NCBI GenBank assembly: GCA_015956445.1
Contig: WIUZ02000009.1
Coordinates: 1,302,001-1,366,000, forward strand
DNA length: 64,000 nucleotides
Reading direction: 5' to 3'
Source: Thelephora terrestris
Taxonomy: Eukaryota > Basidiomycota > Agaricomycetes > Thelephorales > Thelephoraceae
Shown: one piece after another, positions 1 through 64,000 of the stretch
Numbering within the stretch: the stretch's first letter is position 1
Layout: every line of letters begins with the position of its first letter
Made by a program: the position numbers and the translations under genes
Notes under the pieces: model-generated
Database searches by the model: none
Told to the model about the DNA's origin: nothing
Seen by the model: the letters and a program-made list of their open reading frames with translations, nothing else

Positions 1-471
1 AAGCCGAAGGCGGGAGTTGAGTCCGTCATCGCGGAAGAGGGGGATATCACCACTCCCAAACGAGTCACGAAGGAACTCCCTGCTTCTCCTGCAAAGCCTC
101 TCAAGGAGAAGCTTGGTTTGATGGTTCCCGAGTCCTCAAAGAACGGCTCAGCCCCCACTGCCGTGACAGACTGTACCTTGTCCCCCCTTCAGAAAGCGCT
201 CAAAGACGCCGAGGACGAGACGCTGATGGAACGTATGGCCAGACTGAAGATTGTGGGTGGGAACTACCAACCACCGAAGGACGTCGCGCCGCCAGCACAA
301 ACTGACGTGGATTCCGGGTTCGACGGTGAGACTGCGCCGAGTACTCCAAGATCGAGGGCCGGGAGGGGAAGTTTCAGCCTCACCTTGCACGCCGATGTCC
401 CGATGAGCGACGATGATGAATTCTTCCTCGATTGCGACTCCGCCTCGATATCCAATTTCGGTGGCTTGTGA
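1..471 (+). CDS. C-terminal part of an unknown protein (5' end outside window)
   Basis: The frame is open from base 1 and ends at the TGA at 469-471, giving about 156 residues of a longer protein. The visible part is Pro/Ser/Lys-rich and looks disordered. It has one short charged helical stretch (around ALKDAEDETLMERMARLKIV) and an acidic tail near MSDDDEFFLDC. I do not recognise the family. The frame is accepted because it is continuous from the window edge and has coding-like composition. Function unknown. Confidence 0.7.
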   Translation, partial: KPKAGVESVIAEEGDITTPKRVTKELPASPAKPLKEKLGLMVPESSKNGSAPTAVTDCTLSPLQKALKDAEDETLMERMARLKIVGGNYQPPKDVAPPAQTDVDSGFDGETAPSTPRSRAGRGSFSLTLHADVPMSDDDEFFLDCDSASISNFGGL

Positions 472-1152
472 ACTGTAGGCGACACTCACTACTCGTAGAT
501 CTTCGATACCCGTTCCCCAGTTTGTCCCATAGCTCTGTGTCTCCCTTGGCTCTCGGTTTTCTTGTCTCTCTTGCCTGTTTTCCCTTCTCGGCCTTGCTTT
601 CCTGTCGTTCTTGACTTATCCTTTCGTATTCGTCGTGTTGCGTCTGTATTCAACCGTTTGTAGTGTACATTAGTTGTTGATGTTCAGGCCTACCTGTGGT
701 TACCCTTGTCAGTGTTGTCCGGATTGTCCTTTGTACAATAGAATCCTGTTCACTCCCAGGTTCGAACTTGGCCCTCCCTGGTGCCTTCGCGTTCCGTCGG
801 ATTTGGTCAATCTGGACGGAAAATTCTGCCGCGATCATTCCGAGACGCCGGACGGACATGAGTCGCGCCCCCTCTCGAAATGGGTAATCTCAACGTGCTT
901 TCAACCTTCACCTGCATCCCCCACTTCCGTGAATCCACATCCCGACTTGTGCTCGGGATTCCACTTCTTTGCGTCCCGGGTTCTCTCCAAACCGTCACGG
1001 ATTCGTGGAGATCACTCTTAAACATCCGCTTACGAAGCCTCCTCGCTTGCGCCCCCCACACACGAGGACACGAACCGCGTACTTTGAGGCCCAGTGCTCT
1101 GTGGACCGCCGCTGCGTTGGGTTTCTTGCACTCTTTCAGGGTTTAGCCGACC
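472..1152. other. Intergenic region
   Basis: This 0.68 kb stretch separates two same-strand genes. It is pyrimidine-rich just after the first gene, as expected for 3' UTR and terminator sequence, and then leads into the 5' region of the SWR1 gene. A B-box-like GGTTCGAACTT occurs near 760, but no tRNA can be folded around it. Nothing else was recognised. Confidence 0.5.
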
Positions 1153-4100
1153 ATGAGTCCAACGAAGCGATCTGGCTGGCCCCGGGACTCTGCCTCCACA
1201 GCCTCGGCGCGGATTCCGGGAAAGTCGAAGAAGGGGCGGAAGGGTAAAGCCAAGGAACCAGCTTTGAGTCCCGAGGAGATGTTCGAAGCTCGGAAGGACG
1301 CTTTGATTCAGGAGAAAAGGGCGGAGGGCGGCGTGATTACGCAGAGGCATGAGAGTATGGTGAGTTACCCGACCTGGTTCGGTTTACTGGGGCTAACGGA
1401 ATGGGATCGCGCTATGCAGCTCCAAGAGATGTTTCATCTTAGGGAGCGTACGCTGTTATTGGACTATGACCCTGAGGTGGGTGTCGCCTCTTCAGCCTAT
1501 TATGACTTGGTTCAACGCCGCGAATTACAGGTTGCGCGAAACAACAAATCTGAAAACTTCCTCAAGGTGTGTCTTGCCACCAGCCGACGGGGTGGGACGT
1601 ATCCTCGAAGCTATGGTGATCTTACTTGTGCTTGGGATAGTACAAAGCGGAACATGACCTGATGATCATTTCCTCCGCAAACGAGGGTCTTTCGCGCAGG
1701 ACTCGAAAAGCCCACAACAAATTCTCTGAATTCATAAAGGGTTCAGAGACGTCGCAGCTCCAGCGCACACGCGCCACTCTTCCTGAACCGCCGCCTACCT
1801 CAACTACCCAAAGCAAGAGGAGAGGGAAACAGAAGGCTACTGCCGCAGAGTTGGAGTCTCTTGATGTGCCCGCTGCTAGTGTCATTTCTTCCCCTGTCCG
1901 ACGGAAAAGACGGAAGACTGCCACGAATTCTGTCCCCGACGATATCACTGATATAATCCCTCCTGCTCAACCTACGATCGACCCTTCCGAAAGCATACCT
2001 GCCCAGAGTCACGATCGAACTACTCGTTCATCTCGCCGTCGCCCTGGTGCATCCGAAACCGCGTCACTGGCCACTGCTAACTTGCCCCCTAAACCTAGGA
2101 AGGTCATTCTTCGGGTCACACCTCCTGAGGATGCACTCTGCCAGCTTCTCCAAAAGTCTTCAGAACCCTTCCCATCTTCATCCACCAGACTCGACGCTAA
2201 AACGGACGCCTCTGTTACCCAGCTACAGGCGCGCGCCAAAGCGGCCGCGGTCCTGGCTGAGAAACGAGCGGAACTCTGCAGGAACGGGCGGTACCTTCCC
2301 CTGGACCGTAATGGGGAGAGGAGACGGGAACCACCGGAGGAGCCCGAACGACGAGGCGACACGTGGGATGTGATCTTAAAAGCCGTTGAGGTAGCTTATA
2401 GACCCGAACCACTCTACCTTGCGGTCACGAAACGGATTTGTGAGGCTATCAAGGCTCGGGCAGAACTGAGCCTCTGCGGACAGGTTACTCAGGGACGAAT
2501 TGCGCGGGGAACAGGGAAAGCAAAAGGCTTGAAGAAGCAGAAGGACGATCCTGAGACTGCTCGGCGTAAGAGATTGGCGAAGGCAATCGCGGAATTGGTC
2601 ATTGATCATTGGAAGCGGGTGGTCCTGGTAAGTGCCTTCTACTTGTTGTAAGTAACTCGAGCCCATTTTTTTCAAGTACATTCGCGAGAAGCGGAAGGCG
2701 GAAGAAGAGGAAGAGGAAAGAAGGCGTGGACAGGAACATCTGGATGCCATTTTAGACCAGTCGAGACATATCCTCGAATCTCAGCATGTCAGTCTCTCGA
2801 GGGCTGCCGGGAAACCCGTCGCAGCAGCAAGCACTCGATCGCAATCGCGTCTTTCCGAAGGAGACTCAGATGGTGATTCAGGCGGAGAAGCTGGGGAAGA
2901 GGGACAAGGATTTGGGGAAGAGCCGGAAGCCTCTTCGGATGAGGACACCGAAGAGGACGAGGAGCGGACTATGGCTCTCCTTGATGTTTTCGGACCCTCC
3001 TCTCCCCCAGAAACGGTCGCCAATCAGGAGCGGCCCATGGTCGGTTCTCGGCATACTTCTCCAGACGACGTCGACCAGTTCCCTGCCACTCCTTCCTCCC
3101 CTGGTATCATGGATGTCGAGGGCTTGCTCCAGCTCGGCGAACCGATAGATGACGGGATTTTAATGGACCTCAACCCTCCAGACCCCATCAAAGGGCGTAT
3201 GGGATCTACATCCCCTCCTCCAGAATTTCCCCCAGAATCATCAGAGCCGGACCACCACGAACTAGATTATATGGTTGCCCGTCCCTCTACACCTGCAATG
3301 GAGGACGAGGTGGATGAAGAGGCTGTGATCCAAGACGACGGGATTGAGCACTACCTCCGGCCATACGCTGTTACCAAGGTGGATGGCTGGGACGCTGATC
3401 AGATCATCAAACCTTCCCCTCTCTTGCGTGGATCTCTGCGACCGTATCAGAGGGCAGGATTGGAGTGGCTTGCAAACCATCACACCCAATTGTTTAATTG
3501 TATTCTCTCAGACGAGATGGGTAAGAAATTACATCCGTCATGGGTGTTGATTCTAACGTGTACATATCGTCTTCAGGCCTCGGGAAGACTATCCAGACGA
3601 TTGCCCTGCTAGCTCACCTCGCCACTGATCGAGGGATATGGGGTCCGCATCTGATCATCGTTCCTACAAGCGTCATTCTAAACTGGGAAATGGAGTTCAA
3701 GAAGTTTCTCCCAGGGTTCAAGGTCCTCAGCTACTACGGCAGTCCCAAACGTCGAAAGGAGCTTCGGAGAGGGTGGAAGGACAAATATCACTTCAACGTC
3801 TGCATCACATCGTATGCCCTCGCTCTCAAGGACGCGGCGATCCTGAGGAGGAAGCAGTGGTACTATATGGTTTTGGACGAGGCCCATATGATCAAGAACT
3901 TCAAGAGTCAGCGATGGATGACTCTGGCGGTGATCAAGAGTTTCAGGAGGCTGCTTCTGACGGGGACTCCGCTACAGAATAATCTGACGGAGTTGTTTGC
4001 CTTGCTGCAGTTCATCATGTCTGGGATGGACTTCGCGGGATTCAAAGAGTTTGAGGGGTTGCTCTCGGGTAGGCGACGAAAGTTCCATTGCGTTGAGATG

Positions 4101-6090
4101 CTGACTGCTGTGCCCAGCCCCGCTGGAAAAGGCCGTCGAACTTGGTGAACACGAGAACGAGGAGAATCAAGAACGGGTCTCGAAGCTCCATCAGCTCCTC
4201 CGTCCATTCCTTCTTCGACGCTTGAAACGCGATGTCGAGAAGGATCTTCCGGGCAAGTACGAACACCTCGAATTATGCCCGTTATCCAAACGCCAGCGGT
4301 TCCTCTACGACGAATTCATGGCTCGAGCAGATACTCGCAAGGACCTCAGGTCTGGGAATTATCACCGGATCGCCAATATCCTGATGCAGCTCCGGAAAGT
4401 CTGTAATCACCCTGATTTGTTCGAGGTTCGCCCGATCGTCACGTCTTTTGCGATGAGCAAGTCGGCGATTGCGGATTACGAGATCAAGGAGCTCCTCATC
4501 CGGCGGATGCTCCTGACCACAGTTGATGACGACGGAGAGGTAAACCTCGATCTGCTGGGGTTGGTGTTTACCTATCGACAGGGTACTTCTGAGCTCGCCG
4601 CGCATCGAAGGAGGTCATTGGCCGAGGTCCTTGACTTCTCGAGTCGCTGCGAAGCACTGGGAGAAACGCCGCCGCGAGATGTTCGAACGTTCGAGGGATA
4701 CAAATGGTGGAGACAGTATCAACTTCGCCATGCCACCTGGATGCGCTGGAACCAAATGGGTTACGTGAACGGTCTGAAGTGTTCACAAGTCCCGGTGTAC
4801 AGTCAGGAGCTCCTTACTACGGTGGCGAAGATTCATAAGCCGATCTTACCCCTTTCCGAGATTAATCTGGGGGCAGTTTACTGGCAGACGAACGTGACTC
4901 TTCATTCCGCCGTAATGTCTTACACCGAACGCGCCAGATCAGTGGGATCACTCATCGAGAAGTTCGCGTTTGCGACCCCTGTTTCTGTTGCTATGGACAT
5001 GTCAACGCACGCGCTACGTGGATATGAAGATCAACTGAGGGCTGCTGCCACCCCCGGAATCGGCTTTGATGCGCCCTTACACCACACCAGCGTCAAGCTC
5101 CGGATCGCGTTCCCGGACCCTTCGCTACTCCAATACGATTGCGGAAAGCTCCAACGTCTGACTTACCTCCTTCGCGAGCGTAAAGCTGGCGGCCACAGGG
5201 TGCTGATATTCACTCAAATGACCAAGGTTCTCGACATCCTGGAGTTGTTCCTCAATTTCCACGGATACATCTACCTTCGGCTGGATGGTGCTACGAAGGT
5301 CGAAGACAGGCAATATATCACCGAAAGGTTCAATTCAGACCCGAAGGTGTTTTGTTTTATTGCATCTTCAAGGTCAGGAGGGGTTGGCATCAAGTATGTG
5401 TTTTGAAACCGGTTTAGTGTTGACGACAAATTGCTTACCACCGAACGCGGACGCAGCTTGACGGGGGCGGATACGGTTATCTTTTACGACAGTGATTTTA
5501 ATCCGCAGATGGATAAGCAGTGCGAGGACCGGTTAGACCCTCCCAATGTCAAATGTCTTATTCAAGGGTGGCCACGCTGACCGGTTCGGAACTTGCAGGG
5601 CGCATCGTATTGGCCAGATTCGTGACGTTCATATCTACCGGTTCATCTCCGAAGTGAGTATTCACTGCTGTGGCTCGTTTACCCTTCAGAGTCCGACGCT
5701 GATGTAATTCAATCTTTATTTTATTCCTGCGATAAGCACACCGTCGAGGAGGCATTGCTGAGGAAGGCGAATCAGAAGAGGTCACTTGACGAAATCGTGA
5801 TCCAGAAGGGAGAGTTCGACTGGCGTTCGCTGTTCAGCAACGAGCAAGAAATAGAGCGCGCACTTGAAGGGGTGGATGATGCGGATGACGCTCGTGCTGC
5901 TCAGTTAGCAACGAGAGAGGCGCGGGAGATGGAAGGGTTGGATGATTTGGACTTTGGATATGAGCCGCGTGCAAACCCCGAGCCTGAGGGGGAGCAAGGG
6001 GATGAGGGGGATGAGGGGGGGACTGCGCAGGATTATATGCTACGATTTGTTGAGTCGGATAGAGATTTCTTCAGCGAGTGGAAGATATGA
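1153..6090 (+). CDS. SWR1: SWR1-type chromatin-remodelling ATPase
   Basis: Catalytic subunit of the SWR1 complex, which in yeast exchanges H2A for H2A.Z in nucleosomes in the nucleus. Ten exons can be placed: 1153-1359, 1420-1476, 1531-1566, 1641-2628, 2677-3520, 3577-4068, 4118-5393, 5457-5531, 5599-5653 and 5737-6090, joined by GT-AG introns of 36-83 bp. The N-terminal half has a basic HSA-like helix ending LDAILDQSRHILESQ and an acidic linker. The Snf2 core follows: SDEMG-LGKT (Walker A split by the intron 3521-3576), DEAH box VLDEAHMIK, TGTPLQNN, then LMQLRKVCNHPDLFEVRP, which is distinctive for Swr1. The C-terminal lobe has SGGVGINLTGADTV and RAHRIGQ. The intron phases all restore conserved motifs. 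The ATG at 1153 is the first in frame. INO80 is the alternative, but the residues around the CNHPDLF block favour Swr1. Confidence 0.93.
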
Positions 6091-6311
6091 AACTGTTTTG
6101 CTTCTGTTTTATCCCCTCGGAGATGGCCGAACCAGTCCCAAGACAATGGCACAATCAGACAACTCGCCCACGTTCACAATACCGCCTCTTAGCCGGGGAA
6201 TGCTCTCCTATTCCTTGACCTTCAACCACCACCTTCCTTTCCCCCCAGTTGCCCTGCTTTCCACACTTTAACGACGCGTACGAAGCCGAGTGGCCGTGTA
6301 ATTCGACTACG
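6091..6311. promoter_or_regulatory. Short SWR1-PKA intergenic region
   Basis: Only about 220 bp separate the SWR1 stop from the chosen PKA start. It must hold the SWR1 terminator and the PKA promoter. It is CT-rich between 6200 and 6270. No clear TATA box was found. Confidence 0.4.
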
Positions 6312-7855
6312 ATGCTCAAGAAGATGACGCACAAGCTCACTCATTTCCACGCCGGTCAGAAGAGATCGAACCAGCTTGACCAGCCCCAGCTCCCAGCAGC
6401 GTTACCGTACTACACTGAACATCGCGCCTCAATTTCCACGCAGAGGACTTCGCTGAGCGAATGGAGCAAGCGTGAAGGCAGCATGGAATCCACTAGGTCA
6501 ACACTCGAAAGACGGCCCAAGGCCAACTACTCCATCGAAGACTTTGTCATTCATCGAACCCTCGGCACCGGTAGCTTCGGTCGCGTCCATCTCGGTAAGA
6601 TTCTCTTCACATATCGCGTCTGGACCGTCCAACAACTTACGTTCTGATGGGTAGCACAAAGCCGGCGGAACCTGCGGTTCTACGCGATCAAGGTGTTGAA
6701 CAAGGAAAAAGTTGTTCGCCTCAAGCAAGTCGACCACACAAATAGTGAACAGGGCATCCTGCTATCAATCTCACATCCTTTCATCATCAACCTTTGGGGC
6801 ACGTTCCAAGATGCGACCAATTTGTACATGATCATGGACTTCGTGCATGGAGGGGAACTTTTTACATTGTTGCGCAAGGCTCAGGGAGGGGTAAGTCACC
6901 CATCCCCGCAGTTGCGATATACTTGTATCGACCCTCGCCTTTCATCTTCTGTCAGAGGTTCCCGGACCCCGTGGCAAAGTTCTACGCCGCCGAAGTGGCT
7001 ATGGCTCTCAACTACCTCCACACACACGACATCGTATACCGAGACTTGAAGCCAGAAAACATACTCCTCGCAGATGATGGCCACATCAAGATCGCTGACT
7101 TTGGCTTTGCGAAGCACTGCGAGGGGACTACTTGGACGTTGTGTGGCACGCCTGACTATTTGGCTCCGGAGGTCAGTTTTTGCCTCCGATCACCTGCCAC
7201 ACCAAAACTCACGCCTTTGTGCTAACCTCAAACGTTCATGTCTATCTACACTCCGATCAATCTTCTGGCCATTCACCAATCATTCGCGTTCCCATCCATT
7301 GCCCTTGATCTCATTGTGGGTCACCCTGATAGGTTGTCAACCAATCGCGTTACAACAAGAGTGTCGACTGGTACGCGCTTGGTGTGTTGATCTTCGAAAT
7401 GCTCTTCGGGCAGCCACCATTTCACGAACCGGAGATCAGCCCCATGGCCTTGTACAACAAGATTTCCAAAGGGCCCAGTACCATTCAATGGCCGCCGTTC
7501 TTCAACCCGAGAGCCACCGACCTGATTCTGAAGCTGATGGAAACCGATCCTTCGAAGAGATACGGAAATATGAGGAATGGCGCCGGTGACGTCTTCGCCC
7601 ATCCCTGGTTTAAGGAAGTCGTGTGGCAGAACCTTCTGACGAAGAATATCTCGCCGCCGTATATTCCCAAGACGATATCCGATGGCGATGCTAGCGCGTA
7701 TGTTTCCATTTCGGAGCCCGCGTTCCATTGGTGCTGATTCAATCCGTTGCGACAGTTTCGAACGATATCCTGAGGACGAATGTTCATCCAAGTACGGACG
7801 GCCCGGGCTGGACCTCTTCGGCCATCTTTTCGAAGAATGGGATTATACGGCGTGA
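6312..7855 (+). CDS. cAMP-dependent protein kinase catalytic subunit
   Basis: AGC-family Ser/Thr kinase, the PKA catalytic subunit that phosphorylates targets when cAMP releases the regulatory subunit. Exons: 6312-6594, 6655-6890, 6956-7170, 7333-7697 and 7756-7855. Visible motifs: glycine loop [10 protein letters not shown], catalytic lysine in [29 protein letters not shown], the activation-loop [11 protein letters not shown] with the threonine that PDK1 phosphorylates in this family, and the AGC C-tail near the end. The DFG reads DFGFAK as in fungal PKA. The intron at 7171-7332 is longer (162 bp) than its neighbours. The start at 6312 is preferred, but an in-frame ATG at 6249 would add 21 residues. 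The N-terminal extension of about 75 residues is typical of fungal Tpk proteins. Confidence 0.92.
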
Positions 7856-8981
7856 GTTTTCTCACGTGTGGATCTTTGCGGCATTCCTTCGTTCGATGTT
7901 TCTTCTTGGGCCCGTCGCACCACCACCCCATTGTCGGTATAAAGTCATCTCATTTTAACAGTAATCTTGTCTCCCATTGTCAAGTCAACCCTCAAAATGT
8001 ACACCTTGATGCTGTGACACCCGACATATCATAATGTATTTTGTATCATATACCTGTCCTCACGACCGCCTCCTCCCCCACTCCCTCTCTCTCTGCCTGC
8101 CTATCGGACTTGAACACCCTGATTCCTCATCGTCCTCGGTTGCACATATATATACCACCGCCCCTCGCCATTTCTAGAGGTCTCATTTCCAAATTGTTGT
8201 TTGTTCTTTTCTTCTGTACATCTGTTTCTGTCGTTTGTGTGGTAGTTCTTGAATGAAATCAGAAACTATTACAATACTCAGGATGAGACCTGGAATATTC
8301 GCAGGAGATGGGGAGATCTCCTGCCATGGGGGGTATGTACAGACGATGCAGGGCGGTGGACGTCCGTCCGGAGAGAATCGAGTATGGGACAGAATTGACA
8401 AGGAATACGACAGAAGTTATAAGTTTAATGAGCGTGCGGGATGAGTATAATGTAGCAGTATCAGTAAGTGTGCGGGAACGACATGGGAGAAGACGAAAGA
8501 GGAAGCTGCAGGACAACGAAAGAAGCAGAACATCGAGAACAAGAGGAAGGAGAGTGACTGTAAGCCTCAACAAAGACACAGAGGGTGAAGGAAGATCATA
8601 ACGTCTATGAACAGGATTACGTTGCTGTTCGGCCACCGCAAAACAATTAACCGTCAGTGTAAGGTGGTGATCAGAAGAGGGAATGCTCACACAAAACGAA
8701 GCGAGACACTGCAATGACTAAGGAAAGCGGATGAGGAGAAAAAAAAACAGAGGCGGCGAGGGAGGAGGGTAACATGGGAGAATCGCCGACCGATCGTTCG
8801 AGTTATTAAAATTTAGGTTCGGTCGACGCTCTCCCGCTGCTACTCCTTTTCTGGCCGGACAATACAAATAACTGTGGCGGAGACGGGAGGGGTTGCGGGC
8901 GAGTTAAAACCGAGAGAGCTTTATAGCGTGTTTTCTTTGCGTGTTCTGGTGTTTTTCCCCACAAACCTCTTTTTTCTTCTC
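7856..8981. other. Convergent intergenic region
   Basis: About 1.1 kb lies between the PKA stop and the stop of the opposite-strand homeodomain-like gene. It must contain both 3' UTRs. ORFs of up to 151 codons occur on either strand, but they lack recognisable domains and have simple composition, so they are not called. Confidence 0.5.
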
Positions 8982-10477
8982 TCAATCCACTTCCATCTCT
9001 TCCGCATTTTCCCTCTCCTTCCCTTTCCGTTTGTCGTCCCGCCATTCGGCGAGGACTCGCAACGGGTTGTAGTCGGGTAAGGAGCTCCCCACCGGGATGT
9101 GGGCGCTGGTCAAACGCAAATGTGTGAACCGACCGGCGGAGACTTCGTTCAAGAACTGCTCGTTCCGTCGGGCGATGTTTTGGGTGCTCCCGGCGAGCTG
9201 CATTTGCCCGTGGATAGAGCTGAAAATCGCGTTTACTTCATCTAGCTTTGCGGCGATCTCGGTCACGAGAGCGGCTCGTTCGCTCGCGAGATCACGCTTA
9301 GGTTGTGTGGATGGTTCTGGATCTGACTCTTCTTGTGGGAGTGGGATGGGTGATTCAGGATGTGGTGAAGAAGGTGGAGGTTCGGATTGGGGAGGGGCGG
9401 TCGAGGTCGGAGGTAGGGATGTACGCGCTGACATGTCAGCATTGCTTTCTGGGACTAAGGGTTGGGTCGGTGGTGGGTCGACTCGAAGGGTTCTATGAGA
9501 GTCTATTGAAGACGACTTTCGGTGTCCATTTCGTCCCGTGGTGGGCGTAGGTTGGATGGTGGGTAGAGGAAGATGTGGAGGGCTTGAAAACGCGACCTGG
9601 ATGGCTTCGTGCAATCCCATCGAGGTATTCTGTTTTGGGGTCTCGGGTGGTGGCTGGAATTGGGTAGTTGCCACCGTGGGGGACACGGGTGGCTCAACTT
9701 TGACCGTACCGGGGGAGGGAGGTGACCATGCGGTGGAGTCGGCAGGAGGTTCGGGAGAGATGGAACTTCCGGGGGTTGGTAGCTGCGAACGCTCTTCTGC
9801 CATTGCAACGGGGTCCAGACGAGACTTGCCTTTGGATTGGCGTTCCTGGGCTTTGCACCACATGCGCACATGGACCGGTCTTGCATCGAGGCCTTCCGCC
9901 CAGTGATCATAAGGGAGATCGGATACGTCGCCCCTTTCTCGTCGGGCAAGATGATCAACATAGAGATGCTCAAGATCTCTCAATGCCTCTCTCGTGAGCG
10001 ACGGCCAGACTTGAGCATCAAGGATTGCAGGTCAGCGTGTGAATCTAAGATTTGAATGAAATGATTGACGGTGCGGATCGATGACTTACGAGTCTCGTGG
10101 CGAACATCCACCCACTTTGTATCGTTATCGGTTGGATCGAATGCAGATGTCGGAAACGGAAGAGAGGGGCGTCTCTTCTGTTCTTGTCGGGCGTGGTTAA
10201 ACCAGTTGATGATACGGATGTCGGTGACCTCGGTGTCTCCGAGTCCTTTGAGATGGGCGAGCATCTGTTCTCTCTCTCTTTTCTTGGGAGCTTTGTTTGT
10301 GCGCTGGAAATAATCTGCGACGGAGACGGGGAACTTTTAGTTACCCGCCGATTCGGGCTCAAAGGCGTGTGATGCGGGCTCACCTTTCATGAACGCCTTC
10401 GCTGCCGGAGAGAACCTGAATGATCGTTTCTTATCGGTTTTTGAAGGTCCAGCAGTTGGTTGCTGGTCTTTCCCCAT
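8982..10477 (-). CDS. Divergent homeodomain-like transcription factor
   Basis: Three exons on the minus strand. Exon 1 starts at ATG 10477, and exon 2 supplies most of the fold. The third exon runs to the stop at 8982 after an intron whose acceptor is CTCAAG; that choice keeps the frame open through ALRDLEHLYVDHLARRERG. Joined exons 1-2 give helix 1 (PAAKAFMKDYFQRTNKAP), a helix 2 region (KREREQMLAHLKGLGD) and helix 3 with INWFNHARQEQKRR, a homeodomain-like recognition helix followed by basic residues. The canonical WFxNxR reads WFNHAR, so the asparagine that contacts adenine is shifted or replaced. The remaining two thirds are Pro/Ser-rich with short acidic stretches, as in activation regions. 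It could be a homeodomain protein outside the mating-type class; no pheromone genes or second HD gene lie nearby. Confidence 0.6.
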
Positions 10478-10996
10478 GGCTGGAAGGCTGGTGGGTGGAA
10501 GGTTGAAGAGGGCCCTGAGGATTTTTAGTGTTCACTCATATTTATAGTCGAGGTACAGTGTCACACACTCTTCTGTCACTCTTGGCATTCTCTTTTGGCC
10601 AAGCAACCTCCCTGAGGGGGGGCTCCCATCTGTCACACTTAGGTAAGTATATCAAAAGAGGCTTTGACTAAAAAGGGGAAGCTGATGCTAAAAACTTTCA
10701 CTGCTGAGGCTGGAACTTTCATCTGTCTCTCCCACCGCAATGTGCTTGGAAGCTACCACCACGCCCTCAAAAACCCAGAAAACGAACGCCCAGTAACCAC
10801 GCGGAGACCCCAAGTTAGCCGAGGTCCGAGACGTGGAGAGAAAAAAAAAACAAATGATCGATTTCACATGTTAGAGGGGGTAGATTCCGCTCGATCTCCT
10901 CCGTCCCCCCTCCCCTTCGGATCCAGGTGTTATGGAGAGGTCAAACCCCTGTTCATCACCTCGATTTCGCCCCATCGCTAGACTAGAACTCGGCCG
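10478..10996. promoter_or_regulatory. Shared divergent promoter (homeodomain-like gene / carrier gene)
   Basis: The 519 bp between two start codons facing away from each other must hold both promoters. A TATAAATA on the minus strand at 10539-10546 lies about 60 bp upstream of the homeodomain-like ATG. No equally good TATA was found on the carrier side. Confidence 0.5.
10539..10546 (-). promoter_or_regulatory. TATA box of the homeodomain-like gene
   Basis: TATAAATA read on the minus strand, about 60 bp before the ATG at 10477. This is a usual distance for a short fungal 5' UTR. Confidence 0.45.
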
Positions 10997-12318
10997 ATGT
11001 CGTCTGAGAAGAAACCGGTTGGGTTTGCGACCCACTTGACGGCGGGCGGCATAGCGGGCGCCATGGAAGCTGTACGTACGCTCTCGCGGACATCTCCACT
11101 TTCTCCGAACGCGCGCACACCAGGTGGTCTGATTCGGTGCTTCGTTGTGCTCCTAGTTATGCTGCCAGCCTCTTGACACGATCAAAGTGCGAATGCAACT
11201 CTCGCGGTCGGGTAGCTTACCTGGGGTACGTCTTTGACCACACCCTTCCGTCGTGTCCGTTTAGCTAAGACGGGGATTACGTTTTTTTCTTGCTTCGCTC
11301 CTGTCCCTTCACTCGATGATGACAGACGAAACCACGAGGGTTTATCGCTACCGGAGTTCAGATCGTCCAACGAGAAACCCCTCTGGCGCTGTACAAGGGT
11401 CTCGGCGCCGTCCTTTCGGGAATCGTGCCCAAAATGTCTATTCGCTTCGCCAGTTTCGAAGCCTACAAGAACTTTTTGGCAGACGAGGAAACCGGGAAGA
11501 CTTCCGTGGGCAACATCTTCATCTGTACGTTTTTTGCATCTTCTCCCGTCACGTTTTCTGGCAGTTCGCCTTGATAAACTTTCACACCCATATCTGACGT
11601 CAAAAACAGCCGGGTTGGGCGCTGGGATCACGGAGGCCGTCGCTGTCGTATGTCCGATGGAGGTCGTGAAGATCCGGCTCCAGGCACAGATGCACTCCCT
11701 CGCGGATCCCCAGGAAGTCCCTCAATACCGAAACGCGGGACACGCAGTTTACAAGATAATTCGCGAGGAGGGATTCAAGGCTTTGTACCGTGGAGTTTCC
11801 TTGACGGCTCTCAGGCAAGCCACGAATCAAGGTGCCGTGTGCCCAAAGTGTATCTTGAATACCGTGTGGCTGACGGGATGATAGGCGTCAATTTCACCGC
11901 ATACCAGGAGCTCAAAAAGGTGGCGGCGACGCTTCAACCTGATGTCGAGCAACTGCCATCTTATCAGCACATGCTGATTGGGCTCATATCCGGCGCGATG
12001 GGTCCTTTCTCTAATGCTCCAATCGATACGATCAAGACTCGTAAGGAGCGCCATCAACCCCTCTCGACAGTACATGCTCACGTTACGACAGGTTTACAGA
12101 AATCTCCGGGTATACCTGGCCAGAGCGCATACCAAAGGATATCCGCGATCTCCCTCGACATGTGGCGCCAGGAAGGCTACCGAGCGTTCTACAAGGGAAT
12201 CACCCCCCGCGTGCTCCGCGTCGCTCCAGGACAGGCCGTCGTGTTTGCGGTGTACGAGCGAGTGAGCAGGCTCATGGAGAAATTGCAAAGCTCGCAAGGC
12301 GTGGAGTACTCTGAGTGA
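10997..12318 (+). CDS. SFC1: Mitochondrial succinate/fumarate carrier (Sfc1/Acr1 type)
   Basis: Six-helix mitochondrial carrier family protein. Sfc1 exchanges cytosolic succinate for mitochondrial fumarate and is needed for growth on C2 compounds in yeast. Exons: 10997-11071, 11157-11225, 11326-11524, 11610-11831, 11885-12040 and 12092-12318; every intron phase restores the conserved protein. Three carrier signatures are visible: QPLDTIKVRMQ, CPMEVVKIRLQAQ and APIDTIKTR. The stretches IVQRETPLALYKGLGAVLSG and GAGITEAVAVVCPMEVVKIRL match the Sfc1 subfamily rather than citrate or ADP/ATP carriers. The length of about 315 residues is normal. Its promoter is shared with the divergent gene upstream. 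Confidence 0.88.
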
Positions 12319-13591
12319 TCGTCTCGTAAATCTCTCTTTCCTTGTTTATAGGCCAAGTTAAAGCCCTCGTCTCCCCGTTTATCAGGGATCGGGCGGCGAC
12401 TACTAGAATACCGTATATTACAATTACTCTAGCTGTACCTCTGCGTTTCTCTCTGCACGTGGAGAACTGTACCGTTTCGCAAGAATTCTTGAACCGCAGC
12501 TAGCCATGGGCACTTCAATAGTGCACTTCCTTCCCACCCCAATCACACCGAACGTTCGGCGCTGAATCGTCCGGAACCTAGGTAGGAGACAATGTCACCT
12601 TCCTTTGTCTCCTTAGATACTAGTGCAACGTGAACGAGGTGCACGATTTCCGAATTTGGGTGGGAAAGTAGGCACGGGCGATTCAGAAAACAGCGGTGAA
12701 ATCATGGGCTGCTCCGCCAAGCTGCCAGGTTGTATCACGGCAAGCGTTAATTGCATCGTAGGAAACGAGATATGTACCAACAGGGCCAACATCCGCTCCA
12801 GAACAGTGGTGCGCGCCTACATCGACGACCGTGGCCGATCACGATAATTTTTTCGGGCGGTACAGAATTTGAATTCAGGAAGAACAACGCAAAAATCGGG
12901 CCATGGTCGAGCCACAGTGACAAAGGAAGAAAAAACGAAAGAGCTCGCCGTTGTAGGCGGGCTTCAGCTTCGTAAGCGAACAGTCATGCTGTCCGCTGAT
13001 CAACGTTGCCACCTCTTTCCCCCTATTCTGCCCTTTCGGGAAGGTACGCGGTACAGGTCACGGCTCGCGTAAACTTCTGCTCGTGTCCTTGTCCATCACT
13101 CTCCAGTGGCCATGCGTCCTCGTTCTTTCACAGAGTGGACGGTTACGAGTTAGCCACCCAACATCCCCAAACGCGCCACGACACGACGAACGCACGCGTC
13201 GCGAGTCTTTGAGGCAATATCGCGCAACAAAATGCGTACTTTCCGCGGATGAGGGCGAACACTGACACCCGCGGAGAACACCCCCACCAGCCACCACGGC
13301 GTCGCCGAAAAAGGAAGGCTTGTTCTTGCTCGGTTCGTGTACTTCAAAGCGTGCGGGCGGCTATTGAAACGCAGATTCAAAACCAAGTAGCCATTGCACG
13401 GCTCTCGCATGTCCTGATGTGTGACCACAAACTGGGCCATTGCAAAGGTCAGAATGCCATATAAACCCCACCGCGACTTGGTTTTCCTTACCTCTTCGCT
13501 CTACATCTCCACACGCCTCCCAACTCACACATCACTTTGACCAACGCCTATCTCTCACTGTCCATATCCACCCCCAGCGATTACCCAAATC
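12319..13591. other. Intergenic region
   Basis: This 1.27 kb region follows the carrier stop. Apart from the TATA box listed separately near its 3' end I recognise nothing. The small ORFs on both strands have no coding signature. Confidence 0.5.
13460..13465 (+). promoter_or_regulatory. TATA box of the gene at 13592
   Basis: TATAAA in the context GCCATATAAACCCC lies 127 bp upstream of the ATG. A CT-rich 5' leader follows it, the usual fungal arrangement. Confidence 0.5.
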
Positions 13592-15350
13592 ATGAGTGTG
13601 TCGTGCACCAACGCCGCCGCATCTGATGTCTCATCCACTCCTGCTCTACTTCTCTCCAATCGTTTCCAACCTCTTGATAACTTGCCGCAAGACGAGGAGG
13701 CCACCACGCCAAACTCCAAGTTTCATGCTCAGGGAGTATACAAGCCACCGCACATGCGCACTCCCTCCGAGCCCATGGCGTCGATCACCGGATTAGAACT
13801 CACCGCCGACGGCGTGTTCACCGCTCGCCAGAGACACGGCTCGAATCTGGAGAGCGAGGAGAATGTCCCCTTCCGTTCTCGCACGTCTTCCACGTCTTCC
13901 GCAACTGCACCCGTGTTTGGGTTCGGAGAGATGAAAAAGATGATCCGTGACCAGGTCGTGGCGGCTCATAAGGCGGCGGCGGAGTTGGAGATGGCGGAGA
14001 AAGAATTTCTTAAGGAGGAAGATCGCTACGAATATGGGATACGCATGCTGAGGAGGGCGGGTTATGCGGAAGACGAGATACGCACGGCCGTTGGTTGGCC
14101 AATAACATCACCATCTAGACCGCAATCAGTCAAGCCGGTGGACGCAGATGTACGTATTATTCCGGGCGTATTTGTTTCGGAAAGAGACTCACCCCCAAGT
14201 TCAACAGACCGTTGCAAAAGGCTTGGCCAGCGTCAATCTCGGCTCCAAGCAGGAGCTTAAACGACAAGCAAAAACCCACGAGAAAAAGGGGGTCCAAGAG
14301 ACAGGAGAGGATCTCGCAAACAGGACGCCCATTCCTGGAGGTCCGATGTACTCCTCAGCTAACCGCCTGGGAGATGTTTATCAGACAGGGAAGTACGGTC
14401 GTTCTTCCCCTGACACCACTCCTGCGAAAGACACCCAACGCGACACCATGCTCCAGGCAACATCTTGGAACGAACAAGTGCAGACCCATCCCGGGATCAC
14501 GAGACTCCACGGACCGGTGTCCTCTGGAGCTTTTCAGGCGCCTGACCAAATCTACCAGACGGCTCCTGCGAAGAGGTTCGGTTCGTCTATCGACTCTCTG
14601 CCACCTAGATTCCGCCGACAGCAGACCCTTCACCAACCTGCTCCCCTGAATTACCAGAACTTCACTCAGAGCGGGCCAAAAGATACCATTCCGGTAGGCC
14701 ATCCAGTCCCCTGGCCACCAGTCCTGCCCCAGACCACGATCCCCAACAACAACGTTCGGTCGCAATCCAACCCGCCCCCTCCCCGCCCGTACTTCTATGA
14801 AGTAGACTTGGTTTTCGACTTCGAAGGTGTTGCCCTGTCGTCGGATTGTAACCGCGACGTTTTCGTCAAGACTTATTGGAAGGCGAACGGGTTCTCGCCG
14901 AGCCAGGCGGCGTGGGCAGCTTGGGCAAGCGTGGTAGAGAGGATCGAGAAAGCGAAGCGTGCGCAGCAGTACGAATACCAGAAAGCCGTGGAGCAGGAGA
15001 CGAAGGAGCGATACGGGACTGGGAGCAGACTGGCTAAATGGACTTCCAACTTGACGGATGATCTCTCCGGCCTCGAGCAAGGGTATTCCTCCTCCTCGTC
15101 CGACACGTCGACGAAAGTGGCATCTTCTAGGAGTTCAGAAGGGGGTGAAGAGGGGAGGATGGCGGTGAGCCTCGTCGGGTCGAATGCGAGGCGAAAGGTC
15201 GAGACACTGCGAGGTCAGAAGCCGTGGAAGGATGTTACAGACCAGACCTGGGCGTTTGGAGAGCCTCCGAGGTCGGACGATTCACAACAGTACATGACCC
15301 ATGCCCTCCAGCAGTCGGGATGGCAGGTCCGCGGCCCTCGACTCGAGTGA
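13592..15350 (+). CDS. Unknown low-complexity protein
   Basis: Two exons joined by the intron 14151-14208 (GTACGT..ACAG) give a protein of about 566 residues. It is Ser/Pro/Gln-rich and mostly disordered. A charged helix sits near residues 110-150 (around KMIRDQVVAAHKAAAELEMA). A more ordered segment, PYFYEVDLVFDFEGVAL, is followed by a helical stretch rich in Ala, Trp and Glu (WKANGFSPSQAAWAAWASVV). The N-terminal half has FHAQGVYKPPHMR, of the kind seen in RNA-associated proteins. I do not recognise the family. The start was chosen because of the upstream TATA box and leader. Confidence 0.7.
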
Positions 15351-15839
15351 TTCCTCGCCCGGGCAATAGATTTTCTTCTTCACGTTTTCATATTCCTCTC
15401 ATGTTTTCCTTCCAAATATGCGTCTTCTAGTTATGCCCCGTGCACAATTCTATCTGTATCAAGTAGTAGTCAAGTAGTAGTATGGTACTGTCAAAATGTA
15501 GATGAGAAAGTTTAGAATATGTCGATATACGAACCTATGCGAACCGATCCCTTTCCCCCAGTTTACCCCTACACGACAGCAAACCGACGAGCCCGATCCC
15601 CTCGCGCGCTTGTGAAAGCCCTTCGAATCGGTTATTGGCACGGGGAACAAACGAGAACAATGACACGTTGTCCGACAGAGGAGAACATGGTGGATGATGG
15701 ACGTTGGCCGTTTCAGATTCACACGCGTCCGACGACCACGCACTCCCAGTCCACCGCGCAAGACTCACGTCAATCTCTCTCTTCCTAACCACGACGGCCA
15801 CTTAGCTGGCGACCCCGTTCTAAGCTTCAATCAACGTCC
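15351..15839. other. Intergenic region
   Basis: About 490 bp holding the terminator of the preceding gene and the promoter of the Lunapark gene. A short GTAGTAGTCAAGTAGTAGTA tract occurs near 15463-15482. No gene seen. Confidence 0.5.
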
Positions 15840-17208
15840 ATGGGGTTCTTTAGCAACTGGTTCAGAAAGGTGCGTCGCCGCTGCCCATCCGATGACGTCT
15901 GTGGCTCACGCTTTACTTTATTTACCTACTCGTCTCGCAGGGCGAATCGGACGACTATGAGCAGATCCTTGCCACCATCGAATCGGACATTCAGAAGCGT
16001 CAGATACGCCTTTCGGAAATCAGACTTCGAGAACGCAGAACGACCCTCAAAGTCACGCTTTACACTCTCGCGTTCTGGGTCGTTTACGTCAGTCTGTGGT
16101 ACACTCAGGTCCTACCTGTGCTGAGCGGCCACAGACCGAACACTGCGTTCGAGAAGTTTGTGAAGGGGGTGCCGGTGCTTATTGGACCGATATTGTGAGT
16201 CACTTGTGCGTTGGGATTACCGGTTTGTTGGCTGAGTGGAGCCGGTTGTAGGATTTTGTTCGCGAGGAGGATCGCTCAAGTGTGGTATACTAGGATCGGA
16301 GACGCGGAAGGTTCCGTCTGATATCGAACATATTTGCATAAACTCACGTCTGGACGTTCACAGAAAAGACGCTCGTGACGCTTCGTAAACAGCAACGGGA
16401 AAAGATTGAGGAGATCAAGAAGAAGACGAATTATTATACGACCAGAAACCTCCTCGACCGGTATGACGAGTCTGTCTTGAGCCCGGGAACTCCCCCACAG
16501 CGAAGGCAGCCTGTGCCCCAAACACCTGTCCAGGCTCCCCCACGTCAACCAAACCAGAACCAGGGACAAGTCAAGCCACAGAAAGCTCCTACTCCTCCCA
16601 TCTCGCAGGCCACATTTACGCGTACGTTCTCAGGACGGTGTTTGCTGGTTGAACTCGTGAAGTTGACGAATCTTTAGCGATGCCAGTCACGCCGCAACCT
16701 CCACCGAGGAAACAGTGGTATGATAAGCTAGCGGACGCAATCTTGGGTGACGATGACCCCACGGGCTCTCCCTCCTCTCGATATGCACTCATCTGTCAGA
16801 AGTGTTTTGCCCATAATGGATTGGTGAAGGAAAGCGTTTGGCAAGATACCCGTGAGTCGGTCTCGTGATAGCCCCCTGCCCTTCGACCTTGCTGATCGCT
16901 TCGCAGAGTATGTGTGCCCCAAATGCGGACACTTCAACCCCTCCGCTCGTTCCATCCAACAAGGCATAACCTTTACTAGCCCGAGTCCCATCTCAGCTAT
17001 GAACAGCCGGGGACCTGACGGTGTCAACGGCTTTCCGCACTCGCCCCTCAATCAACCTATCCCTATTCCATTACCGCAAAGGCATTCCAAACTGTCTCCG
17101 GAACCCGCGAAATTGCGTTCAAGGAAATCTTTCAAGCGTGAAGAAGACGAAGATATTGGTCATGGGGGGACCACTGTGGATATGGATGTCGATAATGATT
17201 CCTCCTAG
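15840..17208 (+). CDS. LNP1: Lunapark, ER three-way-junction protein
   Basis: Lunapark family membrane protein that stabilises three-way junctions of the tubular endoplasmic reticulum. Exons: 15840-15869, 15941-16194, 16252-16310, 16364-16621, 16678-16851 and 16907-17208. The N-terminus MGFFSNWFRK resembles family members that are N-myristoylated. A charged coil follows, then two membrane segments (around LYTLAFWVVYVSLWY and FVKGVPVLIGPILILFARR), a second coil (QQREKIEEIKKK) and a Pro/Gln linker. The diagnostic zinc finger reads ALICQKCFAHNGL..YVCPKCGHFNP, with all four cysteines present. The C-terminal tail is basic then acidic. Confidence 0.9.
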
Positions 17209-17876
17209 GGTTTACCGTGGATGGTTTGTTTTTTTGCTTGTATGCACCGCACACCTTCAGTTTTTTTCGTGAAGTACCACTCTCATTCATCTCTAATCTG
17301 AATTATCCCCTTTCCCCAATTCCAGTTGGCGTACCAAACACTCATTCTCGTTCCGCTTCCGCGCTTCCTCCTTCAACTCGTGACCCTTTGGGGCGATTAC
17401 CTCCACCCTTTCCTCATTTCCCCTCTCATCGAATCAGTAGTTTCTCGGAACATATGACTATACTGTAATATCCTGTATACTAGGCCCAATGCAGAGCCTG
17501 CCCTCCATGCGTTCCCTGTGTGCTCTCACCAATGACTCGTGAATCGTGTTTTCTTACGTTTCTCCTTCGGACTTGTGATCCGCGCGTCTTTTCTAGTTCG
17601 GCAGACATGATACCGAACCAACAAAATTAATACGAACGTGCGGACCTTGCACGGTTGACACTTCTGCTTCCCACCTCTATCTCTCGGCCATCCTCGTGAA
17701 GTTGGTGCTTGTGTCTGCAGGTCGAGTTCATACGAGAATTGGTGGAAGTTGCACCGCAGGAGTGTACTCTACCACCCACGACTGGGCTACTCTCACTTTT
17801 CCCTCCGAACTGCGTTCTACCGCTGCGGTCCTACCGACCGTTGACTTATCCATCGTCCTATTAACGTCGACCGTCG
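17209..17876. other. Intergenic region
   Basis: 0.67 kb, strongly CT-rich in its first part, with no convincing ORF. It separates Lunapark from the SulP gene and should contain the latter's promoter. Confidence 0.5.
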
Positions 17877-20800
17877 ATGGCGAATCTAGACGTATACCCG
17901 GAGATCCCGTCTTCTTCCCGTGCGTCCTTCAGGACCGTTAACGACGACGACCCCGTTCCGACACCCAAGCGCACTGGCACCCCCGCCCCAAATCGACATG
18001 TAGACGAGAGATCGAGGTTGCTGGACGGCTCGGAGGACGATGTGTTCGTCGAGCACCATTCTGAGCAAGTCGTTGGGCGAAGGAGGGGTCCATCGACCTA
18101 TGCTGTGATTGGCACTGGGTCAACTCCTGGAAGGGGCTCGTCTCCCGTTCCTCACTCAAATGGCGATGGCGTTTGTGAGCTTTCCGTTTCTTGTCTTTTT
18201 TTTCGAGCGCGGCCACGGGTTTACTCAAGGAGCGCATTGGATGCCTGCAGCCGGTCAAGCGGGCCCTTCAAAGCCCGAAGCCAGGAAAGCTCTGGCAGGG
18301 AACTGGAGGAAGCGAATGAGCTATTACGTCCCCGTAACGTCCTGGATCCCCGGCTATTCCTGGTCTTTGTATGTACCACTCCGCTTTCGCTCCATCCTCC
18401 TCTTCACCGTGCAATGGAGATGGAGCGATTCCAGTTTTAGGAACGCATCCTAATTCCTCTTGGGTTCTAGTCTCAGCGGCGACTTCTTCGCTGGGTTGAC
18501 CGTGGCCTGTATCTTGATTCCGCAGAGCGTCAGTTACGGGACGTCTCTCGCTAAGCTCGATCCAACTGCCGGTTTGGTATGTCACACCATTCATTTTGCT
18601 TCCGAGGATAGGCTATTTACCTCGTGCCGCTTACATCACATCCCATGACGGTCTACCAGTTCTCCGCATCTATCCCTGGCATTTTCTACGCGATGTTGGG
18701 ATCCTCACGGCAATTGAACGTTGGTCCGGAGGCTGCCTTGTCTCTCCTTGTGGGCCAGGCGATCACGGATGTCATGCGCAACAACCACGAGGACGCTGAG
18801 GATATCCTCACCGTTGGCTACAAGGTTGCAACCGCGATTACCTTGCAGTCTGGACTGTTCTCTTTCTTGCTTGGGTTTTTCAGGCTTGGATTCATCGATG
18901 TCATCTTGAGCCGCGCGTTATTGAGCGGGTTCGTGGCCGCTGTCGGTGTCGTCATTTTGATGTGAGTCTTGTCCCTTCCTTCACCGTGACATAAATTTGC
19001 TCCCCCCTCTGACCTGCTATTGCCACTTCAGCGAGCAACTGATACCCATGCTCGGGCTCGTTGCTCTCGAGAAAATCCAACAACCAGAGACCACCATGGA
19101 TAAACTCTTCTTCTTGATTGAACACGTGCCCGATCTTCATGGACCAACTGCTATAGTTTCTTTTGCGGCACTGGGAGCGCTGGTGGCGTTGAAGTATTTC
19201 AAAGGCTTATTCAAGAGTGGTTTGATCAGGGGTATCCCTGAGGTATTGATCGTCGTTATTGTATCAACTTGTGCGTGACCCTCTAGGATTATCCGTGCAT
19301 TTTCGTCTGACCCGTTACTTGGAACCACAGACCTTTCCGAAAGGTTCAGCTGGGACAAAGATGGGGTGGATATTCTCGGTCCCGTATCCGTCAACGTTGG
19401 ACCGTCCCTCCTCGGTTTTCCCCTGAGTGCAGAGAACAGAAAATACCTCACGCAAACCACGTCTACTGCGATGTCAGTCCCTTGATTTAGACTCGATTGT
19501 TTGACGTTAATGGATGGAGGCTAGATTGGCGTCCGTTATGGGGTTCTTGGACAGCATCGTATCTGCGAAACAGAACGCGACGAAATTCCAGTATACTATC
19601 AGTCCGAACCGGGAGTTGGTCGCCTTGGGGGTCGCGAATTTGGCGGGATCTTTCGTGCCAGGGGCTTTACCTGCTGCGGGTTCTATCACCAAGTCTAGGA
19701 TCAGTGGGGATGTGGGAGCGAGAACCCAGATGGCCAGCTTGGTCTGTTCCGGTTTTGTGCTCCTCGCCACCTTCTTTTTGCTCCCGTGGTTGTATTACTT
19801 GCCAAAGGGTGTTTTGGCTTCCATGTGGGCTTTGTCGTCCTGGCGTTCTGGCGCCACGCGTACTGACTGGATGACGTAGCGTGTGTCTGGTGCTGATATT
19901 CCTTCTCGCTGAGACTCCGGAGAGCCTAGAATATTACTGGAGGTCAGTTCATCTTCTACGTTGACGGTGGGTGCGCTTAACTGTGTGCCCGTTTAGGATG
20001 CGGGCTTGGATTGACCTCGCTCTTATGCTCCTGACTTTCGCCCTGACGATCGGCTGGAGCGTTGAAGTCGGAGTGGCGGTCAGTATTGTCATCTCGTTGC
20101 TCCTCGTCATACATAGGTCCTCCAAGGCAAGGTTGATGATTCTCGTGAGTTGTCTACCACTGTCCCTTCGCTCAAATTCGGGATTGAGCTAATGCTGCCT
20201 TATGATTTAGGGAAGGATTCCTGGGACGGACAAATGGAGGCCGATTAGTGAAGACCCTGAGGCGATGGAAGATTCTGCGTCTGGGACGTTGATCGTGAGG
20301 GTCAGGGAGAACTTGGACTTCGGTTCGTGCCATCCAAAATTTTGTTGACCACCTTCATGTCCTGACGTGAGCTTATTACTTGTTCCGTTTAGCTAATACG
20401 GCACAGCTGAAAGGTATGATCATATGTTTCTGCGATATTTAGTGGATGGGACCGATGGATCCGTTGCATAGAACGGCTACGGCGTTTAGAACTGTACGGG
20501 CACGCTAGGAGCCACCCGAGTGATGAGCCTAGGAGACCGCAGGCTACGGTTTTGATTTTCCACATGGCTGACGTCGAGACCGTCGATGCTTCGTGCGTGT
20601 ATTTCGCTACCCTCACTAGTGCGTGATTCTGACATTTTGTGTACTCCAGAGCCGTGCAACTCTTTTACGAGTTGGTAGAAACGTACAAGGTATTTTACAA
20701 AGTGGTCTTCGTCGTCGTGGCCTTTGTGTGTGACTGTTGTTTTTTTAGAACCGAGGCGTTGGCGTGTTCATGACACATCTCAGGATAGGTCCTTACAAGA

Positions 20801-20907
20801 TGTTCGAACGTGGAGGGATCGTGGAATTGATTGGACACCATTCTTTCTATTCCAACGTCGCTACAGCGGTTGCGCAAGTCCAAAGCGGGGAGGCACATTC
20901 GACTTGA
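17877..20907 (+). CDS. SulP/SLC26 anion (sulfate) permease with STAS domain
   Basis: Multi-exon transporter of the SLC26/SulP family. The first exons are 17877-18174, 18251-18368, 18471-18576 and 18660-18961, and further short exons run to the TGA at 20905-20907. The N-terminus is a disordered, hydrophilic region of about 120 residues. Then come the SulP signature LTVACILIPQSVSYGTSLAKL, the motif SRQLNVGPEAALSLLVGQAI, several hydrophobic helices and ALPAAGSITKSRI. A C-terminal STAS domain includes TLIVRVRENLDF, TVLIFHMADVETVDAS and GVGVFMTHLR. The SYGTSLAKL/RQLNVGPEAALSLLVGQ pattern resembles the yeast YPR003C group, whose cargo is less certain than that of Sul1/Sul2. Plasma membrane or vacuolar location cannot be decided from sequence. 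Confidence 0.87.
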
Positions 20908-22332
20908 CGAGACTTTCGGAAGGGATACTAAGAAGGAAAGAAGAGGGAGGGGGAAGCGTATTTATTGAATGGTTTGGGTGGGAACGTGGCTTTTATGTTT
21001 GACTTAGACGATCTTGGTGCATGATTATCAACTGGTAAATAGCCAGATCTGCCAAAAACACACCCGTATGGAGGGTTTATACTTTTGTTGGCCAAGAAAG
21101 TCGCCAGGGAACTCGGAGCACGGTGTTGGAACTTCGTAGCCAAAAAGTAGGGAATGGGCGTTCAAACTTAGCATCGTGGAATATCGCCCGATAGTGGATT
21201 GATTGAGGCAAGGGTGGCTGAAGCGGTCTTTGAGGTGCGCATGGGCCCCTTGCGATCGAGAATTCGGCCAGGAATGGTGGATCTGAAAAACCGAAGAGTG
21301 ACCTAAAGGAGCCGGAAAAGTGACAAGAGAGAGAGCTGCAGGGGTCGGGGAGATAGAGAGTTATGAACTCTCGGGTTGCTAACGGGGATATCTGGTGTGA
21401 TAAACGTGGATATTGGGTGGGAATAGGTGTTGTGAGACAGGGTTTTCGGAATTCCCTGAATACGGCACATAGCGAAGTACAATCAAGGATTTGAAGATCC
21501 CCAGGTGCTTAGAGTTTGTTCTGTCAGAGTATCATTCGTGGCCACATGTCGCAGATAGAACAAAATCGTAAAGTAGAAGGTAATTTACCCCATGGGGTCC
21601 TACTCTGAACGGAACCCTGCTCCCCAGCTCGACTAGAATCCGCGTGAGCTAGTTATGACACCAGGAGGGCTTCACAGGACCAAGGATCCCCCGCCTACCG
21701 TTCTGCCGCTGGCGGGGACCGGGCGAAGGAGCAGGCCAGTAGGAGGCTGGGACCCAGTGCTAGACACCATGTGGGGTGCTTGCAATCGCAATGCAACCAC
21801 CAATGGGCTGATCATAACGTCAACCTGACCCGAATGGCGGGGATAGCCAGCAGTTGGGGCTGTCACCAACATCCCCCGAGGCAGGTGGAAGTAGGACGGT
21901 GTAGGTGTGAGCGTCGACCTTGGACCGCCCGAGGAAATGGGAACGGGAAAGTTTTTGTCACGTCGACCGCGTGTCGTTGTGACTTGTGTGCGGGGCGGTG
22001 GCTGTCGCCATTTCCGCAGTAACAGAGGCGGTGGCGTCACAGGATGAGACGCGAGATGACTCCACTGGGACTGATGCAGGAATGTGAGGCAAGATTCAAA
22101 GAAAACCGTTCAGACGGTTCAGCGTCGGTAGTATCATGACGCTAAGACTCAACGCTCGTATCTGTGAAATGACAACTGGAGATATACATGAGGCGATGAT
22201 GAGGCAATTTTGAAGGGTGGAGGGGTCAGCCACAGGAGACAAATAAGCACAAATATGGGCGTAGTCAGAAATGGTATATTACGGGGACCGACCGCGACCC
22301 GATTCCGAACTGTTGCCTCTTCCGCAGAGACG
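20908..22332. other. Intergenic region
   Basis: 1.4 kb with no recognisable gene. A 122-codon minus-strand ORF at 21672-22040 is Pro/Arg-rich and probably chance. The last part serves as the promoter of the subtilase gene. Confidence 0.5.
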
Positions 22333-23923
<1,591 letters not shown>

Positions 23924-24308
23924 TCGTGGCGCTGCATTTTGTCATAGATTCGTTCTGTGCTGTCCCCGTGCAGCTTCGTCGCTGTTCTCGTACTGAGGTT
24001 ACAACATTCTTTCTGTTTTCTATGATGTCTCGCTCTCCGTAATGTTACCTTTCTATGTTCCCCTCTTTTTGGCCGTGTGGGTCGATTGGACCTGATTCCT
24101 TTCTCGTAACCACTGTCATTTTCTGAGGCCTTGTATAAAAATATATCTATACATCACATTCTTGCAACTACGCGTGATAGGCCCATTCAAGATTTACAGC
24201 CTGATCTCATTATCTTGACTTGGGGTCTGGTTATGAGGTGCTTTCGTCAATGACCACTGGACCCCTTGAGAACCCAAATGTGTTGGTGATTTTGAAGTTG
24301 CGTGTTTG
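23924..24308. other. Intergenic region at the edge of the repeat island
   Basis: 385 bp of 3' UTR and spacer. It includes an AT-rich GTATAAAAATATATCTATAC stretch near 24134 that could act as a polyadenylation region. No gene. Confidence 0.45.
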
Positions 24309-25000
24309 AAACAGGTAGTGTTACAGGATGCTTTCTTGTTGAAGCACAAGAGCACTTTGTACAGTGGTGTATTTGAGAATGCTGTCAAGAAGTATCGCCA
24401 GAGGACAAAGATGATCACAAGGAGTTAAACATTCCTGGATTAGACCCTCTGTCGTTGAAGGGTCATTGGCTCAAGCACAACAAATCTTGAAAGCTCTCCT
24501 CGGAAAAGTCCTTGAACAGATGGGAGCCTTCCATCAGTATATTCAGTATCTCCTCCAGGCCCAATGCAGGGAATTAATTATCAGGGACCTGATGGTGATG
24601 TTGTATGATATCAGCCAAACTCAGGAACTGGATGACAGGATGAAAGAAGAGATTTTGCAGGACGACAAGGCAAAGAATGTAAGCATGAGTCTATGCCTTA
24701 TTACTTTTTCACTTTAAGTGATTAAATCTATTTCTAGATGCCCTGTATCCTCAATTTTGAGAGTAAGTGCTTTCCCAGAGTTTTGCTGTGATTCTGACCC
24801 ACTTCCAGGGGTGCTTCAAGAGCTTATTGATGTTGCTGGAGGCTCACAATCTGTGTTAGTTGAGAGAAATATAATAGTGGCACCTTACAAGGAACAGCAA
24901 CAGGGGATTAAGTGTGAAAATCCAGAGGGACATGCCTCAGGGTCTGGCACCTATCAAGACAATACTCCTCATGGCTTGGATGTTCTGTGATGGGTGCATC
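24309..25000 (+). pseudogene. Decayed copy of the TOK channel C-terminal exons
   Basis: This segment matches the C-terminal part of the potassium channel gene at 62900-63600, including intron sequence at its left edge (GAAACAG..TAGTGTTACAGGATGC) and the internal introns. It is therefore a DNA-level copy, not a retrocopy. Shared peptides include GVFENAVKKYRQ, DDRMKEEILQDD, KNVSMSLC, YKEQQQG and GHASGSGTYQ. A small deletion and frameshift near 24410-24450 breaks the frame. Many differences are CG in the channel gene versus TG or CA here (for example TCGTCG to TTGTTG), the signature of methyl-cytosine decay. No channel pore or promoter is present, so it should not encode a functional channel. 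Confidence 0.85.
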
Positions 25001-25129
25001 CTATTATGAGCAGGAAAACAAGCGTGCTGGAAAATTGTCTAGATGGACGAGAACAAGATTCTCAGTGAGCGAGGGTAAAAGCAACACTGAGGGTGAGAAG
25101 CGGACAAACCACGGTTATCTACTGAGTGG

Positions 25130-25590
25130 GAGTGGAATGTCTCGAAAACGAAGATCAAGTGAGTACAGAAATGATATGAGCACATGATCTGATATGTCTG
25201 AAATAACATAAGTTGGATCAAACAAGCAAAACTAAAGATGAGTCTTGGAAGGACAAAGTAAACTTGAAATAACATGACATGCCCCCTCAAGTTTGAGAGA
25301 GGCCAAGAAGACAGGCAAACTTGGTAAGCTTGATACGAATCAACGGTTTGGTGAAGACGTCAGCAGGCATGTCTTCCGTCCCATGGTGATCGAGGAAAAT
25401 AATGCCATCATTGTACGCCTCGCAGACATAGTGGTATCGGATGGTGATGTGTTTAGTGCGGGAGTAGAAGGTCGTGTACTTGGCCAACTCAATGGCGGAC
25501 TTGTTGTCAGAGTGCAGGATGATAGGATAGTCAAGCACAAGAGGAGAGTAAACACTGGGGACAAACCCCAGTTTCCCAGCCCGGTGTAGT
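25130..25590 (-). mobile_element. Ty1/copia retrotransposon 3' remnant
   Basis: Read on the minus strand, 25590-25287 encodes the end of a copia-type RNase H: ILHSDNKSAIELAKYTTFYS, SRTKHITIRYHYV, then TEDMPADVFTKPL and KFACLLGL before the stop. Directly after the stop comes a polypurine tract (TTGAGGGGG, minus strand, about 25281-25289). It is followed by a TGTCATGTTATTTC start that looks like the beginning of the 3' LTR. Everything upstream of the RNase H (gag, protease, integrase, RT) is missing; unrelated CT-rich sequence adjoins it. Confidence 0.8.
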
Positions 25591-25689
25591 GCCTCCAGTT
25601 CTGGAGATGTGGGATTCTGATGTTTGCTGTCCTCAGTCCTCATTCCTCCTCTTTGCTTTTCCTCTCCTTCGCAACCTTCGGAACTTCTT

Positions 25690-25775
25690 CCTCTTCGCCG
25701 GCACTTCCTCTTTGCAAACTTCCTCTTCACAAACTTCCTCTTCACTGGAACTTCCTCTTCTCCAGAAGGCTTTCC
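25690..25775. repeat. Imperfect CTTCCTCTT-type tandem repeat
   Basis: About five degenerate copies of a unit like AACTTCCTCTTCNC run in tandem (for example CAAACTTCCTCTTCACAAAC). It lies between the copia remnant and the start of element A and explains the low-complexity ORFs here. Confidence 0.6.
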
Positions 25776-26786
25776 CCTTTGCTTGGTTCCCCCCTTTTAT
25801 GATGACTTTCCCCTTTCATGACAACTTTCCCCTTTTCTCCTCTTTCCCTATGACTTCGCCATTGCATCATAGGTCCCTATTTCACAGTTTTCCTCCTTTT
25901 TTCTCTGGATCCTTCTCAGAGCAGACCTTAGTATATATATCCTGTACTAGCTACTCTGGAGAACATTGCGCTCCATCCTATTGAAGTCCAGTCAGCCATG
26001 TTCCCCTCCTCTGTCAGGAACATGGTATTTTTAAACTTTTTATAACACGCTCTTCGAACTCTTCTTACCATTTCGTATGTTTGAATGCTTCACGCTCTTT
26101 ATCCTTCACACCCATCATTCAAAACACACAACGCACATACATTCACGGCAAACGGAACTACAAGGCTATACTAATGCTTATACAACGTCCAATCAAAAGT
26201 CGACTCTATCTATGGCGGGTACCCAACGCATCAGCTGTCCATCCCGAGAATTGAAGAACTGGCCCCTCCTCGCAAGGATCTCTCCGAACATGGCATCCCC
26301 ATCATCCGTGCTCAACTGAACGTCTAGTTCAAGTTGATACAAAGATATGCCTTCGTAGGGACCGACCAACCGCCCAGATGTCACCAAACTGTGGAACACT
26401 TGGTCCCACATCTCCATCACCAGGTGACTGCTCGGCAGCACTGTTGACGTAGTCGAAGAGAGACCCTCCGTCTCCCTCATCGGAGGCCTGGGTGGGATCC
26501 TGTACTGCGAGTCGAGTGAGGTGCCTGAGCTGGACCTCCGACTCGACCTGTCGGTTGGGACGATTGACCCTGTATCGGAATGGTCTTCCCGTACCTCGAC
26601 CAGACTCTTCACCATCCAACTCAGCTGGATGCGGGTAAGGGTAAGCAGAGGGAGCCATGCAATGATCGTTGCGGTGTCGGGAGCGTTTACAACGTTGCCC
26701 CTTCGTCACCAGACGTACCTCGGCGACCCTCGGAGCATCTTCGGCTCAGTCCATGACCATATCTTCGATCGGTATCAACTGACTGA

Positions 26787-27597
26787 CACTGGGGGCAAGG
26801 GGTCACTTACCCAGCAATTACATTGTGATTACATTGTGATTTTTTAGACAATGTATCCAGCCTGTGGCCAGGAGGTACATGCTGAGTTCTTTTAGAAAGG
26901 ACCCATCAATGTGACCACAATGTGGCCAGTGGGTCCATCTTGATCACTTTTAAAAAGTACCCATCAATTCGATCACAATGTGCCCTGTGGGTCCATGCGG
27001 GATACATTGTAAAAGTATTCATCAAAGTGGCCACTGGGCACTTTGCGAAAGAAACCAGGGTTTTCTTTCATACTATTATTTATAATTTATCCTACTTGGT
27101 GCCTGAGCCACTCATTGAGAGTTCTTTCAAAAAGTACCCTGCAATGCGACCACAATGTCCCCAGGGGGTTCTTCTCAATGTTTTCACAACTAACTCTCAA
27201 AGAAACCATTGAGTATCTGGTTGAATACTTTGTGGACACATTGCTGGATACTTTATAAAAGAACTCTCAATGAGTGGCTCAGGGGTATGCTGGACACATT
27301 GTAAGCAAAATCGTGAAAGAACCCAGGGGTTTCTTTCACAAAGTGCCCAGTGGCCACTTTGATGAATACTTTTACAATGTATCCCGCATGGACCCACAGG
27401 GCACATTGTGATCGAATTGATGGGTACTTTTTAAAAGTGATCAAGATGGACCCACTGGCCACATTGTGGTCACATTGATGGGTCCTTTCTAAAAGAACTC
27501 AGCATGTACCTCCTGGCCACAGGCTGGATACATTGTCTAAAAAATCACAATGTAATCACAATGTAATTGCTGGGTAAGTGACCCCTTGCCCCCAGTG
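26787..27597. mobile_element. Hairpin 1: CACTA-like fold-back element (811 bp)
   Basis: Near-perfect palindrome starting CACTGGGGGCAAGGGGTCA and ending with its reverse complement, flanked by TGA / TAA (one mismatch, probably a decayed 3-bp duplication). It has no ORF of its own. The arms are filled with short motifs such as CACAATGT and CCCAGTGGG. CACTR termini with 3-bp duplications are the hallmark of CACTA/CMC DNA transposons, so I read it as a non-autonomous member. It sits in the last exon of UCC-A. Confidence 0.8.
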
Positions 27598-28307
27598 TAA
27601 GCGGCTGCAATGGGCAGCGCCTGCAGTTCTCTTTGTTGGAGTTGGCCAGAGTAGAAGCCAGAGCCGGAGTCGGGATGGGAGCCTTGTTCTCTACCAGAGG
27701 CGTGGTGTAGGACAATGGGTTAGGCAATGGGAGTACCACCTCGTTGGCGTACTCCAACTCGAACGGAACATCGGCCGTGCCCTGTCCAACCAAGACAGGA
27801 CCTTCCTTGCAGTTACAGGTCTTATCCTGAAGGGATTTGACCCGCGCAGTCAGCACGGACACCATATCCTCAAGTTCTTTGATCTAGAAAGACATCCTTC
27901 AGTCATTGTATAATCACAAAGGCTGAAAGACGTCTACCTTGCTGTTCTCCTCGTTGATCTTCTTGGAATGCCTGTCCAAGCGGTTATCCCACCTATCGAA
28001 GGCCCCTGTCATGTTGTCATCCCAAATACCCAAACCTGCAACTAGGTCTTGATGGTTTGCAACCATCGCCTCCAACGCCTCGTTCGTTTTCCTCTGGAAC
28101 TCAGCTATAGTCTCCTTCATCAAGAGACCCTCAGCGGACAGACGAAGCACGCCTGCCTTCGCCTCTTTCACCTCACACTCCAACCGTTCAACCTAGGCAG
28201 TTTGGTTAACGAGAGTCATACTCGTATATCCAAACAGAAAACCTACCCGGCTTTCCCCCTCTCGAACGAGTAACCACAACAGCGTGGTGGAAGTAGTGGC
28301 ATGGCGG

Positions 28308-28514
28308 TAAACTAGCTGAACACTCTGGGTAGTCGGATACCCTAGAAAGAGTGAACAAGCAGTTGAGGTGGGTACCGGTTGAGTGTTGAGTTCTGTATGA
28401 CCACCGGAACAGAAGATCTGTTCAGAGATGCCCGAAGATGTCTAATGGTTATGATATCAGACTTCTAATCTGAAGGTTCCGGGTTCAAGTCCCGGCGTGG
28501 GTTCCAGTTCAGCA
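28308..28514 (+). mobile_element. 207-bp insert carrying a tRNA-like gene
   Basis: Comparison with copies B and D, where ATGGCGG runs straight into A(C/T)GGCC, shows that this segment is extra in copy A. Its ends include GCTGAAC and GTTCAGC as a short inverted repeat. The 3' third is the tRNA-Arg-like sequence listed separately. It could be a small fold-back or tRNA-derived element. No clear target duplication is visible. Confidence 0.55.
28430..28503 (+). tRNA. tRNA-Arg(TCT)-like gene, acceptor stem imperfect
   Basis: The anticodon arm TCAGA-CTTCTAA-TCTGA gives anticodon TCT. The T arm is CCGGG-TTCAAGT-CCCGG, with a good B box. The D arm region reads GTCTAATGGTTATGATAT. The acceptor stem is poor: GCCCGAA against CGTGGGT gives three Watson-Crick pairs, two G-U pairs and two mismatches. 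It may be a pseudo-tRNA, or one altered when it was carried in with the 207-bp insert. No intron. Confidence 0.6.
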
Positions 28515-29374
28515 GACGGCCTGAGGAATCGTTGCCCCGTGCTCCAACAGGTTCTGATCGTAGATCCCTCGCACGAGGGTGTACCAGAGCTCCTTGATAG
28601 GATGCTCCAACTCCCCGAAACTACCCCTCATTTGATGGATCGTCTTCTCGGCGATCATAGACCGGACCCAGAGCTCATCGTCCCAGGTCAACCCCATCAA
28701 ATGTGGAATTGTCTCCCTGAGACATGCGGCGTCCACCTGCTGGACTATCTTCAAGATCTAGGGAAAGAGTTAGAACAAACAAAATAAGTTCAAACTCTCC
28801 CCCATACCTCTTCATCAGTGGTGTATGGAACCCCTGCCTCATTGGCATAGGTCTTGTGGGTGGCAGCACGACGGTCGATACGGGAGATGGTGGAGATCCC
28901 TTGAGCAACCTTGTAGGTATGGTTGTTGGGGAAAGACATGTTGGTGAGATGATGGGGAAGTTGCTGGTGTTGCTGATCAAGGATGGCTCCAAGAAGAGGT
29001 CCTTCTTATAGCCTAGATCGGTGATCCTTCATGTGACCTACCTCGATGCACCTCATTGGTCCGGGTCATATCAACTTCCGCCACTGTACTATCATCGTTG
29101 GCTTACTACATCAAGCTGACACCTCGGCCCACAGGACGGCCTTGGAAGAATTTCGTTCTGGAACGCCTAGAACACGCTGTCGTGACTGTCAGGAACATGG
29201 TATTTTTAAACTTTTTATAACACGCTCTTTCTTCGAACTCTTCTTACCATTTCTTATGTTTGAATGCTTCACACTCCTTATCCTTCCCACCCATCATTCA
29301 AACACACACACAACGCGCAATCCATTCACGGCAATACAAAACGACATGGCTATACTATGGCTATACAACGTCCT

Positions 29375-31109
29375 TCAGAAGTCGACTCTATCTATGGCAG
29401 GCCTCATGGTCATCAATGTTCCATCCCGGAGATCAAAGAACCGGCCCCTCCTCGCAAGGATCTCTCCGAACATGGCATCCCCGTCCTCCGCACTCAACTG
29501 AACGTCTAGTTCAAGTCGATACGAAGAGACTCCTTCGTAGGGACCCACCAGCCACCCAGATGTTACCGAACTTCTGAACACCTGGTCCCACATCTCCGTC
29601 ACCGGGTGACTGCTCAACAGCGCTGTCGACGTAGTCAAAGAGAGACCCTCCGTCTCCCTCATCGGAGGCCTGGGCGGGATCCTGTACTGTGAGTCGGGTG
29701 AGGTGCCTAAGCTGGACCTCCAACTCGACCTGTCGGTTGGGACGGTTGACCCGGTATCGGAAGGGTCATCCCTCATCTCAACCAGACTGGTCACCATCCG
29801 ACTCAACTGGACGAGGATAAGGGTAAGCCAAAGGTGCCATGCGATGGTCGTTACAGCGCCGAGAGCGTTTACAACACTGCCCCTTGATCACCGGACGTAC
29901 CTCGGCAACCCTCGGAGCATCTTTGGCCCGGTCCACGATCATGACCTCATCCTCGATCTTCACCAGCTGACTGATTGGCTGTAGTGGACAGCGCCAACAG
30001 TTCTCCTTGTCGGACTCGGCCAAAGTAGAAGCCGGAGCTGGAGTGGGGATAGGAGCCTCGTTCTCTACCGGAGGAGTGGCGTAGGACGACGGGTTAGGCG
30101 ATGGGAGTACCACCTCGTCGGCGTACTCTAACTCGAACGGAACATCGGCTGTCCCCTGCCCAACCAACACAGGACCTTCCTTGCAGTTGCAGGTCTTGTC
30201 CTGCAAAGACTCGACCTGCGCAGTCAACACGGACACCAGATCCTCGAGTTCATCAACCTAGGGAATGTCAACTTTTATCATTCGCAAAGAGAATGATGAA
30301 AGTCGCATACCCTGCTGCTTTCATCCCCAATCTTCTTTGAGTGCCTATCCAGGTGATCGTCTCTCGTATCCAAGGCACTGCGGATGTTGTTATCCCGAAC
30401 CTTCAGGCCGGCGATTAACTCTTGATGGTTGGCAACCATCGCTTCCAACGCCTCGTTCGTTCCCTGCTGGAAGGCGGCCATAGTCTCCTTCATCAGAAGA
30501 CCCTCGGTGGACAAACGAAGGACGTCTGCCTTCGCCTCCTTCACCTCACGCTCCAATCGTTCAACCTAGGCAGTTTGGTTAGTTGAGAGTCATACTCGAA
30601 TATCCAAATGGAAAACCTACCCGGCTTTCCCCCTCTCGAACAAGCAACCACAACAGCGTGGCGGAAGTGGTGGCATGGCGGATGGCCCGAGGAACGGTTG
30701 CCCCGTGCTCCAACAGGTCTTGATCATAGATACCCTGCTGCAGGGTGTACCAGAGCTCCTTCTTGGTGGGATGCTCCAATTTCCCGAACCTACCCCTCAT
30801 CTGGAAGATCACCTTCTTGGCGATCATAGACCGGACCCAGAGCTCATTGTCCCAGGTCAACCCCATCAAATGAGGAATTGTCTCCCTGAGACATTCGGCG
30901 TCCACCTGCTTGACGACCTCCAAGATCTATTGGGAAAGAGTTAGAAATAGCACAAAATTATTTCAAACTCCCCCCCACCTGTTCATCGGTGGTTTAGGGA
31001 ACCCCTGCCTCATTGGCATAGGTTTGCGGTTGGCGGCATGGTGGTCGATACAGGAGATGGTGGAGATCCCATTGGTGACTTTGTAGGTGTAGTTGTTTGG
31101 GAAAGACAT
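29375..31109 (-). pseudogene. UCC-B: coiled-coil gene of element B, frameshifted in exon 1
   Basis: Same exon order as UCC-D and no hairpin insertion, so it gives the empty-site sequence for hairpin 1. Exon 1 starts MSFPNNYTYKVTNGISTISC, but one base is missing after the CIDHHAANRK codons relative to A and D, which shifts the frame. Exon 2 has LTWDNELWVRSMIAKKVIFQ and exon 3 VERLEREVKEAKADVLRL. The last exon has LQDKTCNCKEGPVLVG, CWRCPLQPISQLVKIEDEVM and a final GDAMFGEILARRG. Unless a downstream start is used, this copy is inactive. Confidence 0.65.
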
Positions 31110-32006
31110 GTTGGTAAGATGATGGGGAAGTTGCTGGTGTTGCTGATCAAGGATAGCTCCAAGAAGGCGTCCTTCTTATAGCCTAGATCGGTGATCCTTC
31201 ACGTGACCTACCTTGACGAACCTCATTGGTCCGGGTCACATCAACTTCCGCCACTGTACCATCATCGTTGGCTTACTACATCAAGCTGATACTTCAGCCC
31301 ACGGGACGGCCTTGGAAGAACTTCGTTCCGGAACGCTTAGAACACGCGCGCACTAAAAATAGGTCTCATGACCTTGACGACCCCTTTATGAACCCCTTTA
31401 CGACCCTGATGACTTATTTATGATATCACGATAACGACCAACCCTGGACCCTGATCACACACGTGGATAGTCACATCACAGTCTCCTAACCGGAGGAAGG
31501 AATCACCATTATTTGGAAGGAGTGCCTTAGACTCTTTCTGGTTAGCCAAGTGAATGTGGAAGTAGCCGTTAGTGTGAAACACCGGCAAATCTGTAATCCC
31601 TCATGTCCCATGAGTCTAGGCCCGACCTCCTCATGTTCGGACGTACGTTGAGGTTGCCACTAGTCCGTGATGCTGTTACTACCTACAGACAACAAGGGAT
31701 GATGTATGGTCTCTATCTTTGGCCTCTCCAAAGGAAGCATCCAAGAAGATTCTCACCTGACCCTTGGGTGTGATCCCCAGGTACGAAATTTCATAACCTC
31801 ATGCCCCTTTTTCTTTTGGGACTAGAGTTATCTTTACCCCTATGTTTCATGCGGACATTCGTTATCTTTTATGCAATCCTTCACATGCTAGTAAGGCCCT
31901 TTGTCCTTTATTCTCCCACGCGTCATATTTGTTCGCTTCCCTTACTTAGCGTTCTCACGCTCCTTATCTCCCATTGTTCGGACTTGATAAGGGTATAGTA
32001 GGGTAT

Positions 32007-32037
32007 TGACGTCATGGCCACTCCTTTAGTATAAGTA
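32007..32037 (+). promoter_or_regulatory. CRE-like site and TATA box of element B's outward promoter
   Basis: TGACGTCA (32007-32014), the palindromic ATF/CREB site, lies 15 bp before TATAAGTA (32030-32037). The box is about 450 bp from the element end, where an LTR would have its U3/R border. The same arrangement is at 42490-42520 in element D. Confidence 0.55.
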
Positions 32038-32486
32038 GCAACTGTGGCTGTATCGTAGTACCTTAGTTTTGTTACCTCAGGAAATCCTCTGCCCTTCTCA
32101 GCCCAGTTGCAGTTAAGGACAAGTCAGAGTTTCTTGTTTGAACACAAGGCATCCCCCATCTACTCTCCCTCCTGCTCTGCGCGTCAACTGCGCCTTGAAA
32201 TTATAGAACCCCAGCGTTCACCTTATAGAATACCTCAAGTGTCCAGTTGATCAACTGGTGGAGTCATCAATCCTGCTGTAGGGATAAACCCTTGCTTGTT
32301 AAATTGAACGAAGTACGGTTTAGGTTGGGTTTCCCTTTAGGATTTCGACCTGACTTGTAGTGACCTCGGACAACCTACCGGAAGAATACAGATGTGATTG
32401 TTCTCTCACAAACTAGTTGGACTAGTGAGTACTCTGCGGAGTCGGCTCAGTGCACTGGTAGTTGTTGGGGTAGAGTGGCCCTGACA

Positions 32487-32913
32487 GTACCTTAGTTTTG
32501 TTACCTCAGGAAATCCTCTGCCCTTCTCAGCCCAGTTGCAGTTAAGGCCAAGTCAGAGTTTTCTGTTTGAACACAAAACACCACCATCTGCTCTCCCTCC
32601 TGCTCTGTGCGTCAACTGCGCCTTGTAACTATAGAACCTCAGTGTTTATCGTATAGAATACCTCAAGCGTCCAGTCGATCACCTGGTGGAGTCATCAATC
32701 CTGTTGTAGGGATAAACCCTTGCTTGATAAACCGAACAAAGTACAGTTTAGGTTGGGTTTCCCTTTAGGATTTTGACCTGAGTTGTAGTGACCTCAGATA
32801 ACCTACTGGAAGAATAGAGACATGACCATTCTCTCACAGCTAGTTGGACTAGTGAGTACTCTGCGGAGTCGGCTCAGTGCACTGGTAGTTGTTGGGGTAG
32901 AGTGGCCCTGACA
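32487..32913 (+). repeat. Second copy of the element end segment (R-U5-like)
   Basis: Direct repeat of about 32060-32486 beginning GTACCTTAGTTTTGTTACC and ending GGCCCTGACA, with around 93% identity by eye. It is read as the remaining right end of element A. It starts almost exactly where transcription from the upstream TATA box would begin. Confidence 0.7.
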
Positions 32914-32961
32914 TCCTCCTAGTCTGAAGCTTTGCTCTAGTCCCCTTGTTGTCCCCAGTGT

Positions 32962-33685
32962 CACTGGGGGCAAGGGGATACTTACCCAGAGGGTACATTG
33001 TGAGTACATTGTGAGTTTTGAAACCATTTGCCCAGCTGTTACCCACCAGGTACATGTTGGGTACTTTTTGAAAGATACCCATCAATTCGCCTGCATTTTA
33101 CCCACTGGGGACATGGTGGGTACTTTGTAAAAGTACCCACTCAGGAACCCAGTGGGTATTTTTTGAGTGAAACCCCTGGGTTCTTTCACAATTCACTTTC
33201 CAATGTGCCCATCACAAACCTGAGCCACTCATTGAGAATTCTTCCATAAAGTACCCACCAATCTGATCACAATGTACCCAGTGGGTTTTTTTTAAAGAAC
33301 TTACAAAGAACTCACAGTGTGGCTCAGTTTCATCACAAACTCTCAAAGAGCCCATTGAGTATCTGGTTGAGTACATTGTGATCAGATTGGTGGGTACTTT
33401 ATGAAAGAACTCTCAATGAGTGGCTCAGGTTTGTGATGGGCACATTGGAAAGTGAATTGTGAAAGAACCCAGGGGTTTCGCTCAAAAAATACCCACTGGG
33501 TTCCTGAGTGGGTACTTTTACAAAGTACCCACCATGTACCCAGTGGGTAAAATGCAGGTGAATTGATGGGTATCTTTCAAAAAGTACCCAACATGTACCT
33601 GGTGGGTAATGGCTGGGCAAATGGTTTCAAAACTCACAATGAACTCACAAGGTACCCACTGGGTAAGTACCCCTCACCCCCAGTG
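32962..33685. mobile_element. Hairpin 2: CACTA-like fold-back element (724 bp)
   Basis: Palindrome from CACTGGGGGCAAGGGGATA to its complement, flanked by a perfect 3-bp duplication TGT (32959-32961 and 33686-33688). It is the only one of the five that is not inside a UCC exon. Its left flank itself ends CCCCTTGTTGTCCCCAGTG, which looks like the right terminus of another, now lost, element of the family. Confidence 0.8.
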
Positions 33686-33688
33686 TGT

Positions 33689-34384
33689 CTTCTTGCTTTC
33701 CTCAGTGCCTTCCCCTTGTGTTCTCTGCTTCCCTTGTCAAATCTTCTCCCTGGAACTCTCAGAACCCTCAGAACTCTTTTGGAACTCTCGCGATCTCTCT
33801 GTTCTTCTTGCTTTGTCTCTAGCTCTCTTCTGGTCTCTCCACCTTCACACTTTCTTCGCAACTGTTCCCCAGTCACTGCTAGGAGTTCCTTGACACTGTA
33901 CAACCTAAAACCCACCTTCACAGGAACACTCTGGGCTCTGATCCTCTGTCCTCACGGAGGTTCCCCAGAAGATCCCCTGTTCACTGGGACATCGTAAATA
34001 CATTGTAAGGAAATGGAAAATGTGCCTGGCAATGACCCACCTGGTACATCATAAATATATTCAAAATGTCCAGGTCAATTTCCTTAGAGTGTTGCCAGCA
34101 CAGGAAATGCTCAGTACATTTATGGTGTTCCTGGTCATGTGATCTCAGTGTTCCCATTAGGTAATCCATGGGAACATCATGAATTTTCCCAAAGAAATAC
34201 CCATGATGTCCCTGAGTGGCTCATTGAAAGAAAACCCTGAGTGAACCCACAGTTGCCCAGGTCATGTGACCTTGATGTCCTGATTAGGTAATCTGAGGGT
34301 AAACCATGAATTTTCCCAAAGGAAGTAACCATGGTGTTCCTGAGTGGCTCATTTACAGTGTTCTTTCTGTCACGAACACGTGAC
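33689..34384. repeat. Repeat-derived spacer with fragments of a second hairpin family
   Basis: This 0.7 kb has no gene. The first part is CT-rich. The second part (from about 33978) is made of short ATTGT/CCCAGTG-like motifs. Its last 170 bp are almost identical, in inverted orientation, to sequence at 48541-48706. Confidence 0.5.
34196..34366 (+). repeat. Near-identical inverted copy of 48541-48706
   Basis: About 170 bp in which I see a single clear difference (CATTTACAG here against CATTCACAG in the reverse complement of the other copy). The match includes GGTCATGTGACCTTGATGTC and GAGTGGCTCATT. The high identity suggests recent movement or gene conversion. Confidence 0.75.
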
Positions 34385-35306
34385 TGTCAGGGCCACTCTT
34401 TGCCCTTCAGGTACCAGTGCTGTTGGTGAGTCGCAACTCCAACCAACAAGAAACAATGGGGCAAAGGGGGAACGACTTCCCTATATCCACCCAAAGTCTA
34501 CGTGGTCCAAAACGCGATGGACGAGCGTTCTCCGGTAGGTTGTCCGAATTCACAGCAGGAGTGCCGAGCCTCTATCTGACAAATCCCTATTGTCGTCTGA
34601 GGGCAGATGTAAGAGCCTGAGGATGGCGCCTCAAACTGTTGCTTGATCAAGAGAGCGACGAGGAACTCCTTTTCGTAAGCGCGTTCGCTGGTTCTTGATA
34701 CAAGGCTGAGAGAGAGAGGAGAGCGAACGTGTTCAAAGAGGTACTCGATAAGCTCTTCAGTGGCCTACACCAAATACACCGATGCTGCAAGGAGAAGAGG
34801 ACTTCCCGAGATATCAAAGATAGGGAATCCTCAGCTACTCTACTGGTACCTATATAGGAGAGTGGCCGGGACAGAGATAATCCTATCTAATAATAACTCG
34901 GAGCAAAGAAGGGCCGTGAGTAAGCCAGAACAGTAAGCGGCCCGGAATGTAGAATAGAAATAATAAAGGAATGACTAATGGGTCAGGTTTCGTGAGAGAA
35001 CAAGAAAGGGGTCATGATGTCGTGTGGGAAAGGAATGACAAAGAACAATATCACATGCGAAGACTGACCAATAAGAGGACGACGCATCAGCTCGTCTGAT
35101 CGAAATAACAAAAGACTGAGTGGGGCTCTAATGTCAAGACAAAGGTATGGAGGTCTGGACCAGTGAAACGATGGACTGATCCAATGGCGAATAGGGCGCG
35201 AGCACTTTCGGTGGTCGGATAAAGCATAGCGCGAACCGGCCGTTGGATCCATCAAACTCCCTTCTTCCCAAACCAACAATCCCACCAACCAACTACCCAT
35301 TCATCA

Positions 35307-38018
35307 TGCCCATGATCTCTGATCGTGTCTTCCGCGCTGAGAACAGTACCGCCACCATCGAGTCTGTGGATCCACGCTCCGTGCAGAACAAGGGTTACTT
35401 CCTGCCGAATGCCAACGTGGCGTACCCCAGTTACCGAGAGGTGCGACGTCACGTGTCGCCGTTTGTTGGCAACAACTGACATCGCAGTCATAGACCTTCA
35501 CGGCTGCCGATAAGGTGGATGCTCGTCAATTGGAGGCGACAATTGCCAAGCCTCCCAGCTACCTGACCATGGACGACGAGTTGTGGTATCACAACTTGAT
35601 CGACCACAAGCTGCAAGAGTCGATGCGGGGGGTGACGTTCAACACCGAGCTGTGCATGCCATGGGAGACTCCGGTGGCATCTGCGCTGTGGGGCCTTCTG
35701 CGGATGGGGATCTACGACCTAGGGAATGGCGAAGGAAGGTGGCCTGGAGCTACTCGCTCCCAACACTACACAGCCACCGTTGGTCACCGCCTTTGGTTCC
35801 TTTTGAGGACAGAACAGAAAGCGGTGAGTCGGTCTGTGCATCCCGCTTGTGGGATAACACTGATTGGCTTGTAGAACGAGTGGCTGAAACGCGAGGTGAA
35901 GGAAGCGAAGGACGATGCTCGCAGGATGTACTCGGAGGCGTTGGACACCAAGAAGACGCTCCTCCTGATGAATGATACACTTCGCGTGACGTTCGAGAGC
36001 GAGATGCTGGCGATGCGGGAGGAGCACAATCGGTTGGTCGAGTCGTTGAAGGAACGGGACGACACCATCCAGCGAGACCTGATTGAGGTTGATCGATGGC
36101 TCAACCGTCACAGAAGGGCGTTGAACGAATTGGACACCAAGGTCAGGGCGACTTCTCCTGGTCTTTAACCAAGAGAGCTCATGCCACTTCCAGGTTGATA
36201 CGTTGGACGATGCCTTGCCGTTGCTGGGCGCTCGGGTCGAGTCCATGAGTGAGCGGCTATGCCACTGTCGCACTCGTTCGCGATCAGTGGCAGCGGTTTG
36301 TGATGAGTCTGAGGACGAGTCGATTCCGGACAGGATGGCTTCCCCTATAGGTCGGGATGTCGGTTGACATGTTTGACTTGTCCGCTGACATTCCACTAGC
36401 CTCTGATGGTTCGTACCGTACACCGGCGCATACCGATGGTGGGGAGGAGGTCGTTCGTGAGACGTCCAAGGAGACGGCGGTTAACCCGGTTAGCAGTTTG
36501 CCCGAATTGGAGTATGCGGGGGAGAACGAGGTGGCACTGGGGGCAAGGGGTCAAATACCCAGTGGGTACATGCTGAATACATTGTGATCACAGTCAAAAA
36601 GTGATCACAATGTGCCCAGTGGGGGAAATTTGAATACATTCAAAATGTGGATGGCCATGTGAGTCCAATGTGCCCAGTGGGCACATTTTGATTGTGATCA
36701 CAATGTACCCATCAATGTGATCTCAATGTGCCCACTGGGGACATTTTGATTGCAATCACAATGTACACATCAATGTGATCTCAATGTGCCTGCTGTGCAC
36801 ATTTTGATTTCTTTCACAATATTCCCATCAATGTGTTCCCAATGTACCCAGCTCATTACATAATAGTTTCTTTCACAATGTTGTCCACAATGTGTCCAGC
36901 ATGTGGCTGAGCCACTCATTCAAAATTCTTTCACAAAGTACCCAGTGATGTGTCTAGAATGTGTACAGCCATACACATAATGATTTCTTTGAAAGTTCAT
37001 GATGAAATTGAACAATATTGAGATTACATTGTGATTACTTCAAAAAGAACCCCCTGGGGACATTATGGACACATCACTGGATAATCTTTGAAAGAATTTT
37101 GAATGAGTGGCTCAGGCACATACTGGACACATTGTGGACAACATTGTGAAAGAAACTATTATGTAATGAGCTGGGTACATTGGGAACACATTGATGGGAA
37201 TATTGTGAAAGAAATTAAAATGTGCACAGCAGGCACATTGAGATCACATTGATGTGTACATTGTGATTGCAATCAAAATGTCCCCAGTGGGCACATTGAG
37301 ATCACATTGATGGGTACATTGTGATCGCAATCAAAATTTGCCCACTGGACACATTGGGTTCACATGGCCAGGTACATTTTGAATGTATTCAAATTTTCCC
37401 CACTGGGCACATTGTGATCACTTTTTGACTGTGATCACAATGTATTCAGCATGTACCCACTGGGTATTTGACCCCTTGCCCCCAGTGTGGCCGTTCCGGT
37501 TCCGCCTCCTTCGATCTCTCCGGTGCATGGACAACGCTCCATTCGTGCCTGTCGATGGGTTCCTTACAACGGCGCTCGTCGTCCAGCCCATCGCATGTGT
37601 CCCAGTAATCCCAACGTCGTCCGACAGGGAGGAGACATCGAATCCACCGTCCTATTCCGACGCGACGATGTTACAGTGTCGCCTGGATCGTGGCGAGCTA
37701 ATCCCAGTGGAGTCCGTAGACGTGAACGGATTGACGAACCTTACACTCTTGTCGGTCCAGCGTGCAGTGGAGGCCATGCGCTTGGTGGCTCAACTGACCG
37801 AGAGAGTGGAGGGTTGGTCAGTCCAGAGGACTCAGGATCAGACTATGGTCGATTCAGCGAGGAACCGCCTTCGCGCCGAAGTTCAGCTAGCCGTAGCTCA
37901 TCGTCTGGAGGAAGCTCGGGTCATCGAGATGGTCGACGAGGAAGTTGTCGAGAGTGCCTCGGAGGGGACGGAGGAGGAGGTTGCCAGTGCTGAGGAGTAC
38001 TGGCAGACTAGGTCTTGA
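35307..38018 (+). CDS. UCC-C: divergent coiled-coil gene, split by a hairpin
   Basis: Exons 35307-35440, 35494-35823, 35875-36141 and 36194-36352; then after a 47-bp intron 36400-36534, the hairpin 36535-37487, and the remainder. It matches UCC-D in architecture: a short N-terminal exon; a globular exon with LTMDDELWYHNLIDHKLQES (compare LTWDDELWVRTIIAEKV); a coil exon with LKREVKEAKDDARRM and SLKERDDTI; then a C-x-C (LCHCRTR) and PELEYAGENEVA. Removing the hairpin and one TGG rejoins NEVA to VPVPPPSI in frame. Two frames overlap after that: one ends at 37993, the other at 38018, the latter with a helical acidic tail. Splicing there is unresolved. Function unknown. Confidence 0.6.
36535..37487. 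mobile_element. Hairpin 3: CACTA-like fold-back element (953 bp)
   Basis: Ends CACTGGGGGCAAGGGG and its complement, with a perfect TGG duplication (36532-36534 and 37488-37490). The arms are about 450 bp and nearly perfect. It closely resembles hairpin 4 and has the same length. It is inserted in a late exon of UCC-C. No transposase is encoded. Confidence 0.85.
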
Positions 38019-38872
38019 CGGCTAGAGTCGGTGCACGTTAGTTTCCGTTCATAGGGTCGGTGCGGATTCAACTCCGTTGGCCATTCGTCTTATGTCTTCG
38101 TCGCGGGTTCGCCCGCTTGTAATATCATCTGTGCCTTTGTCTGTGTCTCTTGATTGTCAGGCCGACGCGACCTCTACAGTTCAATAGCACTCTTGCTATC
38201 CAAACCTATCACGATCAGGGGTCAAACACACAGTTATAACCCTGTTGCAAACCCAGGGATATCGGAAGTCTCTTCACAGACTAGATTGGAGAAGAGGAGA
38301 AAGAAGGAGACAAGGGTCTTCAGGCACTCTTGCTCTAAGCACACAGCAGTAGAGGTCACGGAGAGTCTGATGATAACAAATCTAAGGAGTACAGGCTAAA
38401 CTACTCTGAGTATATATACTACTTAGATTTGTGACGTGACAGTGACATGTAACTACACTATGGATACAAACACAGACAAACATGGTCCGTGCACAGCACT
38501 GCATGGTCTGTGCGTTACGTGGTGACTAATGCTACAAATTATCAGCTGATAAACGAAAGTGTGGCGGCCAATAGCAATTTGAGAGCATTACAAAGCAGTT
38601 ACAAAGCATGACGTAGCCTGGGAATGTTCGGAAGGAATGTGGGTATGACTGACTAACAGCCAATGGCAAAAGGGGAGCATATGACTGTCAGGAACATGGT
38701 ATTTTTAAAATTTTTTATAACACGCTCTTTCTTCGAACTTTTCTTACCATCTCTTATGTTTGAATGCTTCACATTCCTTATCCTTCCCACCATTCATTCA
38801 AAAACACACAAACGCGCATACATTCAAGGCAATACGGAACAACATGGCTATACTAATGCTTATACAACGTCC

Positions 38873-41567
38873 TCAAAAGTCGACTCTATCTACGGCAGGC
38901 CTGAAGGTCATCAACTGTCCATCCCGGAGATCGTAGTGCTGGCCCCTCCTCGCAAGGACCTCCCCAAACATGGCGTCACCGTCTTCGGCACTCAGCTGAA
39001 CGACCAGTTCACACTGGGGACAAGGGCACAAATACCCAGTGGGTACATGCTGAACACATTGAGATTACAGTCAACAAGTGATCACAATGTGCCCAGTGGG
39101 GAAAATTTGAATACATTCAAAATGTGCCAGGCCATGTGTATCCAAGGTGCCCACTGGGCACATTTTGATTGTGATCACAATGTACTCAGCAATGTGATCT
39201 CAATGTGCCCAGTGGGGACATTTTGATTGCAATCACAATGTACCCACCAATGTGATCTCAATGTGCCCAGTGGGCACATTTTAAATTCTTTCACAAATTG
39301 CTCAGCAATGTGTTCACAATGTACCCAGCTCATTACATAATGGTTTCTTTTACAATGTTGTCCACAATGTGTCCAGCATGTGCCTGAGCCACTCATTCCA
39401 ACTTCTTTCACAAAGTACCCAGTGATGTGTCCATAATGTTCCCAGGGGGTACTTTTTGAAGTAATCACAATGTAATCACAATATTGTTCAATTTAACCAT
39501 GTATTCTCAAAGAAATCATCATGTATATGGCTGCACACATTATGTACACATCACTGGATACTTTGTGAAAGAAGTTTGAATGAGTGGCTCAGGCACATGC
39601 TGGACACATTGTAGACAACATTGTAAAAGAAACCATTATGTAATGAGCTGGGTACATTGTGAACACATTGCTGAGCACTTTGTGAAAGAATTTAAAATGT
39701 GCCCACTGGGCACATTGAGATCACATTGGTGGGTACATTGTGATTGCAATCAAAATGTCCCCACTGGGCACATTGAGATCACATTGCTGAGTACATTGTG
39801 ATCACAATCAAAATGTGCCCAGTGGGCACATTGGATACACATGGCCTGGCACATTTTGAATGTATTCAAATTTTCCCCACTGGGCACATTGTGATCACTT
39901 GTTGACTGTAATCTCAATGTGTTCAGCATGTACCCACTGGGTATTTGTGCCCTTGTCCCCAGTGTCAAGCTGATAGGAAGAGATGCCTTCGAGCGGACCG
40001 ATCAGCCTCCCAGATGTCACCGAACTGCTGAACACCTGGTCCCACATCTCCATCACTGGGTGACTGCTCGACAACACTATCGACGTAGTCGGCGAGCGAC
40101 CCTCCGTCTCCCTCATCGGACCCCTGGGTGGGATCCTGCCTTGCGAGGCGAAGCTGGTGTCGGAGCTGGATCTTGGACTCGACCTGTCGGTAAGGACGGT
40201 GGACCCGATATCGGAATCCTCGCTCCTCACCTCGACCAGAGAGGTCACCATCCGACTCAACTGGTCGAGGGTAAGGATTAGCCGACGCGGTCATACGATG
40301 AGCAGGACGGCGTCGAGAGCGCTTGCATCGTTGCCCCTTAGTCACCGGACGTACCTCGGCGACCCTCGGAGCATCTTCGGCTCGGTCAACCTCCATGACC
40401 TCATCCTCGATCTTCACCAACTGATGGATCGGCTGCAGGACGCAGCGCTCACAGTTCTCCTTGTCGGAAGCGGCCAGAGTAGAAGCTGGAGCCGGAGTAG
40501 GAACAGGAATCGCGTTCTCGATCGGAGGCGTCGCATAGGACGACGGGTTAGGAGATGGGAGTACCACCTCGTTGGCGTACTCCAACTCGAACGGGACATT
40601 GGCTGTCCCCTGACCAACCAATTTGGGACCCTCCTTACAGTTACAGGTCTTGTCCTGCAAGGACTCGACCTGCGCTGACAACACGGCCACTACGTTCTCG
40701 AGCTCTTCAGTCTAGAAGAAGTGTCAGCTTCCCTCATTTCGTCTTCGAGATGAGGAAAGCTACCTTTTCATCCCTCCTGGCCAACGCCCCCTTAATGTTG
40801 TTGTCCCGAACCTTCAACCCTGCGATCAACTCTTGATGGTTGGAGACCATTGCCTCCAACGCCTCGTTCGTTCCCTGTTGGAAGGCAGCCAAGGTCTCCT
40901 TCATTTGAAGACCCTCCGCTGATAGACGAAGGACGTCTGCCTTCGCTTCCTTTACCTCCCGCTCCAATCGTTCAACCTAGGCAGTCTGATTAGTCGAGAG
41001 TCATACTCGAATATTCAGACAGAAAACCTACCCGGCTTTCTCCCTCCCAAACGAGCGACCACAAAAGGCTAGTGGAAGCGGTAGCATGGCGGACGGCCCG
41101 AGGAACAGTCGCTCCGTGCTCCAATAGATCCTGATCGTAGATCCCCCTCTGAAGGGTGTACCAGAGCTCCTTCTTGATCGGATGCTCCAACTCCCCGAAC
41201 CTACCCCTCATCTGGAAGGCTACCTTCTCGGCGATGATCGTACGGACCCAGAGCTCATCGTCCCAGGTCAACCCCATCAAGTGTGGGATCGTCTTCCTGA
41301 GACGTTCGGCGTCCACTTCCGTGACGACCTCCAATATCTAGAAGCCGTTAGTTTGACATCAACACCAAAAGAATGTTCCTCTACCTAGAGGAAGGCGTTA
41401 GTGCGAACACACAAAGCTCTAGGTCTCCCCCATACCTGGTCATCAGTGGTATAAGGAGTCCCTGCCGCACAGGCGTAGGTCTTGCGAGCAGCGGCACGAC
41501 GGTCGATGCAAGAGATGGTAGAGATGCCGTTGGCGACTTTGTAGGTGTGGTTGTTTGGGAAAGACAT
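38873..41567 (-). CDS. UCC-D: most intact coiled-coil cargo gene, split by a hairpin
   Basis: Exons: 41436-41567 (MSFPNNHTYKVANGISTISC), 41032-41337 (LTWDDELWVRTIIAEKVAFQ .. GIYDQDLLEHGATVPRAVRH), 40764-40976 (VERLEREVKEAKADVLRL, an amphipathic coil with LIAGLKVRDNNI) and a last exon from 40711. The last exon has a further coil, TCNCKEGP, a Pro/Ser linker, a second Cys pair (CERC), VKIEDEVMEVDRAEDAPRV and an acidic C-terminus. Hairpin 4 lies in it; excision with one TCA rejoins SYQLEL to VVQLSAEDGDAMFGE and the frame ends at TGA 38873. Two frames overlap between about 40260 and 39970, so an additional intron is likely. No enzyme motif is visible. The C-x-C and C-x2-C pairs could bind zinc. 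Probably a multimerising protein. Confidence 0.6.
39012..39964. mobile_element. Hairpin 4: CACTA-like fold-back element (953 bp)
   Basis: Ends CACTGGGGACAAGGGC and its complement, with a perfect TCA duplication (39009-39011 and 39965-39967). The two arms of about 430 bp differ at only a handful of positions by eye. It is inserted in the last exon of UCC-D. A transcript through it would fold into a long double-stranded RNA. Confidence 0.87.
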
Positions 41568-41632
41568 GTTGGTGAGATGATGGGGAAGTTGCTGGTGTTG
41601 CTGATCAAGGATGGCTCCAAGAAGACGTCCTT

Positions 41633-41638
41633 CTTATA
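41633..41638 (-). promoter_or_regulatory. TATA box of UCC-D (conserved in UCC-A and UCC-B)
   Basis: TATAAG on the minus strand in the context GGCTATAAGAAGGACGTC lies about 65 bp upstream of the ATG. The same sequence precedes UCC-A (about 29005-29010) and UCC-B (about 31175-31180). Each cargo gene therefore brings its own promoter, directed against the element-end promoter. Confidence 0.6.
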
Positions 41639-42489
41639 GCCTAGATCGGTGATCCTTCACGTGACCTACCTCGACGAACCTCATTGGTCCGGGTCACATC
41701 AACTTCCGCCACTGTACCATCATTGTTGGCTTACTACATCAAGCTGACACCTCGGCCCGCGGGACGGCCTTGGAAGAACTTCGTTCCGGAACGCCTAGAA
41801 CACGCGCGCACTAAAAATAGGTCTCAAGACCCTGATGACCCCTTTATGACATCACGAACCCCTTTTTACAACCCCTCATGACTTTACGATTACGATCAAC
41901 CCTGGACCCTGGAACACACACGTGGGCACGGGGTATCAACATTTGGACACTGTGCTTCTAATCGGATAGTAACCCTATCTGATCTAGTTGTGCTTTGGAA
42001 GCAGAGTAGGCCCTAGCCGAGAACGGCGGCCGAAGAATATAATCCCTGGTGCCACTTAGGAAGAACGATATTCCCAGGTGCTATGCCTAATCAAGACTGG
42101 GTCTGATCAAGCGATTACGGTTGCAACTCCCAGGTTACTGCCTGTCCGTTGGTATCATACCACCTACCGACAACAAGGGATGTGTAGAGCTCCTTCGATC
42201 TCTAGCCAATCACAGAAGCTCAGAGACGGTGCTCACCTGACCCTTGGGTGTGGTCTAGACCCAGGTACGAACTTTCATGACCCCATGCCCCTTTTCTTTT
42301 AGGACTAGTGTTATCTTTACCCCTATGTTTCATGCGGACATGTCTTATCTTTTATGCAATCCTTCACACGCTAGTAAGGCCCTTTGTCTTTTATTCTCCC
42401 ACACGTCACCTTGTTCGCTTCCCTTACTTAGCGTTCTCACACTCCTTATCTCCCTTTGTTCTGGACTTGATAAGGGTATATTAGGGTAT

Positions 42490-42520
42490 TGACGTCATGG
42501 CCACTCCTTTAGTATAAGTA
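42490..42520 (+). promoter_or_regulatory. CRE-like site and TATA box of element D's outward promoter
   Basis: TGACGTCA at 42490-42497 and TATAAGTA at 42513-42520, about 450 bp before the element's right end. Identical spacing in element B argues for function. The palindromic TGACGTCA is the classical ATF/CREB target, so stress or cAMP signalling could act on it. Confidence 0.55.
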
Positions 42521-43067
42521 GCAACTGTGGCTGTATCGTAGTACCTTAGTTTTGTTACCTCAGGAAATCCTCTGCCCTTTTCAGCCCAGTTGCCGTTAAG
42601 GACAAGTCAGAGTTTCTTGTTTGATCCAAGACATCCCCATCTGCTCTCCCTCCCGCTCTGCACGTCAACTGCACCTCATAACTATAGACTCCCAGCAGTC
42701 ATATTAGAACACCTCGAGCGTCCAGTCGATCAACTGGTGGAGTCATCAATCCTGCTGTAGGGATCAACCCTTGCTTGTTAAACCGAATGATGTACGGTTT
42801 AGGTTGGGTTTCTCTTTAGGATTTCGACCTGACTTGTAGTGACCTCGGACAACCTACCGGAAGAATAGAGACGTGATCGTTCTCTCACAAGCTAGTTGGA
42901 CTAGTGAGTACTCTGCGGAGTCGGCTCAGTGCACTGGTAGTAGTTGGGGTAGAGTGGCCCTGACAATGACTAAGAAATAGGGGCATATGATGTCATGTGG
43001 GTCATGCGCAGTAAACAATAGAAATGATGACTCAACTCCTGAGTCGTGGAAGGGGCGTGGCATTTGG

Positions 43068-43074
43068 TATATAA
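43068..43074 (+). promoter_or_regulatory. TATA box of UCC-E
   Basis: TATATAA in GGTATATAACCAAAGG, 58 bp upstream of the UCC-E ATG at 43132. Confidence 0.6.
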
Positions 43075-43131
43075 CCAAAGGGGGTTGGATGACTGGTCTT
43101 CCAACAAACCTCCCTTTGTTACACAGCCAAC

Positions 43132-45342
43132 ATGCCTCGTGCCTCTACTTGTAATCCCACTCGTCACTCTTCCTCTTACTCTCCTGTTCAGGAGAACAAC
43201 TTCAATATTGACCGCTTCTCCCATGCTCGCCGCGATCCATCCCGCCCTTATCCTACTTTGGGAGCTGTTATGGACCGGACCGCCACCGCCGACCCTAATG
43301 AGGGGTTCTCTGATTTAGGTGGGGGCCCTGCTTGCGCATTCCGGTTTAGAAAACCAAGCTAACTCCTTTTGGGTTTCAGGGACTTCCTCCAAGCTGCTCG
43401 AAGGGTGTCTCGGCGCAAGTTGGCGCGCATCGAGACTAATCCTTATGCGGACGAACTCCTCAATAGGGGTGTTGAATTTGTGACTGAGGCCAACGAAACC
43501 TTCAACTCCGTGTTGGAGGCCAGCGTTCTCCATACGGGGAACGTTGGGTCCATGTTAATGGATGAAGTGGCTCATGTTAACGAGTGTATTGATGGTCGTC
43601 GTGAGGAGATAGAAGCCTTGGAGAATTGGAAAGAGGATATGCAGGGGGTCATTCATGGGCAGGAAGATAGCGTGGTTCGGCAGGGTGCCGACATCGATTT
43701 GTTGAAGGTAAGAAAGTTTGGGTCAGGAGTAATTGACCTTTCTAACTCAAACTTTCTTTTAGGGAGAGGTGACTACTCTCAAAGACCTGGTCCGGGCTCT
43801 GGTTACTAAAACCGGAGAATTGGAGGACGATAAGGTAACAGGTAGGGGTTGAAGGTTTTTGATATCTTCTAACCCTATTCGTTTTAGGTTCGCCTCACTC
43901 GTCGTGTCTCCAAGTTGACCGGAGAAATCCGGGATCTCCAACGGAGATGTAACAAGCCGGATGTCCGAGTCGAAGAAGAGGAAGGAGAGGAGGTTCTGTA
44001 TCGGGCCGGATCGCCGATAGTTCCTAATCGGGCCAAGTCGCCGCCCGCTTGTTTGTTGGTCCGTCACACTGGGGACAAGCCCCCACTTACTGACCAGATA
44101 CTTTTTGAATACATTGTAGTTCCATGTCCAATGTACTAACACTTTGCTGGGTGAGAACAAGGTGAGTTCTTTCGGAATGTACGGAACAATGTAACTACTA
44201 CTTTCCAGCTCAGCACATTGTGGAAACATTCAAAAAGGACCAAATCATGTGACCACAATGTCCCTGATTAGTAATCGTCCTGTACTTTTTGGTTGTCCCA
44301 AAGAAAGTGATCAACAAGTACCTGCGCTGCAAATTGTGGTTTCAATCAAAATTTACTGGGTCATGTGACTACAAAGTACCAAACTGGTGAATGCTGAGTA
44401 CTTCTGGAATGTCCTGAGCACATGTGTCCAAATTTTACCCGAGTGGCTCAAAGAAAATGTGATCACAAAGTACTGAGACTGAGTAAATCCTGAACACTTT
44501 TTGAAAGAAACCAAAATGTACTGAATTGTTTAAAAAGTACTGAGTGGCGATTCAGTACATTTTGGTTTCTTTCAAAAAGTGTTCAGGATTTACTCAGTCT
44601 CAGTACTTTGTGATCACATTTTCTTTGAGCCACTCGGGTAAAATTTGGACACATGTGCTCAGGACATTCCAGAAGTACTCAGCATTCACCAGTTTGGTAC
44701 TTTGTAGTCACATGACCCAGTAAATTTTGATTGAAACCACAATTTGCAGCGCAGGTACTTGTTGATCACTTTCTTTGGGACAACCAAAAAGTACAGGACG
44801 ATTACTAATCAGGGACATTGTGGTCACATGATTTAGTCCTTTTTGAATGTTTCCACAATGTACTGAGCTGGGAAGTAGTAGTTACATTGTTCAGTACATT
44901 ATGAAAGAACTCACCTTGTTCTCGCCCAGCAAAGTGTTAGTACATTGGACATGAAACTACAATGTATTCAAAAGTACCTGGTCAGTAAGTGGGGGCTTGT
45001 CCCCAGTGTCATGAGAACAGGTTAGTTCCCATCGACGATGAGGTCATTGAGATCGGGAGCGACGAATTCTATCAGAACGTAGGAGTCGTCCGCAGGGACA
45101 CTCCTCGTCCTGAGTTTGTGTCTACTCCTTGGGGTAGTCGTCGTCAATGGCCTGCTCTGGAGTATGACCCGTACGCCGAGTTCGTTCCTGATAGCGAACC
45201 GAACTCTGATACGGAGCTTCCAGATTACAATGATTTGTCGGACGTGGACCCGAACGAGATCCGGGAGCAGAACTGGGTGAACGAGGAGTTGGTGAGATCG
45301 GCATTGGAAGTAGTACAAAGGATCCGAAGAGATATTGATTAG
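43132..45342 (+). CDS. UCC-E: coiled-coil gene split by a hairpin
   Basis: Exons 43132-43318, 43380-43707, 43763-43834, 43888-44066, hairpin 44067-45008, then 45009/45012-45342. The N-terminus is Ser/Pro-rich (MPRASTCNPTRHSSSYSP). The second exon is a long helix (DELLNRGVEFVTEANETFNS .. REEIEALENWKEDMQGVIHG). The third and fourth continue the coil (LVRALVTKTGELEDDK, RRVSKLTGEIRDLQRR). Removing the hairpin and one TCA restores LLVRHENRLVPIDDEVIEIG in frame, where UCC-D has VKIEDEVMEV. The C-terminus is acidic and ends at TAG 45340. Apart from the hairpin no lesion is visible. Sequence identity to UCC-D is low; the link rests on architecture, exon pattern and the EDEV-like motif. Confidence 0.65.
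44067..45008. mobile_element. Hairpin 5: CACTA-like fold-back element (942 bp)
   Basis: Ends CACTGGGGACAAGCCCCC and its complement, with a perfect TCA duplication (44064-44066 and 45009-45011). The arms are long and nearly perfect, with the centre near 44535. Internal sequence differs clearly from hairpins 1-4 although termini and motif style are kept, so it represents another subfamily. Confidence 0.85.
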
Positions 45343-45927
45343 ATAACTCTTTTGTACTGTTGGCTTCCAATGAATCTTCTTTCTTGTCTATTGCGCGTGA
45401 TCCATGAGTCGTAGAGCATAATGGTTTTCATAAGTCCAATCCAAGGGTCAGATTAATAAGCCGGTTGACTTCTGCGAGAGGTCAGCGCGCGACGCTTATT
45501 AATACATCCCTTGTTGTCGGTAGCCTGAATATCTACTAGTCGTCCAGGGGCAATGGAGGGCCAGGTAGGGGGGATCTTCGTATGAAGATCCGCCGGTACA
45601 TGTTCACGTATTATACCTCAGGTCTTCTGGGGTATCTTGACTAGTAGCACGTTCCACGTATTGGACTTTGAGTCGTTAAGCATAGGGCATACTGCATAAT
45701 AAACAGTTTACCGCCGTGTTTAGGGCAGGGCACCAACTGACTTAGTGGTGATGAGGCGTTAAATAAAGGAAATAAAAAGGGGGTAAACGGCGAAATCATC
45801 ACATTGATGACGTGTGATTCGTGATAAGGGGAAGAGATAAGATAATAAAGGGGTATAGGTAAGGAAAGTGATCGAAAGTTGGGTGTGAAAATGGTTCAAA
45901 AAGAAGTTAAAATTCAGCACGCTGACA
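45343..45927. other. Spacer at the right edge of elements E/C
   Basis: 0.58 kb after UCC-E with no gene. It contains candidate element ends ATCACA+TTGAT (45798-45808) and CTGACA+GTGAC (45922-45932). AT-rich stretches near 45760-45860 could be termination signals for UCC-E. Confidence 0.4.
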
Positions 45928-46017
45928 GTGACATATTGACAAAGATCACGCAGGTCATTCAAGACGTTGGTCTTATTCGCAGCAATGGTAATAATACAAG
46001 GAGGAGCAAAGATAAGA

Positions 46018-46888
46018 CTAAACCAGAAGGAAAGGATCTACTTTACAAACGCAGTCCTGATCCATCAGACAACGATGGGCAAAGTGAAAGGGGTTGTATA
46101 CCAACTGAGGGCAGTACGAATAGTCCCTCGAAACCGGATCCACCCAGCAGTCCCGGCATCCCAAGACATTGTGCTCCAACCCATTGAACATATCCCTCCT
46201 CACTGAATCTAACCCTTCACGGACTAGATCGAACCCATACTTCTCCTGAAGACTCACCACTTCCAACTTCAGCCGCATTTGAACTTGACGAGCCTTGCTC
46301 GACGGACGACACCACTGACCAGTACGAGTCATTGGACTCTTGCGCGACCTCTTCGGGGTCCTCTCCACCATCTGAAGAGTTGGAGCAGGACTCCAAGGAG
46401 GGGATTGAGGGAGAGGAATGCCCTGATCCTGGCGGAGCCGGAGGGACGACGGGGGAGGACTGAGGGGGGTCGGTGCAGTAGGCACCATGGCATTGATGTC
46501 CGAAGTATCGGAAGAGAGATGCCTGGAAAGGTCCCCAATGTTCCAAGGTGAAGTGAGTAAAGCCGTCATTAAGACTGTTCACAACCACGTACAGCACGTC
46601 CAAACGTTTCTCCAACTTTCTGATCCTATCCTCCCGCTCTCGCTCCATGGCATCCAACAAAGGGGAAACACCAGGAGCTCGCATGACAGTCCTGTTGGGG
46701 TCTTTGTACCCAGCTTGATCACAAAACTGAGGAGGGGTGTGGTGGGCGGTCAAGAAGTCCACGGCCACCTGATTATTGTGGGCAATATTGGCAGGGGTAT
46801 CGTACAGATGCTGTTCAACGTCATAGGGGGTATTGACTGCATAAGGAGAGGTGGAGACAAAAGGAGTAGCAGCAGCGTTGAGAGACAT
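46018..46888 (-). CDS. Coiled-coil / Cys-rich protein of unknown function
   Basis: Two exons on the minus strand: 46258-46888 and 46018-46202, joined by a 55-bp intron (GTGAGT..TTCAG) that removes the in-frame stop at 46217. The protein has about 272 residues. The N-terminus is Ala/Thr/Tyr-rich, followed by a strong short coil (MEREREDRIRKLEKRLDVLY), HQCHGAYC, a Ser/Pro/Glu linker and a C-terminal Cys-rich module with CRDCWVDP, YCPQ, HRC and CVCK. The cysteine spacing suggests zinc binding, but I know no matching family. The order coil, Cys pair, acidic linker and a second Cys group resembles the UCC proteins, so it may be a far relative. No hairpin interrupts it. Confidence 0.6.
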
Positions 46889-47337
46889 GGTAATAGAAGA
46901 AGATATTTGTGAGAGGAGTATTGGTGTAGATTGGTGGGAGTGGAAAAGAGACGATGAAGGGAAAGACCAAGAAACCCCGCAACCTAAATACGCCCAAATC
47001 AATGGGAAGCCCAAAAGAGTAACAACAAATGCACCATTTCTCATTATTATCCCAAAAAGGATAAATGAACCCTCAGCCCCAATCGATCCCATCAGTCCTG
47101 GGAGAAATCCCCACCGATCATGGGAAATCCCCATCACCCTTCTATTGCTACCATGAAACACGAAAATCCCCATTGTATTCCTATTGACTCACTTCCCATT
47201 GTTCCCCTAGCAGTATGTACCATCAATTGTCTTAAGTTTTACTTCTCTGACTCATACACCCTGCCCTAAACTATGCACAGACCACGTCAACTCTTGTTTG
47301 ACTCATTGTAAGATTACTAAGCATGTAGAGGATTGGG
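46889..47337. promoter_or_regulatory. Divergent promoter region between 46888 and 47338
   Basis: About 450 bp between the minus-strand gene and the plus-strand TATA box. It should hold promoters for both. The minus-strand side has only a weak TATTTAG near 46984. Confidence 0.35.
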
Positions 47338-47344
47338 TATATAA
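47338..47344 (+). promoter_or_regulatory. TATA box of the ORF at 47491
   Basis: TATATAA in GGGTATATAAGGAAGAG. A likely 5' UTR intron follows (47420-47469, GTAAGC..TTTAG) before the ATG at 47491. Confidence 0.5.
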
Positions 47345-47490
47345 GGAAGAGTGTTTGCTCCTTTCTTTCCCCATTCTCAATCTCTTCTGTACTTGTCTAC
47401 TAACTGCTCAATAAACAAAGTAAGCTGGGGAATTCTCCTTACGCATTACTCTTCATCTGACTCATTTAGCAGAAATCCTCCTGCCAGTGT

Positions 47491-48114
47491 ATGTTCAGTG
47501 CCCCTAACCCCTTCCCCTCTACTAGTCATATTCAGCGTCTGGTTATCCCTGACGCCAGACGCTCCATCTGGGAGTATAAACTCATCAGGAGTCTTCAAGT
47601 TAATAGAACCTCTGGTCTATTAGCTCATCACCCCTATTACTGTCCCTTCGCCACCCTCGACGCCGGTGTTACCACCCCCCCATTCCTACTCGGGGCTGAT
47701 CACCAGTTCCTCTGGAGATCCGACTTCACTGAAAGTGTGCTAGCCACCGTCTACTTCAGTATTAGTCCTGCCTTTTATTTCCCTACCCCTCGTATTCATC
47801 TTACTACCAACGTTCACACTCACTGCCCAGCTATCATTGTTCTCTGGTGGGACATACCAACTGATCTACCCTTTGCTGTTATAGAATACCTCAGTAGTTT
47901 TGAACGACTCAGTGATCAAGACTTTGAGCCGTTTATTCAACATCTAGTTGAATTCTGCAGCGACTACAACTCGCCTATTCACCCTTATCAATTCGAGTCA
48001 CCCCTCGCTCTTGATATCCCACCTCCTCTCGTCTCTACCCCAGGAACCCCCTTCCTCAAACCTCATCCCGACACACCCTATCCCGCTAATCCTCTAGCGC
48101 CCCACAAACAGTAA
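47491..48114 (+). CDS. Unknown 207-residue protein
   Basis: Single coding exon with an upstream TATA box and a well-formed 5' UTR intron. The middle part looks globular (FATLDAGVTTPPFLLGADHQ, CPAIIVLWWDIPTDLPFAVI, LSSFERLSDQDFEPFIQHLV). The C-terminus is Pro-rich. I recognise no domain. It lies in the repeat island between the Cys-rich gene and a hairpin, so it may be mobile-element cargo too. Base composition is AT-richer than the genes of the first 24 kb. Confidence 0.55.
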   Translation: MFSAPNPFPSTSHIQRLVIPDARRSIWEYKLIRSLQVNRTSGLLAHHPYYCPFATLDAGVTTPPFLLGADHQFLWRSDFTESVLATVYFSISPAFYFPTPRIHLTTNVHTHCPAIIVLWWDIPTDLPFAVIEYLSSFERLSDQDFEPFIQHLVEFCSDYNSPIHPYQFESPLALDIPPPLVSTPGTPFLKPHPDTPYPANPLAPHKQ

Positions 48115-48129
48115 GCAGGCCTTCAACCC

Positions 48130-48545
48130 TAACACTTTCCAGTGTTCCCAGTGGTGTGATCACGGTGTTCCGAGTCAGTAAAATTCAAATTGAGCCTTAA
48201 TGGTGCGCCGGAGTGCACCAGTGTGGTATATCCTGAAAGTACCAAGGCCTTTGACCATGATGTACCAAAATTCGGCAAACCATCAGGAAACTGTGGGAAC
48301 ACTGAAAGGAAACTGGGGACACTGGGAACATCATAAACTCATTCAAAATGTTCCAAATTTCTCAGTTTCCTTTCAGTGTTCCCACAGTTTCCTGATGGTT
48401 TGCCAAATTTTGGTACATCATGGTCAAAGGCCTTGGTACTTTCAGGATATACCACACTGGTACACTCCGGCGCACCATTAAGGCTCAATTTGAATTTTAC
48501 TGACTCGGAACACCGTGATCACACCACTGGGAACACTGGAAAGAA
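48130..48545. repeat. Hairpin of a second family (about 415 bp)
   Basis: Inverted repeat with arms of about 190 bp: CACTTTCCAGTGTTCCCAGT on the left, its complement ACTGGGAACACTGGAAAG on the right, meeting near 48335. The arms match almost base for base. The ends are less clearly bounded than in the CACTGGGG family, and no target duplication could be fixed. It may be part of a larger element extending to about 48716. Confidence 0.7.
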
Positions 48546-48706
48546 CACTGTGAATGAGCCACTCAGGAACACCATGGTTACTTCCTTTGGGAAAATTCAT
48601 GGTTTACCCTCAGATTACCTAATCAGGACATCAAGGTCACATGACCTGGGCAACTGTGGGTTCACTCAGGGTTTTCTTTCAATGAGCCACTCAGGGACAT
48701 CATGGG
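48541..48706 (-). repeat. Near-identical inverted copy of 34196-34366
   Basis: Adjoins the hairpin on its right. It links this site with the spacer before element C 14 kb away; the two copies appear about 99% identical by eye. Confidence 0.75.
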
Positions 48707-48716
48707 TATTTCTATT

Positions 48717-49031
48717 GAAAATCTAATGGGAGTTGCAGGAGAGTCTTGCAAGGAGAGAGGCCTTGTGCCAGTTTGCAACAGCAGGGGAGTGTGTGAGGGG
48801 TTACTGGGGTTGTTGAGAAGGTATAGGGTGTGAGCCACAAACCGTGCACAGAGTGGAGGCAGGTCAACAGGTAGTTGATACCACCATAACCATGACACAT
48901 ATACAAGCCTTTCCAAAATCCAGAGTTTTGAAAGTTTAAGACTTTAACCCAGCAGGTAACAAGAAAAACATGTTAAAATTGATTTCAGTACTAACAGGAT
49001 CTTAGAAGAGAAATGCATTCACAACCATTCT
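48717..49031. other. Downstream region of the STAND gene
   Basis: About 315 bp of CpG-poor sequence after the receptor's stop codon. It probably includes its 3' UTR. No gene. Confidence 0.4.
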
Positions 49032-52000
49032 CTACCTAGCCAATACATGACTAAAATCAAGAATCAACACATCAGTGGGCCCAAAGCACATGACTAAGTG
49101 CTGATCATCCCACTGCACATCGATAGGCTTTCTGAAGGACTTGGGCAGCTGAAAAACCACCCTTCCATTGACAACAACCTGGACCTGAGACTGAATGAAG
49201 TCCCATAGCATAGTGCCATTGGGGTGGAGTTTGCTTGGGGGTATGTTGGACAATTGGATAGGTGATGATCCTGGAATTCCAAAGTCCCACCCCTGGTATC
49301 CTGATTGGGGAGAACAAGCCCAGACCCTTGGGCCATCTGTGACTAAGGATCCTATACCCCTCATATAATCAATCTGTACTTCACCCAAAACTTTCCCTGT
49401 CATGATGGACCAAGCCTGAATGTGGTGGTAACCCAGACAGAAGATCTTGGATCCATCCCCTGCTATCTTAAGACTCTCAACCTCTGACCCAGATGGATTT
49501 GGTACCAGAATGAGTTCCTCTTCACTAGCACCATAAACACAGATTCTTTCCTCCACATCCCAAGCAAAGATTAACCTGCCATTGACAAATTGACCATCTC
49601 TTGTGCTGTTGCCTACAGCTGGAGTTTGGAAGGATGCCTTGCAGAGGCCAGTTGAGATATCCCAGATCCTCACTGTCCCATCTGAATCACTTGTGATAGT
49701 GATCCCATCTTTTGCTTGCAGAGTGGTGTGGACAACTTCATGTGAAGAGGAGGATATAGGATCCAGATTGGTTACAACTGACTCTGTTGATAAAATACCA
49801 ATCTGCCAGAATTTGACTGACTTATCATCAGATGCTGATATGAGAGAGGATGGAGAGGAAAATGCAAGGGCAGTGATGTCATCAGTGTGTCCAATGAATG
49901 TCTCAATGGGATGAGGGTCTGAGCTTGCAATGTCCCAAACATAGGCAGTTTTGTTAACAGCTGCAGCAATGAGCTTGCCATCAGGGGAGAAACAGCAGTA
50001 TTCAGGAGTGCCATCAGTTGCATGGACTTTTTTGATCTCTGCTCTTGATTCAACAGCTTGAACTTTGATAGTCCTTTCATTGCATAGAGCAAACTGTTTA
50101 CCATCCAAGGAGAGGGCAAAGCAATGACCATCATATGATGGTTCAATCTGGCAACCATTGATGTCCCAATGTAAAACTGTATCATTCCTAAGTCTGCTGA
50201 CAATCTGTTGGGGATCTGTTTGGGAGAAGCTGACTTGGTACACATGCTCCTGTTGCTCTATGACACAGTGGCACTCCCCTTTTGAAATGTTCCACAGATG
50301 AATTGTGTGATCAGAAGACCCTGAGGCAATGGTGGCAGAGTCTGCTGAGATGGAAACACTCCAAACCAAGCCTTGGTGACCAGAGAAGTCCTTGACAGTT
50401 CCACCAGTCTGTATATCCCAAAGCTTGACAATTGTGTCATCACCTCCAGATGCAAGCAGTTTCCCATCTGATGAGAAGGTGACAGAGTTAACCTCATCAG
50501 CATGTCCAGAAAGGGTTGCTGTGCAGCTACCAGTGATTGCATCCAGGATGATAATGTCTCCAGATTTCAAGCCAACTGCAATAGTGGCATCCCAGTGTGA
50601 GATTGTCAATGATCTGGAGCTAAGAGAAACTGTGCGAGAACATTTTCCCCATTCAGCTTGAAGTCCCTTGACCACCCTCACATCTTCTGACACAGTTCCA
50701 TAACATCCATAAAGCCATGATGAAGAAGGGCAGAATGGGAGGGCAAAAGAGTATATCTGGGAAGGGTTGTTATGAATTATGTCAAAGTGTTCCAGTAGAA
50801 AACGCTGGGTGTCATTTGCCCACTTCAGTGAGACTCCTGCCTGAATTTCCATCAACTAAAGTCTGGCAAATAGTCCAGACATTACTTACTGTAGCATACC
50901 ATTGCTCAACATCATTCATGGCATAAATCCCGACCTCAAGGCTCCTTGTCAGCACGAGGACTTCAATCCAATACAACAAATTTGTTGCAAAGAATCCATC
51001 AATTGCCTTCTGTACTTCCCCAACATATGGGCTGTCTCTAGGAATCTCCAGAAGGTGTTTTGACCAAAAGCAACATGCATATTCCAAAGCATCTCCAATG
51101 TTCTCCTTTTTTCGAGCAGAGAGATCTTTGAGCTCAGTGAGATCAATAAAATCATCCAAGTTGCAGATGTTCTTCTTCAACCTTTCCCTCATCAACTCCA
51201 GGCATAAAAGGAGAATTTCTGCATGGTGAACTTTGGGGTTTATGAAAAACCATTTGTCTTTGCATCGCTCTGGGTCTGTGAGGAAATCTGGGAATGACTT
51301 ATGGAAGGCCTGAATTGGATCCTCTGCTTTTTCTGGTACAAGGAGAAGGGAGTGGAGGGGGCGGATGGTAGTGGGGATATTGATTACTCTGAGGAGTTTG
51401 GATAACTCAGTTACAGAAAGGGGGTTAAACACAAGCAACACTGCTCCAACAACAGTTCTGAACTGGGAGTATGCCTTCTCCTTGTTCTTATTGCTGGCAA
51501 TGGCACAATCAATGGCTTGCTCAAGAATCTGGGTGTATAAAGGGTCAATTCCCTTTCCTTCTTCACTAAAGCTTTGTGGGAGTGAGGTGATTTGCTCCAG
51601 TTGTTCAGTAGGTGTGAAGCCTGTGGATGCCACATATTTGATGGCTGTTGAAGCGTAGATGAAGTAACCCGCTGCCTTTTTACAAAGGATTTCAATGTGG
51701 GATGGATTTGGCCAAGCTTGTGTGAAGTCACAATCACTCCGGTTTTTAGCAATTTCATTCAACCGTGTCCTAAAGAACAAGCTGAGGTCTTTGTCCACTA
51801 AGGAAGGTTCAACTTCGTGTAGCCTAAGGACTTCTGTGATTGGTTGGAGTGACTTGAGACGAAACCCTGATCGGATTGGAGGTTCAGGACGACCAGTGAT
51901 AAAGAACTTGACAGTGGGGATCTGTTTTACGTATCGGGAGAGGACAGAAAGGATGGCAGAGGCAGGTTGATCATCCTTGCATTCATCAAGGGCATCAATG

Positions 52001-53687
52001 ATGATGAGAGTGGAAATGGGGGTTGCTGTGAGGGGGCCAACAATGGCATCCTGCAACTGGGAACAGAGAGATTTGTGCCCAATGTCAGGATCAGCTCCCA
52101 GGACTTGGAGCAGTTGCTGTCGAAAGGAGGGGTACCGATATGCAAGTTGAAAGGCGAGAGTTGGAAAGATTGCTTGGATGTTGCTCCTGTTCTCAGAATC
52201 TCGAGAACAAAAGAAGCTTGCACCAAGCTTCCCTTCTGCAAAGGCAATCTCTGCAAAGGTCTGGGCAATGGTAGACTTGCCGGTTCCTGCCAGGCCGTTG
52301 AGCCAGAAGATGGGTTGGCTTTTCTTGTCCTCCATCCAATCTCCCAATTTTAGGAGAATGTCAGTCCTTGTACCCCCCAGACACCCCTGCCTGATCCCAG
52401 AAGAGTGTCCAGCATCAGGGGTGTGTCTCATGTTGTTCAGGAGGTTCCGATCCACAATTTCCTACTTCCAGGTTATACATAGCGTCAGCAACAAGAGAAT
52501 GATGCTCACAATAAGCTGGCAACTCTTGTAATAGATGTCTTGTTGCAACAAAGTCTGAAACAAGCATCAGCCATGGAAACTGAATTTCTTCACTTCACAA
52601 ACCTGGTAGTCCATCACTGCATCTCGGACATCTCCAACTACCCCCACAAGCTTATCTGCATTTGCAACATTGTTGAAAAACCCCTCAAATTTTCCTTGCT
52701 CCTTCAATGGCTCCAGTTCTTGAAGAACCTTGTTCAGCTTCCTAACAATCAGCAAATTGTCAGATTCAGATCTTGACCTCACAAAGGGTAGGCTTACTCT
52801 GTCAATTGTTCTCTTCTTTTTCGCTCTTTTACATCGCCCTCAGGAACGGGTTCACAGAGTTGTTCAGCAAGTGCCTTGACCCGTGGTGCCAGTGTTTCTA
52901 TGTCTTGAAGATTTGCATTTGTACGCTGGCAAACCCATAAGCATTGTGCATTGAGTACACAGGAGACAGGTCATACCTCGCAATTCTCAAGGATAAAGCA
53001 GAGACCCCCCGCAACTGACTTGAGGGGGCCAAAGGCATCTGCCGTGTCTCTCACCCCACGGAGAAGTAATTTGGCCGTGGCAGACGCGGTGGATTTCCAG
53101 TTTGATTTTTTCTCGCCTGTAACGGCGCCCGGTTCGGCGGCAACCCCGTGTTGAAGATCCTTCGGTGCGTGATCAGAAACGGGAGCAGGATCTAAATCGT
53201 TCACGGAAATGAGAGACCACAGCAGGAATATCGAAGTTCACATACCGTTGGATTGTGCGCTGTCCCGAATCGTGGTGTCCGATAAGGCTTGCTCAACCTT
53301 TCCACCGTGTCCAGTTGCTGCCACAGTCTCGACGCCTGGGCGCGGATACGAATGTGGAAGATGACTGATTTTGTTTTGACCAGCATCGATCTCTCCCTCG
53401 CCTTCTTCATTGGCTTTGCTCTCGAATATGGGGACAGTCTCTGATCCATCTTGTCGCGCAGGGCGGTCAGTCGAGCGGACGTGTTCTCCGACCGTACCAG
53501 GTCCGCTGGGTTCGAGATCACGGTCGCTGCCCCCTACAAAGGGGGACTCTGCTCGTGAAAGCGGTTCCTCCAAGTCAGCTCTCCCCTCGCCAGTGCCAAT
53601 GCGTTCCCCGTCCTGGTTACGTCTGCTTCGTTTGAAGGGACGCTTGATACGATTCTTCGCTCTGGACAAAGTCTCTCGGAAGCTCAT
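49032..53687 (-). CDS. STAND (NLR-like) receptor: N-terminal helical region, NACHT, WD40
   Basis: Fungal NOD-like receptor of about 1,400 residues; such proteins sense non-self or drive incompatibility and cell death. Exon 1 (53246-53687) is basic then acidic. Exon 2 (52977-53191) has LRGVRDTADAFGPLKSVAGG, typical of fungal NLR N-termini. A third segment (RTNANLQDIETLAPRV .. KLNKVLQELEPLKEQG) follows. Exons between about 52.7 and 52.4 kb are less certain. The NACHT part has Walker A LNGLAGTGKST, Walker B LIIIDALDEC and FFITGRPEPPI. A 49-bp intron (50841-50889) joins WYAT to AGVSLKWANDTQRFLLEHFD. The rest is at least six WD40-like repeats (LSGHADEVNSVTFSSDGKLL, GSSDHTIHLWNI, DDKSVKFWQIG), degenerate towards the end. 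The body from about 53.0 kb downstream is strikingly CpG-poor compared with exon 1. Confidence 0.88.
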
Positions 53688-55439
53688 GTCGATGTGAGAC
53701 CAGCGATTGAAGATGAAGATGGTGGTGCGATAACGGATGATGGCCCTCGTGGCTTCGGCGCGATTCTGCGCTAGCGCTAAGCGTGGGTATCATCCCACAG
53801 CCACACCGTGGACCTTCGTTCGACTTCACTTTCTATTGGTTTTCACTGCCATTTTCCAATGCGGTATGTCTAGTCAACGTCCTGTATACCTCGGATAGGT
53901 ACTTACACTTGAGACTGCCGAGAGTTCACCTCCAGCGTCACCGCTCAGCCTGATCCCCCAGGCCGGACCGATTTCACCCCGCTCTTGAGCTAGCCAATCA
54001 CCCATTCTCGCTGCGGTTATTGTCAAGTCAATTCCAGTCCGATTCATCAATGACAGTGATAGCACGAGCCCGAAGATCCGCTCCGGTCCCAGCTCACAGG
54101 GTGTGCAGGACAGTATTGAGATCCCCCGGCGGAAGATCCAGATTGAACACCGGTGATCATGTAGTCGTGCGTGCTGAAAAATCGGAGGGTACGAAGGGAA
54201 ATATTGAGGTGAGTATCGTATCGCTTGAAATGGGCAGGTTTGCGGCAATGTCACCATGAAGAACGGAGGGCTTCGGAGCATTTCTTTGGGGCGAAAGTGA
54301 GAGTGAAACGGCGGGAAGATACTTGGGTGGTTGGGGTGTTGACCTCAGCTCCACGATTCGGTGCGTTCCCTCACGGTCTGTCCGCACTGTTATATCGTTT
54401 TGTTGATTCAGGATTCGATGCGACTGCGAACGAACTTCCAGCTCCTCTTCTGAATTCCCTTCCGATCGCACGCCGTGATGGACTCTCAAGTTTGCACACT
54501 GACGTACGCATCGACTGTTATCCCCCAAAATTGCCGCACCAATTCCGCCGTCCTTTGTCAAGGGTTGCGCGGACGGAATAGTTCCATTGCCTCGTCCCAC
54601 GCCTTCATCCCGAAGTCCTTTATTCGGCGCTATCGACTCACCCGCCCAGCACCGTCCCCATCTTAGTGCGACAGCCCGGATCAGTGCAAGACCTCTGCAG
54701 TCGACTTCGCCATGGAGTTGTGCTGCAACCCGGTCCTGGCTAAATGCAAGGTGGTGAAGCTTGCTGATTTGGAGCTTCGCGGAGTCGTGCTCTAGTTCGC
54801 CGAGCAGTTACTTGTCTAGAATTAGATAACGTTGGCGCACAAATCGTTGTCTCCCATTCTTTACACCTCCGTTTTGGCCAGTACCGGCGACAGCAATCAT
54901 AAATGCACATATCCATTTGACGCCGCCAATAATCACAACCGTACTCACACGCGGCCATAATTGTTTTGTGGTTTGCACCTCTAAGGTTGAGTGGCCAACT
55001 ACGACCAGAGCGTCAACGCGTCACCCACCAATCTGAGGAATTCCGTCGCTTTCGAAATCTACCGCCCAAGTGGTTTGGGAAATCAACCCAGCGACCAAGA
55101 ACCGTGATCATGAACCAAAACCACAGCAAAGGGGTAAAGATGAAAAACAAATATAAATAACACGGATCAGAGCAAACGACCGTGATGAAGGTGTACGAGC
55201 AACGTTCGTGGCTACTGCATTCACCGATAGACGGAACACGATAGGTCAACCGAAAGAAATATCAGAGGACCGGGCGAATCTTATGAGACCGTGACGACGG
55301 GTCGACGCAAATTTCGAGACCTCGACGAAGGTGCTTGGAGCGTTCTCGCGAGGCCAAATGGAATAGCGTAAATTTGACGATGATATCGCGACGTGTCTCC
55401 AGTTACACACGAAAAAGCCAAACTCCCCTTCGGACCGTG
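53688..55439. other. Region without a recognised gene
   Basis: 1.75 kb. Its right-hand part may hold the promoter and terminator of neighbouring genes. A minus-strand ORF at 53874-54281 contains a plausible stretch (LSLSLMNRTGIDLTITAARM) but has no family match or convincing splice pattern. Overlapping ORFs of similar length on the other strand make any call unsafe. Confidence 0.4.
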
Positions 55440-56189
55440 TCACGTATTTCTATCATCAACCACTCCAGCACCCGCGACCTTCTTGCAAGTTCCCGACCCA
55501 ACGACCTTCAGTTGCGACGGGAGTTCCGATGGAGTCGACGGGGTATCGTCCTCGGTACCCAAATCCATCGACATCGTACCAGACCCCCCATCAAGCTCAT
55601 CGACCTGGAGGCTCTCGGGTAATAGACAAGGTCCACATAAACCATCCACGAGGCGCTCGGCGTCCACTGAGTAGGGATAGATTACGCCGTAAGCCTCTCC
55701 CTCCGGCACCAGACTCTTCATCTCCCCAAGCGCTGCAGCAATCGACTTCCTCATTCCGACCTGAGCATCGGGTGAGAGGAACGTGTTCTCGTTTCCGAAC
55801 TTGCGAAGGCGACTGCGGAGGTTCGACATCGCCGCTTCGTCTACGATAAACGGGCATTCGGAAGACCTTGAGAAGGCCAAGTCCGTGATAGTTCTGTGCG
55901 CGCCAGGCGCGTCCTAAATATCGATCGTCAGTGATGGAAAAAACGCGAGTCCACTGCACGTTCTCACCTCTTCGATGTCATCCATTAAGGTTTTTATGGT
56001 TATTGAAGTCGGTGAGGGTGGACTCGAGACGACGTTGTGCACTCCGTTCCTCCACTGCCATCCCCACGGCCCCATGTATGTGTCCAGATAAAACGGAGCG
56101 ACCCACTCGCGTCCTTGAATGAAGAAGGATTCCTGGGCCGGGTTGTATCGAGTTTGGTAGATGGTAGACATCTCAAAGTGTGAGCTCAT
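55440..56189 (-). CDS. Hypothetical protein, possibly frame-disrupted
   Basis: The first exon (ATG 56189 or 56171) encodes MSTIYQTRYNPAQESFFIQG and WVAPFYLDTYMGPWGWQWRN and ends at GAAGAG/GTGAGA. The obvious acceptor is ATATTTAG near 55917. The downstream coding-like frame (DLAFSRSSECPFIVDEAAMS .. EAYGVIYPYSVDAERLVDGL .. stop 55440) is not in phase with the first exon through that splice. Either another donor is used or a frameshift has occurred. No known domain. The acidic/Ser tail is disordered. Confidence 0.4.
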
Positions 56190-57839
56190 GTTTGGAATGA
56201 TTCTGGGTGGATCGACGATGGTGTCGCGTGCAAGAGTTGGAGAGTGAAAGGAAATAGTGAGGGAGGAGACACAAGCGAGGGCGAAGACCCGTGCGCTCGC
56301 GCTTTTGAAAGCGTTGATATTCCCACCCTGGAACGAGCAGTGACCAGGCCGTTGAGGGTGGAAACAAATCCACCATGGTCGTATTTCTCAAAGCCAAGGA
56401 AGCCATGTTTTCCCGCTATCTTGGAACACAGAATGACACCCGTAGCAACCGCAAACTTGGAGGGCCGAGAGCCGAAACGGTACGGATTCCGAGGTGGGTC
56501 CAGACAAAACCGAACCTTCGGAAGAGAAGAGGTGGCATACGGTCTCGACGTGTGCGATTCAGACGACCAAGGTTTCAAGGAAAACGCGAGACCGCTCTGC
56601 GCCATCGGCTAATCCCTGAAGTTGCGTGCAAACTACCAAGATAGACCTTCCCGGCTGCCACAAATATGCTGGCGCCTAGCGCAGGTTCTGTCTGGGGTAG
56701 AGAACCCTATCCGCCTGTACAACCGCGGACGACACGGGACGCCTCGCCGTTCCCACCAGGACCCGCTGAGCTGAGGTCGTTGGTCACCGGTGAGTCCTTT
56801 GACACCGTTGCCTGGGAATAAGGGGATGTAAATGACGGCAACGTGCAAATGTTATCTGTATTAGGGATATTGTAAATGCATGTAACGCGTCGCGGGCTGC
56901 GGCTCCACCCTGCAAAGTATCTGAAGCGCGACGGCCGCGTACTAGCCGATCTAAGGAAGAGATGAGTAAAGGACGATGAAACACTCGATGTAGGGACGGA
57001 CGTGGGGGATGGCTTCGGCAAGAACGGGCAACACAGTCGAACGTTTGAAAGATGGCCTTGGCTTACTTCTGAGCCTTGAAGACATTCTGTGCGGCTTCTG
57101 CGAGCTCTTTCTCCCTCTGCACTACTTGCTCAACGGTCAACTATGGGAGGAAGGGGAGGTAAGAATCGACCGATGTATATCAACGATTCGTGTATGGATG
57201 GGAACCAATTACTCACCCCTCGTTAACCAGCAGCCTCTGCGTCTCTCTTTTCCATTAACTAGAACTCCATAGAGTCAAATTCCCTGCTAACCGACGCCTT
57301 GGACCCCAGAACATACCTCTGCAAAATGGAACGCAAGACGCAGATTAGCCCACCATCACAGCGAGAGATTCAAGGGTACAGGCAGGAACTAAGGAACCCG
57401 GTACACGCGTTGACATTAATCCAAAACGCACAACGCAGAAAACCGTAGCAAATTGCACAAGGCGGCAACGTCCCACGAACCTTGTCCTCTCCTGAGTGTA
57501 TCCTTGTGGACCCCCCACCCAACGCCCACCCCGGCGACGGTGGCCTCAAGCAACCCCACAACGAGGGTTCTGTGGAGGATGTCGGTTGATGGAGGCATCG
57601 AGACCCAAGCGAAGAGTTTCATGAATGCCCGTTGGCGGGTCGATCGGGACATCAGCCTCGCGTTTGTTTGGTCATCGTAAACAGATGCGGCACATCTCGA
57701 TTGCGATGTAGATACAAGGGTCGGATATCGCAAAAAAAACTAGAGTGCACGGGTGGCAACTCCAAGGTACTACATATTGCTATTACGAAAACTGTAAAGT
57801 AGGGACAAGGAAGTAGGAGGGACATTCAATGTAACGTCA
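56190..57839. other. Region without a well-supported gene
   Basis: 1.65 kb. The first part is probably the promoter of the minus-strand gene ending at 55440. A short minus-strand exon at 57064-57140 is listed separately. Several 60-120 codon ORFs on both strands overlap each other and have no recognisable domain. Confidence 0.35.
57064..57140 (-). CDS. Possible last exon of a small gene
   Basis: After an acceptor CTCCCATAG, the minus strand reads LTVEQVVQREKELAEAAQ then NVFKAQK and a stop at 57064. It is an amphipathic charged helix typical of a short C-terminus. A candidate donor GTGAGT lies at about 57218, but the upstream exon could not be matched in phase. Confidence 0.25.
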
Positions 57840-59834
57840 CGAGTTGGCGTACTTTATGGAGAACGACTCCACGAAGCCTGCTCGTGTCGTGGGCATTCTC
57901 CTCGACACCATTATAATGGGGGGGATATCCCTGACGGCGATAAGGTCGGAGAACTACGCGAGGGTCCACAGCAACAGGTTTCGCCCTCGTGAATTCATGA
58001 ATGGGTCTTGGGCGGGTGCGCTAGAGCGAACGTTAGACAAGCATGGAGGTGAAAACAGGTTTTGACTTGCATGCATCATTTCCCAGTACGCGAGGGTCAC
58101 TTTCGGAAGTGGCCTGCTCCAGTCGATCTCCCATGTAGAGGTAGGTGCAGTCCTGTATTTGGAGAGTAGTGAAGGCGGATGGAAAAATGCCTCGTCGATC
58201 AAATCCTTCATCGGATCTGAGGACATGTCGTTCGAACCCCCTAGGAAGTCGAGTTCGACCCCGATGCTCGCGAGGTAAGGCAGACAGGCAGCATGATATT
58301 CTTCTAGTTGTGAGACTCTCTTGGAGCCGCCGATGGTCGTGCAAAGATGGAGAGAACTTTGACCGTAGTAGTCTCCGCCAGTGAGATCGTAGTGCTCCCC
58401 AAGGAGACGATAAAGGTGTTTTAAGCGTTCTGCGGGTGGGACCCGGGTGTCATACTGTCCTTGAAAGCAAGCACACAGTCAATACCATGGTTCGACTTAT
58501 CTACTCAAGACACACAACGGAGGAGAGGTACGAACCCATCCCGGCCCCAAGAGGAAATTCCGCATCTCATCTTCTTTCTCGCCTGCATCCGCATGCTCAT
58601 TCCCTCTACCTTCCTCATCCGATTCCCCTTTGGCACGATAAGAGTCCCTTCGACCATCGGAAGTATAGCCCGTTGAGTCTGATTTCCCCGCGAGGGAAGA
58701 AGAGCGAGTGGAGGACAAAGAGGCCGTGGAATGGGACAAAGGTGAGAAGGACACGGAGAGAGGTGGATGAGTTGCGAGGGAGACGAAGAAAGAGAGGTGT
58801 GGCTTTATAACTTCTCCTTGATGGCTCAGTCCATGGCCAGGACAAAGGCCCCTCGTGTGTGGCGGGACGCGTGATGCGAAAGACATTCCAAAATTGAGGC
58901 ACGGCAGAATGGAAATATCCACGCGTCCATGCCGAATGGATGCCGACGATTTGAAGAACCTGTCGGTTCAGCCCAAACTTGCGACCCGGAAGGCAGGTAC
59001 AACCGTTCTTTCTGGTGCTCCGATATCCACAGGTGCTTGTATGACGATCAACTCTTTGGAGCGCACTACGTCTCTGTCAAAATGAGAGTTAAAACGGAGC
59101 CCTATGTAACGTCGGTTAACGTACGTGTAAGGTAGACCCAGGTGCCAGATCATCCGAGATTGCGGTAAGTTTTGCGTCGGCGAAGAGGGGCACGACCCAG
59201 CATGAGCTGGCCGCGTCCTTCAGCCGTTCGGACGACCTCTCCGGCCATGTTCCACGCCGATTCGCCTGATTCAACCTTGCTCTTCTGCACTTTTTTCGAG
59301 TTGACGCGCACCGGTTCTCCGGTCGGTCGATCGTACATGAGATTCAGCCAATCGTTTCGACACTTGGAAAGGGTGTGCAGATTCCGCGTTAACTTTCGGG
59401 GTAGTCCGCGGGAGACTGCAGAGCTGTATAGCAACGAAAGCGTGTTATCCACTGTTGCGATTCGTTGAGCTCAAGAGCAGATGCCTTACGTGAATGCAAT
59501 GTTCGACGTACTGCGTGTTTCCAGTTTGTTCAGCCATTCTTGAGCTTGGGCGGCGGCTCTAGCCCCGTCCTCCGTCGGCGAGGGATGTTGAACTTTCTGG
59601 GCCATTTGGGCCGCCATCTCGAACAATGGTCTCCACGTGACGCGCAGCCTAGGCGTTGCTGGCCCGGCGTGTAAGACCGACGCTGAGCTTGCCCCCAAGA
59701 CGAGTCGGTAAAAACTCCTCAAACCTGGGGGGGAGTCGATGGACCATGAGCGGAAAGTGTGATGGCCGGATCATGTGAAATCGATCCCCCCCGCCTTCTG
59801 GGCCATCCCGTATCCTCTTGGGCCTTGATCCCAT
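57840..59834 (-). CDS. Hypothetical multi-exon gene (model uncertain)
   Basis: Several coding-like blocks lie in order on the minus strand: PSHFPLMVHRLPPRFEEFLP (about 59760); FEMAAQMAQKVQHPSPTEDG (about 59600); NDWLNLMYDRPTGEPVRVNS and MAGEVVRTAEGRGQLMLG (59170-59360); LGEHYDLTGGDYYGQSSLHL and LEEYHAACLPYLASIGVELD (58230-58420); FFHPPSLLSKYRTAPTSTWE (58080-58190). A C-terminal block ending IKYANS lies near 57850. Frames change between blocks as expected for introns, but I could not fix all junctions. They may be two genes or partly degenerate. No family recognised. Confidence 0.4.
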
Positions 59835-60428
59835 CTCAATGTATCTATTCTCCTGGCATTTGGTTTCTAGGCTGAAGGGTCTCCATCGCCTACCAGAAGG
59901 AATTAAGATGCAAATCCCACAGAAAAGGAATGGGTTGACTCTGTGGAACCGCTATCACAATTTCTTGTGCGGCAGTACACCACGAGGAGCTGAAACGTCC
60001 AGGGGCATGGGCGTAGGTGGAACGGACGAGCGACGCTCACCAAGCTGATGGTGTCGCGTTCAAAAATTAAGACCTGCAACAGCGATCCTTCTACCTTCCC
60101 GTGCTCGCGTTCATCCCTGTGGCATTTCTCTGCTTGTATGAGTACCGTTCGGGTTTTGGATCATCAGGATTAGGAACGCTGAAAGCCATCGCACGTCCGA
60201 TGGGTCCCAAGAAGTGTTGTGTAGACCGGCGTTTTGTTCCACGCGACGAGTGAGTTTGGGTGAGGAAAGCGATAAGATAAGATAGGAAAACGCCGACGCA
60301 CGCGCCAGTTAACCGGCGACCGCTCTGGCGCTTATTTAAAGTTGACCTTCATGACAATCGCCCGCAAATACGAATACTGGACAGCAGATCCATTGCCCTG
60401 GGCTCAAGCTTTCTGAATCTCTCCGCTC
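59835..60428. promoter_or_regulatory. Promoter region of the TOK channel gene
   Basis: About 0.6 kb upstream of the channel ATG. A GATAAGATAAGATAGG cluster near 60270-60285 contains overlapping GATA-factor sites (HGATAR), and TATTTAAAG occurs near 60333. This would fit nitrogen-responsive control, but only by analogy. Confidence 0.35.
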
Positions 60429-63400
60429 ATGGGCTTACTCGCAATCTTCCTCGCCTCTTTATTGGTGTCCCGCCGCCAGGTGGAGCGCTCAGGAGACTCG
60501 GAAGATCCGGAGATGGCTCGCAGAGAAGTGGAACCTTCAGTAGAAGACTCCTACGACAACGAACGGCGCAGTCGCGACCTTGGGCCAAACGATGTTACTG
60601 CGGACGACGACGAATCCGCTCAAGCCTCAGACCAACAGGACGCCGATGAGGGCGAACGTGACGAATCATCACCTACAGCGCGTCGGGTAACCTTCGGCAC
60701 CACACCCTCCGGAGAGTCTAGCACAACACTCGAAAGGAATGCCGCGAAGCCAGGACTAGTAACCAGGCTAAAGGCTATCATATTCCCTCCGCACGACGAA
60801 AACGAACGCCTGTCCAACCATCGCGTTCTTCCGGTCATCTCCGGACTGGTCATTCCCTTCTCCATCTTACTCGAGATCCCTGGCCTCACAGACAGCTGGT
60901 ACATTCGTACTGACCAGAACGTCATTGTAGAATCTCGACCCAATCCCATCAGTGTCGACGTATTACTCGCCATCTCCATGTTTTTCGCTGTTGTGGCCAA
61001 CGTCTCGTTGATCTGTCGGTTTCTGGAGAAAGGACCGGTCTTGACCACGACCTTGACTACCATAGCGTCCTTAACTTTACATGGTAATTTTCCTCTCCCG
61101 ATTTCTGTGTCCGACCGTGTCTCATGTTACACAGATATGGTCAACATCATCGTCCTTATTTTGTTCAGTGTCCAGCATCGGTTTAACGGTGGTTTTACGT
61201 ACGGCCACGCATACTGGATGACCGGTACATTTCTCCTACCCGAGTCCTTCGTTGCGCTCACCGATAGGCTTAGTGTGCTCCACCAGTGTGTCTAGCGCCA
61301 CCAACATCAGCCTAGTATGGGATCTACTGTGGACACGACACTTTACCGAGAGGGGTATGGGCACCCACTCCCACTATTCTTCCCGATGTGCGCTGATACC
61401 ATGTGCTAGGTAGCGGAGTGAGTCGAAAACAACGGTCGCTTCTGATCATCGTTATACTCCTCTTGGTATACGTCGCTTTCGGGGCCCTGGTCAACTCCTT
61501 TTTGATCCGTCTCGATTTCATTGACGCATTGTATTTTACCGTCGTTTCGATCGAAACCGTTGGCTTCGGCGACATCGTCCCAATCAACACCGCTTCTCGT
61601 GTGTTTATCTGCTTCTACATCATTTTCGGCATCCTCAACCTAGGTGTGGCCGTCGGCGTGGCAAGAGAAACGATTTTCGAGTGGCTGCAAATTAGTTACC
61701 AGCGACGCCTTTCCAAGATTCGCCGAACACATGAGGAACGCCGTCGTTGGCGGGTGTGGGAACGCAAGTGGAAAAGAGCTGTGGAGTGGAGGCTGAAGGA
61801 GATGGGTGCCGATACTTGGACAACTGACTTCACAGAGGACTCCGAATCAGGATCGATGATGGGCATCGCAAAGGACGAATCGAAATGGGCCAGGATCCTA
61901 CTCGTCAACCGGATCTTCCACACTAGGTTCAAGTACTACGAACACCACAAATACTTCCGGGAAGAGGGGCAAATCCGAGGCATCTCTTACGGTTATCCCG
62001 GAACTCATCTCAACGTCGAAGCTCTTTCTCGTGCCCAGCTGGAGGCGGTCGCTGTAGAATCTGGGGTTCCTCAGCACATCCTCCGCGCCGCAAGAAGTCG
62101 CCGCTCGTATATGACCAGGGTGCATACCATCGGTTCCGAATCTAGCGCTTCGATAAGACAGCGTTGGAGTCGGTGGTTTTGGTCTGAGCGTGAATCTCCT
62201 CCGACAGAACGTCCCGCGACACAGTTTATGAGGGGTTTGGAAGATATGAGCGGGATGTTGACCAAGTTTGCCATCGCGACAACCGGGGTTGGGATGAATC
62301 GGATGCCGTTGTGGGCGAACAACTTCACCCAGGACATTTATCGACAACGTTGCCAGACGTTTGACTCGACAGCTTCCGATAGCACGACCGTGTCCAGTGC
62401 AGCTCGGTCCACGATTAACGATGACCTTCAAGAAATCTCGAGCCTGGAAGAGAGGAAAGCATTCTGGGCAAAGGTAAGCTCGAAACAAATTTATGTAGAA
62501 GACCAAGTCGGATGAACGCAGTCGACAGCTAATTGTCACTTTGACGATGTTCATGATATTCTGGCTTGTGAGTTTGGGTAGAGTTGGTGGCCTTGGTCAT
62601 TCGCTCATTCTTGGATAGGTCGGCGCAGCATTATTCGTGGTCACAGAAAAGTGGACGTTTGGTATAGCGGTATACTTTTGTACGCTGGTGCCAGCCCTCT
62701 CCGCCTGGGAGAGCTGAAATTGTTATACACAGGTTTCATAACTTTCACGACCACCGGTTACGGGGATTATACCCCAGAGACCCCTGCCGGAAGATCTATA
62801 TTCGTCTTTTGGGCGTTGTTGGGACTCGCGACGATGACTATCTTGGTGTCAGGTACGCTTGATCTTTTCTGGACAGATGGTTATCGTTTGGTTGTGAAAC
62901 AGACATAGTGTTACAGGATGCTTTCTCGTCGAAGTACAAGAGCGCCTTGCACAGTGGTGTATTTGAGAATGCTGTCAAGAAGTATCGCCAGAAGACGAAG
63001 AAAGAGAACGAAGATGATCAAAAGCAGCTGAACATCCCCGCCAGGATCAGACCCTCTGTTGTTGAAGAGTCGTCTGCTCGAGCACAACGAATCTTGGAAG
63101 CTCTCCCTGGAAAAGTCCTCGAACAGACGAGAGTCTTCCATCGGTATATTCAGTACCTCCTTCAAGCCCACAGCGGGGAAGTCGTTACCATGGACCTGAT
63201 GCTGATGTTGGATGATATCAGTCGAGCTCAGAAACTGGATGACAGGATGAAAGAAGAGATTTTGCAGGACGATGAGGCGAAGAATGTAAGCATGAGTCTA
63301 TGCGTTATTGATTCTCCACTTAAGGTGATTAAATCCGTTTCTAGATGCTTTGTATCCTCAATTTTGAGAGTAAGACCTTTCCCGGAGCGTTTTGTCACGA

Positions 63401-63600
63401 TTTCTGACCCACTTCCAGGGGCACTTCGGGAGCTTGTCGATGTTGCTGAAGGCACACGATCGGCGTTATTCGAGAGAGATATAATAGTGGCACGATACAA
63501 GGAACAGCAACAGGGGAGCGGGCATGAAAATCTCGAGGGACATGCCTCGGGGTCTGGCACCTATCAAACCCATTCTCCTCGCGGCTCGGACGTTTCGTGA
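60429..63600 (+). CDS. TOK1: TOK-type outward-rectifying potassium channel
   Basis: Two-pore-domain, eight-helix fungal K+ channel of the plasma membrane. Exon 1 (60429-61082) has a disordered, acidic N-terminus of about 130 residues and the first helices. Later exons rejoin in phase, for example YWMT-VCSTSVSSATNISLVW. Pore 1 reads VSIETVGFGDIVP (GFG instead of GYG, common for TOK P1) and pore 2 TFTTTGYGDYTPE. A long cytosolic loop between them holds a basic coil (RRTHEERRRWRVWERKWKRA). The intron ending at 62908 (GTACGC..ACATAG) joins LVS to VLQDAFSSKYKSALHSGVFE. The C-terminal tail includes DDRMKEEILQDDEAKN followed by two short introns. The TGA is at 63598. A decayed copy of this last part lies at 24309-25000. 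Confidence 0.88.
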
Positions 63601-64000
63601 CGTGCACATGTTATTTTATTTTATTTTATTATTGGTTCCTTATATCAACGTGACACGCCTGTAATACAGATCACAAACCCCACGGCATCACTCAACGGTT
63701 GCTTAACCTGTTATCAAACCGACCCTAATAACACCGAGTTTATGGAAAACTCCGTGGCAGCTAATCATCGTCTGGAGGCAGCTGGTGTCATCTCAGCTCA
63801 ATCTTGGTTCCCGGTATCCGTCGTAGGTGGGTCGACTCACTTTCCTCTACTAATCGCAAAGTTCTAGACGCCCAGCGAGGGGATCGGGAATTTTCTGTGC
63901 ACGGCTCGCCCCTTGTGATTGGACCATCACCGCAAAGTTCAACTGTTCAAACCGCCTACTCGTGCGCCACGAGCATTGCGTTCATCCTCGGATTTCTCTG
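63601..64000. other. Intergenic, window end
   Basis: After the channel stop there is a TTTTA pentanucleotide run (63611-63634), then about 370 bp with no recognised gene before the window ends. Confidence 0.45.
63611..63634 (+). repeat. (ATTTT)n microsatellite
   Basis: TTATTTTATTTTATTTTATT: four near-perfect pentanucleotide units directly in the channel gene's 3' UTR. Confidence 0.75.

Follow-up and report, generated by a model that had tools for sequence, protein, structure and literature searches.

What kind of mobile element has TG..CA ends, encloses a multi-exon gene and yet holds no retroelement proteins, and whom does the gene serve? The question is raised by a locus in the window, i.e., the 64,000 nucleotides of Thelephora terrestris DNA (contig WIUZ02000009.1, positions 1,302,001 to 1,366,000) that were analysed. 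The first-pass annotation had proposed either a giant solo LTR whose U3 region has captured a host-like gene, or a new class of TG..CA element. The TGTCAGG..CCTGACA ends that it described and the perfect ATGAC duplication (38681-38685 and 42966-42970) are present, the left end lying at 38686 and not at 38696 as first given. Its TATA box about 450 bp from the right end is TATAAG, 453 bp from that end, and the frames within the element indeed revealed no retroelement protein. The features concerned are as follows.

38686..42965, plus strand: solo LTR of family A (TGTCAGG..CCTGACA), defined by its ends and duplication and holding a nested 953-bp palindrome
38681..38685, no strand: target-site duplication ATGAC, left
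42966..42970, no strand: target-site duplication ATGAC, right
42513..42518, plus strand: TATA box of the LTR sense promoter
42547..42558, plus strand: putative start of R; its reverse complement is the primer site that follows the 5' LTR of the full-length element
41868..42267, no strand: hypervariable U3 block, with a mean pairwise difference of 13-25% over all copies and 3.2% in the closest pairs
39012..39964, no strand: nested palindromic (foldback) insert with CACTGGGG termini, inside the last exon of the gene

The stretch 38681-42970 consists of one LTR with its own duplication and without an internal region. The 'giant' size stands only in part, as the family A LTR unit measures about 3.3 kb and the 4.28 kb of the window copy include 0.95 kb of nested palindrome. 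The palindrome has a 3-bp duplication of its own (TCA, 39009-39011 and 39965-39967) and arms of about 430 nt that are 98% complementary.

The window copy is a solo LTR because like sequences elsewhere in the genome form direct repeats around gag-pol, an arrangement that the first-pass annotation had suggested looking for. A complete gag-pol lies between an identical LTR pair at C11:96420-109032, in which 0 of 3324 aligned columns differ, and the outer duplication ATCCT/ATCCT spans the whole insertion. In the interior of 6017 bp, gag is a frame of 681 aa and pol one of 1322 aa, the latter ending 20 bp before the 3' LTR. The one pol protein scanned carries protease, RVT_1, RNase H, H2C2, rve and Chromo domains, which is the Ty3/Gypsy chromovirus order of protease, reverse transcriptase, RNase H, integrase and chromodomain. 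In the one full-length copy read, the purine tract GGAAGAGGATAA precedes the 3' LTR and a 12-nt self-complementary primer site follows the 5' LTR. The predicted 5' end of the RNA would be complementary to this site over 12 nt, beginning 34 nt past the start of the TATA box, from which we infer a Tf1-like self-priming. The window object belongs, as a solo LTR, to a Ty3/Gypsy chromovirus family in Thelephora terrestris, and the LTR pair around gag-pol excludes a new class of TG..CA element for family A.

There are 406 exact left ends of family A vs 8 full-length pol copies, the latter at 98-100% identity and one with a stop. The exact right end, which is common to families A and B, occurs 578 times, and reversed-pattern controls gave 0 for either end. 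The termini and duplications hold in other copies as well: among 40 genomic copies with both ends found, 34 have perfect 5-bp duplications, and the six misses include the two C11 LTRs, yet ATCCT spans that whole element. Gene-bearing LTRs flank the family A pol at C11, C4, C12:3233448 and C56 (4/8); the other four pols are outside the exon list used, i.e., the best 150 of 600 candidates. The unit that multiplies is the whole LTR and not the gene alone.

The gene itself was described as a four-exon gene on the opposite strand. It is a spliced minus-strand gene, although with five exons; four exons as the sole form, a reading in which intron 4 is retained, are rejected, since a fifth is shown by NCBI models and codon patterns.

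41436..41567, minus strand: exon 1 of the antisense U3 gene, with the ATG at 41567, also in NCBI models
41032..41337, minus strand: exon 2
40764..40976, minus strand: exon 3, inside the long coiled coil
40355..40711, minus strand: exon 4
39965..40711, minus strand: exon 4 of the alternative 465-aa form, which retains intron 4 (NCBI model P0001)
38873..40260, minus strand: exon 5 of the 479-aa form, broken in the window copy by the palindrome at 39012-39964
41568..41767, minus strand: conserved block upstream of the antisense ATG, with a mean pairwise difference of 1.4-2.1%

Splice-site and codon evidence shows that the U3 gene is spliced. The fetched NCBI models include both the five-exon and the intron-4-retaining forms, and the third-position excess of changes continues through intron 4 into the exon 5 region, which suggests dual coding over this stretch. 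The predicted product of the family A gene has 479 aa and a long coiled coil. Judged by the self-priming match, R begins at about 42547, past the gene, so that the gene lies wholly within U3, as had been supposed. The block at 41568..41767 is likely to comprise the antisense promoter and 5' UTR. The orientation antisense to the genomic RNA, deduced in the first-pass annotation from the introns, is borne out; the introns very probably escape removal because they cannot be spliced from the genomic RNA, which is of the wrong strand.

The U3 proteins matched no Pfam family above the cut-off, and a sequence search of solved structures gave for the family A protein a best E of 0.056. AlphaFold models of the family A and family C proteins are poor apart from the coiled coil (mean pLDDT 48 for family A). 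Searches at the protein level, which reach only those relatives that have exact words in common with the query, gave no homologue from any other named species; nor did a single-copy host relative stand out among the results, which were unsorted by LTR context. The supposed host origin of the gene gained no support from these searches.

The selection on the gene was assessed in 35 complete family A copies, drawn from 40 scored of 873 candidates and restricted to lengths of 3200-3345 bp, which removes truncated copies and those with large inserts, a sample that favours young, intact copies. The whole 479-aa frame is intact in 33 of the 35, and the ATG and all four GT-AG introns are kept in every one (35/35). 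Over exons 1-4, the closest pairs differ by 904 synonymous and 223 nonsynonymous changes. The U3 protein is under strong purifying selection, as shown at the codon level by the resulting nonsynonymous/synonymous ratio of 0.075 for 15 closest pairs, formed without overlap from 33 distinct copies. The ratio over all 528 copy pairs of family A is 0.083. Exon 2 is stop-free in 147 of the best 150 of 600 family A matches; in the best 150 of 600, 568 and 237 candidates of the exon lists, stops occur in 3, 11 and 2, respectively. In exon 5, selection on the C-terminus is clear in part only. The selection may be confined to a few active source elements, the solo copies being free of it. Synonymous sites of the gene diverge two to three times faster than its introns; mRNA-templated gene conversion as the cause of this excess was considered and set aside, as every intron is kept in 35/35 copies.

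Related arrangements occur around the window copy, which is nested within two further LTRs.

34385..45927, minus strand: family B solo LTR, with the duplication GTGAC at 34380-34384 and 45928-45932, split by the family C LTR
35306 (ATG) to 38018 (end of last frame), plus strand: family B antisense gene, homologous to the family A gene and interrupted by a palindrome at 36535-37487
38155..45803, minus strand: family C LTR, with the duplication TTGAT at 38150-38154 and 45804-45808, split by the family A LTR
43132 to about 45342, plus strand: family C multi-exon gene, interrupted by a palindrome at 44067-45008; border of exon 1 provisional

In hhalign, the family B protein is a homologue of the family A protein (E 1e-19, 38% identity), and one pair of copies of the family B gene gave a dS of 0.945 and a dN of 0.028. 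The LTRs of the sister family carry this homologous antisense gene; its pol, with three copies of which one has a stop, is 61-62% identical to that of family A, and exon 2 is found on both sides of all three. For the family C protein, matches to A or B (E 0.005 and 0.03) were not accepted as homology. The orientation of the family C LTR rests on a TATA-like site near 38410. A candidate LTR pair on C4 held no parent element for family C, and none of the listed reverse transcriptases matched family C LTR pairs when compared by eye.

It is highly probable that the window object is the solo LTR of a chromovirus whose 3.3-kb LTR carries, in antisense within U3, a selected spliced gene for a trans-acting accessory protein. 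The principal alternative is that the genes serve the host, the LTRs spreading a beneficial or domesticated gene family and selection acting through host use of the solo copies. The scarcity of stops in exon 2 and the strong purifying selection between closest pairs would fit such use, as would the many U3 gene copies that NCBI annotation lists as ordinary hypothetical proteins. Nevertheless it is unlikely, since both LTRs of the very recent C11 insertion hold an unbroken gene, the whole LTR multiplies and not the gene by itself, and the exact-word searches gave neither a homologue in other named species nor an outstanding single-copy host relative. Far less probable is a selfish drive or toxin-antidote type gene with two overlapping products riding the LTRs. 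The wtf genes of fission yeast evolve fast, whereas the U3 protein is strongly conserved. The two alternative C-terminal forms apparently coded over one stretch would suit a drive gene, and multi-exon wtf drive genes flanked by Tf LTRs are described in PMC7175516; the U3 gene, however, lies inside the LTR. That constraint on LTR DNA or RNA leaves the frame open as a side effect, with no working protein gene, is more improbable still: exon 5 overall lacks a third-position excess (0.052, 0.085, 0.088), but changes in exons 1-4 cluster at third codon positions and fall off at the exon borders, net frameshifts occur in 0/35 copies, and the nonsynonymous/synonymous rate ratio is 0.03-0.13. Least credible of all is a DNA transposon or other TG..CA element merely resembling an LTR, which most copies resemble in being single, with 5-bp duplications and without enzyme genes, and which the identical direct-repeat pair around gag-pol, matching outer duplications, purine tract and primer site refute for family A, so that only family C still admits it.

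For the chromovirus with a selected U3 gene, reverse transcription would copy U3 to both ends, and LTR-LTR recombination would leave one gene copy in the solo LTR. Two gene copies per insertion, because of this duplication of U3, and one left after each recombination are strongly implied. We infer that the gene is driven by a promoter of its own, immediately before the ATG, and that its product is a coiled-coil accessory protein with two alternative C-terminal forms, acting in trans on the element family. The role of the protein is a guess, given that there is no Pfam match above the cut-off and that AlphaFold gives a poor model of all but the coiled coil; as the likeliest role, we tentatively put forward that it regulates transcription or silencing of its own family, with a logic like that of an antisense retroviral regulator. 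More doubtfully, the solo LTRs may be self-contained, functional gene units, hundreds of them making the trans protein, so that the family would be governed by its own remnants. As the genomic RNA includes an exact, exon-only complement of the spliced messenger, double-stranded RNA and small RNAs over the exons would favour silent changes, which would explain a synonymous divergence above that of the introns.

Several known systems are comparable in part. Tf1 LTRs are a few hundred bp in length, whereas those of family A are far longer (3.3 kb) and have a gene inside. With Tf1/sushi elements, family A shares the Gypsy gag-pol and, as predicted, the pairing of the RNA 5' end with the primer site, over 12 nt against the first 11 bases in Tf1 (PMC4600332 and PMC7175516). 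Antisense accessory ORFs are known in maize Grande (gene23), rice RIRE2, Silene Retand and Botrytis Boty, and the Grande antisense gene is reported to have its own promoter and a nuclear location (PMC7264820). Such elements likewise carry a conserved antisense protein-coding gene without known homologues. In the Grande type, however, the ORF is located after pol and before the 3' LTR (PMC7264820). The family A gene lies inside the LTR, within U3; four introns interrupt it, each insertion has two copies of it, and it persists in solo LTRs.

Retroviral antisense genes share with family A the antisense transcription from the LTR region, which in family A is predicted, a likeness without a claimed sequence relation. 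HBZ of HTLV-1 is a spliced leucine-zipper regulator lying mostly outside the LTR and the HIV-1 gene is at U3-R, whereas in family A a whole multi-exon gene is inside U3. The superantigen gene of MMTV is protein-coding and also inside U3, although in sense and expressed from a spliced provirus message, whereas the family A gene is antisense. An antisense promoter in the 3' LTR is named for HTLV-1 (PMC7264820), and PMC1654176 places the antisense gene of the HIV-1 LTR at U3-R. In fungi, the wtf genes are likewise multi-exon ORFs tied to Tf LTRs, but they are LTR-flanked and PMC7175516 gives no evidence of their mobility. In the literature searched, mostly at the level of titles listed, neither a spliced gene within the LTRs of a fungus nor a whole spliced gene inside both LTRs came to light; the available part of a paper on captured ORFs (PMC5408684) has one, unrelated, mention of antisense.

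The usual view takes LTRs for regulatory ends and a solo LTR for debris. In at least two related families of this fungus, a spliced and selected gene lies inside the LTR, is doubled with each insertion and stays behind when deletion leaves a single LTR. That many leftover single repeats still hold the gene suggests that it matters to the element. Many 'hypothetical proteins' of Thelephora terrestris are LTR contents. The excess of silent over intron changes leads to a concrete, testable question on sequence-specific silencing. According to a review, the function of retroelement antisense genes is unknown (PMC7264820), and the family A and B elements offer a natural case for asking what such genes do.

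The sequence at 38686-42965 is a solo LTR of family A, one of the three LTR families (A, B and C) in the window. Its TGTCAGG..CCTGACA ends and perfect ATGAC duplication, both claimed by the first-pass annotation, were seen at 38681-42970, and the TATA box expected about 450 bp from the right end lies at 453 bp; the left end had been placed at 38696 and is corrected to 38686. A search of the 40.6-Mb genome recovered the family-A element as a 3.3-kb repeat, and of the 40 copies for which both ends were located, 34 had perfect 5-bp duplications. The LTR reading was borne out elsewhere in the genome, on C11, where two family-A LTRs point the same way, lie 6 kb apart and match in all 3324 aligned columns; this direct-repeat pair encloses gag (681 aa) and pol (1322 aa) frames, the latter with protease, reverse transcriptase, RNase H, integrase and chromodomain. 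ATCCT bounds the whole C11 element, and a GGAAGAGGATAA tract precedes its 3' LTR. Two bases after the 5' LTR lies a 12-nt reverse complement of the sequence 34 nt past the TATA-box start; this complementarity matches Tf1-like self-priming and would have R begin at about 42547 in the window.

Searches with pol found eight family-A members (98-100% identity) as well as three sister elements that are 61-62% identical. The exact left terminus of family A occurs 406 times in the genome and the exact right terminus common to families A and B 578 times (controls, 0 each). If the eight full-length elements account for 16 of the left ends, 390 remain, about 49 to every full-length element, an estimate since truncated pieces are counted too and diverged ends missed. 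At C23:1034786-1048058, two family-A pol copies lie 9.3 kb apart, which equals one LTR plus one interior and hence suggests a tandem LTR-interior-LTR-interior array. The family-A LTRs C59:640781-644106 and C59:681549-684871, 40 kb apart and 0.03% different, share an identical left flank while only one has a perfect duplication, and so probably represent a duplicated or rearranged segment.

The structure itself is certain. The spliced minus-strand gene proposed earlier stands, with five exons rather than four, all within U3 and joined by GT-AG introns:

41567-41436, minus strand, exon 1
41337-41032, minus strand, exon 2
40976-40764, minus strand, exon 3
40711-40355, minus strand, exon 4
40260-38873, minus strand, exon 5

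In the window copy, exon 5 is broken by a palindrome (39012-39964, TCA duplication). Intact copies predict a 479-aa protein, for which AlphaFold is confident only in the core of a long coiled coil (model residues about 141-240); its function we infer. Of the NCBI 'hypothetical proteins' examined, several match the five-exon form; intron 4 is retained in at least one. To judge by codon-position patterns, the two forms seem to be encoded in part by the same stretch. At about 40355-39968 the retained-intron and exon 5 frames both look constrained over part of the stretch, an apparent dual coding.

Protein-level selection on the U3 gene is strong. The ATG and all four introns are kept in 35 of 35 complete family-A copies, none of which has a net frameshift, and the full 479-aa frame in 33, in a sample biased to intact copies (drawn from the 40 scored among 873 candidates, interrupted or truncated copies being excluded). 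In exons 1-4 the mean difference between pairs of copies is 0.030-0.049 at the first codon position, 0.009-0.028 at the second and 0.163-0.212 at the third. Exon 5 as a whole has no third-position excess (0.052, 0.085 and 0.088), but such an excess is seen in part of it when that part is read in the exon 5 frame. Over all five exons dN/dS is 0.128 (630 pairs). For exons 1-4, 15 non-overlapping closest pairs drawn from 33 distinct copies give 904 synonymous against 223 nonsynonymous changes (ratio 0.075), and all 528 pairs give 0.083.

Fourfold-degenerate exon sites are more divergent than intron bodies in 15 of the 15 closest pairs (460/2319, 19.8%, against 128/1894, 6.8%), a comparison confined to LTR copies. 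The same pairs differ by 1.7% in the 200 bp upstream of the ATG, 2.8% at the LTR 3' end and 3.2% in a U3 block that is otherwise hypervariable; over all copies, fourfold sites reach 21.9% and introns 8.1-9.7%. Site context does not remove the excess, as it is seen at non-CpG G/C (11.9% against 5.3%), A/T (17.2% against 3.4%) and CpG sites (31.3% against 23.3%). Copy-to-copy distances taken from different LTR segments show almost no correlation (rho -0.04 to 0.24), so the copies are either mosaics or products of a star-like burst. One idea is that the excess may come from selection, acting on the messenger, for silent changes: the element genomic RNA contains the exact complement of the U3-gene exons, and such changes would thereby be favoured. 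A mutational cause that stops at splice sites is difficult to picture.

Such genes are not confined to family A. All three sister pols have LTRs on both sides, and these LTRs carry a homologous antisense gene; alignment of the A and B proteins gives E 1e-19 with 38% identity. Over its first four exons, the family-B gene in the window differs from the copy at C12 by dS 0.945 and dN 0.028. The family-B element at C12 adjoins a WD40-like frame (L049 2852-4501), and the window itself has minus-strand frames at 49032-52461 in which WD40-type repeats and a NACHT-like NTPase stretch were recognised by eye. The family-C LTR carries another multi-exon gene, antisense to a probable TATA box and with at least 150 genomic matches; protein comparison could not demonstrate its relatedness to A or B, and no parent element was found for it. 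The three are nested: B (duplication GTGAC) is broken by C (duplication TTGAT), C by A (duplication ATGAC) and A by the palindrome. A second family-A-like LTR (26012-32913, duplication TCCTC) encloses a nearly complete one (29187-32486) with mismatched flanks (GTGAC and GTACC); most aligned pieces are 80-90% like the first family-A LTR.

Foldback palindromes that are about 0.7-0.95 kb long and look CACTA-like occur as follows:

36535-37487, strand not given, CACTGGGG termini, 3-bp duplication TGG
39012-39964, strand not given, CACTGGGG termini, 3-bp duplication TCA
44067-45008, strand not given, CACTGGGG termini, 3-bp duplication TCA
26787-27597 and 32962-33685, strand not given, CACTGGGG termini

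Each of the first three lies inside one of the LTR-borne genes; genome-wide, the terminus form TCACACTGGGGACAAG was counted 24 times, against 0 for the control.

The sections of the T. terrestris genome paper that were covered say nothing on LTR genes (PMC7550596), and literature searches on the question, with subscription journals thinly covered, listed no report of fungal LTRs that contain a spliced gene. The HIV-1 LTR has been claimed to carry an antisense gene in its U3-R regions (PMC1654176). Antisense accessory ORFs of unknown roles, with double-stranded RNA as a possible consequence, are described from plants and Botrytis Boty (excerpts of PMC7264820); these sit between pol and the 3' LTR, whereas the family-A gene sits in the LTR itself. 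The family-A gene is an antisense accessory gene of a known kind, new in lying within the LTR, and it therefore persists in solo LTRs.
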